From a virus, in IMG/VR virus record IMGVR_UViG_3300025030_000038, positions 310,001 through 374,000 of that record: 64,000 bases of DNA; one strand, written 5' to 3'. The notes under the pieces were generated by a model that saw only the letters and a list, made by a program, of their open reading frames with translations, did not search any database and was not told the DNA's origin. Numbering within the stretch: the stretch's first letter is position 1; every line of letters begins with the position of its first letter. Both the position numbers and the translations under genes were made by a program. Shown piece after piece: positions 1 through 64,000 of the stretch.

Positions 1-1002
1 GCCAGGAATGTGGCCGCCAAGTATCAAGAGAAGAAGAAGGTCAAGACCAAAGACGGGGATGAGGCTACGGTCTATGTCTACAGTGAGAAGCAACTGGCCA
101 ACCGGGACAAGGAAAAGGCCACCCAGGTAGAGAAGCTACGGAAGGGCATCGGAGACCTGAGGTCTTGTGTCAAGAAGGACATGAAGAGCAAGGACCCCCA
201 TAAGAAGATGGTCGCCCTAGCGGTGGCCCTCATGGACCACACGCTGGAACGTGTTGGAAATTCTGGTAGTGCAGAAGATGGCCATTATGGCGTCACTGGA
301 TGGGAAAAATCGCACATTTCCATCAAGGGCAATACTGCCACCATCACCTACACCGGCAAATCAGGTGTAGACCACGAGAAAACTGTGGATGACGCATCCA
401 TTGTGGCAGCCATGAAACCCCTTCTGGAGGGGAAAAAGGGTGGGGACAGGTTACTGGAAGATGGTGACACCACAGTCACAGCAGAGGATGTCAACGCCTA
501 CCTGAAGAAGTTTGACGTGACTGCCAAGGATATCCGTGGCTACCGGGCCAATGACGAAATGTGCAAGGCCCTCAAGGCCAAGAGGTCCAAAGGGCCCAGC
601 CTGCCAAAGGATAAGAAGGAACGAGAGGAACTCCTGAAGAAGGAGTTTAAGGAAGTCCTTGAAACTGTTTCAGAAATCGTTGGTCATACCCCCAAAATGT
701 TGGGGGACTCGTATCTTGTTCCTGGACTTTCTGAGGCGTACCAAAAGGACGGAACAGTCATCAAGTCTCTCAAGCAAGCCACCAAGACTCCCGCAGAGCG
801 GGAGGATGATGCCATTGGGGAGTTAGTCAAACCAAGCCCAAAGCTGAAGCCCCCCCGAGATGACTTGCGGAAGAAGCGGATCGACATAGACCCAAATGAG
901 ACCAAGGAACCACCTCCGGACCCGGATAAGGTCGCCACGACCTACCTGGAGGCACTTCCCGCCACGGTAGCTTCCAGGTGGCAGGACCGGTTCCTCGATT
1001 AG
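1..1002 (+). CDS. DNA topoisomerase IB (5'-truncated by window edge)
   Basis: Relaxes supercoiled DNA through a 3'-phosphotyrosyl intermediate. The frame is open from base 1, so the N-terminus is probably outside the window; the first in-frame start codon is GTG at 10. Counting from that GTG, the core carries the TopIB signatures ALMDHTLERVGN, GHYGVTGW, GKSGVDHEK, VNAYLKKFDVTAKDIRGY, and the nucleophile region VGHTPKMLGDSYLVPGL with Tyr235 as likely catalytic residue. A Lys/Pro-rich tail of about 70 residues follows. TopIB of this kind is found in large phages and poxviruses. It lies just upstream of the head genes. Sure of family; the tail function is unknown. Confidence 0.88.
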   Translation, partial: ARNVAAKYQEKKKVKTKDGDEATVYVYSEKQLANRDKEKATQVEKLRKGIGDLRSCVKKDMKSKDPHKKMVALAVALMDHTLERVGNSGSAEDGHYGVTGWEKSHISIKGNTATITYTGKSGVDHEKTVDDASIVAAMKPLLEGKKGGDRLLEDGDTTVTAEDVNAYLKKFDVTAKDIRGYRANDEMCKALKAKRSKGPSLPKDKKEREELLKKEFKEVLETVSEIVGHTPKMLGDSYLVPGLSEAYQKDGTVIKSLKQATKTPAEREDDAIGELVKPSPKLKPPRDDLRKKRIDIDPNETKEPPPDPDKVATTYLEALPATVASRWQDRFLD

Positions 1003-1084
1003 TTTCCCTATCCCACCCACACCTATTGTGTACACGGTGGGTTGTATCTCACCATTTGGCATCTCGACCAATCAAGGATTCACA

Positions 1085-1663
1085 ATGACCACAAAGAAAA
1101 TGGCAACCAAGAACGGTGCCCGCCGCGTAACAGCAAACCTCGACAACCTTGCGGATCTGTTCCAGAATCACCACAAGAGCCTTGGTATTCCGACCAAGGT
1201 GGCGATGGACTTCGCCTATCGGTGTGACCTGCTTTCGGACTCAATCGGCAAGAAGGCGGGTTTTGACCCATCTGTGATCGGTGAGGAAGTCCCAGGACCA
1301 GCCGTCTCGGACCCAAACAACCCCTTCATGGCAGGCGAGTTCACACAGGAGCGTTTCCACGCACTGTCGGACAAGCAAGAGGGTGGCGAGCTCGCGGGTA
1401 ATGCAACAAGTCATGTTGCCGACCCTAAGCTGGCTTCGGTGGTTGAGGCGGCAAAGGCCTTCCTGAAGGCAGCAGGCGAGCTTCCTCCAGCGTTGCAGAA
1501 GATCAACGATGAGAAGGCCGAGAAGGCTGACAAGAAGGAAGACAAGCCAGAAGAGAAGAAGGAAGCTGCCAAGAAGGCCGATGAGGACGAGACCGAAGAG
1601 GACGAGTCAGTCGAAGCAGCCAAGAAGGCCTCCGAGCTGTTTGGCCTGTTCTCAGACAAGTAG
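1085..1663 (+). CDS. Tagged Lys/Glu-rich virion protein
   Basis: Protein of 192 aa, function unknown. Residues about 13-50 form a conserved N-terminal module (TANLDNLADLFQ...GIPTKVAMDFAYRCDLLSD) also found at the start of the protein at 3122. The C-terminal third contains AAGELPPALQKINDEKAEKA followed by a Lys/Glu-rich low-complexity stretch, the same combination as in the scaffold-like protein at 5229. This suggests an internal head or scaffold-associated protein (inference). ATG at 1085 was chosen over an upstream in-frame GTG because an AAGGA ribosome site lies 6-7 bases before it and the conserved module starts just after. Confidence 0.8.
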   Translation: MTTKKMATKNGARRVTANLDNLADLFQNHHKSLGIPTKVAMDFAYRCDLLSDSIGKKAGFDPSVIGEEVPGPAVSDPNNPFMAGEFTQERFHALSDKQEGGELAGNATSHVADPKLASVVEAAKAFLKAAGELPPALQKINDEKAEKADKKEDKPEEKKEAAKKADEDETEEDESVEAAKKASELFGLFSDK

Positions 1664-1717
1664 TCTCTGGTGGGTGGCCTTGGTGGATCCCATCGGGCCA
1701 TAGAAGGGTTTTCCACA

Positions 1718-2251
1718 GTGACTACTCGTAAGAAGAGCTTCGTTGATTATCAAGGCCGGGCTACGGCTTTCCACATTGGTGACTGTGCATTCCCCATCAT
1801 CGGAGGAAGTGACGCCAATGGGGGAACTGTTGTAGCGGTCTGGCCAGCCATCGGCATGGTAGATTTGGTTTTCCCCTACGGGACTGCTAGGTACCCAGTA
1901 GAAGAACTGGTGATCAGTCACGAAAAGAATGAGGAGGCAGCCATAGACATTGCCATTACGAATGTGCCAGGGGGGGCAGGAACCGTATCTGTATCTGGAG
2001 GGCCCGGGATTCGGGACAAGGCCCATAGGGTGGCTTCAGCCTATATCAAGCAGGCTGTCTATTGGGCATCCAAGGACAGGCAGTACAAGCCTACCCGGGA
2101 AGAGATTGAGACCGGAGATTTCTGCTGTCCCAGATGTGAGGAAAATCTGCTAAGAAGAGTCTCATATAAGAGGGAACAGGGGAAATCCGTGAAACTATGG
2201 GTCTGCCCAAGCTGTCTTTTTTTGATACGTGATTGTGATTTGGTGGTGTGA
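1718..2251 (+). CDS. Zinc-ribbon protein, unknown function
   Basis: Protein of 177 aa. The C-terminal 50 residues contain CPRC and, 23 residues later, CPSC, a four-cysteine zinc ribbon, ending in a hydrophobic/acidic tail (FLIRDCDLVV). The N-terminal half is beta-rich and has no recognised motif. The start chosen is GTG at 1718, giving VTTRKKSF with GAAGGG upstream; an in-frame GTG at 1670 is possible but lies close to the previous stop and encodes no conserved-looking sequence. The stop is directly followed by the GIY-YIG nuclease gene. Confidence 0.72.
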   Translation: MTTRKKSFVDYQGRATAFHIGDCAFPIIGGSDANGGTVVAVWPAIGMVDLVFPYGTARYPVEELVISHEKNEEAAIDIAITNVPGGAGTVSVSGGPGIRDKAHRVASAYIKQAVYWASKDRQYKPTREEIETGDFCCPRCEENLLRRVSYKREQGKSVKLWVCPSCLFLIRDCDLVV

Positions 2252-2255
2252 GCCT

Positions 2256-3089
2256 GTGAGTAGGGGTAGCAAGAACCCAATTCAGGGAATTTATCGGATC
2301 TTCCACAAGGATTCTGGTAAGACCTATGTGGGTCAATCCAAAGACATCCCGTTTCGATGGAAACATCACAGAGAGAGCCTAAATGGTGGATATCATTACA
2401 ATTTCCACCTCCAATCCGCTTGGGTAAGGTATGGAGAAAAGGCTTTCGGGTTTGAAATCCTGGAGATGGTGGCCGATAGTAAGGATCTTTCCAGGCGAGA
2501 GGGCCATTACTGTGACCTGTATCAAGCACACGACAGGGACCATGGCTACAACCTGAGAAAAGTCAATCCGGACGGTTCCTGTGAGGTTTCAAAGGAGACC
2601 CGGGAAAAGCTTGCAGTACTGAGACGAGGAAAGCCCCTGCCTCTTGATACCCGGCTAAAGGTGTCAAAGACCCTTACTGGAAGGAAAGGACCTCCTTGTA
2701 CTGAGGAGGCTAAAGAGAAAAGTCGGGTATCCCATCTGGGCAAGGGCCACACTGAGGAGTCTAAGAGAAAAATATCGGGATCGAGGATAACCTTGTTTGA
2801 GGGACGTAGGGCACAGGGAGTTGTTACCAAACACAAGCAACCCAGAACAGAGGAGAATCGGAGGAAAATATCCGAGGCTCGCCGTGGGATGAAAGCTTCT
2901 GAGGAGGCTAAACGACATATGTCTGAATCTCGTCGTGCCTATAACCAACGAATGGGATTCGGTCTGATCCCTGAGAAGGAAATGAAGGCAGCCGCCTATC
3001 AAACGAAGAAGTACCTAGACCTGTTCCTCCGGGCTGCGGACGACCCAGACCTAGCTGACACACTGTTTGCCCTTCAGGAGGGGGACTAG
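2256..3089 (+). CDS. GIY-YIG homing endonuclease with NUMOD3 repeats
   Basis: Free-standing mobile nuclease of 277 aa. The N-terminal GIY-YIG domain has G11-I-Y, Y24-V-G and Arg34 at the position of the catalytic arginine, with an RREGHY glutamate further on. Residues about 115-240 carry several NUMOD3-type DNA-binding repeats (SKETREKLA, TEEAKEKSRVSHLGKGHTEESK, TEENRRKISEARRG, SEEAKRHMSESRR). GTG at 2256 is preferred; an alternative GTG at 2229 would overlap the upstream gene. It sits between an unrelated zinc-ribbon gene and a tagged virion gene, typical of an intergenic homing gene, and appears intact. Confidence 0.87.
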   Translation: MSRGSKNPIQGIYRIFHKDSGKTYVGQSKDIPFRWKHHRESLNGGYHYNFHLQSAWVRYGEKAFGFEILEMVADSKDLSRREGHYCDLYQAHDRDHGYNLRKVNPDGSCEVSKETREKLAVLRRGKPLPLDTRLKVSKTLTGRKGPPCTEEAKEKSRVSHLGKGHTEESKRKISGSRITLFEGRRAQGVVTKHKQPRTEENRRKISEARRGMKASEEAKRHMSESRRAYNQRMGFGLIPEKEMKAAAYQTKKYLDLFLRAADDPDLADTLFALQEGD

Positions 3090-3121
3090 CCTGCCTATAG
3101 GCAGTCCCAACATAGGACCCC

Positions 3122-3787
3122 ATGAACCTCCGCACCATCACAGCCAGTTTGGATAACATTGCCTCTCTCTTCCAGGAGAATCACGAATCCCTTGGGATCT
3201 CTGAGAAGGTCGCCATGGACTTCGCCCAACGGTGCGACCTCCTATCGGATGCTCTGGAGAAGACCGCTTCCCAAGAGTTGAAGATTGTCAAAGATGTTGG
3301 CCTGAAGAAGCAACTCCAGTTGCTTCTAAGTAACCCTCCGCGGACCCAGCCTCAGGAGTCTGTTGATGGCGCCACACTCCATGTTGTCCAGGTGTTTTCG
3401 CCTGTAGTCAAGAAGTACATTCCTATGTCGGAGCATCCTCAGGTGGAATCCGCCAAGAGTGAGCTAGCATTCTGGGAAAAGGACCACGCACGGCTCCTGA
3501 AGAACTTCAGGGAAGCCATTTCAGATGAAAGTAAGTCCGACAAGACGGCCGTGCGGTGTGACCTGAAGACCGCAGCGGGGGCTATGGCCAATGTGTGGGC
3601 TGTGATTGACCCACAGCCGAATGACGGTCCTCACCTACAGGATATAGACCTGATTGTCGATCTGGAAAACACCGTGAGGCTTATCCATCATGGTAAGAAC
3701 ATTCAGTTCTGGCCTAATGAGAGGGACGCCAAGAAGGATGCAGAGGCCAGGATCAAGGCACGGGATGGAAAGAAGACGGCATACTAG
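3122..3787 (+). CDS. Tagged virion-associated protein
   Basis: Protein of 221 aa, function not recognised. Its first 50 residues (TASLDNIASLFQ...GISEKVAMDFAQRCDLLSD) match the N-terminal module of the protein at 1085 almost position by position, while the rest is different. AGGA precedes the ATG. The gene ends three bases before the prohead-protease gene, so it is co-transcribed with head-assembly genes. The shared module may be a recruitment or sorting signal; this is inference. Confidence 0.78.
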   Translation: MNLRTITASLDNIASLFQENHESLGISEKVAMDFAQRCDLLSDALEKTASQELKIVKDVGLKKQLQLLLSNPPRTQPQESVDGATLHVVQVFSPVVKKYIPMSEHPQVESAKSELAFWEKDHARLLKNFREAISDESKSDKTAVRCDLKTAAGAMANVWAVIDPQPNDGPHLQDIDLIVDLENTVRLIHHGKNIQFWPNERDAKKDAEARIKARDGKKTAY

Positions 3788-3789
3788 CC

Positions 3790-5214
3790 ATGCCTATGAT
3801 GAAATACGCCTATGCTCAGGGCACCCCTACCCGCCTTAATGATGGGGGCTGGGACAATATCCGTATTGCCGGTGGACAGTCTAGGCTTGATCGGAGTTTG
3901 GTTACCCAAGCATCCAAGATTTTGCATGAGGATTTCGATCCCTCCAAGTTTGCCTTGGCACATTGCACAATTGTATCCTCGGTGGATACTTACCCGGTCC
4001 CCGGAGTGAAGACTGGATCCGGCACCTTTGAGGGGAAGAAGGTTGTCCGCAAGACGTCATCCTTCAGGATCAAACCTGAGTGTGACCAATTCATAAACTC
4101 AAATTTGGATAGCTGGTCTCGTCCAGTTCTCCTGGCATCGTACCCTACGTTCATTGGTGCTCACAATTTCCTGGAGCACTGTCAAATGGAAGAACACTCG
4201 AAGGGGCGCATCCTAGATGCTGTTGCTAGAGACATTGGGCCAAGCATCTACATTGACATTCTTGTGGCTACCAATCGGAAGCATACAGAGCTCATTAAGG
4301 ACATTGAATCCGGGAAAATGTCAACGTTATCCATGGGTTGCAGCATCGACGGAAGCTCGTGCACAAAATGCGGGCATTGGGCCGCGGACGAGACAGAAAT
4401 GTGCGACTGCATTAAGTATATGAAAGGTAACACTTTTTATGATGAGCAGGGACATCGCCATCGTACAGCGGAGCTTTGTGGGGATACCTCACTTGACAAG
4501 GGAGGTGTTACCTTCATCGAAGCCTCTTGGGTAGAGGTACCAGCCTTCAAGGGAGCCGTTGCTCGAAACATCGTGACCCTGGATAAGAATGATAAGGGCA
4601 AGACGGCCCGTAGGATCCATGATGTCATTTCCCTGCCTGCTAGAGAGATCCCCTCGGATGCCTACTTGAAGGCGGCTCACCAGACCCCAATCAAGTCATC
4701 ATTTGTGGTAGCCGACGAGATGGATATGGAGGCACCTCCAGAAGATGTCCCAGTCGAACCCAAAGAACCAGCCTCCCCCTTCCAGGACTTGGAGGATGAG
4801 GTTACCAATTCCATCCTAGACAACGTTCGTAAGCGGTTGAGGGATAAGGTTTCCCCTCCCGCCAAGAGTATCCCGGAATCCTCGGCTGCCCTCAACGACA
4901 CCCTTGTCAAGCAGGCCAGTTCGAGAATGTACATGGCTGCCCTGAGGGAAATCGTCAGTACCTCCAAGCAAGACGCTGAGGTTATTGACCGGGTGGCTAC
5001 CCTAAATCACGAACTTGGCATTTTTGTTCCACGTTCTGTCTATAGAGTGGCACTACAAATTGAGGCAACCAGTTTGTCAGGTGGCCTTGACGGCTTCCTC
5101 CACAAGTGTGGGGAGCTGTTGGGTAGGAAACCCAACTCATCGGAAGCCAGAACGCTAATCCGTCTGGCATCCCTTCTTTCTGCTCACAAGTCGGCGTCAA
5201 GCCGAGAAAAATAA
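3790..5214 (+). CDS. Prohead maturation protease-like protein
   Basis: Putative capsid-maturation protease of 474 aa. Residues 115-215 resemble phage prohead proteases: YPTFIGAHNFLEH with His125, then KGRILDAVARDIG, YIDILVATNRKH and the candidate nucleophile Ser181 in MSTLSMGCSIDG. A cysteine cluster (CTKCGHWAADETEMCDC) follows, a zinc-knuckle-like insert. Residues 225-265 (GGVTFIEASWVEVPAF) complete the domain. The remaining 200 residues are charged and helical, which could be a scaffold or core extension as in protease-scaffold fusions. It lies before the scaffold-like protein and about 4 kb from the capsid gene, supporting a head role. Catalytic assignment is by analogy. Confidence 0.75.
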   Translation: MPMMKYAYAQGTPTRLNDGGWDNIRIAGGQSRLDRSLVTQASKILHEDFDPSKFALAHCTIVSSVDTYPVPGVKTGSGTFEGKKVVRKTSSFRIKPECDQFINSNLDSWSRPVLLASYPTFIGAHNFLEHCQMEEHSKGRILDAVARDIGPSIYIDILVATNRKHTELIKDIESGKMSTLSMGCSIDGSSCTKCGHWAADETEMCDCIKYMKGNTFYDEQGHRHRTAELCGDTSLDKGGVTFIEASWVEVPAFKGAVARNIVTLDKNDKGKTARRIHDVISLPAREIPSDAYLKAAHQTPIKSSFVVADEMDMEAPPEDVPVEPKEPASPFQDLEDEVTNSILDNVRKRLRDKVSPPAKSIPESSAALNDTLVKQASSRMYMAALREIVSTSKQDAEVIDRVATLNHELGIFVPRSVYRVALQIEATSLSGGLDGFLHKCGELLGRKPNSSEARTLIRLASLLSAHKSASSREK

Positions 5215-5228
5215 CCGGAGTAAAAGCA

Positions 5229-6497
5229 ATGTCTCGACGCCGACTCACATGGAATTCCCGCGGTGCATCAGCACCCCCAGCAACCCCAGGCTATCAGGAG
5301 CCAAGTGTTCACCCAGCTGCGTATCCAGATCCCGAGGCGGATGCCTACGAGAATGGTGATACATCGGCTTGGGCAGAAGACCCCAAGGCAGGCCCATACC
5401 CAAATGGGGCGGCTCCAGCCCTTCCAGGTACCTCGGAGCCCCAGGGGCACCCAGCTACTGACCCCGCGCACTACTTCCCAGGTGGGGCAGGCAAGCAGGC
5501 GTCCCGCCAGCTTCGTGCAGCCCTGGAAGCAAAGGCTGCACAGTGCATTCGCATTGCGTCCGCAATGCTTGGCAGGAAGGCCAGCCCAACCGCACTTGAG
5601 GATCAGGCACTTGATCTCATGAACCTGACGGATCGCCAGATTCAGGCAGCTCTTCGTCGCCTAGCGGAGACAGAAGAGAAGGAAGAGCCAAAGGCTGAAG
5701 AGCCCAAGGAAGATGCCAAGAAGGAAGCCAAGAAGTCGGAAGAGGAGCCCAAGGAAGAGCCAAAGGCTGAGGAGCCCAAGAAGGAGGCCAAGAAGTCGGA
5801 AGAGGAGCCAGAGGCTGAAGAGCCCAAGGAAGACGACAAGGCAGCCAAGAAGGCAGCCTATTGGGCCAAGCAGGCAGCGTTCTGGGCAAAGAAGGCCGAA
5901 GAGGAAGAGGCCAAGAAGGACGAGAAGCCAGAGGCCGACAAGGAAGAGGGCAAGAAGGCTGGCGAGGATGAGCCCGATGGCGATGAGCCAGAGGCCGACA
6001 AGGAAGAGGGCAAGAAGAAGGCCGGTCAGAACGATCCAGGCTACTTTGCTGGAGAGCTAGACCCCGAGGAAGAGGCGATGCTTGCATCGATGCTCGCTGA
6101 GGAAGAGGCTCCAGTGGTTGCCGATGACGTGCTGATGGACGACGCGGAGGACCCAATGGGGTTCATGGACTCGGATGACGGGATGTCGGACGATGACATG
6201 TCTGCGATCTACGGTTCCAAGGCAGCAGGCGAGCTTCCCCCAGCACTTCAGAAGATCAATGACGAGAAGGCTGAAAAGGCCGAGAAGGAAGAGAAGAAGG
6301 CAGACGAGGAAGAGGAAGTCAAGGAAGAGGAGCCCAAGGAAGCCAAGAAGGCATCAGCTCTTCGCCCACAGCCCCGTAGCCCATCGAATGGCGTGAAGAC
6401 CCTGGGCCAAGTGGCCAAGGTTGCCTCCTCGTCTGAAGTGAGCGACCTGTCGAAGCTCTGGGAATCGGCTCCAGACATCTCCAAGGCATTCGGCTGA
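5229..6497 (+). CDS. Prohead scaffold/core-like protein, Lys/Glu-rich
   Basis: Protein of 422 aa. The N-terminal 85 residues are Pro/Ala/Gly-rich, followed by a short helix (ASRQLRAALEAKAAQCIRIAS). Residues 145-270 consist of imperfect charged repeats around PKAEEPKEDAKKEAKKSEEEP and EPEADKEEGKKAG, predicted helical or coiled. An acidic block (MLASMLAEEEAP, DDGMSDDDMS) and AAGELPPALQKINDEKAEKA come next, the latter shared with the protein at 1085. Position between protease and capsid genes and composition fit a scaffold degraded during maturation; the role is inferred from context. A GGAGTAAAAGCA ribosome site precedes the ATG. Confidence 0.7.
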   Translation: MSRRRLTWNSRGASAPPATPGYQEPSVHPAAYPDPEADAYENGDTSAWAEDPKAGPYPNGAAPALPGTSEPQGHPATDPAHYFPGGAGKQASRQLRAALEAKAAQCIRIASAMLGRKASPTALEDQALDLMNLTDRQIQAALRRLAETEEKEEPKAEEPKEDAKKEAKKSEEEPKEEPKAEEPKKEAKKSEEEPEAEEPKEDDKAAKKAAYWAKQAAFWAKKAEEEEAKKDEKPEADKEEGKKAGEDEPDGDEPEADKEEGKKKAGQNDPGYFAGELDPEEEAMLASMLAEEEAPVVADDVLMDDAEDPMGFMDSDDGMSDDDMSAIYGSKAAGELPPALQKINDEKAEKAEKEEKKADEEEEVKEEEPKEAKKASALRPQPRSPSNGVKTLGQVAKVASSSEVSDLSKLWESAPDISKAFG

Positions 6498-6549
6498 TCA
6501 ACGCGCGGTAGAGTAGCTAGCCTCCCTGCCATTGAGTAGGAAAGGTTAC

Positions 6550-6581
6550 GAAGCCATCCGGGGGGAACCACGGGTGGCTTC
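6550..6581 (+). terminator. Hairpin terminator after scaffold-like gene
   Basis: A 10-bp stem, GAAGCCATCC (6550-6559) with GGGTGGCTTC (6572-6581), one G-T wobble and a 12-base loop, lies 52 bases after the scaffold stop. The following bases are only moderately T-rich (AGCTTTATCTGGTTT), so termination may be partial. Confidence 0.55.
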
Positions 6582-6627
6582 AGCTTTATCTGGTTTATAG
6601 CCTCTCCCCCTCAGGAGCTTTTCACAC

Positions 6628-7032
6628 ATGACCACCCTGCGTTCCAAACTCATCCGCCTAGCACATGAGAACCCGGCTCTCCGGCCCCAGTTGCTCCCAC
6701 TACTCAAGGAAGCAGGGGATGACATCAAGAAGGATGCAGAAACTCTCAAGGACCTGATTGAATCGAAAGTCAAGCTACCAGTAGTCAAGGCATCGGTTAG
6801 CAAGCTTGGCGATCAGCCCTCTGTATCTGGGGTCCTGGGGTTTGAGCCCAGGGACTCATGGGCCAATGGAATCCTGGAAAACTCCAAGCATGCAAAGTTC
6901 ATATTTCACTTCAGTGACATGACCCTACAGATTGTGACAAGCCACAAGACCGAGAAGATGCGCAAAACCAAGTTCAAGGACCCACAGGATGGGTTGGCTA
7001 AGTTGGACAAGTGGGTCAAAGCACAGGGCTAG
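6628..7032 (+). CDS. Small protein with LRSKLIRLAH N-terminal tag
   Basis: Protein of 134 aa, unknown function. The first 29 residues (TLRSKLIRLAHENPALRP, then QLLPLLKEA) form a module also present at the start of the proteins at 14255, 53364 (minus) and 53659 (minus). The remainder is a compact domain (FIFHFSDMTLQIVTSH, KDPQDGLAKLDKWVK) with no family recognised. CAGGAGC lies 10 bases before the ATG. It lies between two hairpins, upstream of the capsid genes. Confidence 0.78.
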   Translation: MTTLRSKLIRLAHENPALRPQLLPLLKEAGDDIKKDAETLKDLIESKVKLPVVKASVSKLGDQPSVSGVLGFEPRDSWANGILENSKHAKFIFHFSDMTLQIVTSHKTEKMRKTKFKDPQDGLAKLDKWVKAQG

Positions 7033-7099
7033 GTCCAGCAAATCGACACCCCATTTTCTTTTCTCACCGTTTTCTTTCCAATACCCACCGTCTTAGTTA

Positions 7100-7190
7100 G
7101 GGAACCAAGATTCCCAATTCCTGTCTGGACTTCAGCATGGTGCTGACTAGAGACAGGGATGTATGACCAGACCCTCCCCTGAAAACAGGG
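7100..7190 (+). promoter_or_regulatory. Structured leader with three hairpins before capsid genes
   Basis: The 179-base gap before 7212 holds three inverted repeats on the plus strand. These are GGGAA/TTCCC (7100-7104 with 7111-7115); CCTGTCT/AGACAGG (7120-7126 with 7151-7157) enclosing TCAGCA-TGG-TGCTGA (7132-7146); and CCCTG-AAAA-CAGGG (7177-7190). No clear sigma70 promoter was seen. The array could stabilise or regulate the capsid mRNA, or mark an end of transcription; which is not decidable here. Confidence 0.5.
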
Positions 7191-7211
7191 AGCAAAGACA
7201 GGAGCCTTCAA

Positions 7212-7898
7212 ATGGCTTTGCTTGGACAGGCGAGCGGTGGTTTTACGGAGAGTTCTTCGGCACTGAGGATTCTGCATGTTGGTGTTCGTAACACCATCAG
7301 CGTTCTCTCGGCCGATGCTTTCACGCAGACCAATCCGCCAATCGTATCGACAGTCGGAACAGTATCTACCTCGCCCGGCGCACTTACCGAAGTTCTCGGT
7401 GTGCTCTCTGGCTCTGTGGCGTTTGCGCGCCCAGACGCAGGTAACAACTCCGTTGGCGGACCGCACCTTGCGGCAGGTCTCGTAGCTCCAGTAGCTGCGA
7501 CCCATATCCTCCCAGTGGGTATGTTCATCAACAACGCCTCGGGCAATGCTTACGAGAACCTTCCAGCGGCGGCGTCTGGCAAGGGTCCCTATGTCAGCGC
7601 CATGGGCACGTACGGCAGCCGTCTCTATGAGACCCAGCTCCTCGTCACCACGGGTGGTGTTGCGGCGGGTACCGCACTCACATACCTCGCGGGTCTGAAG
7701 CTCGCAGCATCACAAAACGGCTGGCTCATGCCAACGTACGTGTGGAACGGCGCAGCTTGGATCATCGTCGACGTCGGCGGTGGTTTCAACACGCTAGAGA
7801 GCATCAATGCCGGTGCCGTTGCGGCAACGACCATTGGTATCCTCAAGGTCGCACCTGATTCGGCGATGTCTGAAATCGTCTTTGACCAGAGGATCTGA
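7212..7898 (+). CDS. Putative head decoration/virion structural protein
   Basis: Protein of 228 aa, Ala/Gly/Val/Thr-rich with a beta-rich pattern typical of virion proteins, no transmembrane segment and no enzyme motif. It is 11 bases upstream of the major-capsid candidate and shares its unusual codon choice (many CTC, CGC, GTC and ATC codons compared with the GGG/CTT-rich genes around), consistent with high expression. ACAGGAG lies 9 bases before the ATG. Decoration or head-accessory protein is the likely role by position; no family signature is claimed. Confidence 0.65.
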   Translation: MALLGQASGGFTESSSALRILHVGVRNTISVLSADAFTQTNPPIVSTVGTVSTSPGALTEVLGVLSGSVAFARPDAGNNSVGGPHLAAGLVAPVAATHILPVGMFINNASGNAYENLPAAASGKGPYVSAMGTYGSRLYETQLLVTTGGVAAGTALTYLAGLKLAASQNGWLMPTYVWNGAAWIIVDVGGGFNTLESINAGAVAATTIGILKVAPDSAMSEIVFDQRI

Positions 7899-7909
7899 GG
7901 AGAACTCCA

Positions 7910-8785
7910 ATGACAACCGTAGACAACGCACTCAAGCAGAAGATCATTTCGGACTACATCAAGACCGCCGCTGGCCGTAACAAGCTCGCCGCGTCGATGA
8001 CGCAGCCCCTCCGCACACGCCGTGACTACATGAGCGTTGGTCGCAAGACCTTCCTCGTGGAGCAACTGCCAGATGGGGCACTGCCCATCTATGACAAGGA
8101 CCCGGATGTGACCGCATACGTGGTCGGTGAAGAGGGTGAGAACATTCTCGCAATCACCAAGCCACGCAGGGTAATCTTCCCGCTGTTCGAGATTGCATCG
8201 AACCCCGAGATTCCTCTGACCCAGATCAAGGAGCGTCGTTTCGATCTGATCGAGCGCGCCCAGGATCTGGCCCGCGCGATGATCCAGGCCGCAGAAGACG
8301 AACGCGTCTTCGCAGTCATGGACGCCATTGCAGTCAACGGCTTCGACTCGCTTCCTGGCGGGACGAACCCTGACGTGCCCGTGGTTGCACCAGTCAATGG
8401 TGCGGTCCTCGCCGACGCATTCTCGCTCATTGAACGCCACGACCTTCGGGTTGCCCGCGTGTTCATGAACGCGCGTGACTACGCGGACGTCCGTAAGTTC
8501 GGCCGCGACATTCTGGATATCGAGTCTCAGGCAACCCTGCTCAAGACTGGTCTCCAGGCGACACTCTGGGGCGCTCAGGTCATCACCTCACGTCTCGTGC
8601 CAGCAGGTACAATCTATTGTACCTGTGAGCCCGAAATGTTTGGACGTATTCCCGTACGCACGGAATTGACAGTTTTGTCAGCAGACGATCCCAAGGCACG
8701 CACCATCGGATTCTCGGTGTTTGAAAACCTAGGTATCGGAGCTTACAACCCCCGTGGTCTGACCCGCCTCACGATCACTCGCTGA
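7910..8785 (+). CDS. Major capsid protein (HK97-type candidate)
   Basis: Protein of 291 aa, the probable shell subunit. It has the order expected of an HK97-like coat protein without a long delta domain: an N-terminal arm (res 1-45), a long helix region (KERRFDLIERAQDLARAMIQAAEDERVFAVMDAIAV), a central segment (LIERHDLRVARVFMNARDYADVRKFG) and a C-terminal strand-rich part (GAQVITSRLVPAGTIY, RIPVRTELTVLSADD, FENLGIGAYNPRGLTRL). GAGGAGAA precedes the ATG. Codon choice indicates high expression, a strong hairpin follows, and protease and scaffold-like genes lie upstream. Assigned on layout and pattern without a database search. Confidence 0.8.
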   Translation: MTTVDNALKQKIISDYIKTAAGRNKLAASMTQPLRTRRDYMSVGRKTFLVEQLPDGALPIYDKDPDVTAYVVGEEGENILAITKPRRVIFPLFEIASNPEIPLTQIKERRFDLIERAQDLARAMIQAAEDERVFAVMDAIAVNGFDSLPGGTNPDVPVVAPVNGAVLADAFSLIERHDLRVARVFMNARDYADVRKFGRDILDIESQATLLKTGLQATLWGAQVITSRLVPAGTIYCTCEPEMFGRIPVRTELTVLSADDPKARTIGFSVFENLGIGAYNPRGLTRLTITR

Positions 8786-8817
8786 TCTAGAAACTGCAAC
8801 GGTTTCAACCAGTTGAG

Positions 8818-8847
8818 GGGCTTGGGTCTCGAAAGAGATTCGAGCCC
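8818..8847 (+). terminator. Strong GAAA-loop hairpin after capsid gene
   Basis: A 13-bp uninterrupted stem with three G-T wobbles (8818-8830 with 8835-8847) is capped by a GAAA tetraloop closed by C-G, 33 bases after the capsid stop. The downstream sequence is T/C-rich rather than a pure T run. Likely transcript end or 3' stabiliser of the capsid mRNA. The rest of the gap to 8989 shows only a TATAAA-like box near 8926 with no matching -35. Confidence 0.7.
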
Positions 8848-8988
8848 TTCGCTCATTTATCTCTTTCCTATTGTTCCTTGGCCTTCGGTGGGCTGGGGCC
8901 TAAATCCAGTCATACACCCTTGGGGTATAAATCGTAGGTTCCCTGTCGATTTGTGCCAGTCGTGCACAGTTTGTGGGTAACATGATAT

Positions 8989-11900
8989 ATGACTACCGAA
9001 TCACTTCCCCAACCTCTCCAACTCAGTGCGGATGTCCTATCCGATCTCTATGTGACACAGGGTCTTTCCGAGGTGGCCATTGCCAATCGGTATGGGCTTA
9101 CTCAGCCCCAGGTAGGGAAACTGCGAAAGAGGTGGGGAATCCCAACTTTGACAAGGGCAGAGCGAGCAGGGGGGGTTCTGCCTCCGATAACCCCTGAGCA
9201 ACACGGCATATTGATCGGGTGCCTGCTCGGAAATGGGTACATGACCCCCCTGGGTGGGGGGGCGAAGTTGGTGGTGCGTCATCCCATTAACGAAGAGGGT
9301 TATATTCGGTGGAAGGCGGAAATGCTGGGGCCATATGTGAAGCAAGAGGTTCACGAAGTCAGGTCAAAGAAAAATGGCAGGTTATATTGTAGTTTTCAGA
9401 TGGCGACACGGGGTTGCCCACAGTTGAGACCCTACTACGATCAGTTCTACCCAGCGGGGGTATTGGTAGTGCCTCCCTCCTTGGAGTTGGACCCAATGTC
9501 TCTGGCCGTGTGGTTCTTGGATAGGGGAGGCATCACATTAACAGGGGATCCGAGAATTTCCGTTGACAAAAGCCCCGATCAGTCCACAATGAACGTGTTG
9601 AGTCAGGCTTGTCATAAGCTTGGGTTGTACCCACAGTTTCAGGAGAACTCAAGTGGGGCACACATTCAATTTCCGGAGCAAGCCAACCATTTCCTAGGCA
9701 CATTACAAAACGCTGTACCCTCCTGTATGTTGGGGAGAATGCCAGACACATCTGTGGTCGCCAGCCCTATCACTCAAATAGAGGCACAGCGTTTGTATGG
9801 GGTGGTCACAAAGGTATCCCCCACAAATCACGGGGCACCTGCCCGGCGAGGATTAACTGAAGAAACTCTCCGGGATTTGTATGCCACCAAAACGGATATT
9901 GAGATTGGGGCACTCTATGGGGTGAGTGGGGTGGCAATTGCCTACCACCGAAAGAAGTGGGGGATTCCGTCTGCTCATCATCGGGTGGGTGCCCCCGTTG
10001 GGTGCCTTCCCGTAGAGGAGTTGACTCCGGTAATCCTGGCAGACTTATACCAACAGGCAGGTGACCGGACCATTGCAAAACTGTATGGGGTGACGAAACC
10101 AACAATACGCAATCGAAGATTGGGGTGGGGAATCAGGTCAATCTCGAAGTCAGATCGAGCAACGAAGCATACGGAGTGGACCGAGGAGCAGAAGGAGACT
10201 CTAATTGGCACATTACTTGGGGATGCTCATGTGACTGAGAGGGGCAAGTGTAGGCTCACCCATACTCATTACCAGCTCACCTACCTTAGGAGGATCCACA
10301 GCATTTTGACCCCCCACGCCCTTCCCCTCTTCTACGGGGAAAAGAAGATGCCCAATGGTACCCTAGCCTTTACGTTTGGGTTTCTAACGGTTCAACATGT
10401 TTGGCTGAAGGAGATGCGGGAGTTGTTCTACCCCGATGGGGTGAAGGTGTTTCCTGAGCATGTAATCCGGTCTTTGACACCTAGATCTCTGGCTTACTGG
10501 TACTTTGACGATGGGCACCTGGGAGACAACCCATCATTTGCTCTGGGGGATATCTCCAAGGACCAAGCTGAGGATGTGGTGCGGTGGGTGGGGGAGAGGT
10601 TTGGGCTGGACACCTACTTGAAACCAAGTAGCATCGACTCCTCTTGCCCACAACTTACAATCCGGGCGGCAACCGCCGACAAGTTCTTTGCGTTGGTGAG
10701 AGAGTTTGTGACTCCGGATATGCTTCACAAGCTCCCCGGACACCATCATCCCATGGGGATGCTTCCACAAGTGGATAAAGGAGCCCCGGAAAAGTTATCT
10801 TTCTGGGATGCTGTTAAAGATAGGTGCCAGATGTGGAAATCCCTATCTGAAACGGATCAGGCAGGGCTGCTTGTCGAGTTGGAATCCCATTGGAGAAAAC
10901 AGGGATTCCCGTATCATGTTGCGAGGCCTGAGGAACTCCACATTCTCCGGGATTTGGAGGAGAGGCATATCCTTCAGGATGGTTGTCTAAAGAGAAGACA
11001 AGTGGGGCAGGCATCCTGTCAGGCATTCTCCACTCATATTTGGAAGGCACGGTCGTATGGCTCCACAATGAGTCCTTGGGACCTGTTTCAGGATGAGGGT
11101 ATGCTTCGAAAGGTATTAGCCTCGATTTTGTCCTCGGGGGACATGCCCACCGCTGCTAACCTTAGGGGAAGGCTGAGATTCTATTGGCGATCTGGGGTGT
11201 ATAACTTCCGTCCCTCAGCAGCAAAGGTGCTAGTAGATCGGTTCTGCCCTCCAGGGGGAACCTTATGGGACCCCTGCGCAGGGTATGGGGGGAGATTGCT
11301 TGGGTCCACGATGTCCAAGTCAATGCCCAAATACATTGCCTGTGAGCCACAGTCGGAAACATTTACCAGACTTCACCATTTACGGGACTGGGTCAATTCC
11401 TATGGGATTGGGGCACAGGTGGAACTCCACAATCTACCCGCTGAGGATTTTGATGTGACTCCACAGAGCTTGGATATGGTCCTAACATCCCCACCATATT
11501 GGTGCCGGGAAGTCTATGGGACGGAGCCTACCCAGTCCAGTGTCCGATACCCTACCTATGAGAAGTGGCTCAAGGGGTTCTGGGGTCCGGTAATTCAGAA
11601 GGCAGTTTATGGCCTCAAACAGGGGGGCTGGTTGGTGTTGAATGTGGACGACTTCTTTATTGAGAAAGTCCAGTACCCTCTCATTGAGGACACAAAACGA
11701 CTGGTTGCTCAAGCTGGGTTGGGGAACCCCAGAGAGATCCTTAAATATGCAATGCCAACTCCTACCCAACCAGACAATCATGAATTGGTGTTGTGTTGGG
11801 TATCCATTGGGGCCGGGGTCAATACTGGAATCCCCACTGTGGGACACACCATGCCCGCCCCACCTGTACCATCAGAGCTGGTACCATCCGAGGGGGGAGT

Positions 11901-12678
11901 CCCTGAAGGGATACTTGTCCCGGTCATATCCAGATGTCAAAAGTGTGGGGGTTCCATACCATCTGGTGACTTGGTAGGCGGATATTGTGCCCCCTGCAGG
12001 CTTGCTGGACCCCACTGCATGGATTGTGGCCTAGCTCTAGAGGGTCCCGACCGTGAGGGAAGGCGTTGTAGGATCTGCAAGCTTCGGGTGGATGCGGAGA
12101 GGGCCAAGCAGAAGAGGGATGCTGTTCGGGTGATCACACCTGTTAGTCAGGCGCGTACGTTTGTTTGCTTGACCTGCCATAAGCCGTGGGAGACGGAGGC
12201 GCCGGGAAGGTTCACGAAGTGCCCTACATGTAAGCAGGTGAAGGAAATCCAACAGAAGACCAAGCAGTGTGCCTACCGGAATTGTGGGAAGGATTTCATT
12301 GACCTCAGCTCCAAGAATTGCTCTAAGTTCTGTACTCCAGAGTGTGGCAGGCGGGAGAAGATGTTTCGGTCAGGGAAGGCCAAGGATGAGTCATACTTTC
12401 GGGCGGACCGAACAACGGGGAATCGAACCTGCATTCTGTGTAAGGAGGGGTTTGTCCTGGGTGAGGGGGAGATGGTGAATCGGTGCCCCACCTGTCGAGA
12501 CAAGGCCAGGAGCAAGGCATGTAGGGGCTGTGGCAGTACCTATCGGGACGATTCCGAGAACAACACCCGCCGATATTGTGATGGGTGCCAGAATGGGGCC
12601 CCAAAGGTCAAGGATGTGCCCAAGAGTGTAACTCTCCAGGAGGACCCGGACTCTTCGGTCCTGGATTTGTTTTCATGA
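8989..12678 (+). CDS. HTH/LAGLIDADG x2/DNA methyltransferase/zinc-ribbon fusion
   Basis: A 1229-aa multidomain protein. Residues 13-52, 289-327 and 346-385 are three helix-turn-helix units (pattern LxDLY...IAxxYGVT...xxWGI). Two LAGLIDADG_2-type domains follow the first and third HTH. One spans 68-250 (LIGCLLGNGY and LAVWFLDRGG) and the other 398-585 (LIGTLLGDAH and LAYWYFDDGH). The second keeps both acidic residues; the first has Asn for the first acid. Residues 738-935 are a class I amino-methyltransferase with motif I DPCAGYGG (761-768) and motif IV TSPPYW (833-838), suggesting N4-cytosine or N6-adenine DNA methylation. From 983 on there are about six CxxC zinc knuckles. No intein splice motifs are visible. 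Probably a selfish nuclease-modification element; activity untested. Confidence 0.85.
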   Translation: MTTESLPQPLQLSADVLSDLYVTQGLSEVAIANRYGLTQPQVGKLRKRWGIPTLTRAERAGGVLPPITPEQHGILIGCLLGNGYMTPLGGGAKLVVRHPINEEGYIRWKAEMLGPYVKQEVHEVRSKKNGRLYCSFQMATRGCPQLRPYYDQFYPAGVLVVPPSLELDPMSLAVWFLDRGGITLTGDPRISVDKSPDQSTMNVLSQACHKLGLYPQFQENSSGAHIQFPEQANHFLGTLQNAVPSCMLGRMPDTSVVASPITQIEAQRLYGVVTKVSPTNHGAPARRGLTEETLRDLYATKTDIEIGALYGVSGVAIAYHRKKWGIPSAHHRVGAPVGCLPVEELTPVILADLYQQAGDRTIAKLYGVTKPTIRNRRLGWGIRSISKSDRATKHTEWTEEQKETLIGTLLGDAHVTERGKCRLTHTHYQLTYLRRIHSILTPHALPLFYGEKKMPNGTLAFTFGFLTVQHVWLKEMRELFYPDGVKVFPEHVIRSLTPRSLAYWYFDDGHLGDNPSFALGDISKDQAEDVVRWVGERFGLDTYLKPSSIDSSCPQLTIRAATADKFFALVREFVTPDMLHKLPGHHHPMGMLPQVDKGAPEKLSFWDAVKDRCQMWKSLSETDQAGLLVELESHWRKQGFPYHVARPEELHILRDLEERHILQDGCLKRRQVGQASCQAFSTHIWKARSYGSTMSPWDLFQDEGMLRKVLASILSSGDMPTAANLRGRLRFYWRSGVYNFRPSAAKVLVDRFCPPGGTLWDPCAGYGGRLLGSTMSKSMPKYIACEPQSETFTRLHHLRDWVNSYGIGAQVELHNLPAEDFDVTPQSLDMVLTSPPYWCREVYGTEPTQSSVRYPTYEKWLKGFWGPVIQKAVYGLKQGGWLVLNVDDFFIEKVQYPLIEDTKRLVAQAGLGNPREILKYAMPTPTQPDNHELVLCWVSIGAGVNTGIPTVGHTMPAPPVPSELVPSEGGVPEGILVPVISRCQKCGGSIPSGDLVGGYCAPCRLAGPHCMDCGLALEGPDREGRRCRICKLRVDAERAKQKRDAVRVITPVSQARTFVCLTCHKPWETEAPGRFTKCPTCKQVKEIQQKTKQCAYRNCGKDFIDLSSKNCSKFCTPECGRREKMFRSGKAKDESYFRADRTTGNRTCILCKEGFVLGEGEMVNRCPTCRDKARSKACRGCGSTYRDDSENNTRRYCDGCQNGAPKVKDVPKSVTLQEDPDSSVLDLFS

Positions 12679-13276
12679 CCCACTCCCTTTTGATTCCTGC
12701 TGCAAAGCCACTTTCCAATGGGGGGGCCATCTGTTTCTGGTCTCCTGTTGGGCCCCATGCTGGTGAGACACTGGATGGGATAGTTGAGCGGAAACGTAGG
12801 GACATTGAACAATATGGATTCACCCTGTGGTCATTCGCTCCGGCCCGAAGGGAACGGGTTGTGCAATGGCGGGAGGAGTTGCAGCGAAGCGGTCAAGATG
12901 GGTGCTCCGTGATTTGTTGTGGGGCGGGGACGGTAGACCCAATGGGGAATGGAGGTGTGCCTATTTGGGCAAAAACTACACTGGGGACATGCAGATTTGG
13001 CAGGATGTGCCGGATCCTGGCATGACCAGTTACCATCGAGGACACACTGCGGAAGGCATTCTGGCTAGCGCCTTTGTGGTGACTTCAATTGAGCGGCGGA
13101 ACGAGGCAATTGAAAGGCCACTCGGTTGGTACCGGACCAAGGATGGACGGTGGGAGACTACAATTCCAGTACCTACCAGGGGGGAATACTTAACTCGTGC
13201 CCCAGTCGTGGGGGGGCGAACCAAGGTTCGCCTTATGCTACAGGTCCGGGCGCCTTTTGTAGTTTGGGTCAGGTAA
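12675..13276 (+). pseudogene. Frameshifted ORF (or missing C) after methyltransferase
   Basis: ATG at 12675 overlaps the methyltransferase stop (ATGA). The first frame reads to about CCGAGTVDP, then loses sense and stops at 13025. The next frame continues with NGEWRCAYLGKNY and on to FVVWVR at 13276. Adding one C to CCC at 12938-12940 would give TVDPNGEWRCAYLG and one protein of about 200 aa with W/Y-rich segments (PLGWYRTKDGRWETTIP). So this is a one-base deletion, an assembly error at a C run, or a -1 frameshift. Function not recognised. Confidence 0.6.
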
Positions 13277-13301
13277 CTCGATCAAATGGCGTAACCTCCC
13301 C

Positions 13302-13646
13302 ATGACAACCAAGATCAAGCCACCCAAGACAATTGAGACCTATGAGCTTCAGCTCCCCTACTTCAAGCAGGGGGATGACTTGGGCTTTTTCCTCACCATT
13401 ACCACAACACCCTCCGAGGCATTTCTGGCTCATGCGGAGATGTTGGAGGGGACGGCCAAGTTGTTGAGGCGGGTAGCCGCAGTCGCGGTTGAGTGTCCTG
13501 GGATTGAGGTTGATGCTGATTGTCACATGATTAGTGTCACCGGGCCTGTTGCTGGGCTGGCAGGATTGGTTCAGGATGAGATCCTGTCCAAGTTTACCTG
13601 TTTTGACGAAGATGGGGACGGGGAAGATGGGGATGAAGAAGAGTAG
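13302..13646 (+). CDS. Small acidic-tailed protein, unknown
   Basis: Protein of 114 aa. The body looks globular (YELQLPYFKQGDDLGFFLTI, AEMLEGTAKLLRRVAAVAVE), and the end is an acidic tail (CFDEDGDGEDGDEEE). The ATG follows GTAACCTCCCC, with no strong ribosome site. It overlaps the next small ORF by 14 bases. No family recognised. Confidence 0.62.
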   Translation: MTTKIKPPKTIETYELQLPYFKQGDDLGFFLTITTTPSEAFLAHAEMLEGTAKLLRRVAAVAVECPGIEVDADCHMISVTGPVAGLAGLVQDEILSKFTCFDEDGDGEDGDEEE

Positions 13647-13758
13647 GGAGCCCCCGCCTCCCAGAGAGCCTCACATCACCTTTTCCTCGTTGGTTGAGCG
13701 GGGCTGGACCAAGTCTTTGGTAATCAAGTTCTTGGGGGAGCCAGACAAGTGGTTGTGA
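13633..13758 (+). CDS. 41-aa ORF with ERGWTKSLVIKFLGEPD motif
   Basis: Starts inside the acidic tail of the previous gene. Residues 18-38 (SLVERGWTKSLVIKFLGEPD) resemble a short helical DNA-binding-like segment known to me from larger phage proteins, so this may be only the N-terminal part of a longer product. The next frame (from 13749) begins exactly where this ends; a single missing base near 13747-13755 would join them. Real but possibly broken. Confidence 0.45.
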   Translation: MKKSREPPPPREPHITFSSLVERGWTKSLVIKFLGEPDKWL

Positions 13759-14003
13759 TCCGAGTGGGGGAGGTGACTCGGGATCAATTGCTTCGGAGGG
13801 CCATTCAGAGCTACAATAGCTTTCACCAAGACCGGGCCATGGAACGAGCCAATTATGATTGGCAACCTGCGAAATTGAGTGGTGATCCTGCTTTTCTGGA
13901 ACGGATTCAGGTGAACTTCATTCGACATCGTATGACCAAGTACGACGGATTCCTTAATGGAAATGTCGGGAAGGTGGGCGTCAATGATGCCAGCCAACCG
14001 TGA
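13749..14003 (+). CDS. 84-aa ORF, possibly C-terminal half of split/frameshifted gene
   Basis: GTG at 13749 (or 13755) gives a charged helical protein (VTRDQLLRRAIQSYNSFHQD...AFLERIQVNFIRHRMTKYDG). No good ribosome site is visible and it overlaps the preceding ORF by 10 bases in the -1 frame. It could be an independent coupled gene or the continuation of the 13633 ORF after a lost base. Its end overlaps the next start. Function unknown. Confidence 0.42.
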   Translation: MVVIRVGEVTRDQLLRRAIQSYNSFHQDRAMERANYDWQPAKLSGDPAFLERIQVNFIRHRMTKYDGFLNGNVGKVGVNDASQP

Positions 14004-14148
14004 GATTCGGGGCAGGATATTTGAGGCAATCGCCGAGAAGTACCCCTACCTTGCGGAGGAATGTCAGAGACAAGCCCACCCAGATTTGGAGCCTCTATTG
14101 GTTGGGATCAGGAAGGGCCCTGATTTCCCTATCCCCTCTCCACAGTAG
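13984..14148 (+). CDS. 54-aa helical ORF
   Basis: ATGATG at 13984/13987 overlaps the end of the previous ORF by 20 bases. The product (REIRGRIFEAIAEKYPYLAEEC...HPDLEPLLVGIRKG) looks like a small helical protein. It is the last gene before a strong terminator. No family recognised. Confidence 0.45.
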   Translation: MMPANREIRGRIFEAIAEKYPYLAEECQRQAHPDLEPLLVGIRKGPDFPIPSPQ

Positions 14149-14202
14149 CCCGCAGCGCGTCCCGTAACAGGGAAGGGCATCCATTTCAATTGGATTCGTC
14201 GC

Positions 14203-14232
14203 CAGGGGCCACATTTGTGGCCCTGTTTTATT
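14203..14232 (+). terminator. Rho-independent terminator
   Basis: CAGGGGCCACA (14203-14213) pairs with TGTGGCCCTG (14216-14225), a 10-bp stem with one bulged G and a 2-base loop, followed at once by TTTTATTT. This is the best canonical terminator in the window and closes the 8.9-14.1 kb cassette. A smaller CCAGG/CCTGG hairpin (14241-14253) ends one base before the next ATG and may mask its ribosome site. Confidence 0.82.
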
Positions 14233-14254
14233 TGGGCTATCCAGGTCCCCTGGT

Positions 14255-15310
14255 ATGACGACCCTTCGTTCCAAGCTCATTCGGCTAGCCCATTCCGATC
14301 CAAGCCTTAGGCCTCATCTCCTCCCCCTCCTCAAGGAGGCTGCTGGCCAGTACATGGAGGTCAGGAGCCTGCCCCAGGCATTGATCCGCGCTTTGAAGGA
14401 AGTGGGTTATGGGAAGCGGGACATCATGGTTGTGGGCAAGACCACCTATGGGGTCCAGCGGGCTGGTGGGGATGGGATGCGGGGGTTCACGGCGGTTGTG
14501 GATCTGACTTCGGGGCGTACCAAGGTTGAGTATGGCTCTTGGGGTGGTGCCAATCCTTTCTCTCCACAGAATCAGGTAGACATGGACCGAAAGGAATACC
14601 CAATTCCTCTTAATGGGGCTGTGATCTCTGGCACAGAGGGGGGTCATTCGGTTTACGCAACCATTGCAGCCCACCCGGACAACCTCCAGAAACTCCTCCC
14701 CGCAGGTGAGGGTGATGCCCACTCGGAGCAAGAGGTCACTGCACTTCAGATCATGAGCAGCCTGATTCCCAAGGCCCGGAAGGAATACTTCCAGCGGAAC
14801 CACCTTGGGGACTATAGTGCCCAGAATCCTTTGATCCAAGGGCTGGCCAAGAAGGGGTTGGTCAAGGTCACCGGGGCGGGTCTACAGATCACCATGGCGG
14901 GCAAGAATGTGGTGGAGGCAGCCCCTCGTAGGATGCTTGCCAGCATGGTCATGCCTCCCAAGTTGGTGGCCCAGCTTCAGAAGGTGATTACTCAATTTCA
15001 GGCTGAAGCTAAGAAGGGGGACGAAGCAAGGGAGGGGGATGCTTCTGGGTTTGATCTCGTGCTCAGCCTGTTGAAGAGAGGTAAGTTTTCAGATGCTTAT
15101 CGGATCTGGTCCCGCATGGACACGGAACCACGGGATTACCTCTCTAATGCAGTATATGACTACATGGTGGGGGGTCTTATGCAGGAGTACATCGTTGAGG
15201 ACCATGATGTGAAGAAGGCCAAGGATTTGTGGCATCATGTGAAGTCGTATGACCCTGATTTTGACGTGCAGACGTTGCCAGAGGTAGTCCGCGAGGCCCT
15301 AGGCCTATAA
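14255..15310 (+). CDS. Protein with LRSKLIRLAH N-terminal tag
   Basis: Protein of 351 aa. Residues 1-29 are the same module as in the protein at 6628 (TLRSKLIRLAHSDPSLRP, then HLLPLLKEA). The middle is beta-rich (GFTAVVDLTSGRTKVEYGSW, VISGTEGGHSVYATIAAHPD), then helical (ALQIMSSLIPKARKEYFQ), with a C-terminal helical repeat-like part (FDLVLSLLKRGKFSDAYRIW, KAKDLWHHVKSYDPDF). No enzyme motif was recognised. The module probably marks proteins for a common location such as the prohead interior (inference). Confidence 0.78.
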   Translation: MTTLRSKLIRLAHSDPSLRPHLLPLLKEAAGQYMEVRSLPQALIRALKEVGYGKRDIMVVGKTTYGVQRAGGDGMRGFTAVVDLTSGRTKVEYGSWGGANPFSPQNQVDMDRKEYPIPLNGAVISGTEGGHSVYATIAAHPDNLQKLLPAGEGDAHSEQEVTALQIMSSLIPKARKEYFQRNHLGDYSAQNPLIQGLAKKGLVKVTGAGLQITMAGKNVVEAAPRRMLASMVMPPKLVAQLQKVITQFQAEAKKGDEAREGDASGFDLVLSLLKRGKFSDAYRIWSRMDTEPRDYLSNAVYDYMVGGLMQEYIVEDHDVKKAKDLWHHVKSYDPDFDVQTLPEVVREALGL

Positions 15311-15323
15311 AGGAGGTCTCCCG

Positions 15324-15620
15324 GTGAAAGATGAGATGCTTGCTCGACTGGACCAGATCAGGGAACTGGTGGTGTCCGGGGACATGACCCTATTGGCGAT
15401 TGTGGCAGTAGGGGAGCAGTTGACCATTTCTATCGTCGGTACGGCCCCTCCAATGCCAGTGACGCATGGGGCAGGGTTGGCCCTAATGGCCTATATCCAT
15501 GATATCGTGGAGACTGTGGACGAAGGGGATGGGATTGACTTGTCCACTTTGGACCCGGATGAGGAAGAGGCAGAGGGGCCTCAGGATCCCGAGAAGCCCA
15601 GTTCTGAAAAACCCAATTGA
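15324..15620 (+). CDS. Small acidic-tailed protein
   Basis: Protein of 98 aa. It starts at GTG 15324, chosen because AGGAGGT lies 9 bases upstream, one of the best ribosome sites here. The body is hydrophobic (MTLLAIVAVGEQLTISIVG), with a Glu/Asp/Pro-rich tail (DPDEEEAEGPQDPEKPSS). The hydrophobic stretch is too polar for a confident membrane segment. Unknown function, in an operon with virion genes. Confidence 0.65.
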   Translation: MKDEMLARLDQIRELVVSGDMTLLAIVAVGEQLTISIVGTAPPMPVTHGAGLALMAYIHDIVETVDEGDGIDLSTLDPDEEEAEGPQDPEKPSSEKPN

Positions 15621-15670
15621 TGAATTCCTTGGTATGGTAGCAGTACAACCGTATCAGGAGAGAACCATCG

Positions 15671-16753
15671 ATGAGTGAAATCAATCTAGTTGCAGGGACG
15701 TTTCGTGACTTCCGGGCGAATGTCAAGTTCCATTTGGGGCGTCTTCAGGTAGACATCCCCGAGGGGCAGGTCGTTCAATATGATGGTCAGATCCTTCGGG
15801 TCTCGGGCCAAGAGCATCCCTATCCAGAGATTCGCTCCACCATCAAAGCTGGGTGGTTGGTGCCCATAGGGGACAGTGTGTCGGACTACATTCCTGTTTC
15901 TGCGGGGATTACCGTACGTCCAGCTCAGGATACCACGAAGGTCAAGCAATCCCCTACGACTGTATCGGGTGAGGAGACCTATGTGGGCCCAGCCACCAAG
16001 GCGGGGGCGGTCAAGAAGGCTGCGGAAGTGACCACAACCTCAGAGGGGCTCACTCTCAAGGGCAAGACATTCAACTCATCCCTGGTCAAGGATACCGAGG
16101 GGGACGGCCGAACGGTTGGTCAGGCGATCAAGCCAAAGGTTACTGCATCCAGCCCGACCCCATCATCGGAGGGGACCCCGGTGGCAAAGCTCAAGAGGGC
16201 ATCCAAGACGAGTTTCAGCATGGATGGCTCAACCAGCATGAACGCTGGAGAGCCCACAGAGGACGTGACGGGTGTAGTGGAGCATCTGGCACCACCAGCC
16301 AAGGTTATCCGTCCTCAGGCAGGTCCTAAGGCTGACCTGCTGGCATCTAAGGGGGGGATCGTCGCAGCGGCGGCAGATTCGGTGGAGGAGATCCTGGATG
16401 CTGTGGACCCAGCGACCCATGCACAAATGTTGGCTATCCAGCGCAAGAAGCAGGTGGCTGCGTCGACCCCATCTGTTGCCACGCCGGTCGTTAAGGTAGC
16501 AAAGCCAGTGGCCGCAGCGGTCAAGGTAGTGGCTAAGGCCCCAACTTCGGTGGAGGACGTGGTAATCAACGGAGACAGCCTGGAGATTGCCCCTGGGATC
16601 CGGTGGGACAAGAAGATCCATTGGAAGTCACGGGTTAAGATTGCGGTGGACCAATATCGGAACAGCCCAGATGTTTTGGCCCTAATCAAGAGCTACGAGG
16701 TCCCCTCAGTTGTCAGGGGAATCGACGAGGCTCTCGCTTTCCCTCCCCGGTGA
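15671..16753 (+). CDS. Putative virion protein, Ala/Val/Lys-rich
   Basis: Protein of 360 aa. The N-terminal 80 residues look folded (FRANVKFHLGRLQVDIPEGQ, IRSTIKAGWLVPIGD). The centre is a long low-complexity Ser/Thr/Lys/Ala/Pro linker (res 95-290). The C-terminal 60 residues form a second domain (EIAPGIRWDKKIHWKSRVKI, IDEALAFPPR). GAGAGAACC precedes the ATG. The two-domain-plus-linker layout fits an internal or tail-associated structural protein; no family recognised. Confidence 0.7.
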   Translation: MSEINLVAGTFRDFRANVKFHLGRLQVDIPEGQVVQYDGQILRVSGQEHPYPEIRSTIKAGWLVPIGDSVSDYIPVSAGITVRPAQDTTKVKQSPTTVSGEETYVGPATKAGAVKKAAEVTTTSEGLTLKGKTFNSSLVKDTEGDGRTVGQAIKPKVTASSPTPSSEGTPVAKLKRASKTSFSMDGSTSMNAGEPTEDVTGVVEHLAPPAKVIRPQAGPKADLLASKGGIVAAAADSVEEILDAVDPATHAQMLAIQRKKQVAASTPSVATPVVKVAKPVAAAVKVVAKAPTSVEDVVINGDSLEIAPGIRWDKKIHWKSRVKIAVDQYRNSPDVLALIKSYEVPSVVRGIDEALAFPPR

Positions 16754-16795
16754 GATTTCCACTCCCTAATTAGCCTTTCCCCGCCTCCCTTATGA

Positions 16796-17530
16796 ATGTC
16801 TCACAAGATCGCTTCCAGTCAGGCATCCTGGGCCCTACTCACTGAGGGGGTGACCCAGGCCCGTGTTGATATGCATCGTCTCCGGCTTATGCTGGATAGG
16901 GCCTTGGAGCTGGTGGAAACATCGGACAAGAAGGACCATCTGTGGCAAGTAGCTGGGGACCTGATTATTGGGTTTCCTGAGAGGCTCACAGAGGTAGAAC
17001 GGGCACTGGACCGAACCGCCTATGCCCTTGTGGTGATGGGGGAAGAGTTCCTGCGTGGGAGACTTCCAATTGAGGACCGATATGTTGTGGACGAGAGCAT
17101 GAAAGTCCATCCATATTCATCGGACAAGAGGACGAAGGAATCTTTGCCATCACGGGTGGCCAAGCGATTCCTTGAGGCTCAGGCCGTACATAGGGTCCTG
17201 GAGGCTTCGGGGGCCACAAGTGCTGAGGGCCACTTTTTTGACAATCCCAAGAAGCGGGAGACGCGGGAGTTTGCCCAAACCAAGGCTCTTTCCAACGTGC
17301 CAGGAACGGCTGGGAAGTCAGTTCAAGAGATGCAGAATGCGGACATCTCGGTGCCCAAGGCTACACAGCAAGCCAGAAAAGCTCCGCCTACCCCCTCAGA
17401 GATCAAAGCTGGACCTGGGGGGGGCACCTTCAGCACTCTAAATAGGCATCTCATCATGACACATGAACCCGGAGACGGGGGGCTTCCCCAGAGCCGGGAT
17501 GACTTGCCAAAGGCTAAGGCCCCTCGATGA
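16796..17530 (+). CDS. Helical protein with VAKRFLEA motif
   Basis: Protein of 244 aa. The N-terminal half is helical (ARVDMHRLRLMLDRALELVE), followed by SRVAKRFLEAQ at 119-129, a short motif resembling segments in the proteins at 24024, 56082 and 56523. The C-terminal half is Pro/Lys-rich and probably disordered. The stop overlaps the next ATG. Unknown, likely virion-associated. Confidence 0.7.
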   Translation: MSHKIASSQASWALLTEGVTQARVDMHRLRLMLDRALELVETSDKKDHLWQVAGDLIIGFPERLTEVERALDRTAYALVVMGEEFLRGRLPIEDRYVVDESMKVHPYSSDKRTKESLPSRVAKRFLEAQAVHRVLEASGATSAEGHFFDNPKKRETREFAQTKALSNVPGTAGKSVQEMQNADISVPKATQQARKAPPTPSEIKAGPGGGTFSTLNRHLIMTHEPGDGGLPQSRDDLPKAKAPR

Positions 17531-18093
17531 GTATCACAAACCTCAGTGGGTACAACAATCGGGATTGCGTCCTGTTCCACAAGGGGGACACGATGCCCAT
17601 CAAGATTTCAGCCACTCTGGCGACCAGAGGCTGGGTGGGGGGAGCTTTTGTGCGTTGGGTGGATGACGGGACAGGGGAGCCCGGAGTGGATCTTGCCAAC
17701 GGTACCTACTGTGGGTTCCTGCCCTTCGGGTCGAATGAGTCTGGGGACCAGTACACGGCAATCACACAGACAAATGTGCGAAGCCGCACAGTGTCCCTGT
17801 ACTTTGGTGGAAACTTCCTGGCCACCACCTCCTATGAGCGATACACTTATGCCTCTCGCCATGGGGGGGGCCCATTGGTGCCTCTGGTCTACTCAGTACA
17901 GCAGTTCTTGTATGTGTCGGAAAACGGTCTCTTGACCAATCAGGATGAATCGGATCCCGCAGTCAATGCGGGTGGGCTGTTTCCAGACGGGACCCCCATT
18001 ACGGTGCGGTTCCTGTATTTTGGGATCTGTGCTTTGCCCCCCAGCACATTATCCAATGGTTACGCATACGTGCAGACCAATGTTGGGATCTAA
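17527..18093 (+). CDS. Putative virion structural protein
   Basis: Protein of 188 aa, beta-rich, aromatic and Gly-rich throughout (GAFVRWVDDGTGEPGVDLAN, SRTVSLYFGGNFLATTSYER, PITVRFLYFGICALPPS). ATG overlaps the previous stop (ATGA), so it is translationally coupled. Composition and operon suggest a tail or head structural component. No family recognised. Confidence 0.68.
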   Translation: MSITNLSGYNNRDCVLFHKGDTMPIKISATLATRGWVGGAFVRWVDDGTGEPGVDLANGTYCGFLPFGSNESGDQYTAITQTNVRSRTVSLYFGGNFLATTSYERYTYASRHGGGPLVPLVYSVQQFLYVSENGLLTNQDESDPAVNAGGLFPDGTPITVRFLYFGICALPPSTLSNGYAYVQTNVGI

Positions 18094-18098
18094 CAGGC

Positions 18099-19664
18099 AT
18101 GGCCCTCCAACGCGATAAGGAAGCCTACCGAGCCCCTGTAGAGGAGCTTACTGGTGTCCGCACGTTCGTGAGTGAGAAGCCTGGGAAAGGCATCCAGGCC
18201 CCGTCTGGGGACTCGATCAGCCACCCACCTGGGGAGTCCCCCAAGTCTGATAGGAGTCGCGTCAGGCCCCAACGAACAGACACAAAAGAGAACCTGGAGA
18301 GAGACATTCCAGGGAACTGGGGATATAACACCCCTGGCCCGTCAGGTGAGGGACAGAAGGTTCATGTCCGAACGCCGGGTACACCTGGGGAGGATTACGG
18401 ACACCCATTCAAGACCAATATTACTCCTCGCCGTACGGATGACAACAATAGTAGTCCTGGGGATGGTAGCGGGGCCGGGGTTCGAGAGGCCAATTCTGTA
18501 GAGGTTACGAGGCCTCCCACCTACTCCAAGAGACAGAAACGTCAGATGGGGGAAGCAAAGCGGTACCACCAGAAATATTACCTCCGTCACCGGGGTCAGA
18601 TCAAGACCCGGGCTAAGAAGCATTACCACAAGGTGCGTTCCAACTCATTGTTCAAGAGGGTCCGCAAGATGCGGAACAACGTGGACATTGGCAAGAAGTT
18701 CAACCGGCTGCCAGCGGGTGGGTTCCGGAGCAATGCAGACCGGGCTAAGAAGCAACGGGACAAGACCGCATCTGTGGAGTTGCCCTTCTGGCATCCGGAT
18801 TTCGGGTCCGGGGTTGTGTTGGCGGTTCAAGAACAGAATGTGGTGATCCAATCGGAGGGGTTGGGCCTAGGCGAGGTGCCCTTCTTTGCCTTTTTGAATG
18901 ATGTGGAGTTTGACTCGGAGACGGATTTGGACACATTTTTTGAGTGGGCTGATGCCGACTTCGAGGACGAGGTAGACCCTACAAGAGTGGCTGGAACGTT
19001 CTACAGGGAGACATTCACTCCTGGATACAACATGGACCCGGGGGATGGCGTCAGGGACCTAGGGGCTCCCTCCCCATACTCTCCTATCCTCAAATATCCT
19101 GACTCGGATCACTTCGACCGTATCCCATCCGAAGAGATGGATAATATCCGAGAAGTAGACAACAATCCGGGGTCTGCCAAGGTTATTCCTTCTGGACATG
19201 ACTTTGCCAACAAGGAAGCCTCTGCGGATAGGGTGGTTGCGGCTATCAGGGTGGCGGCCAGGATGTCGGAGATCCTCAATGGTCTGGACCCCGGGGTGAT
19301 TGATCGGGCCAAGGTCAAAGTCCCCAAGCTGATACGTTCTGACCCCGGCAATCTCATGTTCCGGTTCCAGGTCCCAGGCAGCAAGGGTGAGAAGTACATT
19401 GTCAGGGTCAAGGGAACCCTATCCGCCAAGGGGATCCGGAGCCTGTCAAAGATGGACCTGGAGTTGTCCTGCTCCTGCAACTTCTCTCGGTGGCAGGGTC
19501 CAGAACATCACTCCAAGGTAGAGGAGTACCTCTATGGGAAGCCCGTGGGGACGGCGAGTGTTCCCGTGGTCAGGGACCCTGAGGGTGTGAAGCGTACCTG
19601 CAAACACGTCGTTGCCGTCATGGATGTGATATCGAAGTGGGCACCCATCCCTGCCTCCAAGTAG
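18099..19664 (+). CDS. Basic-region protein with C-terminal SWIM-like zinc motif
   Basis: Protein of 521 aa. Residues 1-140 are polar and probably disordered. Residues 145-225 are strongly Lys/Arg/His-rich (KRYHQKYYLRHRGQIKTRAK), likely to bind nucleic acid. Residues 225-290 (PFWHPDFGSGVVLAVQEQ, FLNDVEFDSETDLDTFF) resemble the small protein at 62708. The C-terminal part has CSC-x(9-12)-HH-x(about 30)-CKH, a SWIM-type zinc pattern. A DNA-binding protein of the virion or host-takeover type is possible; the function is not established. Confidence 0.75.
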   Translation: MALQRDKEAYRAPVEELTGVRTFVSEKPGKGIQAPSGDSISHPPGESPKSDRSRVRPQRTDTKENLERDIPGNWGYNTPGPSGEGQKVHVRTPGTPGEDYGHPFKTNITPRRTDDNNSSPGDGSGAGVREANSVEVTRPPTYSKRQKRQMGEAKRYHQKYYLRHRGQIKTRAKKHYHKVRSNSLFKRVRKMRNNVDIGKKFNRLPAGGFRSNADRAKKQRDKTASVELPFWHPDFGSGVVLAVQEQNVVIQSEGLGLGEVPFFAFLNDVEFDSETDLDTFFEWADADFEDEVDPTRVAGTFYRETFTPGYNMDPGDGVRDLGAPSPYSPILKYPDSDHFDRIPSEEMDNIREVDNNPGSAKVIPSGHDFANKEASADRVVAAIRVAARMSEILNGLDPGVIDRAKVKVPKLIRSDPGNLMFRFQVPGSKGEKYIVRVKGTLSAKGIRSLSKMDLELSCSCNFSRWQGPEHHSKVEEYLYGKPVGTASVPVVRDPEGVKRTCKHVVAVMDVISKWAPIPASK

Positions 19665-19676
19665 GTATAGTGTGAC

Positions 19677-20066
19677 ATGGCTCCAAGGTATGACTTCAAT
19701 TGTCCAGCTTGCGAAGAAACGTTCGAGCTAACCCTGTCAGTCGCTTCCTGTGGGGACCCACAGACATGCGAGACCTGTGGGGGTCCGGCTCAAAAGCAAA
19801 TCTCGGTTCCCAACTTCGTCCTCAAGGGGGATGATTGGCCCGGGAAGGCTATCAAGATTAATGGGCAGATGGCTGCCAAGAATCGAATCTTGGACAAGAA
19901 GCAAGAGGACAGGAAGCGGAATCCAGCCATGAGGTTGGCCCCCAATGTGGAGGGTGAGAGGGTGGACTCCTGGTCAGATGCCAAGAAACTGGCCGAATCC
20001 AAGGGGAAGGTAACTACCACCTATGATGCCAAGATCAGCGAAGAGAAGACTAAGCTGACCACATAG
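19677..20066 (+). CDS. FmdB-type zinc-ribbon protein
   Basis: Protein of 129 aa starting MAPRYDFNCPACEETFE, the classic start of the FmdB/putative regulatory zinc-ribbon family, with a second pair CETCGG. The C-terminal 80 residues are charged and helical. FmdB-like domains are common in large phages but their function is unclear. It follows the SWIM-motif protein by 12 bases. Confidence 0.72.
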   Translation: MAPRYDFNCPACEETFELTLSVASCGDPQTCETCGGPAQKQISVPNFVLKGDDWPGKAIKINGQMAAKNRILDKKQEDRKRNPAMRLAPNVEGERVDSWSDAKKLAESKGKVTTTYDAKISEEKTKLTT

Positions 20067-20109
20067 CCCCTAGCTATCCTATCAGCGGACATCCATAGAG
20101 GCAGCCATA

Positions 20110-20859
20110 ATGACACGTCAGCGAGAGATCCCATCCATTCAGTACCGTTCGCCAAACATGATCAACATGACGTTCCCGATGGATGCTGCCCCAAAGATCC
20201 GGGTGGCCGGGGCAGCCCGTCTGGTGGATGCCTATGGGGCAGTGGCGGGGGTAGGCGGGGGAGGTACCCTGCCGATGTTCGATGTCCTGTCTGGGATGAG
20301 CTACCTATCCCCCTCCATTAGAAGTCGCAGAATGCCAGCCGTGGAGGAGACCAGTCGTGGGTTGACCAGGATGGTGTTCGACCCGGATGACTTCTCAACG
20401 GCGGCGGCAGTTCCTGGAGGTCCCTACCTCCCCACGGATGACCAGACCCTATTCCTACGAATGCAGATCTGGGACGTAGCAACTGCCACTTACCTACCAG
20501 AGGGGCCCATCATGATCGTGCCCCCATATGATTTCTTCACGACCAAAGAGCCTACATTCACGGTTTCGGGTAGGGCACCCAATATGGCTCTTGGGGCATG
20601 GCCAGCTGCCATTCCTGACTCGATGATGCCCGGAACAATGAACTTCATGGTCCCAGGGTACTCCACCACGGTGTCAATCGCGAACCTGGATCCAGGGAAG
20701 GTCCTGTTTGTGTCCTTCCATCCAGGGATGCCTCCAACGGTAATACTTCCTGGCAAGGATATATCAATGACAGGTTCTGGTATACCAGAGCTGTTTTTTG
20801 GATGCCCGGACGGGAACCCGTGGTTCACCGTACGGATTGCCGTTGTTAACTCGGCCTAA
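20110..20859 (+). CDS. Putative virion structural protein
   Basis: Protein of 249 aa, rich in Pro, Met, Gly and Thr with beta character and no enzyme motif. The C-terminal domain (YSTTVSIANLDPGKVLFVSF, ISMTGSGIPELFFGCPDGNP) looks like a jelly-roll or Ig-like fold, but that is only a pattern. Its stop overlaps by 4 bases the stop of the convergent recombinase-like gene on the minus strand. Confidence 0.66.
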   Translation: MTRQREIPSIQYRSPNMINMTFPMDAAPKIRVAGAARLVDAYGAVAGVGGGGTLPMFDVLSGMSYLSPSIRSRRMPAVEETSRGLTRMVFDPDDFSTAAAVPGGPYLPTDDQTLFLRMQIWDVATATYLPEGPIMIVPPYDFFTTKEPTFTVSGRAPNMALGAWPAAIPDSMMPGTMNFMVPGYSTTVSIANLDPGKVLFVSFHPGMPPTVILPGKDISMTGSGIPELFFGCPDGNPWFTVRIAVVNSA

Positions 20860-21311
20860 GGTCGGATAGATAGGTTCATTACGATGATGTGTCTCCCAGA
20901 AGCCAATAGGGCTGCTGACACCATAGTGAATCCGAATCCAAATTGGGCCAGCTGGTCTTGCCGTTCGACCACGATAAGGGTCACAGTGGGGTCCGCCAGT
21001 AGTTTGATGGCATTCCTGCCACACCCGTCAGGAAGGCTACCAATGTCTGTCACCTCAGCGGATACCACCCATCCTTGCGTCGCTGCAAAGGCCCTCATCC
21101 TATCTAGTTGCTTTTCCAGGTCCGCCTTCTGGCTGGCATTTGCTACCTTCCCGTAGAGCACCACTCGTTGGATGGTGGGTTGTTCAGGGTGGACAATGAT
21201 AGTTCCTGTTGGGAATTGCTCATGGCGTATGGGCAAGGTACCATTTCGGAACATTCGATAGGCCGTTTTGTATGTGATGCCTTGTTGTTTGGCCCAAGTT
21301 GAGAGCTTCAT
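20856..21311 (-). CDS. IS607-type serine recombinase relic, active site lost
   Basis: Protein of 151 aa. Residues 1-40 are a MerR-like HTH (MKLSTWAKQQGITYKTAYRM) and 49-145 a serine-recombinase catalytic fold as in IS607 TnpA. The usual YARVS motif reads YGKVA, so Arg became Lys55 and the nucleophile Ser became Ala57. The usual DRLARFG reads DQLAQFG, so two further active-site Arg are Gln120 and Gln123. The product stops at GRHIIVMNLSIRP, about 50 residues short of typical IS607 enzymes. The frame is nevertheless intact, so it may be domesticated as a DNA-binding protein. Single leftward gene inside a rightward virion operon; no complete tnpB adjoins it. Confidence 0.82.
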   Translation of the reverse strand: MKLSTWAKQQGITYKTAYRMFRNGTLPIRHEQFPTGTIIVHPEQPTIQRVVLYGKVANASQKADLEKQLDRMRAFAATQGWVVSAEVTDIGSLPDGCGRNAIKLLADPTVTLIVVERQDQLAQFGFGFTMVSAALLASGRHIIVMNLSIRP

Positions 21312-21473
21312 TTGTACCTAAAAGGGGATATAAGACCCTAAACGCAGGAGACCTGTGTGGGTTTCCACGCTTGCTAGTTTATCCCCTCCCCTAATAATTG
21401 AGAGCGGAGCACATTCCGCCCAATTGGCCCCACCTTCGGTGTGGCACAAAGAATATCTACAGGAGCTACGACA

Positions 21474-22169
21474 ATGCCGTTCATCTGCCTCCGCCGTGCG
21501 GACATCCCCAACTCGACCCTCCAGGTCACAGACTTTTGGCCAAACCGGTCACAGTTCAACCCATCCCAGGGCCCAGCGGCTCAGGGTCCACGTTACGTTG
21601 CGGCCCCAGTGACCGCAGCGGTAGTGCTGACAGACGTTGGTGGCGTGAAGACCTTCACGGGTGCCAAGTCCGGTCTCGCTGCGTACCTGATGGCTAACGT
21701 CCAGGCGCTTGGTGCAGCTGGCGTTGCTCTCACCCCAGCAGAGGCTACAGCCGCAGCGGCAGCCCTGATTGTGATCATGCGTGCGGCGGGTTCTCTGACC
21801 CTCGCGAGCATCAATGTGAGCCTTGCGGCTTCGGTGGGTGTGGGTACGGAACTGACGACCCTTGGTGGTTCGCTGTCGACCGGCACAGTGATGGATGTTC
21901 TGCGCGTCCTCTCGGGTGCAACCTATACCGTTGCAGCGGGTACTCAGGTTCAGGCAGGTGGTGTGTTCACTGCCCAGGCATCGGCCCCTGCGTGGAACAC
22001 TGCGAACTTCGACTTCGATGCCTACTCAGACATCCTTGTCATGGACTCTTCGTTCTACATCTCTCTCGCACAGGGTCAGCTCGCGGGATTCACTGGTACA
22101 ACCTTCTCGTATCTCGGGACGGTTTCCCCAGCCCTCGTCGCATATGACGACGCGGGAAGCGTCCTCTAA
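21474..22169 (+). CDS. Putative virion protein (MPFICLRRADIPN type)
   Basis: Protein of 231 aa. ATG at 21474 was chosen because AGGAG lies 9-10 bases upstream and the N-terminus then reads MPFICLRRADIPNSTLQVTD, which I recall as a recurrent start of large-phage virion proteins. The middle is Ala/Thr/Val-rich (LTPAEATAAAAALIVIMRAA) and the end beta-rich. Codon choice resembles the capsid genes, suggesting abundant expression. Exact role unknown; tail tube, sheath or head protein are all possible. Confidence 0.66.
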   Translation: MPFICLRRADIPNSTLQVTDFWPNRSQFNPSQGPAAQGPRYVAAPVTAAVVLTDVGGVKTFTGAKSGLAAYLMANVQALGAAGVALTPAEATAAAAALIVIMRAAGSLTLASINVSLAASVGVGTELTTLGGSLSTGTVMDVLRVLSGATYTVAAGTQVQAGGVFTAQASAPAWNTANFDFDAYSDILVMDSSFYISLAQGQLAGFTGTTFSYLGTVSPALVAYDDAGSVL

Positions 22170-22192
22170 AGGTCTGAAAAGGAAACACGAAA

Positions 22193-23269
22193 ATGACTAC
22201 CCCACGCGCTCTAATTGCCGCAATCGGCAGCACCCTCGCCTCCGCCCGAGCAGCAATTGATGCTCCGGACACCAGTGCCATCCCCGGGATGACCCTGAAC
22301 ACAGCCCAGACCGTCACGGCTAACAAGACATGGACCCCAGGCGTCCTTGCAGCCCAGACACCCATTGCCTTCCACCTGACCGGCGCGGCCAACACGGCCA
22401 ACACCGCAACAGTGGAATGCCCCGATGTGTACCTCCAGCTGAATCGCACGGTTCAGTTCGCCACTGGTGCTGTTGCCTCGCAACGGGCGGTCAAGATCCT
22501 GGCTCCAACCTACGCCTTCGTTGGTGCTTCGACCATTACGACAGCTGCAACACTGTATGTGGATGCAGCTCCAGCAGCGGGCGCAAATGCAACCCTGACA
22601 AATAGCTGGGCGTTGTGGGTTGATGCTGGCAACACTCGTCTCGATGGTGGTCTGGCTCTGACACCAGCAGTTGTTGCTGGTTCAGTACCAACGGCTCTGA
22701 GCCTAGTTGGTGCGGCCAACACGACCAACACAGCCACCACAGAGGTGCCTGATGTGCTGTTCAACCTTGGTCGTACCGTTGAGTGGGCAACTGGGGCAAT
22801 CACAAGCCAACGTTTTGTGAAGATCCTGGCTCCAACGATTGCATTCGTGGCAGGGAGCACTGTAACAAATGCAGCGACTCTGTATGTGGATGCCGCACCA
22901 GCGGCGGGGGCAAATGCAACCCTGACCAACAGCTACTCGGTGTGGGTTGATGCTGGCACAACCCGTCTGGATGGCACTGTTCTCTTCAACGGTGCAATTA
23001 CAGCGGACACCACTGACGGCTCGGCCGCTCCTGGAGCAATCGAGATCAACAAGCCATCGGGCAAGTGCTCGGTTGCAATTGGGGCAGCAAGCGTGGTTGT
23101 GACAAACAGCTTCGTAACAGCGGCTTCACATGTGATCTGCACCCTCCAGTTCGTTGACGCAACCTTCACCCAGATTCTGACAGTGGTTCCTGGTGCAGGT
23201 AGCTTCACGATCACGGGTAACGCTGTTGCCACAGCGGCAACCAAGGTTGCCTTCCTCGTCGTAAACTGA
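22193..23269 (+). CDS. Repeat-containing tail fibre/appendage-like protein
   Basis: Protein of 358 aa with two internal repeats of about 93 residues. Each has the order GAANT-NTATxExPDV, NRTVxxATGAxxSQRxVKIL, ATLYVDAAPAAGANATLTNS, WVDAGxTRLDG. A C-terminal beta-rich domain (res 265-358) follows. Such repeats with NAATLYV and TNSYxLWV phrases occur in phage fibre proteins. The first 40 residues are a linker. Codon choice is of the highly expressed type. Likely a surface appendage; assembly partner unknown. Confidence 0.66.
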   Translation: MTTPRALIAAIGSTLASARAAIDAPDTSAIPGMTLNTAQTVTANKTWTPGVLAAQTPIAFHLTGAANTANTATVECPDVYLQLNRTVQFATGAVASQRAVKILAPTYAFVGASTITTAATLYVDAAPAAGANATLTNSWALWVDAGNTRLDGGLALTPAVVAGSVPTALSLVGAANTTNTATTEVPDVLFNLGRTVEWATGAITSQRFVKILAPTIAFVAGSTVTNAATLYVDAAPAAGANATLTNSYSVWVDAGTTRLDGTVLFNGAITADTTDGSAAPGAIEINKPSGKCSVAIGAASVVVTNSFVTAASHVICTLQFVDATFTQILTVVPGAGSFTITGNAVATAATKVAFLVVN

Positions 23270-23275
23270 TCCCAC

Positions 23276-23482
23276 CTACCACTCTGGATCGGGCTGACGC
23301 TTCGCGTAGGCCCGGTCACAGAGAGTACACCTCACAACAGCCTTAGGTTTGGTCCGTGGAATGCGGAGTCCACATACGTAACAGCATGCACATGCTGCCT
23401 TGCGGATGGCTGCCTCATACTTCATGGTGGTACTGCGTTCGCGTCTGGCAGCCCCCAGGTCGACAAGCTCCTCTCTAGTCAT
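23276..23482 (-). CDS. Small zinc-ribbon protein
   Basis: Protein of 68 aa. ATG at 23482 overlaps the stop of the upstream minus-strand gene (TGATGA), which decides the start. CYVCGL and CTLCDRAY form a CxxC-CxxC zinc ribbon at about residues 38-60. Possibly a small regulator or DNA/RNA-binding protein. Ends 6 bases from the convergent plus-strand stop. Confidence 0.66.
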   Translation of the reverse strand: MTREELVDLGAARRERSTTMKYEAAIRKAACACCYVCGLRIPRTKPKAVVRCTLCDRAYAKRQPDPEW

Positions 23483-23852
23483 CACACCACCCCTTGAAGA
23501 CTCGATTGAACTCAACTCGGCTGGTCTGGATGGCCCGGTTCACGGCGGTCACCTCCAGCATCCTCCGGTGTGTGGCCCTTGCTTCGAGGTACTCCAGAAG
23601 GTGGGTTTCCGGGTCGGGGAGGCCCTCCTTGGGGATGCTCCTGGAGCCAGCTTCATCGATGGCATGGATGGCCGCAACCAGCATATCACACACGATGCTG
23701 CGTGGTACCAGGGCACCGAAGGCTCCGGCCTGGAGACGTTCGGCTACTTCCAGGACTAGGCATTCAGCGGTCCGCCACTCATCCTCTTCCATGTGAGCCA
23801 CCATCTTCTCAGCTTCCCAGTCGGCTTCTAGCAAGGCCATTTCGTGTTCCAT
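23475..23852 (-). CDS. Small helical acidic protein
   Basis: Protein of 125 aa, highly charged and helical (EADWEAEKMVAHMEEDEWRT, LEYLEARATHRRMLEVTAVN). ATG at 23852 is used; ATG at 23840 with GGAA upstream is an alternative. First gene of a two-gene leftward unit with the zinc-ribbon protein. No family recognised. Confidence 0.6.
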   Translation of the reverse strand: MEHEMALLEADWEAEKMVAHMEEDEWRTAECLVLEVAERLQAGAFGALVPRSIVCDMLVAAIHAIDEAGSRSIPKEGLPDPETHLLEYLEARATHRRMLEVTAVNRAIQTSRVEFNRVFKGWCDD

Positions 23853-23872
23853 GATGGTTAGACGGATGACAT

Positions 23873-23967
23873 GGTGCCCTGAAGGCAGCCACCGAGCTGG
23901 GCACCTGGGAACGTTCCCGGATCGAGATCTGACACCCAACCGAATTCGTAGCTAAGCTATGGGAATT
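23873..23967. promoter_or_regulatory. Divergent intergenic region with three palindromes
   Basis: Between the leftward gene pair and the rightward gene at 24024 lie GGTGCCC/GGGCACC (23873-23879 with 23899-23905), the perfect 12-base palindrome GGGAACGTTCCC (23907-23918) and GAATTC...GAATTC enclosing TAGC/GCTA (23942-23967). These may be operators or hairpins for a divergent promoter pair. No clear -10/-35 pair was found. Confidence 0.4.
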
Positions 23968-24023
23968 CCATTGATTTGTCTCGGGGTCTATTCTTGGCCA
24001 CATAGTCCTGCTATTCACGCCCC

Positions 24024-25187
24024 ATGGGCATGACCCAGAAGATTGCTGCCAAGCCGTTGACTCCTGAGAAGCTACAGGAGGTTATGCTCAAGATTCGTAA
24101 GGGGGCTACTTCGAGTTTGACCATGTCACAGATCAGTGCGGTGTTGAATGCTATTGGGGGATCCTTAGGGCCCACAGTAGGGGCGACCCCAGCATTCTAT
24201 CAGAGTCAGGGGATAGATTCCCGACATGCCTATGCGGAGACTGATGCTGGGAAGGATGCTGTGATTAAGAACCTGGAGAGGCATCAATCTCCAGTTCCTT
24301 CCAACCCCAAACTTGGGGTAGTGTATGTGACCGAGATAAGGACTCCACAGGGGATTGACTCTCCCTACTCCAAAAACAAGTTTGTCATTGAGTATAAGGC
24401 ATATGTGGGGGTAGCTGGGATCCGAGTGTCCCTAGGTGGGGCTTCGGGGGACGTGCTCCCAAGTGCCCATGATGGGGCATATGATATGCTCAAGCCTATG
24501 GACCAGGGGGGCTCTCCTGATACTTCGGTCCGTATTAGGGATGTGTCCCCATCAGAAATAGTCCGGTGGCTTATCGAGCACAATTGGAAGGAAAAGGTCA
24601 ACGCCTACTTGAATATGGAGGAACATGTTCCAGCTGCCCAGAGGACCAGAGATAGCACCGGGACCTGTTCGGTTTGCTTCCAGAATGTGAAGATTCAGCC
24701 GGGAAGCCAGCTTCCTCTGATCGTCCTGCATGGCTACAAGAGGCCACGATATGGGTATGTCATTGGTCGTTGTGAGGGGACAAGGTATCCACCATTTGAG
24801 TTGTCCATCCAGGGAACTGAGAACTACCTGGAAAAGGGGCTCAAGTCAACCGAAAAAGACTTCGATGCCAAGCTGGCTAGCCTCAAGGCGGATGACCTGG
24901 AAACCCTCACAGTTCAAACACGGGGGGGCAAGCAAGTACTCCACAAGGGGGACCAGGATTGGGATAAGCACCTTAAGCATGCCCTCATGGCAGTTGAAGG
25001 TACCCTCGAACAGATCCGGGGGGACATCAAGATCTACACCCGACTTGTGCAGCACTGGGAATTGAGGCCCCTCCCCAAGGAGGGGGAGAGGTTACGGGAT
25101 TGGTATACTGAGGGACAATTGTCTTCCTCCAAGGTAGCAATGAGACATTTGGCATCAATTGTTGCCAAGAGGCATCTGGCCCGCTAG
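24024..25187 (+). CDS. Large-phage protein with Zn-binding-like C/H region
   Basis: Protein of 387 aa. The N-terminal 60 residues are helical (TPEKLQEVMLKIRKGATSSL). The middle has beta structure (VYVTEIRTPQGID, FVIEYKAYVGVAGIRVSLGG), then CSVC with later GRCEGTRYPPFELS, a possible metal-binding core, followed by a coiled-coil-like region. It ends with KVAMRHLASIVAKRHLAR, repeating the VAxRHL motif seen in several other proteins of the window. Function unknown; a protein processed or packaged with the head is one possibility. Confidence 0.72.
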   Translation: MGMTQKIAAKPLTPEKLQEVMLKIRKGATSSLTMSQISAVLNAIGGSLGPTVGATPAFYQSQGIDSRHAYAETDAGKDAVIKNLERHQSPVPSNPKLGVVYVTEIRTPQGIDSPYSKNKFVIEYKAYVGVAGIRVSLGGASGDVLPSAHDGAYDMLKPMDQGGSPDTSVRIRDVSPSEIVRWLIEHNWKEKVNAYLNMEEHVPAAQRTRDSTGTCSVCFQNVKIQPGSQLPLIVLHGYKRPRYGYVIGRCEGTRYPPFELSIQGTENYLEKGLKSTEKDFDAKLASLKADDLETLTVQTRGGKQVLHKGDQDWDKHLKHALMAVEGTLEQIRGDIKIYTRLVQHWELRPLPKEGERLRDWYTEGQLSSSKVAMRHLASIVAKRHLAR

Positions 25188-25215
25188 TTAGTCCACCTAT
25201 CAGTCCCCTTAGTGG

Positions 25216-25572
25216 ATGGCCTCTCTAGAAGCGTACATCGGCGAACCTTTCGTTTTTCAGATTCTGTACCTGGACGGGACTGGGGCCCCATTTGCTCCAA
25301 CCAGCCCCAACATCTCCGTGTTTCGGTTTGATGGCACCACAGGTGACAAAGTGGCCATTTTGACTGCCCTGGCAATGTCCGCTGCTGTACCTGTTGAAGT
25401 TGGCCGATATGTGTATCGGTGGACTGTGGACCCCACACTACTAGATGGGATGGTTCTGTATACTGAGTATCGGGCCATTGATCCCCTGTCGGGGGATACC
25501 CTGTTTGCGTTGGACACCATTCAGGTTCATGCTTTTGAGGCAGATGACTTCCTAAGGGCACGGTTTGTCTAA
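25216..25572 (+). CDS. Ig-like virion/tail protein
   Basis: Protein of 118 aa, beta-rich. It resembles in plan the N-extein of the split-intein gene at 48124: a phage Ig-like domain with a YVYRWTVDP strand comparable to the YRIRWTFQQ strand there. Likely a small tail or neck component. No enzyme motif. Start ATG at 25216 with only a weak upstream site (CCTTAGTGG). Confidence 0.6.
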   Translation: MASLEAYIGEPFVFQILYLDGTGAPFAPTSPNISVFRFDGTTGDKVAILTALAMSAAVPVEVGRYVYRWTVDPTLLDGMVLYTEYRAIDPLSGDTLFALDTIQVHAFEADDFLRARFV

Positions 25573-25599
25573 ATAGGCTGCCTATGGACGGGGGAAAGC

Positions 25600-26178
25600 A
25601 TGGGATCAAAGTCTGATTACCTTGAAGCAAAAATCCTGGACCATGTCCTTGGGAATACCGCATACTCGGCCCCAGCCTCTGGCCGTGCCAAAGTTAATAG
25701 CCGGGACGTGTACGGGTTCTTCAATGGTTCCACAAGGGGATTTTCCAGTTGCTCGGCATATGGCCGGATCCCTCACTGGACATGGCGTAGCAGCCGGGGC
25801 TAGTTGGTCCATTAAGTCACTGGGGGGGATCTCAATTGGACGAGGGTCTCCTGAGGCTTTTTCGTGGGTGCTGCGATACCTCCAAGGATCCGTTGCCAGT
25901 ACAGGGCGGGTATTGGGTCGGGGACAGGTATATAGCCGCCGTCTTTTGAAGGTTAATTTGGGGAAAGAGCTCCCAGGTATGTCTGTGGCCCCCCCCCCCC
26001 CCTACCCATCCCCCCAACCCCAATTCCTCATATTCCTGGCCCCCTTCAATTATCTGGTTTTTGCACGGGAACCTCCATGGTGGACAGGGCGACAATAAAA
26101 ATAGCCCGTAAGGTCAAGGAAATCAGACCCACCATCAACATAGTCAATATGGGGGGTGGTGGGTCAAGGCATCGATAG
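25600..26178 (+). pseudogene. Broken/phase-variable repeat protein gene
   Basis: Frame 1 starts MGSKSDYLEAKILDHVLGN at 25600, a start I know from small phage virion proteins, but turns into nonsense after CCCC at 25670-25673 and stops at 25803. The next frame continues with repeat-like sequence (ARHMAGSLTGHGVAAGAS, VLRYLQGSVASTGRVLG) up to a run of 14 C (25989-26002). After that run the first frame again reads best (LSGFCTGTSMVDRATIKIARK) to a stop at 26178. One base fewer at the first run and one more at the second would give one protein of about 190 aa. Decay, assembly error, or phase variation are all possible. Confidence 0.6.
25989..26002. repeat. Homopolymer tract of 14 C
   Basis: Fourteen consecutive C on the plus strand, followed shortly by another run of 6 C (26010-26015). 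It lies within the coding region described at 25600-26178, where its length decides the downstream reading frame. It is by far the longest homopolymer noticed in the window. Confidence 0.9.
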
Positions 26179-26217
26179 CCCGCCTATGGGACCCCCTTGA
26201 TTGAGGTATTACAGCCA

Positions 26218-26568
26218 ATGCTACAGATCTTGAGAGACGGGGCATCGACCATCCTGGGGGTAGGGGCAACAGAGCTCCTGACCGCCGCAGGTATCGACAT
26301 TAGTCCCTATGACAAGATGTCATTCATCGTCAAGAACACCGGGGCTGCTAACCTGACCAACTTGTCGGTCTATTGGTTGGACAGCTTTACGAATACGGAT
26401 TGGTCCCCATTGGACAACGCAATTGCCCTTCCTGGAGGGATCTTGATTCCAGGGGACACGGTTGAGATTACTGTGACCGAGCTGTCCAGGACCAAAATGC
26501 GGATGACCGTGACGGGTACCAACCTTGAGACCGTAGGGCTGACCTTGGCCGTGGTCTGGAGGTCGTAA
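26218..26568 (+). CDS. Small virion protein, beta-rich
   Basis: Protein of 116 aa. ATG at 26218 was chosen (GAGGT about 10 bases upstream) over an in-frame TTG at 26197. The product is beta-rich (KMSFIVKNTGAANLTNLSVY, TVEITVTELSRTKMRMTVTG), resembling small phage collar, tail or fibre-base proteins. The following fibre gene starts 3 bases after its stop, so the two are coupled. Confidence 0.65.
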   Translation: MLQILRDGASTILGVGATELLTAAGIDISPYDKMSFIVKNTGAANLTNLSVYWLDSFTNTDWSPLDNAIALPGGILIPGDTVEITVTELSRTKMRMTVTGTNLETVGLTLAVVWRS

Positions 26569-26570
26569 AG

Positions 26571-27731
26571 GTGGCGGTCTATATCAACGGGGTCCGCTCC
26601 GACATTCACATCCCAGTCATCAAGTTGGCCTGTCGGGCAGCCGCACAAGGCCCCCTTGCTGGAACTAGGGTGGGGAACGTCATTACGGCCAATGCTAATG
26701 TGGTCCTCACAGAGGCCATGGTTGATGCGGGTTGGGCGCCAGTTATTCCGTTGACTGTGGGGGACCGTCTTCTGTTGATCGCCCAGGTCAGTGCAGTTGA
26801 CGATGGGGTCTATGTCGTCTCCAGTCTAGGGGTGGCAGGGGTGTCCCCGTGGGTCCTTGTTAGGTCTTCAGATGCCGACGTGGATTTTGAGGTCTCCTCC
26901 GAAATGCAGGTGCCAATCAGTGAGGGCACAGATGCAAACCTGGACTATAAGCTCTCTGTACCCGAGCCCATTCATGTGAACATCACAGGGCTGGTCTTTA
27001 CCCAGGCAGGGGGACCCCCAGTGGGCCCAGCCGGAGGGGACCTTGATGGGTTTTACCCAAATCCTACTATCAGGCTACTTGCCGTAACGGCAGCGAAGAT
27101 GGCGCTGTTGACCATCACTGATGCCCAGGTGGCAGTGGCTAACAAGGACGGCCTAGTTGGTACCCCATCGATGCGTACAATCGGTGTAGGGGCCCTTCAG
27201 GCAGCCTCGGGGGTCATTACCCCCCTTCCTCCCGTGGCCAATTTTGCAGCTCTTCCGGCTGCATCCGCTTTGAATCTAGGCTCCCAGTGCTGGGTGGTGG
27301 CAGACTCCGCCACCTATACCTGTGTAGAGACCGTGGCCGGAGTGACCTATGTGTGGAAACGGGTGGAGAAGCCCACACCCACCCAAATGCGGAAGTCCAC
27401 AGACCCTGCTGCACAGGACTATGGGGCTACCAGCGTGACAGTGGTCATCTCCTACACCCCCGCAGCCCCCTATACTCAATGGCAACCCACAGAATGGATG
27501 CTCCCCCCAGTGGTTAGCACCGTGACCCCAGGGATCCGGTTCACATTCTCAGACGCCAGCACAGTTACTAGGAGCAATGCCACAGTGGGTACCTTGTACG
27601 AAAGTGCCACTTTCGTGGACTTCAATAAGGATGGTTTGACCATCACCCTGATTGAGTTCATCGGCACCAATTCATCCATCCTGGCCAACGTTGACCTGGG
27701 TGTGTTTCAAGTTCAAGGCGAACAGCAATAA
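26571..27731 (+). CDS. Tail fibre-like protein
   Basis: Protein of 386 aa starting with GTG. Residues 25-105 contain the common fibre module with LTVGDRLLLIAQVSAVDDGVYVV. Residues about 152-164 have the GPAGGDLDGFYPNPTI motif typical of phage tail fibres and collars. A middle domain (LPAASALNLGSQCWVVADSA) and a C-terminal beta-rich domain (PGIRFTFSDASTVTRSNATV) follow. Likely part of the adsorption apparatus at the virion surface. Confidence 0.75.
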   Translation: MAVYINGVRSDIHIPVIKLACRAAAQGPLAGTRVGNVITANANVVLTEAMVDAGWAPVIPLTVGDRLLLIAQVSAVDDGVYVVSSLGVAGVSPWVLVRSSDADVDFEVSSEMQVPISEGTDANLDYKLSVPEPIHVNITGLVFTQAGGPPVGPAGGDLDGFYPNPTIRLLAVTAAKMALLTITDAQVAVANKDGLVGTPSMRTIGVGALQAASGVITPLPPVANFAALPAASALNLGSQCWVVADSATYTCVETVAGVTYVWKRVEKPTPTQMRKSTDPAAQDYGATSVTVVISYTPAAPYTQWQPTEWMLPPVVSTVTPGIRFTFSDASTVTRSNATVGTLYESATFVDFNKDGLTITLIEFIGTNSSILANVDLGVFQVQGEQQ

Positions 27732-27749
27732 GAGGAGAGAGTTTCAATC

Positions 27750-28895
27750 ATGCCGAATTTCATGCTGTTGCCAGATGGTACCTACTGGCCAAATCTATCA
27801 GTAGCCTCTGGTACTTCTAGTACCTACTCGAATGCCTGTGGGGACTTCACCGCCACGGCCAATGCTGCCGCCAAGACCATTACGTTTTCGGCAGCTGTAG
27901 ACACCGTCTGGTACGCTGCCCTTACTAGCAAGGTGTTTGCAGCAGCCCGGATCCTACGTAGAACCTCCGCAGGAGTGGTGGATACCATCCCCACAACCAA
28001 TGTGTCATTTGCAGCCAACGTCCTGACCCTGTCAGATATGTCGGCAAACTTCGCCGCTGGTGACGAAGTCATTGTCTATCTGTCTGGGTTCGAGAAGGCA
28101 GGACGGGCACAGTACAATGCCGCCCCCACACCACGTACAGAGGGCGTTGTAGGACCCACACAAGCATCCCTTAACGGGTCGATCATCACGGCGATCTCAG
28201 ATGGGTCAACAAACAACAATGTAGCTGTAGAGACAGTTGGGTCGGACGGGGTGTCCAACACAGCTAATGCCCTGGTTGTAAAGGCACGGGGTAAGCTCCT
28301 GGGTCCGGGAGGGACATGGGATCGAGCGCGGGGTGGCTATACCACACCCAGTGCCACTGTTACCGGGTTCGGTAACGAACTGCCAATGGCAGGCTACAAT
28401 GCCGCCCCCACACCACGTACAGAGGCCCAGTTTGGCCCCCTCCAGGCAGACTCCCTGGGTAGCCTGAATACCACCCTGGCTACGAGAATTCGCGGTGAGG
28501 ATGATACCAATGACCTTCTCAGTGTCATGCAAAAGCCCGTGGTTTCGACTACCCACTCGTGGAGTTGGTTTCAGAACCTGGGGCAAAATTCTACACTTTC
28601 CGTCAAAGCATCAGCGGGTCAGGTGTTCTCATATGCAATGCACAACCTGACTGGGTCCAACCGGTTCATGATGCTATTTAACACTGCTACAGTTCCGATA
28701 ACTGGGGTGACTGCTCCTACAGGAGGCATCACGATCCAAGTGCCTCCTTATGCGACGGTGATTCTTGGGGCAGAGTTCTTCGGGGCGAATGGCAAATATT
28801 TTCCTACGGGGATAGCGTTTGCATGTAGCTCAACGGAAAATATCTTCACTCAGGTGACGGTAACAGATCACTGCACTCACGTCGCGTATGTTTGA
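27750..28895 (+). CDS. Virion protein with internal YNAAPTPRTE repeats
   Basis: Protein of 381 aa. Residues 1-115 are a beta-rich head module ending GDEVIVYLSG. YNAAPTPRTE occurs twice (about res 121 and 217), the second followed by GPLQADSLGSLNTTLATRIR and a C-terminal domain (KPVVSTTHSWSW, VKASAGQVFSYAMHNLTGS). That domain is clearly paralogous to the protein at 29919. AAGAGGAGAGAG precedes the ATG. Its last 8 bases overlap the GIY-YIG nuclease start. Probable tail-surface or baseplate component. Confidence 0.7.
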   Translation: MPNFMLLPDGTYWPNLSVASGTSSTYSNACGDFTATANAAAKTITFSAAVDTVWYAALTSKVFAAARILRRTSAGVVDTIPTTNVSFAANVLTLSDMSANFAAGDEVIVYLSGFEKAGRAQYNAAPTPRTEGVVGPTQASLNGSIITAISDGSTNNNVAVETVGSDGVSNTANALVVKARGKLLGPGGTWDRARGGYTTPSATVTGFGNELPMAGYNAAPTPRTEAQFGPLQADSLGSLNTTLATRIRGEDDTNDLLSVMQKPVVSTTHSWSWFQNLGQNSTLSVKASAGQVFSYAMHNLTGSNRFMMLFNTATVPITGVTAPTGGITIQVPPYATVILGAEFFGANGKYFPTGIAFACSSTENIFTQVTVTDHCTHVAYV

Positions 28896-29922
28896 AATGA
28901 TGGCTGATTTCAAAGGGACGCCCAAGGCTGGAGGTACTTACCGAATCGTGAATATCACGAATGGGAAGGTATACTATGGGTCTGCTGCTCGGTTTGTCAA
29001 AAGGTTCAAGGACCACATCCGGGAACTAGAACGGGGCAAACATGGTAATCCACATCTACAGCATTCCTTCACTCTGAATGGGTCTAACTCCTTCCTGTTT
29101 GAGGTGCTAGAGGTGGTTGACACCGGGAGGCAGGATAGGCTGGCAGCTGAGCAACTTCTGTTGGATACCCATTTTGATGGGGGCAAGGAGTGCTTCAATA
29201 TCAAGAGCAGTGCGACATCAACAGAGGGTAGGAAGTCCACTGAGGAGACCCGACGCAGGCAGAGTGCTGCCAGAATAGGACGATTCCGTGGGGTCGATCA
29301 CCCAATGTTTGGGAAACATCACACGGAGGAGGCCAAAAGGCTTAGTGGGCTGGTTCACGTTGGCAAACCAAGCCCCAACAAGGGCAAGAAGGCTTCGGCC
29401 GAGACCAGGGCAAAGATCAGTGCCTCCCATAAGGGGAAGCCTGCCCACAATAAGGGCACCAAATCCAGTATGGCAACTAGGGAACGGGTCCGCAAGGCCA
29501 GGGCCAAGCAGATCATGACCCCCAAAACCTATGACTGTATTCTTCTCTCTCCGACAGGGGAAACCTATACCCATATCGTCGGATTGGTTGCCTTTTGCAA
29601 GACACACGGTTTGACCCCCAGTGGGCTGTCCTCTTTGCTGTCGGGTCGCTACCCTTCCTACAAAGGCTGGCACCTTCTAGGGGTGTCCTCCCCTGTAAAT
29701 GTCTACGATGGTTTTCAATTGGTAGCTCCGGATGGCACCATTTACACCAGGATTGAGGGTCTAGCTGCGTTTGCCAAAGAGCATGGGTTGAGTAAACAGG
29801 GCCTATACCGCATTATCAAAGGCAGTCGCCCGTCCTACAAGGGCTGGCGGCTCCTCCCATTCACACCCGCTTCCACAGGTCCTAATGCTCCTATACCCGC
29901 CCATGTTAAGGACCAACCATGA
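28888..29922 (+). CDS. GIY-YIG homing endonuclease with duplicated C-terminal module
   Basis: Protein of 344 aa. The GIY-YIG domain has G16-T-Y and Y29-Y-G, followed by ARFVKRFKDH and a C-terminal EQLLLDTH segment. Residues 110-210 are NUMOD3-type repeats (STEETRRRQSAARIG, TEEAKRLSGLVHVG, AETRAKISASHKGKPAHNKG). Two copies of a 50-residue unit follow, each with GxxYTxIxGLxAF and ending PSYKGWxLL, probably further DNA-recognition modules. Start and stop overlap the flanking virion genes (8 and 4 bases), so it is inserted between two paralogous virion genes without separating their translation. Confidence 0.87.
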   Translation: MFEMMADFKGTPKAGGTYRIVNITNGKVYYGSAARFVKRFKDHIRELERGKHGNPHLQHSFTLNGSNSFLFEVLEVVDTGRQDRLAAEQLLLDTHFDGGKECFNIKSSATSTEGRKSTEETRRRQSAARIGRFRGVDHPMFGKHHTEEAKRLSGLVHVGKPSPNKGKKASAETRAKISASHKGKPAHNKGTKSSMATRERVRKARAKQIMTPKTYDCILLSPTGETYTHIVGLVAFCKTHGLTPSGLSSLLSGRYPSYKGWHLLGVSSPVNVYDGFQLVAPDGTIYTRIEGLAAFAKEHGLSKQGLYRIIKGSRPSYKGWRLLPFTPASTGPNAPIPAHVKDQP

Positions 29923-30446
29923 GCGCACAAATCCAATCCTCACCTACGACCATATACAATGCGGTTCCCCCGGTACGTGCTGAGGCGACTGGCGGCCCCC
30001 AGCCATCGGACGCCGTTGGCAACTCTTATGTGACGATGGGAACGGCCCTGGCAGGGGAGGACTCGACCAATAATTTAATTGGGGTCCTGGCGAAGCCAGT
30101 AGTTTCGGCCACTTACAGCTGGATCGTGTATACCAACTTTGGGACTTCGAATGCCGCTGTAATCAAAGCATCAGCTGGTCAGGTGGGGGCAGTTTACTGC
30201 CACAACAATTCCGGGTCGGTCAGATATTGCCAGATCCACCAAAAATCTACAATCCCCCTAACCACAGAGGTCCCGATCTTCTCATTTTATGTACCGGTGG
30301 GTGGTGTCCTCGTCATCGATGACTCCTTCTTCGGAATGAATGGTCAGTATTTTTCCTCGGGAATTGGGTTTGCTATCAGTACCTCTGAGGCCACATACGG
30401 TGTCGGTGCCGCAGGAGACGCAGTTATTCATCTGAAGTACTGCTGA
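29919..30446 (+). CDS. Virion protein paralogous to C-terminus of 27750 product
   Basis: Protein of 175 aa. The order YNAVPPVRAEA, GEDSTNNLIGVLAKPVVSAT, IKASAGQVGAVYCHNNSGS, FFGMNGQYFSSGIGFAISTS parallels residues 217-381 of the protein at 27750. It starts in an ATGA overlap with the GIY-YIG gene. It looks like a duplicated surface domain. The TnpB remnant starts immediately after its stop. Confidence 0.7.
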   Translation: MSAQIQSSPTTIYNAVPPVRAEATGGPQPSDAVGNSYVTMGTALAGEDSTNNLIGVLAKPVVSATYSWIVYTNFGTSNAAVIKASAGQVGAVYCHNNSGSVRYCQIHQKSTIPLTTEVPIFSFYVPVGGVLVIDDSFFGMNGQYFSSGIGFAISTSEATYGVGAAGDAVIHLKYC

Positions 30447-30447
30447 T

Positions 30448-30777
30448 TCACCCTCTAGCTCCCTATTCCTCCTATGTTGCGGATTTGTCTGCCAGAGCTG
30501 TGGTAGGAAGAGTCATGCGGATTTTGTTGGGGGGTTGAATGTGCTCAGACGTTCTGAGGATAAACACATCAACCTAAAAACCCCAGTGAAGTCGGTGAAA
30601 GCGATCTTGGATGGAAGGCACCGTTCGCGGTTCAGATCACCAAGATCCCTGTTAGAAGGAGCTCAAACCGATGAGCCCGGAGCTTACTGTGGGGGTATGG
30701 CGCGTAAGCGCCTCACCCGCATAGCTCCAAAACAACCGATACCCACTAAACCTCGCAAGAGGGATAAATGCGTATAG
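30448..30777 (+). pseudogene. TnpB (IS200/605-IS607) C-terminal remnant
   Basis: An open frame without a convincing start reads FVCQSCGRKSHADFVGGLNV from 30484, then LRRSEDKHI. This is the second half of the zinc ribbon and following helix of TnpB-type RNA-guided nucleases. The first CxxC pair and the whole RuvC domain are absent because the upstream virion gene ends just before. The frame then runs about 80 residues through a GC-rich structured region to TAG at 30777. Orphaned 3' end of a transposon; it encodes no nuclease. Confidence 0.75.
30603..30728 (+). ncRNA. Candidate omega RNA-like structured RNA (TnpB relic 3' region)
   Basis: Two strong nested structures lie where TnpB elements encode their guide-RNA scaffold. 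First, GATCTTGG/CCAAGATC (30603-30610 with 30640-30647) encloses ACCG-TTCG-CGGT (30620-30631). Second, GGAGCT/AGCTCC (30679-30684 with 30723-30728) encloses GGGT/ACCC (30693-30696 with 30715-30718) and GGCGC-GTAA-GCGCC (30699-30712), a GNRA loop. The complexity and helix continuity go well beyond neighbouring coding DNA. Whether it is transcribed, or still bound by any protein, is unknown. Confidence 0.5.
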
Positions 30778-30861
30778 GTTGTCAACGGTTGGCGTCTCCT
30801 CCCCTCCGACTCTTCGGAATCCGTTACCTCCCCTATTCAGCTCCCTCATACAGGAGCCTGA

Positions 30862-31368
30862 ATGTCATACATTTTCCAGCCCAATGGCACCGCCACCATC
30901 ATTACTAGTAACTCCAAGACCTTCTCGGCCACAGGTGCCGTTGTGACCCCCATCTTCCGTATCACGGGGAGCATTCGTATCCTCAAGCTATATGGAGTGG
31001 TGACTACGGTTCTCAATGCGGCATGGACGGCTGCCTATTGGCGGCTCAATGACCAAACTGCCCAGGTGGACATCACGTTGAACACGGGCACCACACTCAG
31101 TTCGGCCTCAGTGGGGGCTAGGCTTGAGAAGACGGGCCTAGCGGCTGCGGCCCTGACACTGGTCAATTCCAACGCGGGTCGGGTTACGGAAGCGGGTGCT
31201 GTGAACCAAGTCCCCACCACGATGTTTGAGATGACCCAGAAAACTGGAGCCATCAATACTGACATTGAGTTTCTGTTCACGAAGGATGCCGGTGCAAGTA
31301 GTGGTGTCATCCAGTTCTTCGTAGAGTGGCAGGCAATGTCCGCTGATGGGGCTGTGGTGGCCCTCTAG
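30862..31368 (+). CDS. Putative virion protein
   Basis: Protein of 168 aa, beta-rich and Thr/Ala-rich (TATIITSNSKTFSATGAVV, ITLNTGTTLSSASVGARLEK, GVIQFFVEWQAMSADGAVV). ACAGGAGCCTGA precedes the ATG. It resembles small phage surface proteins by composition only. Located between the TnpB relic and a decayed homing nuclease. Confidence 0.64.
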   Translation: MSYIFQPNGTATIITSNSKTFSATGAVVTPIFRITGSIRILKLYGVVTTVLNAAWTAAYWRLNDQTAQVDITLNTGTTLSSASVGARLEKTGLAAAALTLVNSNAGRVTEAGAVNQVPTTMFEMTQKTGAINTDIEFLFTKDAGASSGVIQFFVEWQAMSADGAVVAL

Positions 31369-31421
31369 GTTATCCTCCTATACCTATTGGGATAATGGGG
31401 GTGGAATAAAGGTATGGGGTC

Positions 31422-31637
31422 ATGCCCGAGGAGACTCGTGCTAAGGCTAGTGCCTCCCACATGGGTCAGGTGGCCTGGAACAAGGGGCTAAGTCAAACAG
31501 AGGAAGCTAAAGAGAGGTTGCGGGAATTAGGTAAGGAGAGATGGTAAGATCCTGCCTATAGACAGCATATGGTTGATGCCCATATAGGGAACACCCCCTG
31601 GAATAAGGGGAAGAAGAAGAATTCAGGAGGCAAGTCC
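31422..31637 (+). pseudogene. Decayed homing endonuclease tail (NUMOD3 repeats)
   Basis: From ATG 31422 the frame reads EETRAKASASHMGQVAWNKG and LSQTEEAKERLRELGKERW, then TAA at 31545. It resumes in the same frame as DPAYRQHMVDAHIGNTPWNK and GKKKNSGGK, running without a stop into the next gene. These are NUMOD3-type repeats of GIY-YIG/HNH homing nucleases; the catalytic domain is missing. A single codon change to TAA between ERW and DPAY interrupts the series. AGGAGG inside the relic now serves as ribosome site of the downstream gene. Confidence 0.75.
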
Positions 31638-31928
31638 ATGGCTGATCCAATCGCAAGCAGTGCTCTTTCAGTAGTGGTCGGGGACCCAGAGCACATCATC
31701 AACTTCGCCGTAGCCATTGACCCTGACGGCAGTCCAAGTCTCAATGTGGGGAGGGTGCTTGCGGTGCGGGCCAATGGCCGAGTGCTGGACCGCCTACGTG
31801 GGGAGTTCAATCTCACCAAGGCAGTGACGGACGGTGTCATCGCACAGGAGGACGTGGATGCTCTGCGACGTGTCCTGGTCGCATTGGGTCAGAATCTCGC
31901 AGTGGGTGCCGGAATGACGGTGGCATAG
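31638..31928 (+). CDS. Small virion-region protein
   Basis: Protein of 96 aa, globular-looking (IINFAVAIDPDGSPSLNVGR, QEDVDALRRVLVALGQNLAV). The start at 31638 is decided by AGGAGGCAAGTCC just upstream. The open frame continues upstream through the NUMOD3 relic to 31569, but that part belongs to the nuclease remnant. Its stop shares a base with the GTG of the next small ORF. Confidence 0.68.
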   Translation: MADPIASSALSVVVGDPEHIINFAVAIDPDGSPSLNVGRVLAVRANGRVLDRLRGEFNLTKAVTDGVIAQEDVDALRRVLVALGQNLAVGAGMTVA

Positions 31929-32038
31929 TGGGTTTCACTTTCGCACCCCCCGCTGCCGACAACCTCGACGCGTTCCTGCGCCTCACGGGGGCGGCTGAGC
32001 CGTTTTACGGCGGACTGGCATGGAGGTCGACGCTATGA
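31928..32038 (+). CDS. 36-aa coupled ORF between virion genes
   Basis: GTG at 31928 shares its G with the previous TAG (TAGTG). The frame fills the whole gap and its TGA overlaps the ATG of the first adhesin (ATGA). The product is GFTFAPPAADNLDAFLRLTG followed by AAEPFYGGLAWRSTL. Exact coupling on both sides supports a real small gene, perhaps a short structural or assembly peptide. No homology is claimed. Confidence 0.5.
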   Translation: MGFTFAPPAADNLDAFLRLTGAAEPFYGGLAWRSTL

Positions 32039-33348
32039 GGCAGATACTTAGAGATATCACACACTCCATTGATTGTAAGGGTGTGACATCTGGCGTGGCC
32101 ACAGCCGTACCCTTCGCGAATGCAACGCAGGTGACGATCTGCGGGTGGGTAAAGCTCCGTATAGGCGATGGTTTCGTGTACGAAACGAGCGGGCTGTATT
32201 CTGCTGCTAACGCTTTCGTATTGAGCAGTGGGGTTTTCGCAGCACAAAATACCCTGTATGCCGCTCATGCAGATGCGACTCACGGAGGACTGATTTGCTC
32301 TGGCTACACAGCACCACTACCTATAGGCGTCTGGTTGCGTTTTGTACACGTCATCGATCAAAGTGTCTCGTCATCACAAGGGAAGTTGTACATCAACGGT
32401 GCCCCATCACCGCTCACTTACACGTCCAATCAGAACTGCACCGCAGGCATCGCGACTAATAACATGTACTTCGCGGCGCGTAATAGCGTCACACTCCCAC
32501 TCAGCGGCGGTTTGGTCGTTGATAGAATTACCACAGGTAAGGCGTATACCGCCGCTGAAGCCCTCTCCGAATACCAGACCGCCCGCTACCCCACTGGTGG
32601 TACTATTCTGGCAAGTTACGATTGGACCCCCAACAATTCAATGACCGTGGTCACAGACTCGGGCACAGGAGCGAAGAACATCACTCTTACTGCCCCAGTA
32701 TGGTCACTCGATACACCTGTCTCTGCCAGACACCAAAAGGTACAGATCCCATACAGTGTGCAGATCAATGCTATCGGTGACAAGATTACTGTTGGTAACG
32801 CTGCATCTCTCCAGACGGCGAACGGGACAGTAGCATTCTGGACAAAGATACCTAAGACTCTTACAGCTTCAGCCACCTTCTGGGGATTAGTAGCTAAGGA
32901 CAATGCATGGCTTATCTGTACGTTGAACAGCATCGCCACCCCCGTGCTTGGGTTCTACGATTACGCAACCACCACACATCGGACCAGCAACTACTATATC
33001 AACGATGACCGTTGGCATTGGGTAGCGTTTGTGTACCAGAGTGGCGTAGCAAACGGGTCCGCTGTGTACGTGGACGGGTGTATGGTTGTGTCTGGACTGA
33101 TGACAAAGAACAATGATGCCACCCAGATGGCAATTGGAGGTTACGCATCAGCGAGCGCCGCAATAGTAGGCGCTTACTATGCTGATGCCTCATTCCACAA
33201 CGTTGCCCTGACACCGGCTCAGATACGAGCGTGGTACCTCACCGGCCGTAAACCGACGACAGGTCTCGTGTCGACGTGGCCCATCACTGAAGGCACCGGG
33301 ACTGTGATTGCAGACACCACCGGGACTAATACGGGTACCCTAACATGA
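32035..33348 (+). CDS. LamG-type adhesin 1 (tail fibre/receptor binding)
   Basis: Protein of 437 aa. ATG at 32035 was chosen because GGAGG lies 8 bases upstream. Residues 5-215 form a LamG/concanavalin-like domain (ITHSI, TAVPFANATQVTICGWVKL, LYINGAPS, LSGGLVVDRITTGKAYTAAE, GTILASYDW). Residues 245-437 form a second one (IGDKITVGNAASLQTANGTV, HWVAFVYQSG, VYVDGCMV, LTPAQIRAWYLTGRKP). The first module recurs in the next three adhesins. Such domains bind glycans, so host-surface recognition is the likely role. Stop overlaps the next start. Confidence 0.75.
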   Translation: MRQILRDITHSIDCKGVTSGVATAVPFANATQVTICGWVKLRIGDGFVYETSGLYSAANAFVLSSGVFAAQNTLYAAHADATHGGLICSGYTAPLPIGVWLRFVHVIDQSVSSSQGKLYINGAPSPLTYTSNQNCTAGIATNNMYFAARNSVTLPLSGGLVVDRITTGKAYTAAEALSEYQTARYPTGGTILASYDWTPNNSMTVVTDSGTGAKNITLTAPVWSLDTPVSARHQKVQIPYSVQINAIGDKITVGNAASLQTANGTVAFWTKIPKTLTASATFWGLVAKDNAWLICTLNSIATPVLGFYDYATTTHRTSNYYINDDRWHWVAFVYQSGVANGSAVYVDGCMVVSGLMTKNNDATQMAIGGYASASAAIVGAYYADASFHNVALTPAQIRAWYLTGRKPTTGLVSTWPITEGTGTVIADTTGTNTGTLT

Positions 33349-35444
33349 CAAGCACTTGGACCAGAGAAGTACCAGACTCGTCGCGTGTCGTGATCCGGGA
33401 CATCACGCACTCGGTGCTGTTTAACTCGCCTGGAACGACACAGTACGGCATTGCTACGGCAGTGCCTTTCGCCAACGCCACCCAGATCACCATCGCCATT
33501 TGGTTGAGGCTCTCCGTTTCTGTCACGACAGAAACCATCTTGGAGATGACCACGAATGGAACCACAGGTGGTGCGAAGACTTTCTGGTTATTCAGAGATG
33601 GTAACATCCTGTCTTGGTACACGCAAGGAGGCGGTCTGGCGAATAGGGCCAATACATCTGCCCTACCATTCGATCAGTGGATGCGTGTGCTCCTCACGAT
33701 TGACCAGTCCGTAGCCAGCAATCAGGTCAACATCTATGTGGCCGGTGTTCTCAATGTCAATGCTCGTCCTAACAACCAGAACGTGGTCACTGGTATCGAT
33801 ACCAATGATATGTATTTTGGATGTCGGGGCGCGGGAGCTGCGTTCCCGCTTATAGGTAACCTGATCGTTGATAGGGTGACGATAGGTAAGGCGTATACCG
33901 TCGCTGAAGCACTCTCAGAGTACACCACGGCAAGATACCCGACTGGTGGGACCATTCTAGCGAACTACGACTGGACACCGAACAATTCGATGACGATCAT
34001 CACGGACTCCGGCACTGGGGCCAAGAACGTCACGTTGACGAACAGCCCCGTGTGGAGCCTGAATACTCCCATACAGGCTAAGAGGGCGATCGTCGAGATG
34101 CCGTACAGCATAGACGGGACCACAACCGCCAAGACCGAACTAGCTGACAATGCTACGATCAAGCCTGCAAGTTTCACTATTGAGCTAAAGGTCAAACGCA
34201 ATAAAGCTGGAGCAAACCCCAACTATGAGAGCATCTGTACGAAAACAACCAGCTCCGCGTGGAATGACGGTTGGGGGCTTTCGGCCATCAATGGTCAACC
34301 GAACCACATCCTGAGATTTTGGCAGAGCAGTTACACAACAGGAATTGACTTCATAGTCCCCACAGGGGAGTGGTTCAGTCTAATATTGACTTACGATAGT
34401 GGGACAACAACAAATAAGGTATATGTGAATGGTGCCCTGGTGGGGATGGCAGTACTGGCTCTCACTCAGTGCAACGGAACATTTTGTGTCGACGGTACAA
34501 CGAACAATGCCTACCCGTTCAATGGGAAGATCGCTCTCGTCCGCCAACACTCACGAGTTCTGTCTCTAACAGAGATCAGTTTCGCCTCCAAAAACGGGCG
34601 CGTAACAAATGGGTTGATCCTTGATTGGCAATATAGTGATGGGTCGGGTGGTGTTCTCACAGACTTTTCGGGCAACAGTTTTCATGGTAGCATAAATGTC
34701 CCCCGGTGGACAAACGATTCGCCTTGCCACGCACGCCTCAGGGACATTGACCTAGGTATTGCCAACCAGGAACTCATAATCCGCCCAGATCGCTATGTCG
34801 AGATGATTGGTGGGGCCGTGGAATCCGTGGGTGACACGAGAGGGTACCTTAATCGTAGGCTGGCCCGTCCATCAGCTGCACTTACAACCGTACGGCCGTT
34901 GCTGTCACGTGGGTCTAATGGTAGACCTGGACTGCTGTTCGACGGTGTAAACGATTTCCTCAATATTACTTGGGGGGTCACTCTTGCCACACCTATTACG
35001 TATATGATGGTCTACAAGTTCGTAACCCCGCCCATCTTTGGAACCAACGATGGATTGATTGACGATATCGCCTCTGCGAGACGGGTGGTATGGGTTGATC
35101 CAGCAACACCATTCACTAGGATCTATGACGACTCCGTCGGTATTAGTGCTACATACGCTGGTGCCGCTGGAAATGGTGTTTACGTATATGCCGTGTTTTG
35201 TCATGGTGGTAGCGGTGGTAACGCATCCTTCATTCGCGTAAACGGGGTCGAGATGGGTCGGGGTACAGGTAACTTAGGTCCTGGAACCACTGGTGTGACA
35301 ATGGGTGGGATGGGCAGCGGGACGGGGAATGTAACCCGACCCACCAACTCTCTCCTTCACGAACTACGGGTACTCTCGGCCATTCCTTCAGCAGCAGAGA
35401 TTGCAACGTGGGAAGCGTACGCCAAAGCGGAGTGGGCGCTATGA
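33345..35444 (+). CDS. LamG-type adhesin 2
   Basis: Protein of 699 aa, ATGA-coupled to adhesin 1. Three beta-sandwich modules are visible. Residues 15-240 are a paralogue of the first domain of adhesin 1 (ITHSVLFNS, TAVPFANATQITIAIWLRL, YPTGGTILANYDWTPNNSMT). Residues 250-455 are a classic LamG (FTIELKVKRNKAGANPN, KVYVNGALVGM). Residues 470-699 are a third domain (GRPGLLFDGVNDFLNI, FIRVNGVEMG, SAAEIATWEAYAKAEW). Likely tail-surface receptor-binding protein. Confidence 0.75.
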   Translation: MTSTWTREVPDSSRVVIRDITHSVLFNSPGTTQYGIATAVPFANATQITIAIWLRLSVSVTTETILEMTTNGTTGGAKTFWLFRDGNILSWYTQGGGLANRANTSALPFDQWMRVLLTIDQSVASNQVNIYVAGVLNVNARPNNQNVVTGIDTNDMYFGCRGAGAAFPLIGNLIVDRVTIGKAYTVAEALSEYTTARYPTGGTILANYDWTPNNSMTIITDSGTGAKNVTLTNSPVWSLNTPIQAKRAIVEMPYSIDGTTTAKTELADNATIKPASFTIELKVKRNKAGANPNYESICTKTTSSAWNDGWGLSAINGQPNHILRFWQSSYTTGIDFIVPTGEWFSLILTYDSGTTTNKVYVNGALVGMAVLALTQCNGTFCVDGTTNNAYPFNGKIALVRQHSRVLSLTEISFASKNGRVTNGLILDWQYSDGSGGVLTDFSGNSFHGSINVPRWTNDSPCHARLRDIDLGIANQELIIRPDRYVEMIGGAVESVGDTRGYLNRRLARPSAALTTVRPLLSRGSNGRPGLLFDGVNDFLNITWGVTLATPITYMMVYKFVTPPIFGTNDGLIDDIASARRVVWVDPATPFTRIYDDSVGISATYAGAAGNGVYVYAVFCHGGSGGNASFIRVNGVEMGRGTGNLGPGTTGVTMGGMGSGTGNVTRPTNSLLHELRVLSAIPSAAEIATWEAYAKAEWAL

Positions 35445-35469
35445 CCAGCATAGATGACTTGAGGCCAGT

Positions 35470-38400
35470 ATGTCGCGCGTAACTCAACGGGATATCACGC
35501 ACAGTCTATCCTTCAATAATCCCGGTACAACCATGTACGGGAAGGCTACTGCTGTACCATTTGCCAATGCTACACAGCTTACCATCCATTTGTGGTTGAA
35601 AATCGTGGTTGGGGCAGCATCACAGGTTATCTTTGAAACATCAACAAACTACGGTGTTGGTAACAGTCTAGTACTATACTGGGATCAACCTACACATCGA
35701 TTGGTATTTGGTGCCCATGATGCAGTCGGATACTCATTACGCCTATCTGCCGTAGGTGCTGTTGACACCGTTAGCTGGGTTCGGGTCACCATGGTTCTTG
35801 ACCAAACCTTGGCAAGTTTACAAACGGCACTATACTTGAATGGCTCAGCTAGTGGTACAATACAGAGCACGGATTCCCATTGTCTAGCGGGAATCGCAAC
35901 TGACGACCTGTATATTGGAATGCGTGGTGCGGCAACATTTCCATTTACTGGTAACGTTGTAGTCGATAGGATCACCATCGGTAAAGCCTACTCGGCCGCT
36001 GAAGTCCTTTCAGAGTATCAGACTGGTCGCTACCCCACTGGTGGTACTATTCTGGCGAACTATGCCTGGAACCCAAACACTAGCTTCACGAGCATTGTAG
36101 ATTCCGGTACTGGGGCAAAGAACATTGCTCTGACCAACAGCCCGGTGTGGACCACCGATACCCCATCACAGGCACGTCCACAGATCAGGAACATCCCCTA
36201 TAGTTTACGGACAGTGGCCGCTGGAGATGTTGGTAATGGTGGGGTCCGCGTGACTGACTCCCCTGCGCTTAGAGGCTCCACCTTCTCACTAGAATTCTAT
36301 GTCAACCTACCAGCCGCAGCAGGTACATACGAAACACTCTTCTTGAAGAGCTCGTCTGGAGCCGGTTGGAGCACGGACGGTTGGGCAATTACCCGTTCTC
36401 CTGGGCAGCTTGGATTTATCTTTTGGGTAAACAGCTGGCCCAATGGTCCAAGTATCAATATCCACCCCGGGTGGAATCACATTGTCTGTACCTACGCAGC
36501 TAAGGTACTCTCCATCTACAGGGACGGGGCCTTACTGGCACGAACCACTGTGGCCTCTGACATGGTGATTGCTACTGCTGACCTCCTGTTTGGTTGGAGT
36601 GGGTCGGTCTACTACCACTTTGGAGGTAGCCTAGCTGCGGTCAGGTACTATAACCGAAACCTGACCCCCGCTGAGATCCGTTCCGTATATCTTACAGGCA
36701 GACCAGTAACGGCCAATCTGGTAGCCTCGTGGGACGGGGTTGAAGGATCTGGTACCGCGTTATCTGACTCAGCGGGTGGTTACACCGGAGTGGTAGCCCC
36801 GACGCTAGCCATCTGGAACAACGATACCCCTTCACACCCAAGGGTCCAGGACAACGAAGTCCCAAGCACCATCTCTGGTGTTCAGTTGTGGTGCAGGGCT
36901 GACCGAGGGTTGACCATCGTCAATGGTACAGTGGCCTCTTGGGCAGACCTCTCTGGGCACACTGGTAGGGCACTCACACAAGCTACGGTAGCCAACCAAC
37001 CCAGGGTGGTCGTTGGGGCTGCCGGTCAACCAGCCGTGCTGTTCGACGGTGTGAACGATTACTTGCAGGCTGCGTTTACGCTGGTCCAGCCAAGCACTGT
37101 GTTCATTGTGTACAGACATGTGACCATTGGGACCGCTGGAAAGGATGGGGTATTTGATGGGACTACGGACACCACCATGTTTATGTCGTCATACAATGTC
37201 CCACCCAAGGAATCCAAGCTGTACGCAGGAAGCCCATTTACCTCGGCAGCACCAATTATTGCCGAGGGGTCCTATGCTCATGCAGTTCTCACTTTTAATG
37301 GGGTATCTTCAAAGATCCGTGTCAACGGGGTTGATGTTGTGTCCAGTGGTACGGGGGCGTCTGCGGGACAAGGCTTTACATTAGGCGGGAACGCATTAGG
37401 TACTCGCACCACCAACATCGAAGTCTGTGAAGTCATAGTAACGAGCACAGTGCCATCTGCTGCGGAGATTGCAGCCCTTGAAGCCTACTTCAACAACCGC
37501 TACAACACCGTACTTAGCGTAGACTTCACCTCACAAACCCCAGGCGCTCTGACGACCTTACCGGGCTCCTTGGTGCTCACCCGTGCCGCCGGTACAGCAG
37601 CCTCCGAAACCGTACAGACGGGTACCTCCACGGTCGTTACAGCGGGTATGGGCGCCAACATTGCCCGTGTTGGTAGGAGATTGGACACTGATAAAGCAGG
37701 TCTGGTTTTGGAGGAGACAAGGATCAATAATATGATCTGGTCTCGTCTTCCTAACAATGCTGGTCTTACGGCAGGTTCACTAGACTCCTACCCCACAACC
37801 AACAATGCTCAACCAGATGGTGGTACAGCTGGTGTTGAGGTTGTGGTTACATCCGTAGGGTTTTCCAGGTATCGATCTCTAGGGGCAATCTCTGGGACCT
37901 ACACGGCTTCAGAGTGGGTGCTAAAGGGCCCAGGGGCAGGTACTTACCAGCTTACAAATCAGGAGACTGCCCTTCCAAACACACCACCGTCGACAAGTAC
38001 AGCGGGGACAGCCGCAACGGCCTACGCTAGGGTTATGACTACCACTGTTCTAGCAGGTGGTGGCGCCTACTTGGTTCCACAAGATGCAAGAAATGAGGTT
38101 ACCATCGGCGGTGTAGCGGCAGCTAATAAGGATGCCGTCATAGATATGATGCAGTGGGAGTCTGGTAAGTGGGCATCAGAGTTCATCTATTCGGTTGGGG
38201 CTGATTCGACTCGTCAACCAGAGCGACTCTACCACCCGTCGGCTGCCAGTTTGATCCTTGGTGGTCGTCTGGCTATCTCGTTCACGCTCCGACCCAAGTC
38301 CACGGCGGCCAACTTCACGGCTGCTAGTAGGCTGTGGACAAGTGGTGCAGACTACGCTGAGATCAGTACGGCTGGTGTCCTGACAATCTCCATTGGTGGC

Positions 38401-38646
38401 GTGACCAATACCACATCAGCGATTGTCTGGGCTCAATATGACACCCTAGACATCTACGTAGCCGCTGGTGGCAGCCAAGCCACACAGGTATGGTACAGGG
38501 TGAACAATGGTGCCACACAAGCCCCTGGCATCGCAGGGGCAGTATTGGGTAACGTCTCGACAGCCAGTACCACAATTGACCTGCTATGCAATGGTACGGC
38601 TAACCAGTTCTCAGCTTGGATAACTAACATCACGGTATGGCGCTAA
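35470..38646 (+). CDS. LamG-type adhesin 3 with adhesin repeat module
   Basis: Protein of 1058 aa. Residues 5-230 and 235-455 are LamG modules related to adhesins 1 and 2, and 460-675 a third (QPAVLFDGVNDYLQAAF, SKIRVNGVDVV). Residues 680-740 contain the module GTAASETVQTGTSTVVT plus RVGRRLDTDKAGLVLEETRI. From about 915 to the end is the C-terminal repeat type A (ERLYHPSAASLILGGRL, SFTLRPKSTAANFTA, LLCNGTANQFSAWITNITVW). The last two module types recur in the next two genes. TTGAGG lies upstream of the ATG. Confidence 0.75.
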   Translation: MSRVTQRDITHSLSFNNPGTTMYGKATAVPFANATQLTIHLWLKIVVGAASQVIFETSTNYGVGNSLVLYWDQPTHRLVFGAHDAVGYSLRLSAVGAVDTVSWVRVTMVLDQTLASLQTALYLNGSASGTIQSTDSHCLAGIATDDLYIGMRGAATFPFTGNVVVDRITIGKAYSAAEVLSEYQTGRYPTGGTILANYAWNPNTSFTSIVDSGTGAKNIALTNSPVWTTDTPSQARPQIRNIPYSLRTVAAGDVGNGGVRVTDSPALRGSTFSLEFYVNLPAAAGTYETLFLKSSSGAGWSTDGWAITRSPGQLGFIFWVNSWPNGPSINIHPGWNHIVCTYAAKVLSIYRDGALLARTTVASDMVIATADLLFGWSGSVYYHFGGSLAAVRYYNRNLTPAEIRSVYLTGRPVTANLVASWDGVEGSGTALSDSAGGYTGVVAPTLAIWNNDTPSHPRVQDNEVPSTISGVQLWCRADRGLTIVNGTVASWADLSGHTGRALTQATVANQPRVVVGAAGQPAVLFDGVNDYLQAAFTLVQPSTVFIVYRHVTIGTAGKDGVFDGTTDTTMFMSSYNVPPKESKLYAGSPFTSAAPIIAEGSYAHAVLTFNGVSSKIRVNGVDVVSSGTGASAGQGFTLGGNALGTRTTNIEVCEVIVTSTVPSAAEIAALEAYFNNRYNTVLSVDFTSQTPGALTTLPGSLVLTRAAGTAASETVQTGTSTVVTAGMGANIARVGRRLDTDKAGLVLEETRINNMIWSRLPNNAGLTAGSLDSYPTTNNAQPDGGTAGVEVVVTSVGFSRYRSLGAISGTYTASEWVLKGPGAGTYQLTNQETALPNTPPSTSTAGTAATAYARVMTTTVLAGGGAYLVPQDARNEVTIGGVAAANKDAVIDMMQWESGKWASEFIYSVGADSTRQPERLYHPSAASLILGGRLAISFTLRPKSTAANFTAASRLWTSGADYAEISTAGVLTISIGGVTNTTSAIVWAQYDTLDIYVAAGGSQATQVWYRVNNGATQAPGIAGAVLGNVSTASTTIDLLCNGTANQFSAWITNITVWR

Positions 38647-38647
38647 T

Positions 38648-41600
38648 ATGAGTACGAAACCATTTTGGGCACAGGATAGTGACAAGCTACTTGACGCAGA
38701 CTTCACTGTCCTGCCTCTGGGCGGGCTCACGTCAACCAAACTACCGGATGTACTAGTTCTAGCTAGGGCAGCAGGTACAGCAGCCTCAGAGACCGTACAG
38801 ACGGGCACGTCCCAAGTCGTTACCACCAATATCACCGCCAACGTGCCCCGCGTCGGTAGGAGATTAGACACCGACCTACCTGGATTGGTTCTGGAGGAAA
38901 CTCGGGTTAACAAGATCCTCAACAATAGAGATGGTGTGACCGGGTGGTCTGCACAAGGTGGGACCACTACGCAAGCATATGCCGCCGGTGTTGATGGTTC
39001 ACCCACCACAGCGTTCCGCATGAGTGCGGCCTCTGGTCAGGTCTGCAACCTTGGACCCTCGTCCCAAACAGTGGGTGCTCCTGTAGCCCTGTCGGGCTGG
39101 ATGCGGGCCACAACTCCAGGAACCAACGATACTGTTGGTATCTTGATGCAATTTGGAACCCTCAATTCCCACGTAACCGGTACGACTGGAACCACTGCAT
39201 TCACTAGGTACTCTAATGTTCAATCCCCGGTGGGTAACTCCACTGTGTACCTTGGTCCTGTAGAGGGTAGGAGTAATGCTCCTATCGCAGCAGCGGCCCG
39301 AGATTTTGTGGTGGACTTGGTACAAAGTGAGGCGGGTGGTTGGGTCAGCGAGGCAATCCTAGTAGCAGGTGCCAACTCTACCCGCTCACCAGAGCGTCTC
39401 TATCATCCCACAGCTAGTACCCTAGTTCGGTCTGGGCGCCTAGCCTTCTCAGTCAGTCTCCGTCCAAAGAGCACTGCTGCAAACTTCACAGCAACTTCAA
39501 GGGTGTGGACCAGCGGGTCAGACTACTGTGAAATTGCCAGTACTGGCGTGATGACGATTAGTATCGGTGGGGTCACCAACACTACCGTTGCTCTCTCCTG
39601 GGCACAGTATGACTCTCTTGACCTGTACGTTGGTGCCGGTGGCGGGATTGCCACGAGGGTGGGTTATCGGGTCAACGGTGGTGCCACCACGTACCCAACA
39701 GTCACTGGGGCAGTACTAGGCAACGTGAGCATCGCTGGAACCCTGGACCTGCTATGCAACGGTACAGCGTCACAGTTCAGTGCGTGGATCACGTCCATCC
39801 AGGCGTGGAAGGTTGGAACCAGTCCCTCATGGGTTGTGGATTCCACGCCTACCCTTCTGGCGGCTGACTTCACGACCCTGGCAGCGGGGGCAGCAGCAAC
39901 CCTACCTGGAGGGCTGGCATTTGCTCGTGCTCTCGGTACCGCGGCATCTGAAACGGTACAAACAGGTACTAGCACGGTCGTCACCACAGGCTTGATCGCC
40001 AACGTAGCCAGAGTCGGCAGACGCTTGACCACAGACACATTGGGTCTAGTTCTGGAGGAGAGCCGGGTCAACTGGTTCCCTTACGCACGTGCCCCTAATG
40101 CTGTAGGTTTGGCCGCTGGGTCAGGGGATAGTTACCCCACAACTAATAATGCACAACCCGATGGAGGTGTGTTGGGTATTGAGATGGTAGTGCCAAGTGG
40201 AGGTTGGGGTAAAAATTGGAACACCGCCTCTACCACGCATGTCATGTCCCAATGGGTTATTAAGGGTCCTGGCACTGGAGCTTATGGAATGGCTCAGCAG
40301 CAGGCAAGTGCTGCTGATGGCTCAGCCGTTGGTGGTATTGCTGCTACAAGCTATACCAGAATCATTACAACTTCAGCCACATCACAGTATGCACAGCCCT
40401 GTGATGGTAGGGCCTTAAATGGGGTAGCGGCTGGAGCCAGAGATGTTGTGGTTGACCTAATCCACTGGGAGAGTGGTAGGTGGTCGTCTGAAGCCATAGT
40501 TTCTGCAGGAGCCTCGGCGACTCGTAATGGGGAGCGTCTCTACCATCCTACTGCCTCCTCACTGGTCCAGGCGGGCAGGTTGTCGTTGTCGGTCAGCCTG
40601 AGGCCAAAGTGTACCCCAGCGAACTTCACAGCAACCAGTAGAGTGTGGACCTCTGGTAGCGATTATTGTGAAATCGCTTCAACCGGGGTCATGACCATTA
40701 GCGTTGGTGGGGTCACTAACGTCACGTCGGCTATCACCTGGGCAGCCTATGACACCCTGGACATCTATGTGGCCACTGGTGGTGGTTCGGTCACGCAGGT
40801 CACCTACCGAGTCAACGGTGGTATCCCAACCTATGTGACCGTGACAGGGCTGCCATTGGGCAATGTCTCCACTGCAAGCACCTTGGACCTACTTTGCAAT
40901 GGAACTGCCAGCCAGTTCAGTGCTTGGATCACCAACATCACCGCATGGAAGAGCGGGCAGGTACCGACGTGGGCGATCACAGAACCTACCATCCTCAATG
41001 CAGACTTCACAGCTCTGACACCGGGTGCGGTTGCTACCCTGCCAAGTGGGTTTGTGTTGACCCGTACGGCTGGAACGGCTGCTAGTGAGACAGTCCAGAC
41101 TGGTTTGTCTACGGTAGTCACCACCGGCATCACGGCCAACGTCGCCCGTGCTGGACGCCACCTGAGCCCCTATACGGCTAGGAACTACCCACAAGCATTA
41201 CAGTTTGATGGAACTGTCAAGTATGGTACTGCTACCGCGGTCCCGTTTGCGGCTGCTACTCAGACCACGCTCTGTGGTTGGGTCAAAAATCCCAATAACG
41301 TGGGTGGGGAGATCATTCTAGAAACGTCATCTGACTCTGGTGTGGCCAACGCCTTTTTCTTACTAAACAACGGGAGTGGTACTCTCCAGATGAGGGTACA
41401 CGACCAGACGAACGCCAGAACCTCAACTGTCAACACAGGTGCATTAGCTACGAATAGGTGGTATAGGTTCACGTTGGTAATTGATGAGACCTTAGGGAGT
41501 GCACAAGCTCTCATATACCTAGATGGTATTGCCAACACAGCTTCTCGACCAAGTGACCAACAATGCTTGGCAGGAATCGACACTAATTCTCTCGTTGTGG

Positions 41601-42844
41601 GTCTCCGAGTTGGTGGCACCAATCGGTTTTCTGGTAGTCTTGTCCTAGATCGTATCACAACCGGTAAGGCTTACACTGCCGCTGAAGCCCTGGCTGAGTA
41701 CCAGACTGGTGTCTACCCTTCAGGTGGGACATTACTTGCCAACTACAACTGGACCAACATCACCGGGCAAACAACCATAATAGACAACGGGACAGGAGCC
41801 AAGAACATCGTCCTGACCAACTCGCCAGTTTGGACCAATACCGATACCCCAAGCATCTTCCCTGTGGGTCTGGTGCTTGAGGAAACGAGAACGAATAGTG
41901 TACCGGCGTCACATTCTATACCTTCGGGAACTACACTTGGTTGGACAGCGGGTACGGGTACTACTACCGTAGGACAAGCTGCACCCGATGGGTCCACGGC
42001 TGCGGTGTCTATAGTGTGTACCAGTGCCCAGTACGGGTCATACAACTCAGGAGCAGCTTCCGTAACGAGTGGTCTGACTTACACAGTATCCCAGTGGACG
42101 AAGGCTGTCAGCGTAGGGGCAAACGACACTTACGGTTCATGGACACAATCCCCATTAACCAATTTCATTACAGGTACTGCCACGGCTAATTGGTTGCGCT
42201 ACGCCTTCTCACCTCTGGCTGCTACCGGTACGGCTAACGTGCAGTATGTACCAAACGATGGAAGAGCTGCCACTCCAGGACTCTCGGCAGCTAATCGAAG
42301 CATGTACATAGACATGCCACAGGTGGAACTCGGAAAATGGCCCTCAGAAGCTATCATCACGGCCGCCTCTGCCACAGCAACTCGTTCCCCGGAGCGTCTG
42401 TACTACCCGGTAGCCGCAAACCTGATTACCAACGGTAGGCTGGCCATCAGCATATCCCTACGCCCCAAGTCTACAGCCGCTAACTTCACGGCTACTTCAC
42501 GGGTCTGGACCTCAGGTTCAGACTACTGTGAGATCGCTAGTAACGGAGTCATGACTATTAGTGTAGGTGGCGTAACCAATACTACGGCCGCGATCGTGTG
42601 GGCCCAGTATGATAGTTTGGACCTGTATATCGCCACGGGTGGCAACGTTGCCACCACAGTCGCCTACAGGGTCAATGGTGGGGCCAAGACCAGTCCAGCT
42701 GTAGCCGGGGCTACCCTCGGGAACATCTCGGTAGCCAGTACCTTGGATGTCCTCTGTAATGGTACCGCCAGCCAGTTCTCAGCTTGGGTTACTAACGTGT
42801 CAGTGTGGAAGTGGACCAACGGAGCCCGACCATCATGGGTATGA
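38648..42844 (+). CDS. Giant modular adhesin 4
   Basis: Protein of 1398 aa, the longest in the window, starting two bases after adhesin 3. It contains three copies of the GTAASETVQTGxSxVVT module (about res 35-85, 415-465, 780-830) and three copies of the repeat A ending in LLCNGTASQFSAWIT or LCNGTASQFSAWVT. One LamG module (res 840-1060: ALQFDGTVKYGTATAVPFAA, LVLDRITTGKAYTAAE) lies between copies. Beta-sandwich domains lie between the two module types. The architecture suggests growth by unequal recombination. Likely a long surface fibre or adhesin. Confidence 0.75.
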   Translation: MSTKPFWAQDSDKLLDADFTVLPLGGLTSTKLPDVLVLARAAGTAASETVQTGTSQVVTTNITANVPRVGRRLDTDLPGLVLEETRVNKILNNRDGVTGWSAQGGTTTQAYAAGVDGSPTTAFRMSAASGQVCNLGPSSQTVGAPVALSGWMRATTPGTNDTVGILMQFGTLNSHVTGTTGTTAFTRYSNVQSPVGNSTVYLGPVEGRSNAPIAAAARDFVVDLVQSEAGGWVSEAILVAGANSTRSPERLYHPTASTLVRSGRLAFSVSLRPKSTAANFTATSRVWTSGSDYCEIASTGVMTISIGGVTNTTVALSWAQYDSLDLYVGAGGGIATRVGYRVNGGATTYPTVTGAVLGNVSIAGTLDLLCNGTASQFSAWITSIQAWKVGTSPSWVVDSTPTLLAADFTTLAAGAAATLPGGLAFARALGTAASETVQTGTSTVVTTGLIANVARVGRRLTTDTLGLVLEESRVNWFPYARAPNAVGLAAGSGDSYPTTNNAQPDGGVLGIEMVVPSGGWGKNWNTASTTHVMSQWVIKGPGTGAYGMAQQQASAADGSAVGGIAATSYTRIITTSATSQYAQPCDGRALNGVAAGARDVVVDLIHWESGRWSSEAIVSAGASATRNGERLYHPTASSLVQAGRLSLSVSLRPKCTPANFTATSRVWTSGSDYCEIASTGVMTISVGGVTNVTSAITWAAYDTLDIYVATGGGSVTQVTYRVNGGIPTYVTVTGLPLGNVSTASTLDLLCNGTASQFSAWITNITAWKSGQVPTWAITEPTILNADFTALTPGAVATLPSGFVLTRTAGTAASETVQTGLSTVVTTGITANVARAGRHLSPYTARNYPQALQFDGTVKYGTATAVPFAAATQTTLCGWVKNPNNVGGEIILETSSDSGVANAFFLLNNGSGTLQMRVHDQTNARTSTVNTGALATNRWYRFTLVIDETLGSAQALIYLDGIANTASRPSDQQCLAGIDTNSLVVGLRVGGTNRFSGSLVLDRITTGKAYTAAEALAEYQTGVYPSGGTLLANYNWTNITGQTTIIDNGTGAKNIVLTNSPVWTNTDTPSIFPVGLVLEETRTNSVPASHSIPSGTTLGWTAGTGTTTVGQAAPDGSTAAVSIVCTSAQYGSYNSGAASVTSGLTYTVSQWTKAVSVGANDTYGSWTQSPLTNFITGTATANWLRYAFSPLAATGTANVQYVPNDGRAATPGLSAANRSMYIDMPQVELGKWPSEAIITAASATATRSPERLYYPVAANLITNGRLAISISLRPKSTAANFTATSRVWTSGSDYCEIASNGVMTISVGGVTNTTAAIVWAQYDSLDLYIATGGNVATTVAYRVNGGAKTSPAVAGATLGNISVASTLDVLCNGTASQFSAWVTNVSVWKWTNGARPSWV

Positions 42845-42877
42845 GCATAAACAACCTTGAAGGGTATGGTCTAGGTC

Positions 42878-45130
42878 ATGGCTACTAAGCAGAACAAACT
42901 CAAGTACTCTGAGGAGTTCGACAACGCATTATATACGAAATTCCTGAGCGCCATTTCTGCTAATGCTGTCACAAATCCCATCGACAGTGCACTGACCGCT
43001 GATCGTCTCGCGGACACAGGTGTCGCAAACAACTACCATGGTTGCTACCCTGGTGCACCACTTACACTGCCACCTGGACAATACACTTTGTCTGTCTATG
43101 CCAAGGCTGGTGAGTGGACGTGGTTGGCATTAGCTATCAATGTCGTAGGAACTGAGGACCTTAGTTACTTCGATTTGGCCAACGGTGTTGTTGGTACCAC
43201 TCACGCCTCCCAAACACCGAAAATCACTCCGGTTGTTGGGTATCCTGGGTGGTATCGCTGTTCAATTACACGGACAACACCATATTCTACCGCCTTCTAC
43301 TCTGAGATATTCACAGCTTCTGGGAATGGTGGTGCAATCCACGTCGGTGACGCAACGAAGGGCTTGTACTTGTTTGGTTTCCAGCTTGTGCAAGCTAACT
43401 GGGAAGGTCCCTACTGCCCCACTACCGTCCAACCGGTGGATGATGGGAACATCAGAAATATTGACGCTGAGGCACAGAACTTTTTCACTTACAGTGATGA
43501 CCAGACAAATGCAAACTGGGTGAAGACCAATGTGGGCTCCACAACTGGTGGACAAATAGACCCATTTGGTGGAACTACAGCCTGCTTGTTCACTGATACT
43601 GTGGATGGGGCTCCTACGTCACATTACTACAGACAGACTTCTGCGGGTCTACTCGTTGCTAAGCCATTTTCTATCCTCATTTATGCCAAACCCGGAACTA
43701 AGTACATGTTTTCGCTCTGGGACGCCTCCACGGGTACGGCGACTGAGTTTAACCTGCAAACCCTAGTAGTGACGCATACTCCGGCAGTGAGCGGCCGTAC
43801 TGGGCGCATTATACCAGCTCCGAATGGGTTCTATCGTTGTGAAGCAACATGGCCCTCAAATGTTGCTTCAGGAACCTCGTGGATTCTCCAAATCTATGGG
43901 GCAGGAACTGGGACCTACACATATCAGGGTGACGGTACAGGGACCATGACATTCGCTAGGGTCCAGATAAGCCAGTCCAATGTCGTTCACACTGCACCAA
44001 CACTGGCAACAGTTCTCAACACTGGTAGGCCACGGGACCTAACCCCGTCTACACAAACTGGTTCGCTCATCAACTGGGACTTCAGGGGTGGGGTGCTACC
44101 CAACGATGCGGTGTTCCTACGGGCTGCTGGTACGGCTGCCAGTGAGACTGTGCAGACTGGCACCAGCACCGTGGTCACCACAGGTATCACCACTAATATA
44201 CCGCGATTCGGTAAGCGGTTGGATGCCGATGTAATAGGTCTGGTCCTGGAACCTACCAGAATCAACGTCGTTCTACGTAGCACAGATATTTCTAATGCTT
44301 CCTGGCTAAATTCGTTCGGTCTCACATTCAGGAACACTCAGGCACCAGATGGCGGGACAGCTAAGGAGATGATCGCACTGAGTCCTACTGTTTGGCAGTA
44401 CCTGTCTCAGAATCCTCTGGGGGCGGCCGGAATATACACTCAATCCGTGTGGTACAAGTGGGCCTACAGTGGTGTAGGATTCATCCAGACCGTGAATCCG
44501 CCCACAACCACAAATTTCACGACATCCACATTGTGGAAGGTAGTCGAGCAGACTGCCACCCATACTGCTGCAACCTACTACGTCATAAGCCCTACAGAAG
44601 GCACCCTAGAGTCTATTAGTAACGTAGGGGCGTGGGGCGCTCAATACGAAGTTGGGGCGTACAGAAGCGAGCACGTCATAACAGCAGGAGCCTCAGCTAC
44701 TCGCCAGCCGGAGCGTCTGTACCACCCCAATGCCGCTGCCAGCATCACGGGTAAGCTCAAGGTACGTATTGTATTCCGGCCCAAGTCTACTCTTGCCAAT
44801 GCTGACTCAGCTCAAACGATCTGGTACATAAACGGTACCAACTACTGTGAGATTGCCACCACAGGTGTGATGACCGTTGTGGTTGGTGGAACCAGCAACA
44901 CCACGGCAGCTATCGTGTGGGCTCAATATGATACGGTGGACCTTATGGTGGACACAGGCAACAAGGTAGCTGTAGTCACATATAGCGTAAACGGTGGGGC
45001 CACTGTCACTCCCGCAGTGGCAGGAGCAGCACAGCCCGTGGTACCAGCAGGTACAACCTTAGACATTGGTTGCAACGGCGCAACGAATCAGCTCGCTTGT
45101 TGGCTGCTTTCTGTAACAGCAGAGGGCTAA
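42878..45130 (+). CDS. Modular adhesin 5
   Basis: Protein of 750 aa. Two related carbohydrate-binding-like domains at res 1-190 and 200-375 share the phrases YSEEFDNA or YSDDQTNANW, SVYAKAGEW or LIYAKPGTKY, and YRCSI or YRCEA. These are followed by the GTAASETVQTGTSTVVTTGI module with RFGKRLDADVIGLVLEPTRI (about 410-460), another binding-like domain, and a divergent repeat A (QPERLYHPNAAAS, LDIGCNGATNQLACWLLSVT). End of the adhesin series. Confidence 0.72.
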   Translation: MATKQNKLKYSEEFDNALYTKFLSAISANAVTNPIDSALTADRLADTGVANNYHGCYPGAPLTLPPGQYTLSVYAKAGEWTWLALAINVVGTEDLSYFDLANGVVGTTHASQTPKITPVVGYPGWYRCSITRTTPYSTAFYSEIFTASGNGGAIHVGDATKGLYLFGFQLVQANWEGPYCPTTVQPVDDGNIRNIDAEAQNFFTYSDDQTNANWVKTNVGSTTGGQIDPFGGTTACLFTDTVDGAPTSHYYRQTSAGLLVAKPFSILIYAKPGTKYMFSLWDASTGTATEFNLQTLVVTHTPAVSGRTGRIIPAPNGFYRCEATWPSNVASGTSWILQIYGAGTGTYTYQGDGTGTMTFARVQISQSNVVHTAPTLATVLNTGRPRDLTPSTQTGSLINWDFRGGVLPNDAVFLRAAGTAASETVQTGTSTVVTTGITTNIPRFGKRLDADVIGLVLEPTRINVVLRSTDISNASWLNSFGLTFRNTQAPDGGTAKEMIALSPTVWQYLSQNPLGAAGIYTQSVWYKWAYSGVGFIQTVNPPTTTNFTTSTLWKVVEQTATHTAATYYVISPTEGTLESISNVGAWGAQYEVGAYRSEHVITAGASATRQPERLYHPNAAASITGKLKVRIVFRPKSTLANADSAQTIWYINGTNYCEIATTGVMTVVVGGTSNTTAAIVWAQYDTVDLMVDTGNKVAVVTYSVNGGATVTPAVAGAAQPVVPAGTTLDIGCNGATNQLACWLLSVTAEG

Positions 45131-45265
45131 ACCGGGCTCAAGGCTTCAGGCTATTCCCTGAAAGTCAGTAGACCCTTATCCTCAAAAACCAGGAGACCCA
45201 TCCAGGTTCCTGAGGTTCCATATTCGACCTATTAGCTTTGCCACTATCAGGAGGGTCTACCTGAT

Positions 45266-46735
45266 ATGAGTACCGTTTTCTCCCAGACCGATTCGGGTAA
45301 CCAGAAGTCAGCCTTCAATGAGTTGCTGGTTACGGAACCCTTTCCTGTCGTGGCTCAGGGATTCACGTACAACCTCTCCAACGATGCTTTGATTTTGCGC
45401 AAAAATGGTAGTGGCACATCGGCCCAGACCAACAGCATGGCTGTGATCTCTACGGCAGCCGCAAACAACAGTTTTTCTCAATTGCTCTCGCGCAAGTCAG
45501 TCAAATACGTTCCCGGTCAGGGGATTGTGGCTAGGTTCGCTGGGTTCTTCGTTACAGGGGCCACCAACTCAACACAGTACGTTGGCTATGGGTCGGTCAA
45601 TGACGCCTTTGCATTTGGGTACCAGGGAACTACCTTCGGGGTGCTGCGACGTTATGGTGGATCGAGCGAGGTACGCACACTCACAATCACGACCAAATCC
45701 AGTACACTAGAGTCCGTTACGGTTACTTTGAATGGGGTCGCCAAGTTGTGCCCCGTGACCAATGGGGCCGATTCTACTGTGACCGCCAATGAGATCGCAG
45801 CCGTCGACTTCTCTGAGGTGGGGACCAATGGAGGCTGGCAAACCGAAGCAGTCGGCAATACCGTGATCTTCAGGTCGTATCGGTCAGGGTCTCTTCCTGG
45901 AGCCTATTCCGTTGCTGGTTCCACAATTGTCGGGGCCTTCGCCTCATCTGTAGTTGGGGTTGCTGCGAATGACACCAACTTCGTGGCCCAATCTGCCTGG
46001 AGTGATGACCGGGCGGATGCCAAAGTGGAGCTACCCATATTGGACTGGACGAAAGGGCAAGTGTTTCAGATCCGGTTCCAATGGCTGGGTTACGGGATGA
46101 TCACATTCTATGTGGAGAACCCTGCCACAGGCAAGTTTGTGCTCGTGCACCGGATTCAATACGCCGGGACGGCCACCACACCCTCGATCACTAACCCTTC
46201 CCTGCCCTTCATGATGGAGGCGGCCAATACAACTAATGCAACGGTTGTAGGACCCCTCGTCAGTTCTTTTGGGATCTTCCATGAGGGTGAAAATAACCTC
46301 TTCGGTATTGCACGTGGGATTGTGGCAATCAAAACGGGCATCACAACTGAGACCCCAGTCCTGACCATTCGGAATAAGTCGACCTATGCATCAAAGCTCA
46401 ACCGCATCGTTTTGGACATCCACGGGATTGCAGCATCATCTGATGGCACCAAGAATGTAGTGGTGCGAGTCTACCTGAATGCTACGCTGGTTGCAGCGTC
46501 TTTCACGGATGTGTCCGCATCAACATCTCCAGCTTCATATGACACGGCGGCCACGTCCTTTTCAGGGGGTACTTTGCTTCATGGACGTGGTATGGCAAAA
46601 GTAGACAACATTGAGATCCGACATGAAAAACATGGCTCACATGTGCTGAACCCGGGAGAGCAAATCACGGTCACCATACAGAGTGCCGCAAATGTTGACA
46701 TGGTAGTCGGGTCCGAATGGGAGGAGTTGTTCTGA
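45266..46735 (+). CDS. Tail/baseplate-region virion protein
   Basis: Protein of 489 aa without the LamG modules of the preceding genes. Beta-rich throughout (GIVARFAGFFVTGATNSTQY, RSGSLPGAYSVAGSTIVGAF, QVFQIRFQWLGYGMITFYVE), with a C-terminal domain (VVVRVYLNATLVAAS, HVLNPGEQITVTIQSAAN). It is a full-size protein with a strong upstream AGGAGGGT. Likely structural; T4-like baseplate names would be unjustified. The preceding 135-base gap holds nothing notable. Confidence 0.68.
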   Translation: MSTVFSQTDSGNQKSAFNELLVTEPFPVVAQGFTYNLSNDALILRKNGSGTSAQTNSMAVISTAAANNSFSQLLSRKSVKYVPGQGIVARFAGFFVTGATNSTQYVGYGSVNDAFAFGYQGTTFGVLRRYGGSSEVRTLTITTKSSTLESVTVTLNGVAKLCPVTNGADSTVTANEIAAVDFSEVGTNGGWQTEAVGNTVIFRSYRSGSLPGAYSVAGSTIVGAFASSVVGVAANDTNFVAQSAWSDDRADAKVELPILDWTKGQVFQIRFQWLGYGMITFYVENPATGKFVLVHRIQYAGTATTPSITNPSLPFMMEAANTTNATVVGPLVSSFGIFHEGENNLFGIARGIVAIKTGITTETPVLTIRNKSTYASKLNRIVLDIHGIAASSDGTKNVVVRVYLNATLVAASFTDVSASTSPASYDTAATSFSGGTLLHGRGMAKVDNIEIRHEKHGSHVLNPGEQITVTIQSAANVDMVVGSEWEELF

Positions 46736-46962
46736 TGGAGCCCAAGTTCTTCGGCGGAGACCCCGTGAAAGTGGTCGAACATGGCAAGTTCCTCGGCGCC
46801 ACAGGCGTCGTGGACCGGCACACTGAGCATGGAGTTGCAGTGAGGTTCGACGTGCCCCTAGAAACGGTCGTTGACCTGCCACGGTGGCCCTGGACGGAGA
46901 CGTACGTGCAGACCGAGCAACTGTTCCGTGAACAGGCATTGGAACTGCTCCTAGTACGGTGA
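46735..46962 (+). CDS. Small KOW-like protein
   Basis: Protein of 75 aa. ATG at 46735 shares its A with the previous TGA (TGATG), which decides the start over an upstream in-frame ATG. Residues 7-37 (GDPVKVVEHGKFLGATGVVD, AVRFDV) match the KOW pattern of a GDxVKV strand followed by a glycine turn. Possible RNA- or protein-binding small factor; weakly supported. Confidence 0.6.
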   Translation: MEPKFFGGDPVKVVEHGKFLGATGVVDRHTEHGVAVRFDVPLETVVDLPRWPWTETYVQTEQLFREQALELLLVR

Positions 46963-47008
46963 CCCACGCCACTCGCCTCTACTTGGGTTATAGCCCTACC
47001 AGGATACG

Positions 47009-48133
47009 ATGCCTGTTAGCCTAACCACTGGGACTCATTCACCTTGGACACAAGAGGGGCTACAACTTCTTGATAGTTATGCTGAGGGTACCTGTAGTGT
47101 AGCGGAAATTATGGCTTTAACGGGTAAATCTAAGGGTACCATTCTGACCACTGCCTCAAGAATGGGCAGGACTAGAACGGCCAGAAAGGAGCCTTTGGAC
47201 CCCAACATATCGAAGGTTGTTCGTGGTTTTGTGGTGGCCGGTATGGGCCTTGGGGAAATAATGGGGGCATCTGGTCTGACCAGACTACAGGTGCGACAGC
47301 ATATTGACATGTCTAGGGGGGCGTTGAGCAAGGAGATTGGAGATATCAGGGGGGCTTCTCATCTGGTTAGGATTGCTGTGGAGGAAGAACAGGACCTGAT
47401 TCGTGCAGGCACCACCCCGTTAGAGCGATGGGGAAGTGTTGACCCACAACGCTGGGGGGCCATTTTGAATGGGGTTCTGGGGGATCCTAGAGAGTTCTCA
47501 CAGCTTGCACAACGGAGGTTCTCTAGGGAGGAGATTATTGGGGCTTTGACAGCCCACACTATCGGCCTCAAAGCCACAGATGAGATTATCCGGCTGTTCA
47601 GTATCACAGAAGTTAAGCTCGCCCTCCTCTGTCAGTTGTTCGGGGTAGATCAAGCCCTATGGGCAGGGATCAAGCGGTCCAGAACTGCCCTCTCTGACTA
47701 TAGTACGGAAAAGAGGGTGGTGCCTAAGGGTATTGGGTATGGGGCTAAGACTCGTGCGGGCACACCATTTCAAGGCATGCTGACAATGAGGAGTGCCACC
47801 GAGGCAATGAGGGCAGGAGAGTTGAGCCGGGAAGGAAAAGCATGGTTTTATGAGGCTATGGTCTACCCACTGTCAGACGGGAGATCTTACCTGCCAGACT
47901 TCTGGGTGACAGATGTCTCCCTAAGCGAGGCACAACAACAGCTGGGGGAGTGGCCAACCTTGAAAGATATCCGAACTTTTATTTCTCGGCATCTGGTGAG
48001 AATTGAGGATACAAAAGGATGGTTTGCCCCCCATCACCCTTCCTATGACAAGATCAAGCAATTCCGAATTGATTTTCCTGACCTTCCTTTTCAAGTGCTT
48101 CTCATTTCACGGAGGAACCGACAATGGCTGTAG
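47009..48133 (+). CDS. HTH protein with PD-(D/E)XK-like nuclease domain (probable homing nuclease)
   Basis: Protein of 374 aa. Residues 12-55 and 70-110 are helix-turn-helix-like (CSVAEIMALTGKSKGTILTT, GLGEIMGASGLTRLQVRQHI). Residues 255-300 (MRSATEAMRAGELSREGKAW, FYEAMVYPLSDGRSYLPDFW) resemble the N-terminal part of PD-(D/E)XK homing nucleases, with Glu265, Glu282 and Asp297. The expected E-x-K strand afterwards is not visible (VTDVSLSEAQQQ), so it may be degenerate. Its stop overlaps by 10 bases the start of the split-intein virion gene. An intergenic mobile gene is likely. Confidence 0.66.
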   Translation: MPVSLTTGTHSPWTQEGLQLLDSYAEGTCSVAEIMALTGKSKGTILTTASRMGRTRTARKEPLDPNISKVVRGFVVAGMGLGEIMGASGLTRLQVRQHIDMSRGALSKEIGDIRGASHLVRIAVEEEQDLIRAGTTPLERWGSVDPQRWGAILNGVLGDPREFSQLAQRRFSREEIIGALTAHTIGLKATDEIIRLFSITEVKLALLCQLFGVDQALWAGIKRSRTALSDYSTEKRVVPKGIGYGAKTRAGTPFQGMLTMRSATEAMRAGELSREGKAWFYEAMVYPLSDGRSYLPDFWVTDVSLSEAQQQLGEWPTLKDIRTFISRHLVRIEDTKGWFAPHHPSYDKIKQFRIDFPDLPFQVLLISRRNRQWL

Positions 48134-48621
48134 TCTGGCATCCCAATGATCTTCTAACCCAAGGGGGTCTGGACATATTTTTGACAAACGCATCGGGCAA
48201 TCCTTCCGATGCTTTTTCCATCACCTATGCCATTTTTTTCGTGGCTCCAGGACCCACAGAGGTTCTGATTGGGTCCCCAACTAGGATTCCTGCTCATCCC
48301 AACGTTGGGGAATATTTCGCTTCCCTCCAGGTGCCCGGCTCTGCCACCCCGGGCGACTACAGGATCCGTTGGACCTTCCAACAGTTCTCAAGCTCCCCTG
48401 CCCAACAGGTAGTCCAGGAATGGGCCGTTGTCGTCGACAGTACCATCATCGTTCCAGGTGCCTACTCGACCAACGTCCAAGGCATGATCGACAAGTTGAG
48501 GATGCTCCTCAGGGACCAGTGCCTTGGGGGGGAAGAAACGGTTGAGCTGGATGTAGAGGGGGAACGGATGATAGTCAGATTGGATGACCTTTGGGAAACC
48601 CTCGAAGTCAATCCCGGGTAA
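48124..48621 (+). CDS. Virion protein N-extein fused to short split-intein IntN
   Basis: Protein of 165 aa made of two parts. Residues 1-132 are an Ig-like phage virion domain ending MIDKLRMLLRDQ, the N-extein. From Cys133 (codon 48520) a 33-residue IntN follows: CLGGEETVELDVEGERM, then IVRLDDLWETLEVNPG, matching intein block A (Cys1, x-G-x-x-T-V-E pattern). The protein then stops. The matching IntC and C-extein are encoded at 49605-50498. Trans-splicing would join RDQ to CPDRDYHF, giving a 297-aa virion protein, probably in the tail or neck. Such N-short inteins resemble atypically split phage inteins. Splicing itself is not shown. Confidence 0.85.
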   Translation: MAVVWHPNDLLTQGGLDIFLTNASGNPSDAFSITYAIFFVAPGPTEVLIGSPTRIPAHPNVGEYFASLQVPGSATPGDYRIRWTFQQFSSSPAQQVVQEWAVVVDSTIIVPGAYSTNVQGMIDKLRMLLRDQCLGGEETVELDVEGERMIVRLDDLWETLEVNPG

Positions 48622-48651
48622 GAGCTATTCCTTCTATAGACGTGCTTAGGT

Positions 48652-49695
48652 ATGCGCAAATCACCTAAGCCTGTTGTTACAGTCCCACATCCACTTCTAG
48701 TCCCCATGTTGGAGAAACATGGGGTAACCAATGAAGAATTTGTGAAGAGAAACCATCTTCCAGCAGACCGGAGAGACCTTATCCTGGAGGTCCGATCCCT
48801 AATTATCACGGAACTTCATGCGGCGGGAACTCCTTGGAAAAAGATGCGGGAGATTACAGGGTTATCTGCGATTCAGAAATATACCCGAGCAATGTGGAAC
48901 CCAGCTTCTAGGCAGAATAGACTTGATAACTCAGCAAAAAATGGCCGGGCAGGAAAGGGCAGGAAGTACCCCACGGCCTCTGTTAAGCTCAAAAAACTAT
49001 GGGAGGATGGGTTTTTCGATTTCCATAAGGGAAGGGTTCGCACCCCTGAGGATATTGCCAAACAGAGAGAATCCTTCACTCCTGAGGTTCTTGCCATGAT
49101 GTCAGAGAGGCAGAAGGCCAATTGGAAAGACCCAGCATTCAGGGCCAAGACTCTTGAGGCCATGAATGCTCCCGAACATCGTGCCCTCCTGTCGAAGCAA
49201 AAGACCCTCTGGATGAAAGAGCATCCTGACCACAACAGTCATGGCAAAGGGCAGTGGATGGATACACCCAAAGGGGTTGAGCCCCGTGGGTACGTGAGAA
49301 GCTCCTATGAGGTAGCTGCCATAGATCATTTGGAGGGGGACCCTAGGGTGCTTGGTTATGAATATGAGAAGGTGCTGTACCTTTCGTCAATAACCCTGGA
49401 GAAATGGGTCGGGAAATGGATCCTTCCAGATTTCCTGGTCACCTACTCAGATGGTAGGATTGTGTTGGTGGAGGTGAAGCCAGCCTATGTACTCAAGTCA
49501 CGCCCAGAGAATGATGAGGCTATCGAACGCCTTAGGGTAGCAGAGATGGAAGCTTCCGCCCGCGGCTGGGGGTTTGCCATCTGGACCGAAGAGGAGCTGA
49601 AGGAATGCTTACTGAGACGCAAAAAGAAAAACTCCAAGCCTCCTATCGAGCCGGAACCCTCCGAGTCCGTTCTGTCTCTCCTGGTGGGGAAGTAG
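48652..49695 (+). CDS. PD-(D/E)XK homing endonuclease inside fractured intein gene
   Basis: Protein of 347 aa lying between the two intein halves. Residues 55-200 contain DNA-binding repeat-like segments (TPEDIAKQRESFTPEV, ERQKANWKDPAFRAKTLEAM). Residues 215-330 form a TnsA-like/PD-(D/E)XK nuclease: SSYEVAAI with Glu220, ILPDFLVTYSDGRIVLVEVK with Asp260 and E274-V-K276, then a helix and AIWTEEEL. It is probably the homing enzyme of this intein-containing site. The last 91 bases overlap the IntC gene in another frame, and the IntC ribosome site lies inside it. Confidence 0.82.
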   Translation: MRKSPKPVVTVPHPLLVPMLEKHGVTNEEFVKRNHLPADRRDLILEVRSLIITELHAAGTPWKKMREITGLSAIQKYTRAMWNPASRQNRLDNSAKNGRAGKGRKYPTASVKLKKLWEDGFFDFHKGRVRTPEDIAKQRESFTPEVLAMMSERQKANWKDPAFRAKTLEAMNAPEHRALLSKQKTLWMKEHPDHNSHGKGQWMDTPKGVEPRGYVRSSYEVAAIDHLEGDPRVLGYEYEKVLYLSSITLEKWVGKWILPDFLVTYSDGRIVLVEVKPAYVLKSRPENDEAIERLRVAEMEASARGWGFAIWTEEELKECLLRRKKKNSKPPIEPEPSESVLSLLVGK

Positions 49696-50498
49696 AGTGG
49701 CGTCAGGTTGAAAGAGTGCACCAAGCACAGATTGGGGCTGAGACGGTTTGGGAATTGGTAACGGATTATGGGGCATCTGTGGTTACTGGCGGACATCGGA
49801 TCTATACCTCACCAACAGAGGCTGTTGAGGCGAAGGACCTTCAAGCAGGTGCTTATGTATTGGCCGTTGTTGGAGGTCAGATTGCCTACAGTCGAGTCAG
49901 GGGGCTCCATCCACTCCCACCTAGGGATGTCATGTATGACATCACGGTTGAGGGCAACCACAACCTTGTGCTGTCCAAGTCCTCAATAACGGGTCACAAC
50001 TGCCCTGATCGCGATTATCACTTCGCTCCTCCAGAGGCTGAGGGGAACATTGGGGCTTACAATCGGGTCTTTGGCCAGATATGGCGAGAGGATGAGCTAT
50101 TTTGTTACCTTGAGCGGGGATTGGACTGGTTTAATATGATGCCTCCCATGACTGAGGGGCTCGACACCATTGATAAGCTCGTCATGGAAAAGCCAGCGTG
50201 GCGGACCGCCATCCTCTGGGAGGCCATCTCCCACGCCTGCTTTGCCCTTGCGGCTATGATGGTCCATGAAGAGTTCGACTACTCAATTGGCGGCATTTCG
50301 TTGTCCATTGAGCGATCCTCCAAGTATGAGTCCCTCAAGCAGAACGCGGAATCCCAGTTTGATAAGGCGGCGGAGGCTAAGGCTAGGACAGTTAAGTTCT
50401 TGAGAGGAATTTCACAGCCTAAGTATGGGATAGGGATAAAATCGGCATTTGGAAGTTCGGTGGGTAGGGGTGTGCTTTCACCTCGGAATTTCCTTTAA
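49605..50498 (+). CDS. Split-intein IntC fused to virion protein C-extein
   Basis: Protein of 297 aa. Residues 1-132 are IntC: LRVRSVSPGGEVEWRQVERV, block B TGGH (Thr61, His64), GAYVLAVVGG, block F VMYDITVEGNHNLVL, and block G with terminal His131-Asn132. Cys133 (codon 50001) is the +1 nucleophile. The C-extein (133-297: CPDRDYHFAPP, IGAYNRVFGQIWREDE, EFDYSIGGISLSIERSSKYE, FGSSVGRG) is a virion protein that needs the N-terminus encoded at 48124. ATG 49605 is the only plausible start, with GAGGAG about 8 bases upstream, within the nuclease gene. All key splice residues are present. Confidence 0.86.
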   Translation: MLTETQKEKLQASYRAGTLRVRSVSPGGEVEWRQVERVHQAQIGAETVWELVTDYGASVVTGGHRIYTSPTEAVEAKDLQAGAYVLAVVGGQIAYSRVRGLHPLPPRDVMYDITVEGNHNLVLSKSSITGHNCPDRDYHFAPPEAEGNIGAYNRVFGQIWREDELFCYLERGLDWFNMMPPMTEGLDTIDKLVMEKPAWRTAILWEAISHACFALAAMMVHEEFDYSIGGISLSIERSSKYESLKQNAESQFDKAAEAKARTVKFLRGISQPKYGIGIKSAFGSSVGRGVLSPRNFL

Positions 50499-50564
50499 TC
50501 CATTAGTTTCGCATAGTTATGAAATAGTAAGAAACCCCGAACCCCACACCCAAAGTACAGGATA

Positions 50565-50589
50565 GGAATTGTCAGCCACCGACAATTCC
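50565..50589. repeat. Perfect 9-bp inverted repeat
   Basis: GGAATTGTC (50565-50573) and GACAATTCC (50581-50589) with a 7-base spacer lie directly upstream of a sigma70-like promoter. It may be an operator or an early-transcript hairpin blocking read-through; no T run follows. Confidence 0.7.
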
Positions 50590-50592
50590 GAG

Positions 50593-50620
50593 TTGACAAG
50601 ACCCTCCGAGTGGGTATAGT
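50593..50620 (+). promoter_or_regulatory. Sigma70-like promoter for homing endonuclease gene
   Basis: TTGACA (50593-50598), 16-base spacer, TATAGT (50615-50620). The predicted transcription start falls at or near the ATG at 50627, so the message would be nearly leaderless. This is the clearest promoter in the window, and the paired repeat overlaps its upstream edge. Confidence 0.65.
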
Positions 50621-50626
50621 GAGGGC

Positions 50627-52060
50627 ATGAGTGATGTCCTCTGCCCTGCCTGTAAGAAGTCAATGTCCCACAAGGGACTCCCTAGCCATGCTTTAGCCTG
50701 CCTTTCCTGGAACACAGAGATCGGTATTCCTTACGCAGAGTTCAATTGGGAGGCCTACTTCAAGCGGGGCCCATACGCTGACGGGTTGGTGGAAGGAACA
50801 GATTGGGTTCGATGCCAGGAGTGTTTCCTTACGGGTAGGGATATGCGGTTCAAGCGGATGATGGACCACCTGAAGAAGGTCCATGGTATGACCGAAGAAA
50901 CCTACCGGGCCAAGTTCCCTGAAGCCTCTGTGAGAATTGGGGCGACACTTCAGCGGAGGGTGGCCACTGTTCAGGACAGGTATGGAGTGGACAATGTGTT
51001 CCAGGCGGGGGATGTGAAGGCTCAGTCCAAGGAGACAATGCTTATCAAATATGGTGGTTGGGGCCTTCAGTCTCCAGAGATCAAGGCCAGGGCATCTGCT
51101 ACCAATTTGGAGAGGTATGGGGCCGAGAACCCATTTGGGTCTGAGGAGATTCAGAGGCGGATCCGTGTCTCCAATCTCGAACGGTTTGGGGTTGAGAATC
51201 CCAATCAGGCCCCAGAGGTAATGGCGAAGAGGATACAGACCAATCAAGAGAAGTATGGGGTCGGTCACTATCTTCTAACGGACACCTTCAAGGTGCAGTT
51301 CAAGGATACCTCAATGAAGAACTGGGGTGTCCGGCACCCCATGATGTCTCCTGGAGGCAAATTGGTCTGGGAGACCAGCAATTTGAAGGTTTTTGGGGTC
51401 CGTACCCCATTGCTTTTGCCAGAAGTACAGAAGCGAGCCTACGAGACCAACCTAGCCAACCACAATGGCCAGCATTCCCAGAAGTGCCCTGATGTCTTGG
51501 CCAAAGCCCGAGAGACGTGGTTGGAGAAGTACGGGACTGATAACCCCTCGAAGGTAGAAGCTGTGTGGTTCAAGATCAAGGAGGTATGGAATGGCAAGTA
51601 TGGGGTGCCCTATCCCCCTCAGTTCCTGTGGCGCAATCAGAAGCATGAGTCTCCAAATGGGTTGGAACAACGGGTACAGGAGTTGTCTCCTCCTGGGGTT
51701 CTCTTCACAGGGGACCGATCACGTCCTAGCCGGGTGTATCCTGTTAGGCGTCCGGGGACTCCTAAGGACAGGTACCCGGACTTCATCGTCCTGACGGGGG
51801 GGCAGATGGAAGCTCATCGTAATGGGGCAGACATCAAGTTGTTTCGCATCCCAGCGGTCATTGAGGCGTTTGGTGACTGGTGGCACGGCCCTGAGAAGAC
51901 TGGGAAGTCCCGAGAGGCACACCATGATGATGTGGTCGCCTTCTACAAGGATTGTGGAATGCGGTGCTTGATCCTTTGGGAGCGAGATGTGAATAAGCGC
52001 CCCCAAGAGGTAGCCGAGAGGATTCGACGGTTTCTGATAGACGTGATGCAGTCAGTATAG
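50627..52060 (+). CDS. EDxHD-type homing endonuclease with zinc fingers and KYG repeats
   Basis: Protein of 477 aa. N-terminal zinc motif C6-x2-C9...H21-x3-C25, then a C2H2-like finger (CQEC...HLKKVH, about res 65-85). Residues 110-340 hold about eight repeats built on ERYGxxNP/KYGVxxP with a following K/R-rich helix, a DNA-binding array. The C-terminal domain has RYPDFIVL, IEAFGDWWHG, HHDDVVAFYKDCGMRCLILW and ERDV, the Vsr-like fold of the I-Bth0305I/EDxHD homing family. It follows the fractured intein gene by 128 bases and has its own promoter. Appears intact. Confidence 0.8.
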   Translation: MSDVLCPACKKSMSHKGLPSHALACLSWNTEIGIPYAEFNWEAYFKRGPYADGLVEGTDWVRCQECFLTGRDMRFKRMMDHLKKVHGMTEETYRAKFPEASVRIGATLQRRVATVQDRYGVDNVFQAGDVKAQSKETMLIKYGGWGLQSPEIKARASATNLERYGAENPFGSEEIQRRIRVSNLERFGVENPNQAPEVMAKRIQTNQEKYGVGHYLLTDTFKVQFKDTSMKNWGVRHPMMSPGGKLVWETSNLKVFGVRTPLLLPEVQKRAYETNLANHNGQHSQKCPDVLAKARETWLEKYGTDNPSKVEAVWFKIKEVWNGKYGVPYPPQFLWRNQKHESPNGLEQRVQELSPPGVLFTGDRSRPSRVYPVRRPGTPKDRYPDFIVLTGGQMEAHRNGADIKLFRIPAVIEAFGDWWHGPEKTGKSREAHHDDVVAFYKDCGMRCLILWERDVNKRPQEVAERIRRFLIDVMQSV

Positions 52061-52072
52061 AAGGAGGACTCA

Positions 52073-52669
52073 ATGGGTGGTTTTGTCAATATGGATGGTC
52101 CGGGGCCCAAGTTGGTCACAGTCAAGTTCCCTAGGCTGGGGGCGTTTTGCGAGGTTCAGATGGACCTTGGGGAGGGAGGGATTACCTTCACGTTTACGGG
52201 TAAGGTGCCGGGGCAGTTGAAGGAGGGGGAGTCGTTTGTCTTCGACCCGGATGAGGATCAGACGTGGTGGATGCAGGTTACGAGTCCCCTGTCCAACCTC
52301 AGGACAACCAAGAAGTTCTCTGCCAGGGTCACAATCTCCCGTATCCATGGGGAGGTTGAACACCTCACAGGGGATGTTCACAAGGCTATGGAAAAGCTTG
52401 GATCCGACCTGTTCCCAAGTAGCTCTCCTTTGGTTGTAACGGATAGGCTGTCCCCAACTCGTGGTCAAGTCACCTTAACGGTGACCGCCAACAGTATCCC
52501 AAAGGCATTTAGAGCACAGCGGGTAGGAAAGCAGATTCGGGAGGTAATCCTGACCGGATTGCCACAAGAGCGGGAGTGGAAGCATCCCGGTGTGTCCCTA
52601 TCTCAGACATGCACCCCCGTAGATGCCAATGGGCAGGCCACCTTGAAGTTGGTGGCCTCGATCTGCTAG
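52073..52669 (+). CDS. Unknown globular protein
   Basis: Protein of 198 aa, beta-rich in the N-terminal half (ITFTFTGKVPGQLKEGESFV, FSARVTISRIHGEVEHLTGD) and C-terminal third. AGAAGGAGG lies 7-10 bases before the ATG. Its stop overlaps by 4 bases the stop of the leftward tagged gene, marking the end of the rightward unit. No family recognised. Confidence 0.66.
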   Translation: MGGFVNMDGPGPKLVTVKFPRLGAFCEVQMDLGEGGITFTFTGKVPGQLKEGESFVFDPDEDQTWWMQVTSPLSNLRTTKKFSARVTISRIHGEVEHLTGDVHKAMEKLGSDLFPSSSPLVVTDRLSPTRGQVTLTVTANSIPKAFRAQRVGKQIREVILTGLPQEREWKHPGVSLSQTCTPVDANGQATLKLVASIC

Positions 52670-53364
52670 CCCATCTTCCCTGAGGATTTAGCTTCCGAAA
52701 CCACTTCCTCGGGAACATCACTCACTGGGATTTCCTTGTAGACTCTGTTATCACCCTCAAAGAGCTGACCTGTGCTGTAGCTTTTGGCCCGGGGCTGTGG
52801 GCGTTTTCCTCGGCTGCCTAGACGCCATTCGACCATGACCCCTTTGGCACCACCATTCTTCTGGATCTCAGTGGCGTAGAAGTAAAAGTCACTCCCATCC
52901 CTGTCGGGGAGCTGGTACCAAACCTTCGCCTTGGGGGTCCAACGGGCGGCGGCGCTCTTGATGAGGGAGGGTTTCTTGCCCGACTTGAGGAACTCGTCGA
53001 TTTGCTTAAGGGTGGCCTTCACGGGTGGGAAGGTCGCCTCAAAGCGGCGATCCAAGGACTTCTTGAGCACCTCCAGGGCCTCTGGGGTGTCCTGGTCCAT
53101 GACACTATGTACGTCGCCATCTACCTTGTGGGCCGCTTCCAGGAGCAACCCAAGGCGGTAGATATTCGACCGGCCCTTCTTGGCTTCCGCCTCGCTCACC
53201 CGCTTGTCATGCTGGGTCAGTTTCGATTTCAGGACCTCCAGGAACATCTGGACGGTGCCAGAGGGGAGGGCTGCTGTGCGGTCTGCCAACAGGGGAAGGA
53301 GATGGGGCCGGAGAGCCGGGTCCGAATGGGCGAGACGGATGAGTTTGGATCGAAGGGTGGTCAT
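52666..53364 (-). CDS. Protein with LRSKLIRLAH N-terminal tag
   Basis: Protein of 232 aa. The first 27 residues (TLRSKLIRLAHSDPALRP, then HLLPLL) are the common N-terminal module. Residues 50-135 are helical and charged. Residues 140-205 look like a compact beta domain with W/Y residues (KVWYQLPDRDGSDFYFYATE, VMVEWRLGSRGKR), reminiscent of a WGR-like fold; this is a weak impression. AGGAA precedes the ATG. Last gene of the leftward unit. Confidence 0.72.
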   Translation of the reverse strand: MTTLRSKLIRLAHSDPALRPHLLPLLADRTAALPSGTVQMFLEVLKSKLTQHDKRVSEAEAKKGRSNIYRLGLLLEAAHKVDGDVHSVMDQDTPEALEVLKKSLDRRFEATFPPVKATLKQIDEFLKSGKKPSLIKSAAARWTPKAKVWYQLPDRDGSDFYFYATEIQKNGGAKGVMVEWRLGSRGKRPQPRAKSYSTGQLFEGDNRVYKEIPVSDVPEEVVSEAKSSGKMG

Positions 53365-53377
53365 TGGTGGGTTCCTG

Positions 53378-53659
53378 TTAGGCGTGGTCTTTGGACCAAC
53401 TCATGGCGTCCTGGGCAAGGTCCCAGATCCAGTGGGTGTCATCGTCCAGGGGGCCTCCCTTGTCTTTGGCTCCGAACTCATCGGCAGCGTCTTCGGCCAG
53501 TTCGGTGGCGGTATCAAATTCGCTGGCATGATTCCTCATCCACTTGGTGACATTGGGCTTGTTGAAGGCTTGGGCAGCCTCCTTCAAGAGTGGGAGCAGC
53601 TGGGGCCTAAGCTCGGGATTGTCATGGGCGAGACGGATGAGTTTGGAACGCAGGGTCAT
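53378..53659 (-). CDS. Small protein with LRSKLIRLAH N-terminal tag
   Basis: Protein of 93 aa. The start is set at ATG 53659, where the product begins MTLRSKLIRLAHDNPELRP; an upstream in-frame ATG would bury this module. The remaining 60 residues are acidic and helical (TKWMRNHASEFDTATELAED). It lies directly before the other tagged leftward gene, so the two are probably co-expressed. Confidence 0.72.
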   Translation of the reverse strand: MTLRSKLIRLAHDNPELRPQLLPLLKEAAQAFNKPNVTKWMRNHASEFDTATELAEDAADEFGAKDKGGPLDDDTHWIWDLAQDAMSWSKDHA

Positions 53660-53706
53660 GTTTGGGGGTCCTGATAGGGGGACTATCAGGGCAGGGGCAT
53701 GGGACT

Positions 53707-53958
53707 CTACGGGGCTTCCCGGTAGAGCTTCACGCATTCCGCGCAGTAATTGGAGCCATTGCCGGTCACCATGGCCTCGCTGTAGCGGTGGGTGAGGACC
53801 ACCTCGGGCTTGTCCCAGCCTTCTTTGAAGGTGTAGCCACAGAGGGCTTGGATGTCTTTGAGTCCCCCTCCTGGCTTGAGTTTGGTGGCCTTGGTGACGG
53901 GGCGGATGTGGTTGACGTAGGCTGGGTAGGTTTCGCAGATGACATGGGTGGGGAGCAT
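53707..53958 (-). CDS. Small Cys-containing protein
   Basis: Protein of 83 aa (ICETYPAYVNHIRPVTKA, SNYCAECVKLYREA). CAEC near the C-terminus together with Cys9 and Cys40 might bind zinc, but the spacing is not a classic ribbon. Part of the leftward unit. No family recognised. Confidence 0.6.
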   Translation of the reverse strand: MLPTHVICETYPAYVNHIRPVTKATKLKPGGGLKDIQALCGYTFKEGWDKPEVVLTHRYSEAMVTGNGSNYCAECVKLYREAP

Positions 53959-53987
53959 GGTTGTTACCTCTTCTCGGGGGTCAGGAT

Positions 53988-54251
53988 TTAGAACTTCAGG
54001 ATTCCCAAAAGGGACCAGTCACTGGAATCCCATGGGGCCATGGGGGCCGGGAGGGGTGGAAGCTTCCCTGATGCCCGGTCTCGGGCAATCCCTCGGTCCA
54101 TGGCTTCCGATTCTTCTCGACAGGCACGGCAGTGGTTGGCAAGAAGGTTGAATCGGTGGCAACATTTGGAGCACACGGGTTTGGCCACGGAGGGGTCATC
54201 GGTGGGAGTGCCACAGATTCGGCAAGTTCCTGGGGGTGATTTTCGGCTCAC
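53988..54251 (-). CDS. Small zinc-finger protein
   Basis: Protein of 87 aa. The GTG start overlaps the upstream TGA (GTGA), so translation is coupled. The Cys pairs CRIC, CSKC and CRAC within the first 50 residues suggest one or two zinc fingers; the C-terminus is Pro-rich. Unknown role within the HD-hydrolase operon. Confidence 0.66.
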   Translation of the reverse strand: MSRKSPPGTCRICGTPTDDPSVAKPVCSKCCHRFNLLANHCRACREESEAMDRGIARDRASGKLPPLPAPMAPWDSSDWSLLGILKF

Positions 54252-54871
54252 GTTGCTACCTCGAAAGACTCGACAGTTTGGTAGATTTTGTCCTGGAGGG
54301 CAGTGGCAGCGGACTCATACTTGGAGCCACGTGCCTGCAAGACCATTTTGAGGGTCATGGGGTAGATGACCTTCCGGGTTTCGGCCAGTTGCTTGGCTTG
54401 GAAGGCAGGGGTGGTGTCCTTCAGGTGGCGGAGGTTCTGTAGCCGGTCGCAGCCCTTGACCAGCCAGACCTTCTCGGTGCCCCAATGGAGGAGTCGCTCG
54501 TAGTAGCCCTCCTTGGGGTCCTTGGTGAGGAGCAGCACGATCTTAGCGACTTCGGCCCCAAACAGGTGCTCAAGCATGGGGGCCGAGATGTCTCGGGTAT
54601 CCTCCAGCGCATCGTGCATCAGGGCGGAGATGATGATCTCTGGCTCCACAAGGTCCAGCTCCTCGATGGCAATCAGGGCTGTTCCACGCAGGTGCTCGAA
54701 GTAGCGGAGGGGGCGGCCCTCATCGTCGAGTTCCTTCCGGGTTTGTGCCCGGTGTGCATGTTTGGCGAGCGCGTAGGCGACTTCGACGTTGAGCAACTCC
54801 GAGGGGGCCAGGATGGGGCGAAGGCGGGCGAAGAAGGTTTCCCGGTTTTCGATGTGTGGGGTGGGGTTCAT
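54248..54871 (-). CDS. (p)ppGpp hydrolase-like HD domain protein
   Basis: Protein of 207 aa resembling the hydrolase domain of Rel/SpoT and MESH1. Motifs: HAHRAQTRKELDDEGRPLRY with FEHL (His40, His60), ALMHDALEDT (His86-Asp87, Glu90-Asp91) and KGCDRLQNLRH (Asp142, Asn146), the HD-family metal and substrate residues. No synthetase or TGS domain is present. It may cleave (p)ppGpp, or another nucleotide, in the host cytoplasm. ATG 54871 overlaps the upstream TGA. The C-terminal 50 residues are helical. Confidence 0.8.
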   Translation of the reverse strand: MNPTPHIENRETFFARLRPILAPSELLNVEVAYALAKHAHRAQTRKELDDEGRPLRYFEHLRGTALIAIEELDLVEPEIIISALMHDALEDTRDISAPMLEHLFGAEVAKIVLLLTKDPKEGYYERLLHWGTEKVWLVKGCDRLQNLRHLKDTTPAFQAKQLAETRKVIYPMTLKMVLQARGSKYESAATALQDKIYQTVESFEVAT

Positions 54872-55131
54872 GGTTTTTCTGTTTTTGACGGGGCGGATCT
54901 TGGTTTTCTTACACGGCGGGTCTTGGGCCCAGTGGTCGGGAGCCATTGACTGGCTGCCCCGGCTTCGTAGGCACGCTTCAAGGCTCGCTTGAGCCCCCAC
55001 ACGCCCACCTCATGGAAGTCCAGGCCGTCCATGTGGCGGGGTTCCAAGGTTTCGATATACAGCTCTTCCTTGGCGATCTTGGCAAAGAGGGTGTCCAGGT
55101 TGTTTGGGGTGGGCTTGGTGCACATGTTCAT
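54868..55131 (-). CDS. DUF6900-like small protein
   Basis: Protein of 87 aa. Residues 10-62 (LDTLFAKIAKEELYIETLEP, DGLDFHEVGVWGLKRALKRA) fit a small conserved domain common in phages and plasmids that I recall as DUF6900; the name is from memory. The C-terminal 25 residues are basic. ATGA overlap with the HD-hydrolase gene suggests the two act or are made together. Function unknown. Confidence 0.7.
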   Translation of the reverse strand: MNMCTKPTPNNLDTLFAKIAKEELYIETLEPRHMDGLDFHEVGVWGLKRALKRAYEAGAASQWLPTTGPKTRRVRKPRSAPSKTEKP

Positions 55132-55136
55132 CTTCC

Positions 55137-55424
55137 TTACTCGTCATCTTCGTCTTTTTCCTCGTCATCCTCGTCATCCTCGTCTTCTCCATCTTCCTCC
55201 TCGTCTTCGGGGTGGGTTTCCTCGATGGTATCCTGCATGGAAACTCCAGCACTTCCGAGGTAGCTGTGGTCGTTGGTGAGTCCCATTTCCACTGCTCCGA
55301 TCCAGTAGGCCTTGGCCCGGTCGTAGGCTAGCCCCTCGTGCTTGATGAGGCTCTTCGCTTCGTTCAGGAGGTCTAGCATCTCTTCCTGGATGGCGATCAG
55401 GCGGTTGTGGTCACGGTAGTTCAT
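55137..55424 (-). CDS. Small helical protein with poly-acidic tail
   Basis: Protein of 95 aa. ATG 55424 was chosen because GTGAGGAAACCG precedes it. The N-terminal 60 residues are helical (IAIQEEMLDLLNEAKSLIKH), and the last 30 are almost only Glu, Asp and Lys. First gene of the leftward unit; the 106-base gap to the divergent gene at 55531 must contain its promoter, but no clear consensus was found. Confidence 0.66.
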   Translation of the reverse strand: MNYRDHNRLIAIQEEMLDLLNEAKSLIKHEGLAYDRAKAYWIGAVEMGLTNDHSYLGSAGVSMQDTIEETHPEDEEEDGEDEDDEDDEEKDEDDE

Positions 55425-55530
55425 CGGTTTCCTCACTACCCTATCGGCACGAGAAGGCAACTTTTTAGGACTAAATGATGCTCCTATGAGTGTAAGGTAG
55501 AGGGATAGCGGAAAGGTTGAGGTTTTTCGG

Positions 55531-55821
55531 ATGGCTGTGTGGTGTTATTCGGAGGTGGATTATGTTGTGGCTGGATCCGCGGAGGAGGCTGAGGCTCTCC
55601 TTCAGGTTGCCACCGGGTATGAGGCGGAGGACATGGCGGGTTGGGCCGAGTGTCCCTCCTGGAAGCCCTTTGGGATTGCCTTCAAGAATGGTGTGGTCAC
55701 ACATGGTACAATGTGTGACCCCAAGGAGCCGGGGGCCGTTGAGGTGACCAAGACCATGGATGAGTGGGCCCGTGCAATGGGTCCTGGGTACCTGTGTACT
55801 ACGGAATTCCAGGAGGATTGA
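55531..55821 (+). CDS. Small protein, unknown
   Basis: Protein of 96 aa (VVAGSAEEAEALLQVATGYE, CPSWKPFGIAFKNGVVTHGT). TTGAGG lies 9-10 bases before the ATG. First gene of the rightward accessory block; ends two bases before the next ATG. No family recognised. Confidence 0.65.
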   Translation: MAVWCYSEVDYVVAGSAEEAEALLQVATGYEAEDMAGWAECPSWKPFGIAFKNGVVTHGTMCDPKEPGAVEVTKTMDEWARAMGPGYLCTTEFQED

Positions 55822-55823
55822 CG

Positions 55824-56075
55824 ATGGACGCAGTAGTCCCCGAAACCATTCCAGCACCTTCGGCGGACAACCCAGGAGTCGGGGCCCTCAAGTTGTCAAT
55901 GGACAGCACCGAGGACAGCTGCATCTATTTCGATCCCAAGACGGGAGACCGATACGTCATCCCCAGGGCGCAGGCACTAACAGTGGTGCTGACGGAAGAG
56001 GGGATCCGGAAGTTTGGCCGGTTGTTTTCTTACACGGGGCAACGGCAGGTCTCGTTAGGCCCCTTATGGGACTGA
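55824..56075 (+). CDS. Small protein, unknown
   Basis: Protein of 83 aa. The start at 55824 is set by the GGAGG just upstream, although the frame is open further back. Contents include SCIYFDPKTGDRYVIPRAQA and a helix (LTVVLTEEGIRKFGRLF). No family recognised. Confidence 0.62.
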   Translation: MDAVVPETIPAPSADNPGVGALKLSMDSTEDSCIYFDPKTGDRYVIPRAQALTVVLTEEGIRKFGRLFSYTGQRQVSLGPLWD

Positions 56076-56081
56076 CCTGCT

Positions 56082-56495
56082 ATGGGCTTGGTAGAACGGG
56101 TGGCAGCAAGGGCGATTTTGAAGCCTCTATCCCAAGAAACTATGGGCTGGCTTCAGGAGTGGATGCTACATGCACCCCGGGGGCTTCCTCCACAGAGGGT
56201 TATTGAGGAGTTGTCCCCTTTCCGACCCACATCCCCAATCCAGCTTTGGCGATACGTTGAAAACCCTGGCCCTGAGAAATCCAAGCTCCTGCTCTCTTGG
56301 GTGGACAATATTGGGGACGTGCTAAACGCCTCCTTCAATGACAGTGATGACATCCTCATTCGAACAGCGATTGTTGCCCCTAAGGACATTCTAGTACACA
56401 ACAGGATCTTGGTGGCTAAGATGCGGCATCTACACCCAAATTTGAGGGACCTCATTATTGAGCAGGAGATCACCACGTTCCAGCCGGGCGGTTAA
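56082..56495 (+). CDS. Helical protein with RVAARA N-terminal motif
   Basis: Protein of 137 aa. The N-terminus LVERVAARAILKPL resembles the RVAAR-type motif in several other proteins here. The rest is helical with W/P-containing segments (TMGWLQEWMLHAPRG, NIGDVLNASFNDSDDILIRT). Function unknown; 5 bases after the previous gene, so the same transcript. Confidence 0.62.
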   Translation: MGLVERVAARAILKPLSQETMGWLQEWMLHAPRGLPPQRVIEELSPFRPTSPIQLWRYVENPGPEKSKLLLSWVDNIGDVLNASFNDSDDILIRTAIVAPKDILVHNRILVAKMRHLHPNLRDLIIEQEITTFQPGG

Positions 56496-56522
56496 CTGGC
56501 CTATCCCGACCCATTGAGAGAG

Positions 56523-58007
56523 ATGCCCGTGTGGGACCCCATAATGCACACCCTGTTGGTGCACAAAGTAGCTCGTAGGGCTCTTGAGGCAGCCCATACT
56601 GGATCGATGATCTGTCTGCCCATTCCCGTTGAGGTAGCCAATCAGGTTGTCTTGGAGGGGGAGGGTGCAGAGCCCGTGGAAAACCTGCACATTACCCTGT
56701 TCGCCCTTGGTAAGGCAGCTGACCTTGCGGTATCACCCGACGCTATTTTGGGTGTCCTCCGAGAGGTAGCAGCCTCCAGTCAGCCTTTAGTGGGGGTCCT
56801 GGGAGGTATTGGGCGGTTTGCTGGGCAGGCTGAGGATGGGGGAGACCCGGTCTTCCTCAGTGTGGATGTGCCAGGGCTCAATGAGTTCCGGGACCGGGTG
56901 GGCCAAGCTCTCAAGATCCTTGGGGTGACCTGGAAAGATAACCATGGGTATACTCCTCACATGACCCTGTCTTACACGCCCAAGGATGCTGATATGCCCC
57001 TACAGAGGGTGGACGCGGTTCCGGTGGCCTTCAATGAGGTGGGGTTCTGGGTCGGAGATGATAGAAAGAATGTGTCAATGGGTTCTCAAGCAGCCAGGGT
57101 AGCCGCGAGGCATCAAGCTGCATTGACGGGGACGGTCCAGAATTGGCTGGTCAAGTACTTCTCTCGGCCCGAGAACAAGAAGTGGTTGTCAGAGGGGGTT
57201 GGGGCCGGAATCTGGGCTGTCCTAAAGAAACTGAAGGCACCAACGCCGGAGTTGGTTTTGGGCGCACTTGTGACTCGAATGCCTAAGGAATTCTTCCTGG
57301 ATGATAGGGCACTGTACAGTCCATTCAGCGAGGAGCTGGAGGACATAATTCAGGTTTACCTCAATAGGAATGCACCAAGTGTGGGGCTCCTTGAAATCTT
57401 CCCCGAGTTCATCGCTAAGGGTGCCGTTTTTTCAAGTGCCCTAACCTTCTATGGGGAGTTGTTGGACCGTAGTGCTTTGGCTCGTGGGGAGGAGCCGGAG
57501 GATATTCGCCCAGCCATTGGGTCTGTGGTTTCGAGGCTGGGTGGGAAGTTGAAACATTTGGACAATTGGCGACAGCAACCCTCCATGCTGGGACCTGTTG
57601 CGGGCTATGATGCCCGGGTCGAATGGGCCAAGGCATCGGACATTGTTCAAGCGGTGTTCACCCCAGCGGAATTGACCACGATGGCTTCGAGAGAGTCAGG
57701 AGGAGTAGTCATGTCCCAATCTGCTGCCAGAATAGCCTCCAAGTATTTGCAGTCATCCAAGTTGTTCAAGGGCAAATCAGCTCTCCAGTGGGCCAACTTG
57801 GCCAACGAACTCTCCATGGCCTCTGATGAGGAGGATTTTGACAAGGAGCAGCATTTCGATGCTGCCCATGCCCATCACATGGCCCAACAGGCATATGAGG
57901 CTGTGGGGGAGACCGATGACGCCAAGCACCACGCGGAGATGCGGGCAAGCCACCGCAAACAGGCTCTCCGGGCCAAGCCAGCCCCCTACAGCATTTCAGA
58001 TAGCTAG
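56523..58007 (+). CDS. 2H phosphoesterase domain fused to a large C-terminal region
   Basis: Protein of 494 aa (ATG 56523; an in-frame TTG at 56514 is possible). Residues 25-185 are a 2H phosphoesterase with the paired motifs ENLHITLFALG (His56-x-Thr58) and YTPHMTLSYTP (His146-x-Thr148). This fold includes RNA 2',3'-cyclic phosphodiesterases and phage enzymes that cut cyclic oligonucleotides. Residues 190-400 are helical, preceded by SQAARVAARHQ. Residues 400-494 start SQSAARIASKYLQ and end in a His-rich helix (FDAAHAHHMAQQAYEA). The tandem RxA-type motifs suggest domain borders or packaging or cleavage signals. Substrate unknown. Confidence 0.76.
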   Translation: MPVWDPIMHTLLVHKVARRALEAAHTGSMICLPIPVEVANQVVLEGEGAEPVENLHITLFALGKAADLAVSPDAILGVLREVAASSQPLVGVLGGIGRFAGQAEDGGDPVFLSVDVPGLNEFRDRVGQALKILGVTWKDNHGYTPHMTLSYTPKDADMPLQRVDAVPVAFNEVGFWVGDDRKNVSMGSQAARVAARHQAALTGTVQNWLVKYFSRPENKKWLSEGVGAGIWAVLKKLKAPTPELVLGALVTRMPKEFFLDDRALYSPFSEELEDIIQVYLNRNAPSVGLLEIFPEFIAKGAVFSSALTFYGELLDRSALARGEEPEDIRPAIGSVVSRLGGKLKHLDNWRQQPSMLGPVAGYDARVEWAKASDIVQAVFTPAELTTMASRESGGVVMSQSAARIASKYLQSSKLFKGKSALQWANLANELSMASDEEDFDKEQHFDAAHAHHMAQQAYEAVGETDDAKHHAEMRASHRKQALRAKPAPYSISDS

Positions 58008-58036
58008 GGCTCCTGGGATGGTGGGTATGGTCCATC

Positions 58037-58570
58037 ATGCGATGGCCAGACCGACATACTTGTCACGAGGGAACTCCCAGTCCATTCATTCATCTAGCCA
58101 AGGGGCTATGGCGGGCACCTGAGGTGTCGGCGAAGGGCTGTGTTGCCCGTCCCGATGACTATGGGCCTTACATCTACCCCTTCAGGACCTGCGATTATTG
58201 TGGATCTTTGAACCCCGAGGACCTGTTCAACCTCACACAGGCACATCCCGACCTGATCACCATGGAAGTGGCAGACTGGAAGTATGGCTGGCCCCACAAG
58301 CTGTATGTGTCTGGCATTCCCAACCCATTAGCTGGTGTGCCTACAGTCCGCAGTGCCCACTACGTGAACGGGATCTGCACTCCTGGGGAGCCACGTCCTG
58401 AGGGGCCCTCCCTGACCCACAAGTTCTATACCGAGCATATCCTCGATGACATGGATGAGGAGGCCCGTCTGGCCCTCACAACCGAGATCTGGAAGCGGAC
58501 TGGGGTTTCCTTTTTGGTGGGTGCCGGGCGCCGACTCAGTTACAGGTGTATCCCGTTCGTTTCTCATTAG
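58037..58570 (+). CDS. CxxC-motif protein, unknown
   Basis: Protein of 177 aa. FRTCDYCGSLNPEDLFNL (about res 50-67) is a phage-typical single CxxC motif, with later His/Cys residues (SAHYVNGICTP) that could complete a metal site. YGWPHKLYVSGIPNP follows. No further match recognised. Lies just before the caspase-like gene. Confidence 0.66.
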   Translation: MRWPDRHTCHEGTPSPFIHLAKGLWRAPEVSAKGCVARPDDYGPYIYPFRTCDYCGSLNPEDLFNLTQAHPDLITMEVADWKYGWPHKLYVSGIPNPLAGVPTVRSAHYVNGICTPGEPRPEGPSLTHKFYTEHILDDMDEEARLALTTEIWKRTGVSFLVGAGRRLSYRCIPFVSH

Positions 58571-58593
58571 GCCGTCTATCATCGGGCTCTAGC

Positions 58594-59394
58594 ATGACTG
58601 ATAAATCTTTGATGGTTGGGATCAACAAGTACCCAGGCTGCCCTCTTAATGGGTGTGTCAACGATATCACAGACATGGCCCACTATCTGATGGACCATTG
58701 TACCATGCCGAGGGCCAACATTCGGCTCTTGGTGGATGGTCGGGCGACCAAGCAGGCAATTGTCGACAGGTTGCACTGGTTGGTGGACGGAGCCAAGCCA
58801 GGGGATAGGTTGTTCTTCCATTTTTCAGGGCATGGGGTGCAGGTCCCCACTCGTAACCCCGCGGGAGAAGTGGACAATTTGGATGAGGCAATTTGCCCTC
58901 AAAACTTCAACTGGTCTGATGACACGATGATTCGGGATAAGGAGTTCAATCAGATGTTCTCCAAAGTGCCAGTCGGGGTGAATTTTGTATGGGTTTCCGA
59001 TAGTTGTCACAGTGGAACGCTGGATCGCTCCTTCAGCAACTCCGTTCCCCGTTCGATGCCAATGCCTGAGGACATTAGCTGGGGGGTCCAGACGGCCAAG
59101 GAGGCGGGTATCACCCCACAGGGAATGGGTCTTGGGATGCCGGGAGTGCCCCTCAACGTGGCTCTGATCAGTGGGTGCAAGAGCAACCAGACATCGGCTG
59201 ATGCCTTCATCAATGGCCGATACAACGGGGCCTGTACGTACTACCTGTTGAAGGAACTGGTACGGAGTCCTGGAGCCCCGATGACACAGGTGGTGACAAA
59301 CCTGAATGTGGCCCTCAGGGCAGCCCATTACGAGCAGATGCCTCAATTGGAAGGCTCCTTGGCCCTCATGGGGAAGCCCTTCATGGCTCGGTGA
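58594..59394 (+). CDS. Caspase/metacaspase-like cysteine protease
   Basis: Protein of 266 aa with the complete clan CD plan. N-terminal MVGINKYPGC and LNGCVNDITDM are the metacaspase entry motif. FFHFSGHGVQV has catalytic His80, VWVSDSCHSGT has catalytic Cys138, and a later LISGCKSNQTSADA segment (192-205) corresponds to the S1-pocket loop. The C-terminus (YNGACTYYLLKEL) completes the fold. No signal peptide or fused domain, so it is presumably cytosolic. ATG 58594 was chosen because the upstream in-frame part lacks family similarity. It could mature phage proteins or cut host proteins; substrate unknown. Confidence 0.87.
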   Translation: MTDKSLMVGINKYPGCPLNGCVNDITDMAHYLMDHCTMPRANIRLLVDGRATKQAIVDRLHWLVDGAKPGDRLFFHFSGHGVQVPTRNPAGEVDNLDEAICPQNFNWSDDTMIRDKEFNQMFSKVPVGVNFVWVSDSCHSGTLDRSFSNSVPRSMPMPEDISWGVQTAKEAGITPQGMGLGMPGVPLNVALISGCKSNQTSADAFINGRYNGACTYYLLKELVRSPGAPMTQVVTNLNVALRAAHYEQMPQLEGSLALMGKPFMAR

Positions 59395-59417
59395 AGTAGT
59401 CATACCTTTACTGAAGT

Positions 59418-59864
59418 ATGAGCACAGGCCCCAAGAAAACCCCCACTCAAGAGTTGGAGAATATTGGTGGTCCTGTTCATCTGATTGCTTCTTACCAGAT
59501 GAAGTTGACTGCTCGTCTCTCAGCATTGCTGGAACGTCGAAGAGTTATCAAGGGGCATCTTGGGTCTACGGACATAGAGGCTGAATCGGAGATCGACCGA
59601 ATTTGCTCCTCCTTTGCCAATGATATTAGGGCGGACTTGAGACAGTTGATCCTGGAAGCCTATGGTTATCGTAGGTTTGTGAAGATGATGCCCTTCGATA
59701 CGTGGGAAGATATCCCTGAGATGGAAATTGTGCTAAAAGACACAATCCCTTATGGCATGACATATACCCCCACAGCAAATCCAGATCCCGAGATCAGGCC
59801 AGAAATCAAGTCAAAGGAAACAGCTTTTGACGACTTCAGTGATCTGTTTGATAAGAGGAAATGA
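59418..59864 (+). CDS. Small helical protein, unknown
   Basis: Protein of 148 aa. N-terminal helices (HLIASYQMKLTARLSALLER, IDRICSSFANDIRADLRQLI), then an acidic C-terminus (ETAFDDFSDLFDKRK). It could be an adaptor for a neighbouring protein. Its stop overlaps the next ATG (ATGA). Confidence 0.65.
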   Translation: MSTGPKKTPTQELENIGGPVHLIASYQMKLTARLSALLERRRVIKGHLGSTDIEAESEIDRICSSFANDIRADLRQLILEAYGYRRFVKMMPFDTWEDIPEMEIVLKDTIPYGMTYTPTANPDPEIRPEIKSKETAFDDFSDLFDKRK

Positions 59865-60121
59865 TGCCCCCCCGTGGATCCAACCCCCCGAAACTCACGA
59901 CCCCTCAGACGGAGCCTAGGCTTCCTCAGGGATACGAAGTTCGCTACCATGACCCGGATCTCCTGGCGGAGCGGGTGCGGGATGTAGGTTTGGTGTGGTT
60001 GGCGAGACATGAGGAGAACTCCACTTGCGAGTGGTTCTCTTGGGCCAAATCCCTTCCTTCCGCTACCATGCAGTGCCGCGGACATGACATCAATTGCCGG
60101 AAGAAGCGGGTTCCAGTTTAG
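59861..60121 (+). CDS. Small Cys/His-containing protein
   Basis: Protein of 86 aa, ATGA-coupled to the preceding gene. Contents: YEVRYHDPDLLAERVRDVGL, then TCEWFSWAKSLPSATMQCRG with HDINC, possibly a zinc site. No family recognised. Confidence 0.62.
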   Translation: MMPPRGSNPPKLTTPQTEPRLPQGYEVRYHDPDLLAERVRDVGLVWLARHEENSTCEWFSWAKSLPSATMQCRGHDINCRKKRVPV

Positions 60122-60198
60122 GACATTACCTGTCACTCCCTTTTGCCATTTGTGGTCTGGTGCCTCCTGGGTAGTGTAACCTAATCGAGGAAACACAA

Positions 60199-62670
60199 AT
60201 GGCACACGGCAGATCATCCAACAGCAATACGTCTAAGTTCGCACTTCACACATTTGCAGGTAAGCCCACCAAGTTCTTTCTGGTTAAGAGGGAGGATCTG
60301 GCCACTCAGGCGACGGTACCTGTCAAGAAGCCCTCTCATCACGTCTTGGTAGTAGACAGGAGCGGATCGATGCATGCGGATATGCCAGATATTCGCTCAA
60401 CAATAGAGAAGCTCCTCACGCTGACGGAGTTCAATGACCCATCTCTGCGGGTGTCCCTGATCACCTACTCCTCACAAGGGGATGTCAAGCTGCATTTCGC
60501 CAAGGTCACCGTTGCGGATGTGATGAAGACATCATCTCCGTATCTTGCGGAGATTCGAGCCATTCGGGCGACGGCAATGACCTGCATCTCACAGGGGCTG
60601 GCAATGGCTGAGACCCTTGTGGATGACAAGGAAATGACCTGTGTGACCCTTCACACGGACGGGTTTGCCAATGACTACTCCCCAACTTCGGAGAGCAAGG
60701 CAATCCAAGCAGTGGTGACTAAGCTAAAGACCCATGCCAATCTGTTTGCCAATACCATCGCCTATCGGGATTACTGTGACTTCGGGCTACTCAGCTCGAT
60801 CAGCAACGCCCTCTCCGGGGTGTGCATCCAGGCTAGAGACATTCGTCAGGTGTACTCAGCCATCTATGACACAACCAAGCTCCTTACGGGGTCTCTGTCC
60901 CCGGCCCTGGAGGTAGGGAAGGGGGATGCAGACTACGTGGCGTTTGTGTCTCGGTCGGCCCGCAAGCTCCTGGGGTCCAAGGATACCATGACCGTCCAGG
61001 GCCTAGCGGCAACGGATGACAAGGTGGCCTTCCGGTATTTCGAGATCTCAGAGGATGAGTATAAGGCCATTCCAGCACCTGTGGCAGGGGATACCAGTGT
61101 AGAGGTGGCTCCCATTTTTGCCTACTGCCGCACTCAGATTTCGGAGGGCAACCTCAATATCGCCAAGTATGCCATGGTGGCCACACGATGTGGGGAACTC
61201 CTTGCGTCCCATGCAAAGGCATTGGTTTCCTCGGATGTGGCAGCATTTGCTGCAGCGGTTGAGGGGGACCTGTTCGACCTGACCTCCTACAAACCCACGG
61301 AGACCTATGGTTTGACTTCCACTGGACCCTCCCTCCTCACGGTGTTCTCGGTGCTACAGAAGCACCACAGCTCGCTGTCCGTCAACGTCAAGAAGATGTC
61401 AGCAAGCTACAAGCGTCGTGGGATTAAGAAGATTCCAGGCACACGCCAGAAGGACGGGAGCATTCAGGTGCCCACAGTGGAGTCCCGACTTCGGGACCCA
61501 GATGGGTGGGCTTCGGTGGGTAAGTTTGAGCTCAATAGGAATACAGCCACGGCCAATATGCTCTTGGCCCAGCCAATTGATCTCTACAGTACGGGGACCA
61601 ATAACCGGATTGCCTCCGTCTCTGGTGTGAACTTGGACCTGACCAACTTCAATTCCTACACCCTAGTGGGAGATGGGCAGCTCAACCTGCCAGCCCTTCC
61701 GATGCGAACCACTGACAAGAGGTGCTTCAAGGACCTCAAGGATATTGGGCTTGTGTCAGGGGAGTACACCCCGGGAGCTGAGTTCGATTTGGACCTGTCC
61801 AAGCTGCCACTGGTGGACTACGACATGAACTACAACAGTGGGATTGACAAGGGCACTCTTCAGGATTTGGCAAAGATGACGGTTCTGTCCAAGATCCTGT
61901 CAGAACTGGTCAAGGGGGAGTCCACCTCCCTGACGACCCAACAGGTAGCAGAGCTTAAGGCCCACCACCTGTCTGCCTCCCTGAACTTCTCTCCGCCCAC
62001 GACCAATGAGTATTCAGATCTGGCCGATGCCATGGCAACTGGCAAGGTGGATACACGGCTGTCCTACAAGATCAATGTGGGGGTGCCAGAGTTGACATCG
62101 GTGTCCAAGCTCAAGTCAGGGAATGAGTACCTCCAGAGGCGGTTCACCCTGGGGGTTGCCGGAAAAGCAGTCGAGAAGGCGACTGTAGGGCAGCTTCTGA
62201 CCCCCAAAGCTAAGTGGGACATCAAGAAGCTTTCATCTAAGACTGTGTTGGATGCAGTGGATACTCTCTCCTATCCCATTTACGAGGGGGTCCTCGGGCT
62301 GGGGGGTGGTGCAGATGTCAAGACTGTCCTCAAGGTGGCCGGTGTCACTGACCCGGACACCTTCCTGAAGACTCTCCATGGGGGGGACAAGGATGCCATC
62401 GTGGCAGCAGCTACAGATGCCAACATCCAAGTCAACAAGGCCATCGAGGGTATCTATGATCGGGTTCGGCCACTGGCCTTCTACGTCGGGGCAACCGGGC
62501 TGGTTCCAGATTCCCTCAATGCCAAGTCCATGACGGCCGAGCAGTTCGCCACCGCCTACCCGAATGCCAAGCTCTCCAAGGACGAGACTGAAGAGGGTAC
62601 CTTCTTTGTCCTGCCTGATGGGGTGGTCATTACCGTCTACGTCAAGGGCGAAAATTTCACTCGAAACTAG
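60199..62670 (+). CDS. von Willebrand factor A domain protein
   Basis: Protein of 823 aa. Residues 45-230 are a vWA domain with an intact metal site: VVDRSGSM (Asp53, Ser55, Ser57), a Thr in IRATAMTCIS (125 or 128) and HTDGFAND (Asp154). The C-terminal 550 residues contain several helical and beta segments without a recognised domain (SASYKRRGIKKIPGTRQKDG, GEYTPGAEFDLDLSKLPLVD). vWA proteins recruit partners and often work with AAA+ ATPases, but none is seen next to it. GAGGAAACAC precedes the ATG. Likely a large cytosolic or virion protein; role unknown. Confidence 0.82.
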   Translation: MAHGRSSNSNTSKFALHTFAGKPTKFFLVKREDLATQATVPVKKPSHHVLVVDRSGSMHADMPDIRSTIEKLLTLTEFNDPSLRVSLITYSSQGDVKLHFAKVTVADVMKTSSPYLAEIRAIRATAMTCISQGLAMAETLVDDKEMTCVTLHTDGFANDYSPTSESKAIQAVVTKLKTHANLFANTIAYRDYCDFGLLSSISNALSGVCIQARDIRQVYSAIYDTTKLLTGSLSPALEVGKGDADYVAFVSRSARKLLGSKDTMTVQGLAATDDKVAFRYFEISEDEYKAIPAPVAGDTSVEVAPIFAYCRTQISEGNLNIAKYAMVATRCGELLASHAKALVSSDVAAFAAAVEGDLFDLTSYKPTETYGLTSTGPSLLTVFSVLQKHHSSLSVNVKKMSASYKRRGIKKIPGTRQKDGSIQVPTVESRLRDPDGWASVGKFELNRNTATANMLLAQPIDLYSTGTNNRIASVSGVNLDLTNFNSYTLVGDGQLNLPALPMRTTDKRCFKDLKDIGLVSGEYTPGAEFDLDLSKLPLVDYDMNYNSGIDKGTLQDLAKMTVLSKILSELVKGESTSLTTQQVAELKAHHLSASLNFSPPTTNEYSDLADAMATGKVDTRLSYKINVGVPELTSVSKLKSGNEYLQRRFTLGVAGKAVEKATVGQLLTPKAKWDIKKLSSKTVLDAVDTLSYPIYEGVLGLGGGADVKTVLKVAGVTDPDTFLKTLHGGDKDAIVAAATDANIQVNKAIEGIYDRVRPLAFYVGATGLVPDSLNAKSMTAEQFATAYPNAKLSKDETEEGTFFVLPDGVVITVYVKGENFTRN

Positions 62671-62707
62671 CCCAATCTCGGTATCCCACCTTTAAGCCAT
62701 ACCTCAT

Positions 62708-63226
62708 ATGGCCGACCCGGTTTCCCCCTCCATACCACGTATTGTTGAGGCGTTTCAACGCCAGCACAGACAGCGAGGTATGGCACGGACGCAAACTAAG
62801 CGAAACTACAGGAAGAATCGGGTTAAGAACCTTCAACGGTCCCGCAAGCGGTATCGCCGGATGAAGAATAATCCGATGTTCAAGCGGAAGCAAAAGCTTC
62901 GGCGCCTACATCCAGAGCGGTTCCATAGGATTATGGGGTCCTTGTCTGTTCAGATCCCATTCTGGTCCCACAACTGGGGGGATGGGGTTCTGACGGGTAT
63001 TGAGGGCCAGGAGGTAGTCTATTGCCTGCTGTCAGAGCCTGAGGAGGACCTGAGGGCTGACTATGAGGACTTCCTGAAAGATGTGTACTTCCTGGAGCCA
63101 CAGGATATTGAGACCTTCTTCGCCCTATTGGATGACGAGGCTGGGTTGGACATTTCCGAGCGGGTGGTTTCGGACATGATGTCGGAATTCAATGACCCTC
63201 CTATTAATATAGAGGGATGGGACTAA
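62708..63226 (+). CDS. Basic-region protein related to 18099 product
   Basis: Protein of 172 aa. Residues 15-75 are very Lys/Arg-rich (KRNYRKNRVKNLQRSRKRYR, FKRKQKLRRL). Residues 80-145 (IPFWSHNWGDGVLTGIEGQE, FLKDVYFLEPQDIETFF) parallel the central domain of the protein at 18099, which adds a C-terminal zinc motif that this one lacks. Probable nucleic-acid-binding protein. The TAA shares its last A with the next ATG. Confidence 0.74.
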   Translation: MADPVSPSIPRIVEAFQRQHRQRGMARTQTKRNYRKNRVKNLQRSRKRYRRMKNNPMFKRKQKLRRLHPERFHRIMGSLSVQIPFWSHNWGDGVLTGIEGQEVVYCLLSEPEEDLRADYEDFLKDVYFLEPQDIETFFALLDDEAGLDISERVVSDMMSEFNDPPINIEGWD

Positions 63227-63537
63227 TGGCACCTCCTGCAAACCAGTCGGTCAATTGGGTAGACCTCGGGTTCAAATTCCTGTCTATCCTGATTATCCCC
63301 ATTATGGCGATGGGTATCTCCGTGTACACGGATGTCTCGGTCCAGAAGGAACGAGTTGCCCAGGCCCAACACCGTCTGGACGAAAACCAACAACAGATTG
63401 AGGCCATCACGTCCAGGGTTAATCAGGTGGCGATCACAGCGACCGACACTAATGCCCAAATTCGGGAGCTTCGCACAATCCTGGAGTTCATTCGGGAGCG
63501 GATTGCGGCTGACACACGTTCTGGAGTACGTCAATGA
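63226..63537 (+). CDS. Membrane-anchored coiled-coil protein (spanin/holin-associated-like)
   Basis: Protein of 103 aa. ATG 63226 fits the upstream GAGGG and the TAATG overlap better than ATG 63217. One transmembrane helix (FKFLSILIIPIMAMGISVY, about res 15-33) is followed by a coiled coil (RVAQAQHRLDENQQQIEAIT). This topology is found in inner-membrane spanins and similar lysis-region proteins, but no lysis gene is visible here, so the role is open. Confidence 0.66.
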   Translation: MAPPANQSVNWVDLGFKFLSILIIPIMAMGISVYTDVSVQKERVAQAQHRLDENQQQIEAITSRVNQVAITATDTNAQIRELRTILEFIRERIAADTRSGVRQ

Positions 63538-63890
63538 CTTTCCATGGTAAAACAACATTGGGGATACTTTTTTCCCTGGGTGTGATCCTTTCAGTGGTTT
63601 CCGTGCCCATGTATGCCACTTCTCGAAGTGCAGATGCCTCCAGTCGGGTCCCACAAGTTCGTTCCGATGACGCAATGCGAGAGAATGTGGTGAGGCTAGA
63701 TCAGGTGACCCGGGATCAGAGGGGCCAAGTCGCTGGGCTCAGAGCAGAGATTTCTGATCTTTCCATTCGTATGCGGTGCTTCAGAGGCTCTTTTCGGGGT
63801 AAGGTGCTGGTAACCGCAAACGCGGTAACACCACCCGAGAGGAATGAAGCCGATGACGAATGCTACGGAACTGAACACAGAAGTTACTGA
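63534..63890 (+). CDS. Second small membrane-anchored coiled-coil protein
   Basis: Protein of 118 aa, overlapping the previous gene by 4 bases. N-terminal hydrophobic anchor or signal (TTLGILFSLGVILSVVSVPM), then a coiled-coil-like helix (ENVVRLDQVTRDQRGQVAGL) and a short Cys-containing tail. It may pair with the preceding membrane protein. No lipobox is seen, so an outer-membrane lipoprotein is not supported. Confidence 0.62.
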   Translation: MTFHGKTTLGILFSLGVILSVVSVPMYATSRSADASSRVPQVRSDDAMRENVVRLDQVTRDQRGQVAGLRAEISDLSIRMRCFRGSFRGKVLVTANAVTPPERNEADDECYGTEHRSY

Positions 63891-64000
63891 AACGCCCGTT
63901 GAGATAGAGATGAAGTTGAGCCCAGAGGAAGTTAGCTCGCTAGTTAACTTCCACAAGGAAGCCCAGGAACTGGTTTCCATAATTGGGCAAACAGAAGTTC
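63853..64000 (+). CDS. Start of an acidic protein (cut by window end)
   Basis: ATG 63853 lies about 10 bases after GAGAGG; an in-frame ATG at 63844 is closer to that site than usual. The 49 visible residues (MTNATELNTEVTETPVEIEM, LSPEEVSSLVNFHKEAQELV) are acidic and helical. It overlaps the previous gene by 38 bases in another frame. The family cannot be judged from this piece. Confidence 0.6.
   Translation, partial: MTNATELNTEVTETPVEIEMKLSPEEVSSLVNFHKEAQELVSIIGQTEV

What the first reader, a model, noticed from the sequence alone, without database searches (positions are those of the whole stretch)
48124..50498. Fractured virion gene: split intein with a free-standing nuclease gene between its halves
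Seen: a virion ORF ends in a 33-residue IntN starting with Cys133. A PD-(D/E)XK nuclease ORF follows, then an ORF with IntC blocks B, F and G (TGGH, VMYDITVEGNHN, terminal His-Asn) and Cys+1 before a virion C-extein. Known: 'fractured genes' with split inteins and separate homing nucleases, and N-short atypically split inteins, have been described in phage metagenomes. Inferred: trans-splicing would make a 297-aa tail or neck protein from two mRNA-encoded pieces, and the nuclease spreads the arrangement.
Basis: partly seen in the sequence, partly recalled or inferred. Interest (0 to 1): 0.95.

Follow-up and report, generated by a model that had tools for sequence, protein, structure and literature searches.

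The report
Phage gene broken by split intein
A giant phage encodes one of its head-tail joining proteins as two separate pieces that almost certainly weld themselves together with a self-removing "split intein", and the gap between the pieces houses a DNA-cutting gene that appears to spread the break; in relatives the same gene is broken at up to three places, sometimes into three pieces.

Summary
ORF 48124-48621 is an N-extein (132 aa) plus a 33-aa IntN; 48652-49695 is a nuclease; 49605-50498 is IntC (132 aa) plus a 165-aa C-extein. In 111 of 133 distinct relatives the extein gene is uninterrupted exactly at this junction. Twenty-two carry the intein: 20 split, 2 in cis. The +1 residue is Cys/Ser in 22/22 occupied genes but in only 1/111 empty ones (12/12 phylogenetically independent pairs), strong indirect evidence that splicing is under selection. 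The nuclease is TnsA-like (PF08722; best fold match TnsA), not the EDxHD family I recall from the original "fractured genes"; occupied genes are scattered over the extein tree, as homing predicts. In relatives the same gap holds an intact TnsA-like gene (14), its deleted remnant (5) or an HNH gene (1). A second site carries Ser1 split inteins with a Vsr-like nuclease, and five genes are broken at both sites into three pieces. It is a real fractured gene with an AceL/GOS-type N-short split: a known kind, but a new variant (nuclease family, interchangeable nucleases, double fracture). Splicing and DNA cleavage are inferred, not shown.

The parts
48124..48519 (+). N-extein (132 aa) of the head-tail connector-like virion protein; SD GGAGG upstream of the ATG
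   Evidence: contiguous with the C-extein in 111 distinct relatives
48520..48621 (+). IntN, 33 aa starting at Cys1, plus stop codon
   Evidence: aligns with IntN of 21 other loci incl. the cis inteins L016 and L037
48652..49695 (+). free-standing nuclease gene (347 aa): N-terminal helical/HTH-like region, middle repeat region, C-terminal TnsA-like PD-(D/E)XK domain (RSSYE ... LPDF ... VEVK)
   Evidence: PF08722 E=1.2e-9; Foldseek best hits TnsA 1t0f/1f1z E about 1e-5; motif kept in 14/14 intact homologues
49592..49596 (+). AGGAG, likely ribosome-binding site of the IntC ORF, lying inside the nuclease gene
   Evidence: sequence; same layout (RBS inside the nuclease tail, IntC start at its end) in most relatives
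49605..50000 (+). IntC, 132 aa, blocks B, F, G, ending His-Asn
   Evidence: Hint fold modelled on the cis homologue
50001..50498 (+). C-extein (165 aa, Cys+1) and stop
   Evidence: head-tail connector annotation of relatives

Best explanation
This is a fractured virion gene. Two polypeptides, N-extein-IntN (165 aa) and IntC-C-extein (297 aa), are translated from neighbouring ORFs. The 33-aa IntN docks into the 132-aa IntC to complete a class 1 Hint domain split just after its first helix. Cys1 and Cys+1 carry out N-S acyl shift and trans-esterification, the terminal Asn cyclises, and a 297-aa head-tail connector protein (RDQ-CPDRDYHF) is released (inferred). The gene in the gap encodes a TnsA-like PD-(D/E)XK nuclease that most likely cuts intein-free copies of the same gene in co-infecting phages, so that repair copies the whole IntN-nuclease-IntC block, including the +1 codon (inferred). 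After fixation the nuclease decays or is replaced while the split intein, needed to rebuild an essential virion protein, stays (shown by comparison).
For: Exact empty site in 111 of 133 distinct relatives, and cis versions of the same intein. +1 nucleophile in 22/22 occupied against 1/111 empty genes; Fisher 4e-24 on the 132 loci in the tree; 12/12 independent pairs, p=0.0005. Cys1, block-B His and terminal Asn kept in all 22. Hint fold, pLDDT 95, PDB matches all inteins or related Hint domains. TnsA-like nuclease with E/PD/ExK conserved in 14/14 intact copies. Nuclease recovered only at this site in viral contigs and once in its own genome. Occupied state scattered on the extein tree: 20 changes for 22 occupied rows, 12 forced by supported branches, indistinguishable from shuffles. 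Five loci keep a working-looking split intein but only remnants of the nuclease.
Against: No experiment: neither ligation nor DNA cleavage is shown. The co-conversion signal next to the insertion is only suggestive and depends on the identity cut-off (p=0.18, 0.03, 0.01 at cut-offs 0.7, 0.75, 0.8). Nuclease and intein trees are only loosely congruent (Mantel r=0.47, p=0.02), so the nuclease has not simply co-descended with this intein. The nuclease domain also resembles T4-type head-completion proteins (phrog_218), so a non-homing role is not formally excluded.
Confidence: 0.88

Rival explanations
1. The intein trans-splices, but the gene in the gap is not its homing nuclease: it is an unrelated nuclease (for example a head-completion-type or transposase-type enzyme) that landed in a tolerated gap.
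For: The domain matches phrog_218 (head closure, E=3e-9) and a head completion protein of phage ME3 (36% over 25%); in L219 the gap holds an unrelated HNH gene, so the gap tolerates different genes.
Against: In viral contigs the TnsA-like family was recovered only at this site, in 14 intact copies that all keep the active-site residues; occupied genes are scattered; the homologous second site has its own nuclease family, recovered only at that site. That pairing of site and nuclease is what homing predicts.
Confidence: 0.1
2. The two ORFs act as two separate proteins; the Hint remnants are degenerate and the virion protein functions as a non-covalent pair.
For: Splicing is not measured; some inteins decay to cleavage-only forms.
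Against: Catalytic residues kept in 22/22 intein copies that are often only 40-50% identical, +1 Cys/Ser maintained against an Asn background, also in the five loci whose nuclease is broken.
Confidence: 0.05
3. The gap is an RNA intron or an assembly/sequencing error that only looks like a split gene.
For: Nuclease genes inside genes are typical of group I introns.
Against: No Rfam match in 44000-54000; gap sequence is nearly all coding; block A and blocks B/F/G flank it; independent recurrence in 20 distinct contigs with different gap contents; the 485-kb genome is also deposited as LR745208.1 with the same sequence for IntC, the C-extein and nuclease residues 1-312.
Confidence: 0.01

Closest known systems
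Fractured genes with split inteins and a free-standing homing endonuclease (Dassa et al. 2009, NAR 37:2560; cited in PMC11766414; full text not held)
   Same: Host gene broken inside an intein into two ORFs with a free-standing nuclease gene in the gap; phage/metagenome setting; unsplit homologues exist
   Different: Nuclease here is TnsA-like PD-(D/E)XK rather than the Vsr/EDxHD family I recall from that paper; the split lies after the first helix (IntN 33 aa), not near the canonical endonuclease site; same gene fractured at two sites in relatives, with three nuclease families seen
N-short atypically split inteins AceL-TerL, GOS-TerL (S2 split), VidaL and PolB16 OarG (S1 split)
   Same: IntN of 15-37 aa; AceL/GOS are split after helix alpha-1 (PMC13014065), as here
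   Different: Different host gene (head-tail connector, not terminase or polymerase); nuclease gene in the gap; direct sequence relationship to AceL not tested; VidaL is only a modest structural match (TMq 0.62)
Jumbo phage MIJ3 split PolB with an HNH gene between the halves (PMC6892783)
   Same: Jumbo phage, gene split at an intein with a nuclease ORF between the halves
   Different: There Ser1, polymerase, block A to N4 in the N-half; here Cys1, virion protein, TnsA-like nuclease, N-short split
TnsA endonuclease of Tn7 (PF08722; PDB 1t0f, 1f1z)
   Same: Nuclease domain fold and E/PD/ExK motif
   Different: No TnsB/TnsC partner was looked for; N-terminal DNA-binding-like region and gene position are those of a homing-type gene

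Membership tests
Fractured genes (split intein + free-standing homing endonuclease) | Host gene split into two ORFs exactly at an intein, with IntN and IntC at the ends | tested here: met
   empty-site homologues contiguous to the codon
Fractured genes (split intein + free-standing homing endonuclease) | Free-standing endonuclease gene in the gap | tested here: met
   intact in 14 of 20 split site-1 loci, remnant in 5, HNH in 1
Fractured genes (split intein + free-standing homing endonuclease) | Nuclease belongs to the Vsr-like EDxHD family of the original description (recalled; paper not held) | tested here: not met
   window nuclease is PF08722/TnsA-like; a Vsr-like nuclease occurs only at site 2 of relatives
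Fractured genes (split intein + free-standing homing endonuclease) | Nuclease cuts the intein-free allele and drives homing | not testable with these tools
   indirect only: site confinement, scattered distribution, weak co-conversion signal
Class 1 intein | Cys/Ser at position 1, block-B TxxH, terminal Asn, Cys/Ser/Thr at +1 | tested here: met
   22/22 site-1 copies
Class 1 intein | Hint (horseshoe) fold | tested here: met
   AlphaFold model of the cis homologue L016, pLDDT 95.4; the 50 best PDB matches listed are inteins and related Hint domains
Class 1 intein | Protein (trans-)splicing activity | not testable with these tools
   needs co-expression or mass spectrometry
N-short (S2) atypically split inteins such as AceL/GOS-TerL | IntN of 15-37 aa, split after helix alpha-1 | tested here: met
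   IntN 29-37 aa in 20 loci; split falls in the loop between H21-30 and H37-45 of the cis model; definition from PMC13014065
N-short (S2) atypically split inteins such as AceL/GOS-TerL | Sequence homology to the TerL inteins themselves | not tested
   no AceL/GOS sequence was held or compared
TnsA-like PD-(D/E)XK nucleases (PF08722) | Profile match above curated cut-off and conserved E / PD / ExK | tested here: met
   39 bits against a cut-off of 26.5; 3 further homologues also above cut-off; motif in 14/14
Head completion protein (T4 gp4-like, phrog_218) | Nuclease-like protein encoded as a conserved virion gene at a fixed place in the structural block | tested here: not met
   phrog_218 matches the nuclease domain only (residues 215-318 of 347); in relatives without the fracture the connector gene is continuous, with no such gene inside it

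The most novel reading that the evidence does not exclude
One lineage of N-short split inteins in giant-phage connector genes keeps a fixed gap that serves as a reusable docking bay for unrelated homing nucleases (TnsA-like, HNH; Vsr-like at a second site). The nucleases come, decay and are swapped while the split intein persists. Some genes have been broken twice, so the mature protein is built from three polypeptides by two chemically different split inteins (Cys1 and Ser1), and the split state can revert to a cis intein once the nuclease is lost.
Probability: 0.5. Interest if true: 0.8.

Novelty: new variant of a known kind. Interest (0 to 1): 0.64.

Why it matters
It supplies in one gene many stages of an intein homing cycle: empty site, cis mini-intein, split intein with intact nuclease, with decayed nuclease, with a swapped nuclease, and genes broken twice. 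How split inteins arise and whether they can go back is an open question; this family makes it testable by comparison and at the bench. It adds a TnsA-like candidate to the homing nucleases. Relatives also hold several natural N-short, Ser1 split inteins carrying the [KR]H motif of cysteine-independent inteins. [quoted passage not shown] Five genes pair such an intein with a Cys1 split intein in one protein, a natural candidate for tandem trans-splicing.

Tried and rejected
RNA intron: no Rfam family in 44-54 kb. Two independent proteins or a stand-alone Hint domain: contradicted by codon-exact contiguity in relatives. Nuclease as head-completion gene: phrog_218 match noted, but no such gene lies inside the continuous connector gene of empty relatives. 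Single-sequence search for the nuclease in viral contigs gave nothing; a two-sequence alignment was needed. IntC alignment A2 was too diverse to scan with. The A6 alignment misplaced the split halves and was not used. Prokaryote genomes: no relative of IntN plus junction. PDB sequence search found no relative; only fold search did. Co-conversion test: suggestive only, cut-off dependent. Nuclease/intein/extein tree congruence: all pairs moderately correlated, so it does not tell co-descent from nuclease exchange. The paper defining fractured genes was not held, so its details rest on memory and citing papers.
Full report
WHAT IS THERE. The window is part of a 485-kb viral record, also deposited without annotation as LR745208.1 'uncultured phage'. 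ORF 48124-48621 encodes a 132-aa N-extein followed by a 33-aa IntN, CLGGEETVELDVEGERMIVRLDDLWETLEVNPG. ORF 48652-49695 encodes a 347-aa nuclease. ORF 49605-50498 begins inside the nuclease ORF with AGGAG 8 nt upstream, and encodes a 132-aa IntC (TGGH; VMYDITVEGNHN...TGHN) and a 165-aa C-extein starting CPDRDYHF.

EMPTY SITE. Scans of viral contigs with the C-extein, the N-extein and alignments of them gave loci that reduce to 133 distinct C-extein alleles. In 111 the gene is continuous exactly at the junction (107 by automatic gap = 0, four more by eye: LRDN|NPDRNYH). Twenty-two carry an intein at that codon. This ratio is not a prevalence, because one scan used IntN as bait. Annotated relatives of the C-extein are head-tail connector proteins (Tunturi_5, 29% over 90% of the C-extein, E=5e-10; PaBG, weaker).

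THE +1 RESIDUE. Empty genes have Asn at +1 (96 of the 107 auto-called, the rest Lys, Asp, Ala and one Ser). All 22 occupied genes have Cys or Ser. Fisher p = 4e-24 on the 132 loci in the tree; in 12 of 12 phylogenetically independent pairs the residue changes with occupancy (p = 0.0005). Splicing chemistry needs C/S/T at +1, so the mature protein carries a one-residue scar. This is the best evidence short of an experiment that these inteins splice.

THE SPLIT. Two relatives (L016/L029, L037) carry the intein in cis as a mini-intein. AlphaFold on the L016 intein with 14 relatives gives pLDDT 95.4 and a Hint fold whose PDB matches are inteins. The fracture falls in the loop between helix 21-30 and helix 37-45, i.e. 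after helix alpha-1, the S2 position of AceL-TerL and GOS-TerL (definition from PMC13014065). IntN lengths in the 20 split loci are 29-37 aa.

THE NUCLEASE. It scores above the Pfam cut-off for Tn7_TnsA-like_N, and TnsA is the only significant PDB fold match, on a model of moderate confidence (pLDDT 74). The motif (RSSYE, PDF, ExK) is kept in all 14 intact homologues, with conservative substitutions such as RSTYE, RSSFE or PDI. A viral-contig scan recovered four relatives, all at this fracture; its own genome holds one copy. In most relatives the nuclease stop and the IntC start overlap or lie within a few bases, with the IntC ribosome-binding site in the nuclease tail.

STATES OF THE GAP. Of 20 split site-1 loci, 14 have an intact TnsA-like gene. 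Five have a remnant: L061/L126, L132 and L140 keep only the first ~20-35 and last ~5-15 codons, L138 only the nuclease domain, L141 the N-terminal half plus debris. One, L219, has an HNH gene instead (PF01844 E=1.6e-9). So the split intein outlives its nuclease and the gap accepts another.

OTHER SITES. Site 2, DEF^YSIGG, carries Ser1 inteins with Ser/Thr at +1 (empty genes mostly Asp), split at the homologous point. All eight split copies tabulated have the [KR]H motif NX that Pasch et al. (PMC10189870) describe for cysteine-independent inteins. Their gap nuclease is Vsr/DUF559-like; all ten loci found with an alignment of it lie at site 2 of this gene. L136 has a cis copy at site 2; L041 has a cis Ser1 intein at a third site, FGPF^GRGVL. 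Five genes (L132, L134, L135, L140, L141) are split at both sites and would need two trans-splicing reactions to join three pieces.

EVOLUTION. On the extein tree occupancy needs 20 changes for 22 occupied rows, no fewer than shuffled labels, so occupancy does not follow vertical descent. On the intein tree the four cis copies are four separate tips, each among split ones. Parsimony favours re-fusion after nuclease loss, but spread of a nuclease gene into cis inteins would give a similar picture, and the nuclease and intein trees are only loosely congruent. Reduced identity next to the insertion hints at co-conversion but is cut-off dependent.

VERDICT. A genuine fractured gene with an N-short split intein: the kind is known, this is a new variant. 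Shown: anatomy, exact empty site, recurrence, conserved catalytic residues, +1 covariation, nuclease family, decay and replacement, double fracture. Inferred: splicing, cleavage, homing, direction of cis-trans change. Prior jumbo-phage example: MIJ3 PolB with an HNH gene (PMC6892783). No paper describing a natural three-piece gene of this sort turned up in the library searched, which is not proof that none exists.

Noticed in passing
L028 5388-7014, L030 5599-8002, L032 4612-7020, L132, L134, L135, L140, L141, L230, L232: Second fracture site (DEF^YSIGG) with N-short Ser1/Ser or Thr+1 split inteins, nearly all carrying the [KR]H motif NX, and a Vsr/DUF559-like nuclease recovered only there; candidates for natural cysteine-independent split inteins with a short IntN.
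   Followed up: partly
L134, L135, L140, L132, L141 (about 5000-8400 of each locus): Genes broken at both sites: three polypeptides, two different split inteins, up to two nuclease genes (intact or remnant).
   Followed up: partly
L219 2779-3612: HNH nuclease gene in the same split-intein gap instead of the TnsA-like one; weak resemblance of its HNH part to Cas9/IscB HNH models.
   Followed up: partly
L041 2363-3739: One ORF with IntC of site 1 and a complete cis Ser1 intein at a third site (FGPF^GRGVLSP).
   Followed up: partly
L133, L041, L219, L189, L206 (site 2); L156 (site 1): Intein-free sites that carry Ser instead of the usual Asp/Asn at +1: possible scars of a lost intein.
   Followed up: no
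window 50627-52060: Zn-finger/DUF7487 homing-type nuclease directly downstream; homologues in 45 of 133 relatives, 40 of them within about 1.5 kb downstream of the same gene.
   Followed up: partly
window 47009-48133: 374-aa ORF with an HTH-like start and a possible PD-(D/E)XK end, overlapping the N-extein start; a homologue near this gene in only one other relative (L067).
   Followed up: partly
own genome G000:C1 about 270.8, 293, 411 and 419-420.5 kb (L005, L003, L004, L001): Four further inteins in continuous frames, judged by eye to sit in a RecD-like helicase, a clamp-loader/DnaX-like protein, a UvrD-like helicase and a DnaB-like helicase; no second fractured gene of this family found in the genome.
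   Followed up: partly
L040, L041, L092 nuclease genes: Shorter nuclease versions that lack about 70-100 aa of the middle repeat region but keep both ends and the active site.
   Followed up: no
L038 2817-3080, L037 1503-1799, L041 527-835, L023 3293-3574: A second, weakly similar (27-36%) N-extein-like stretch upstream of the gene: probably a paralogous virion domain.
   Followed up: no
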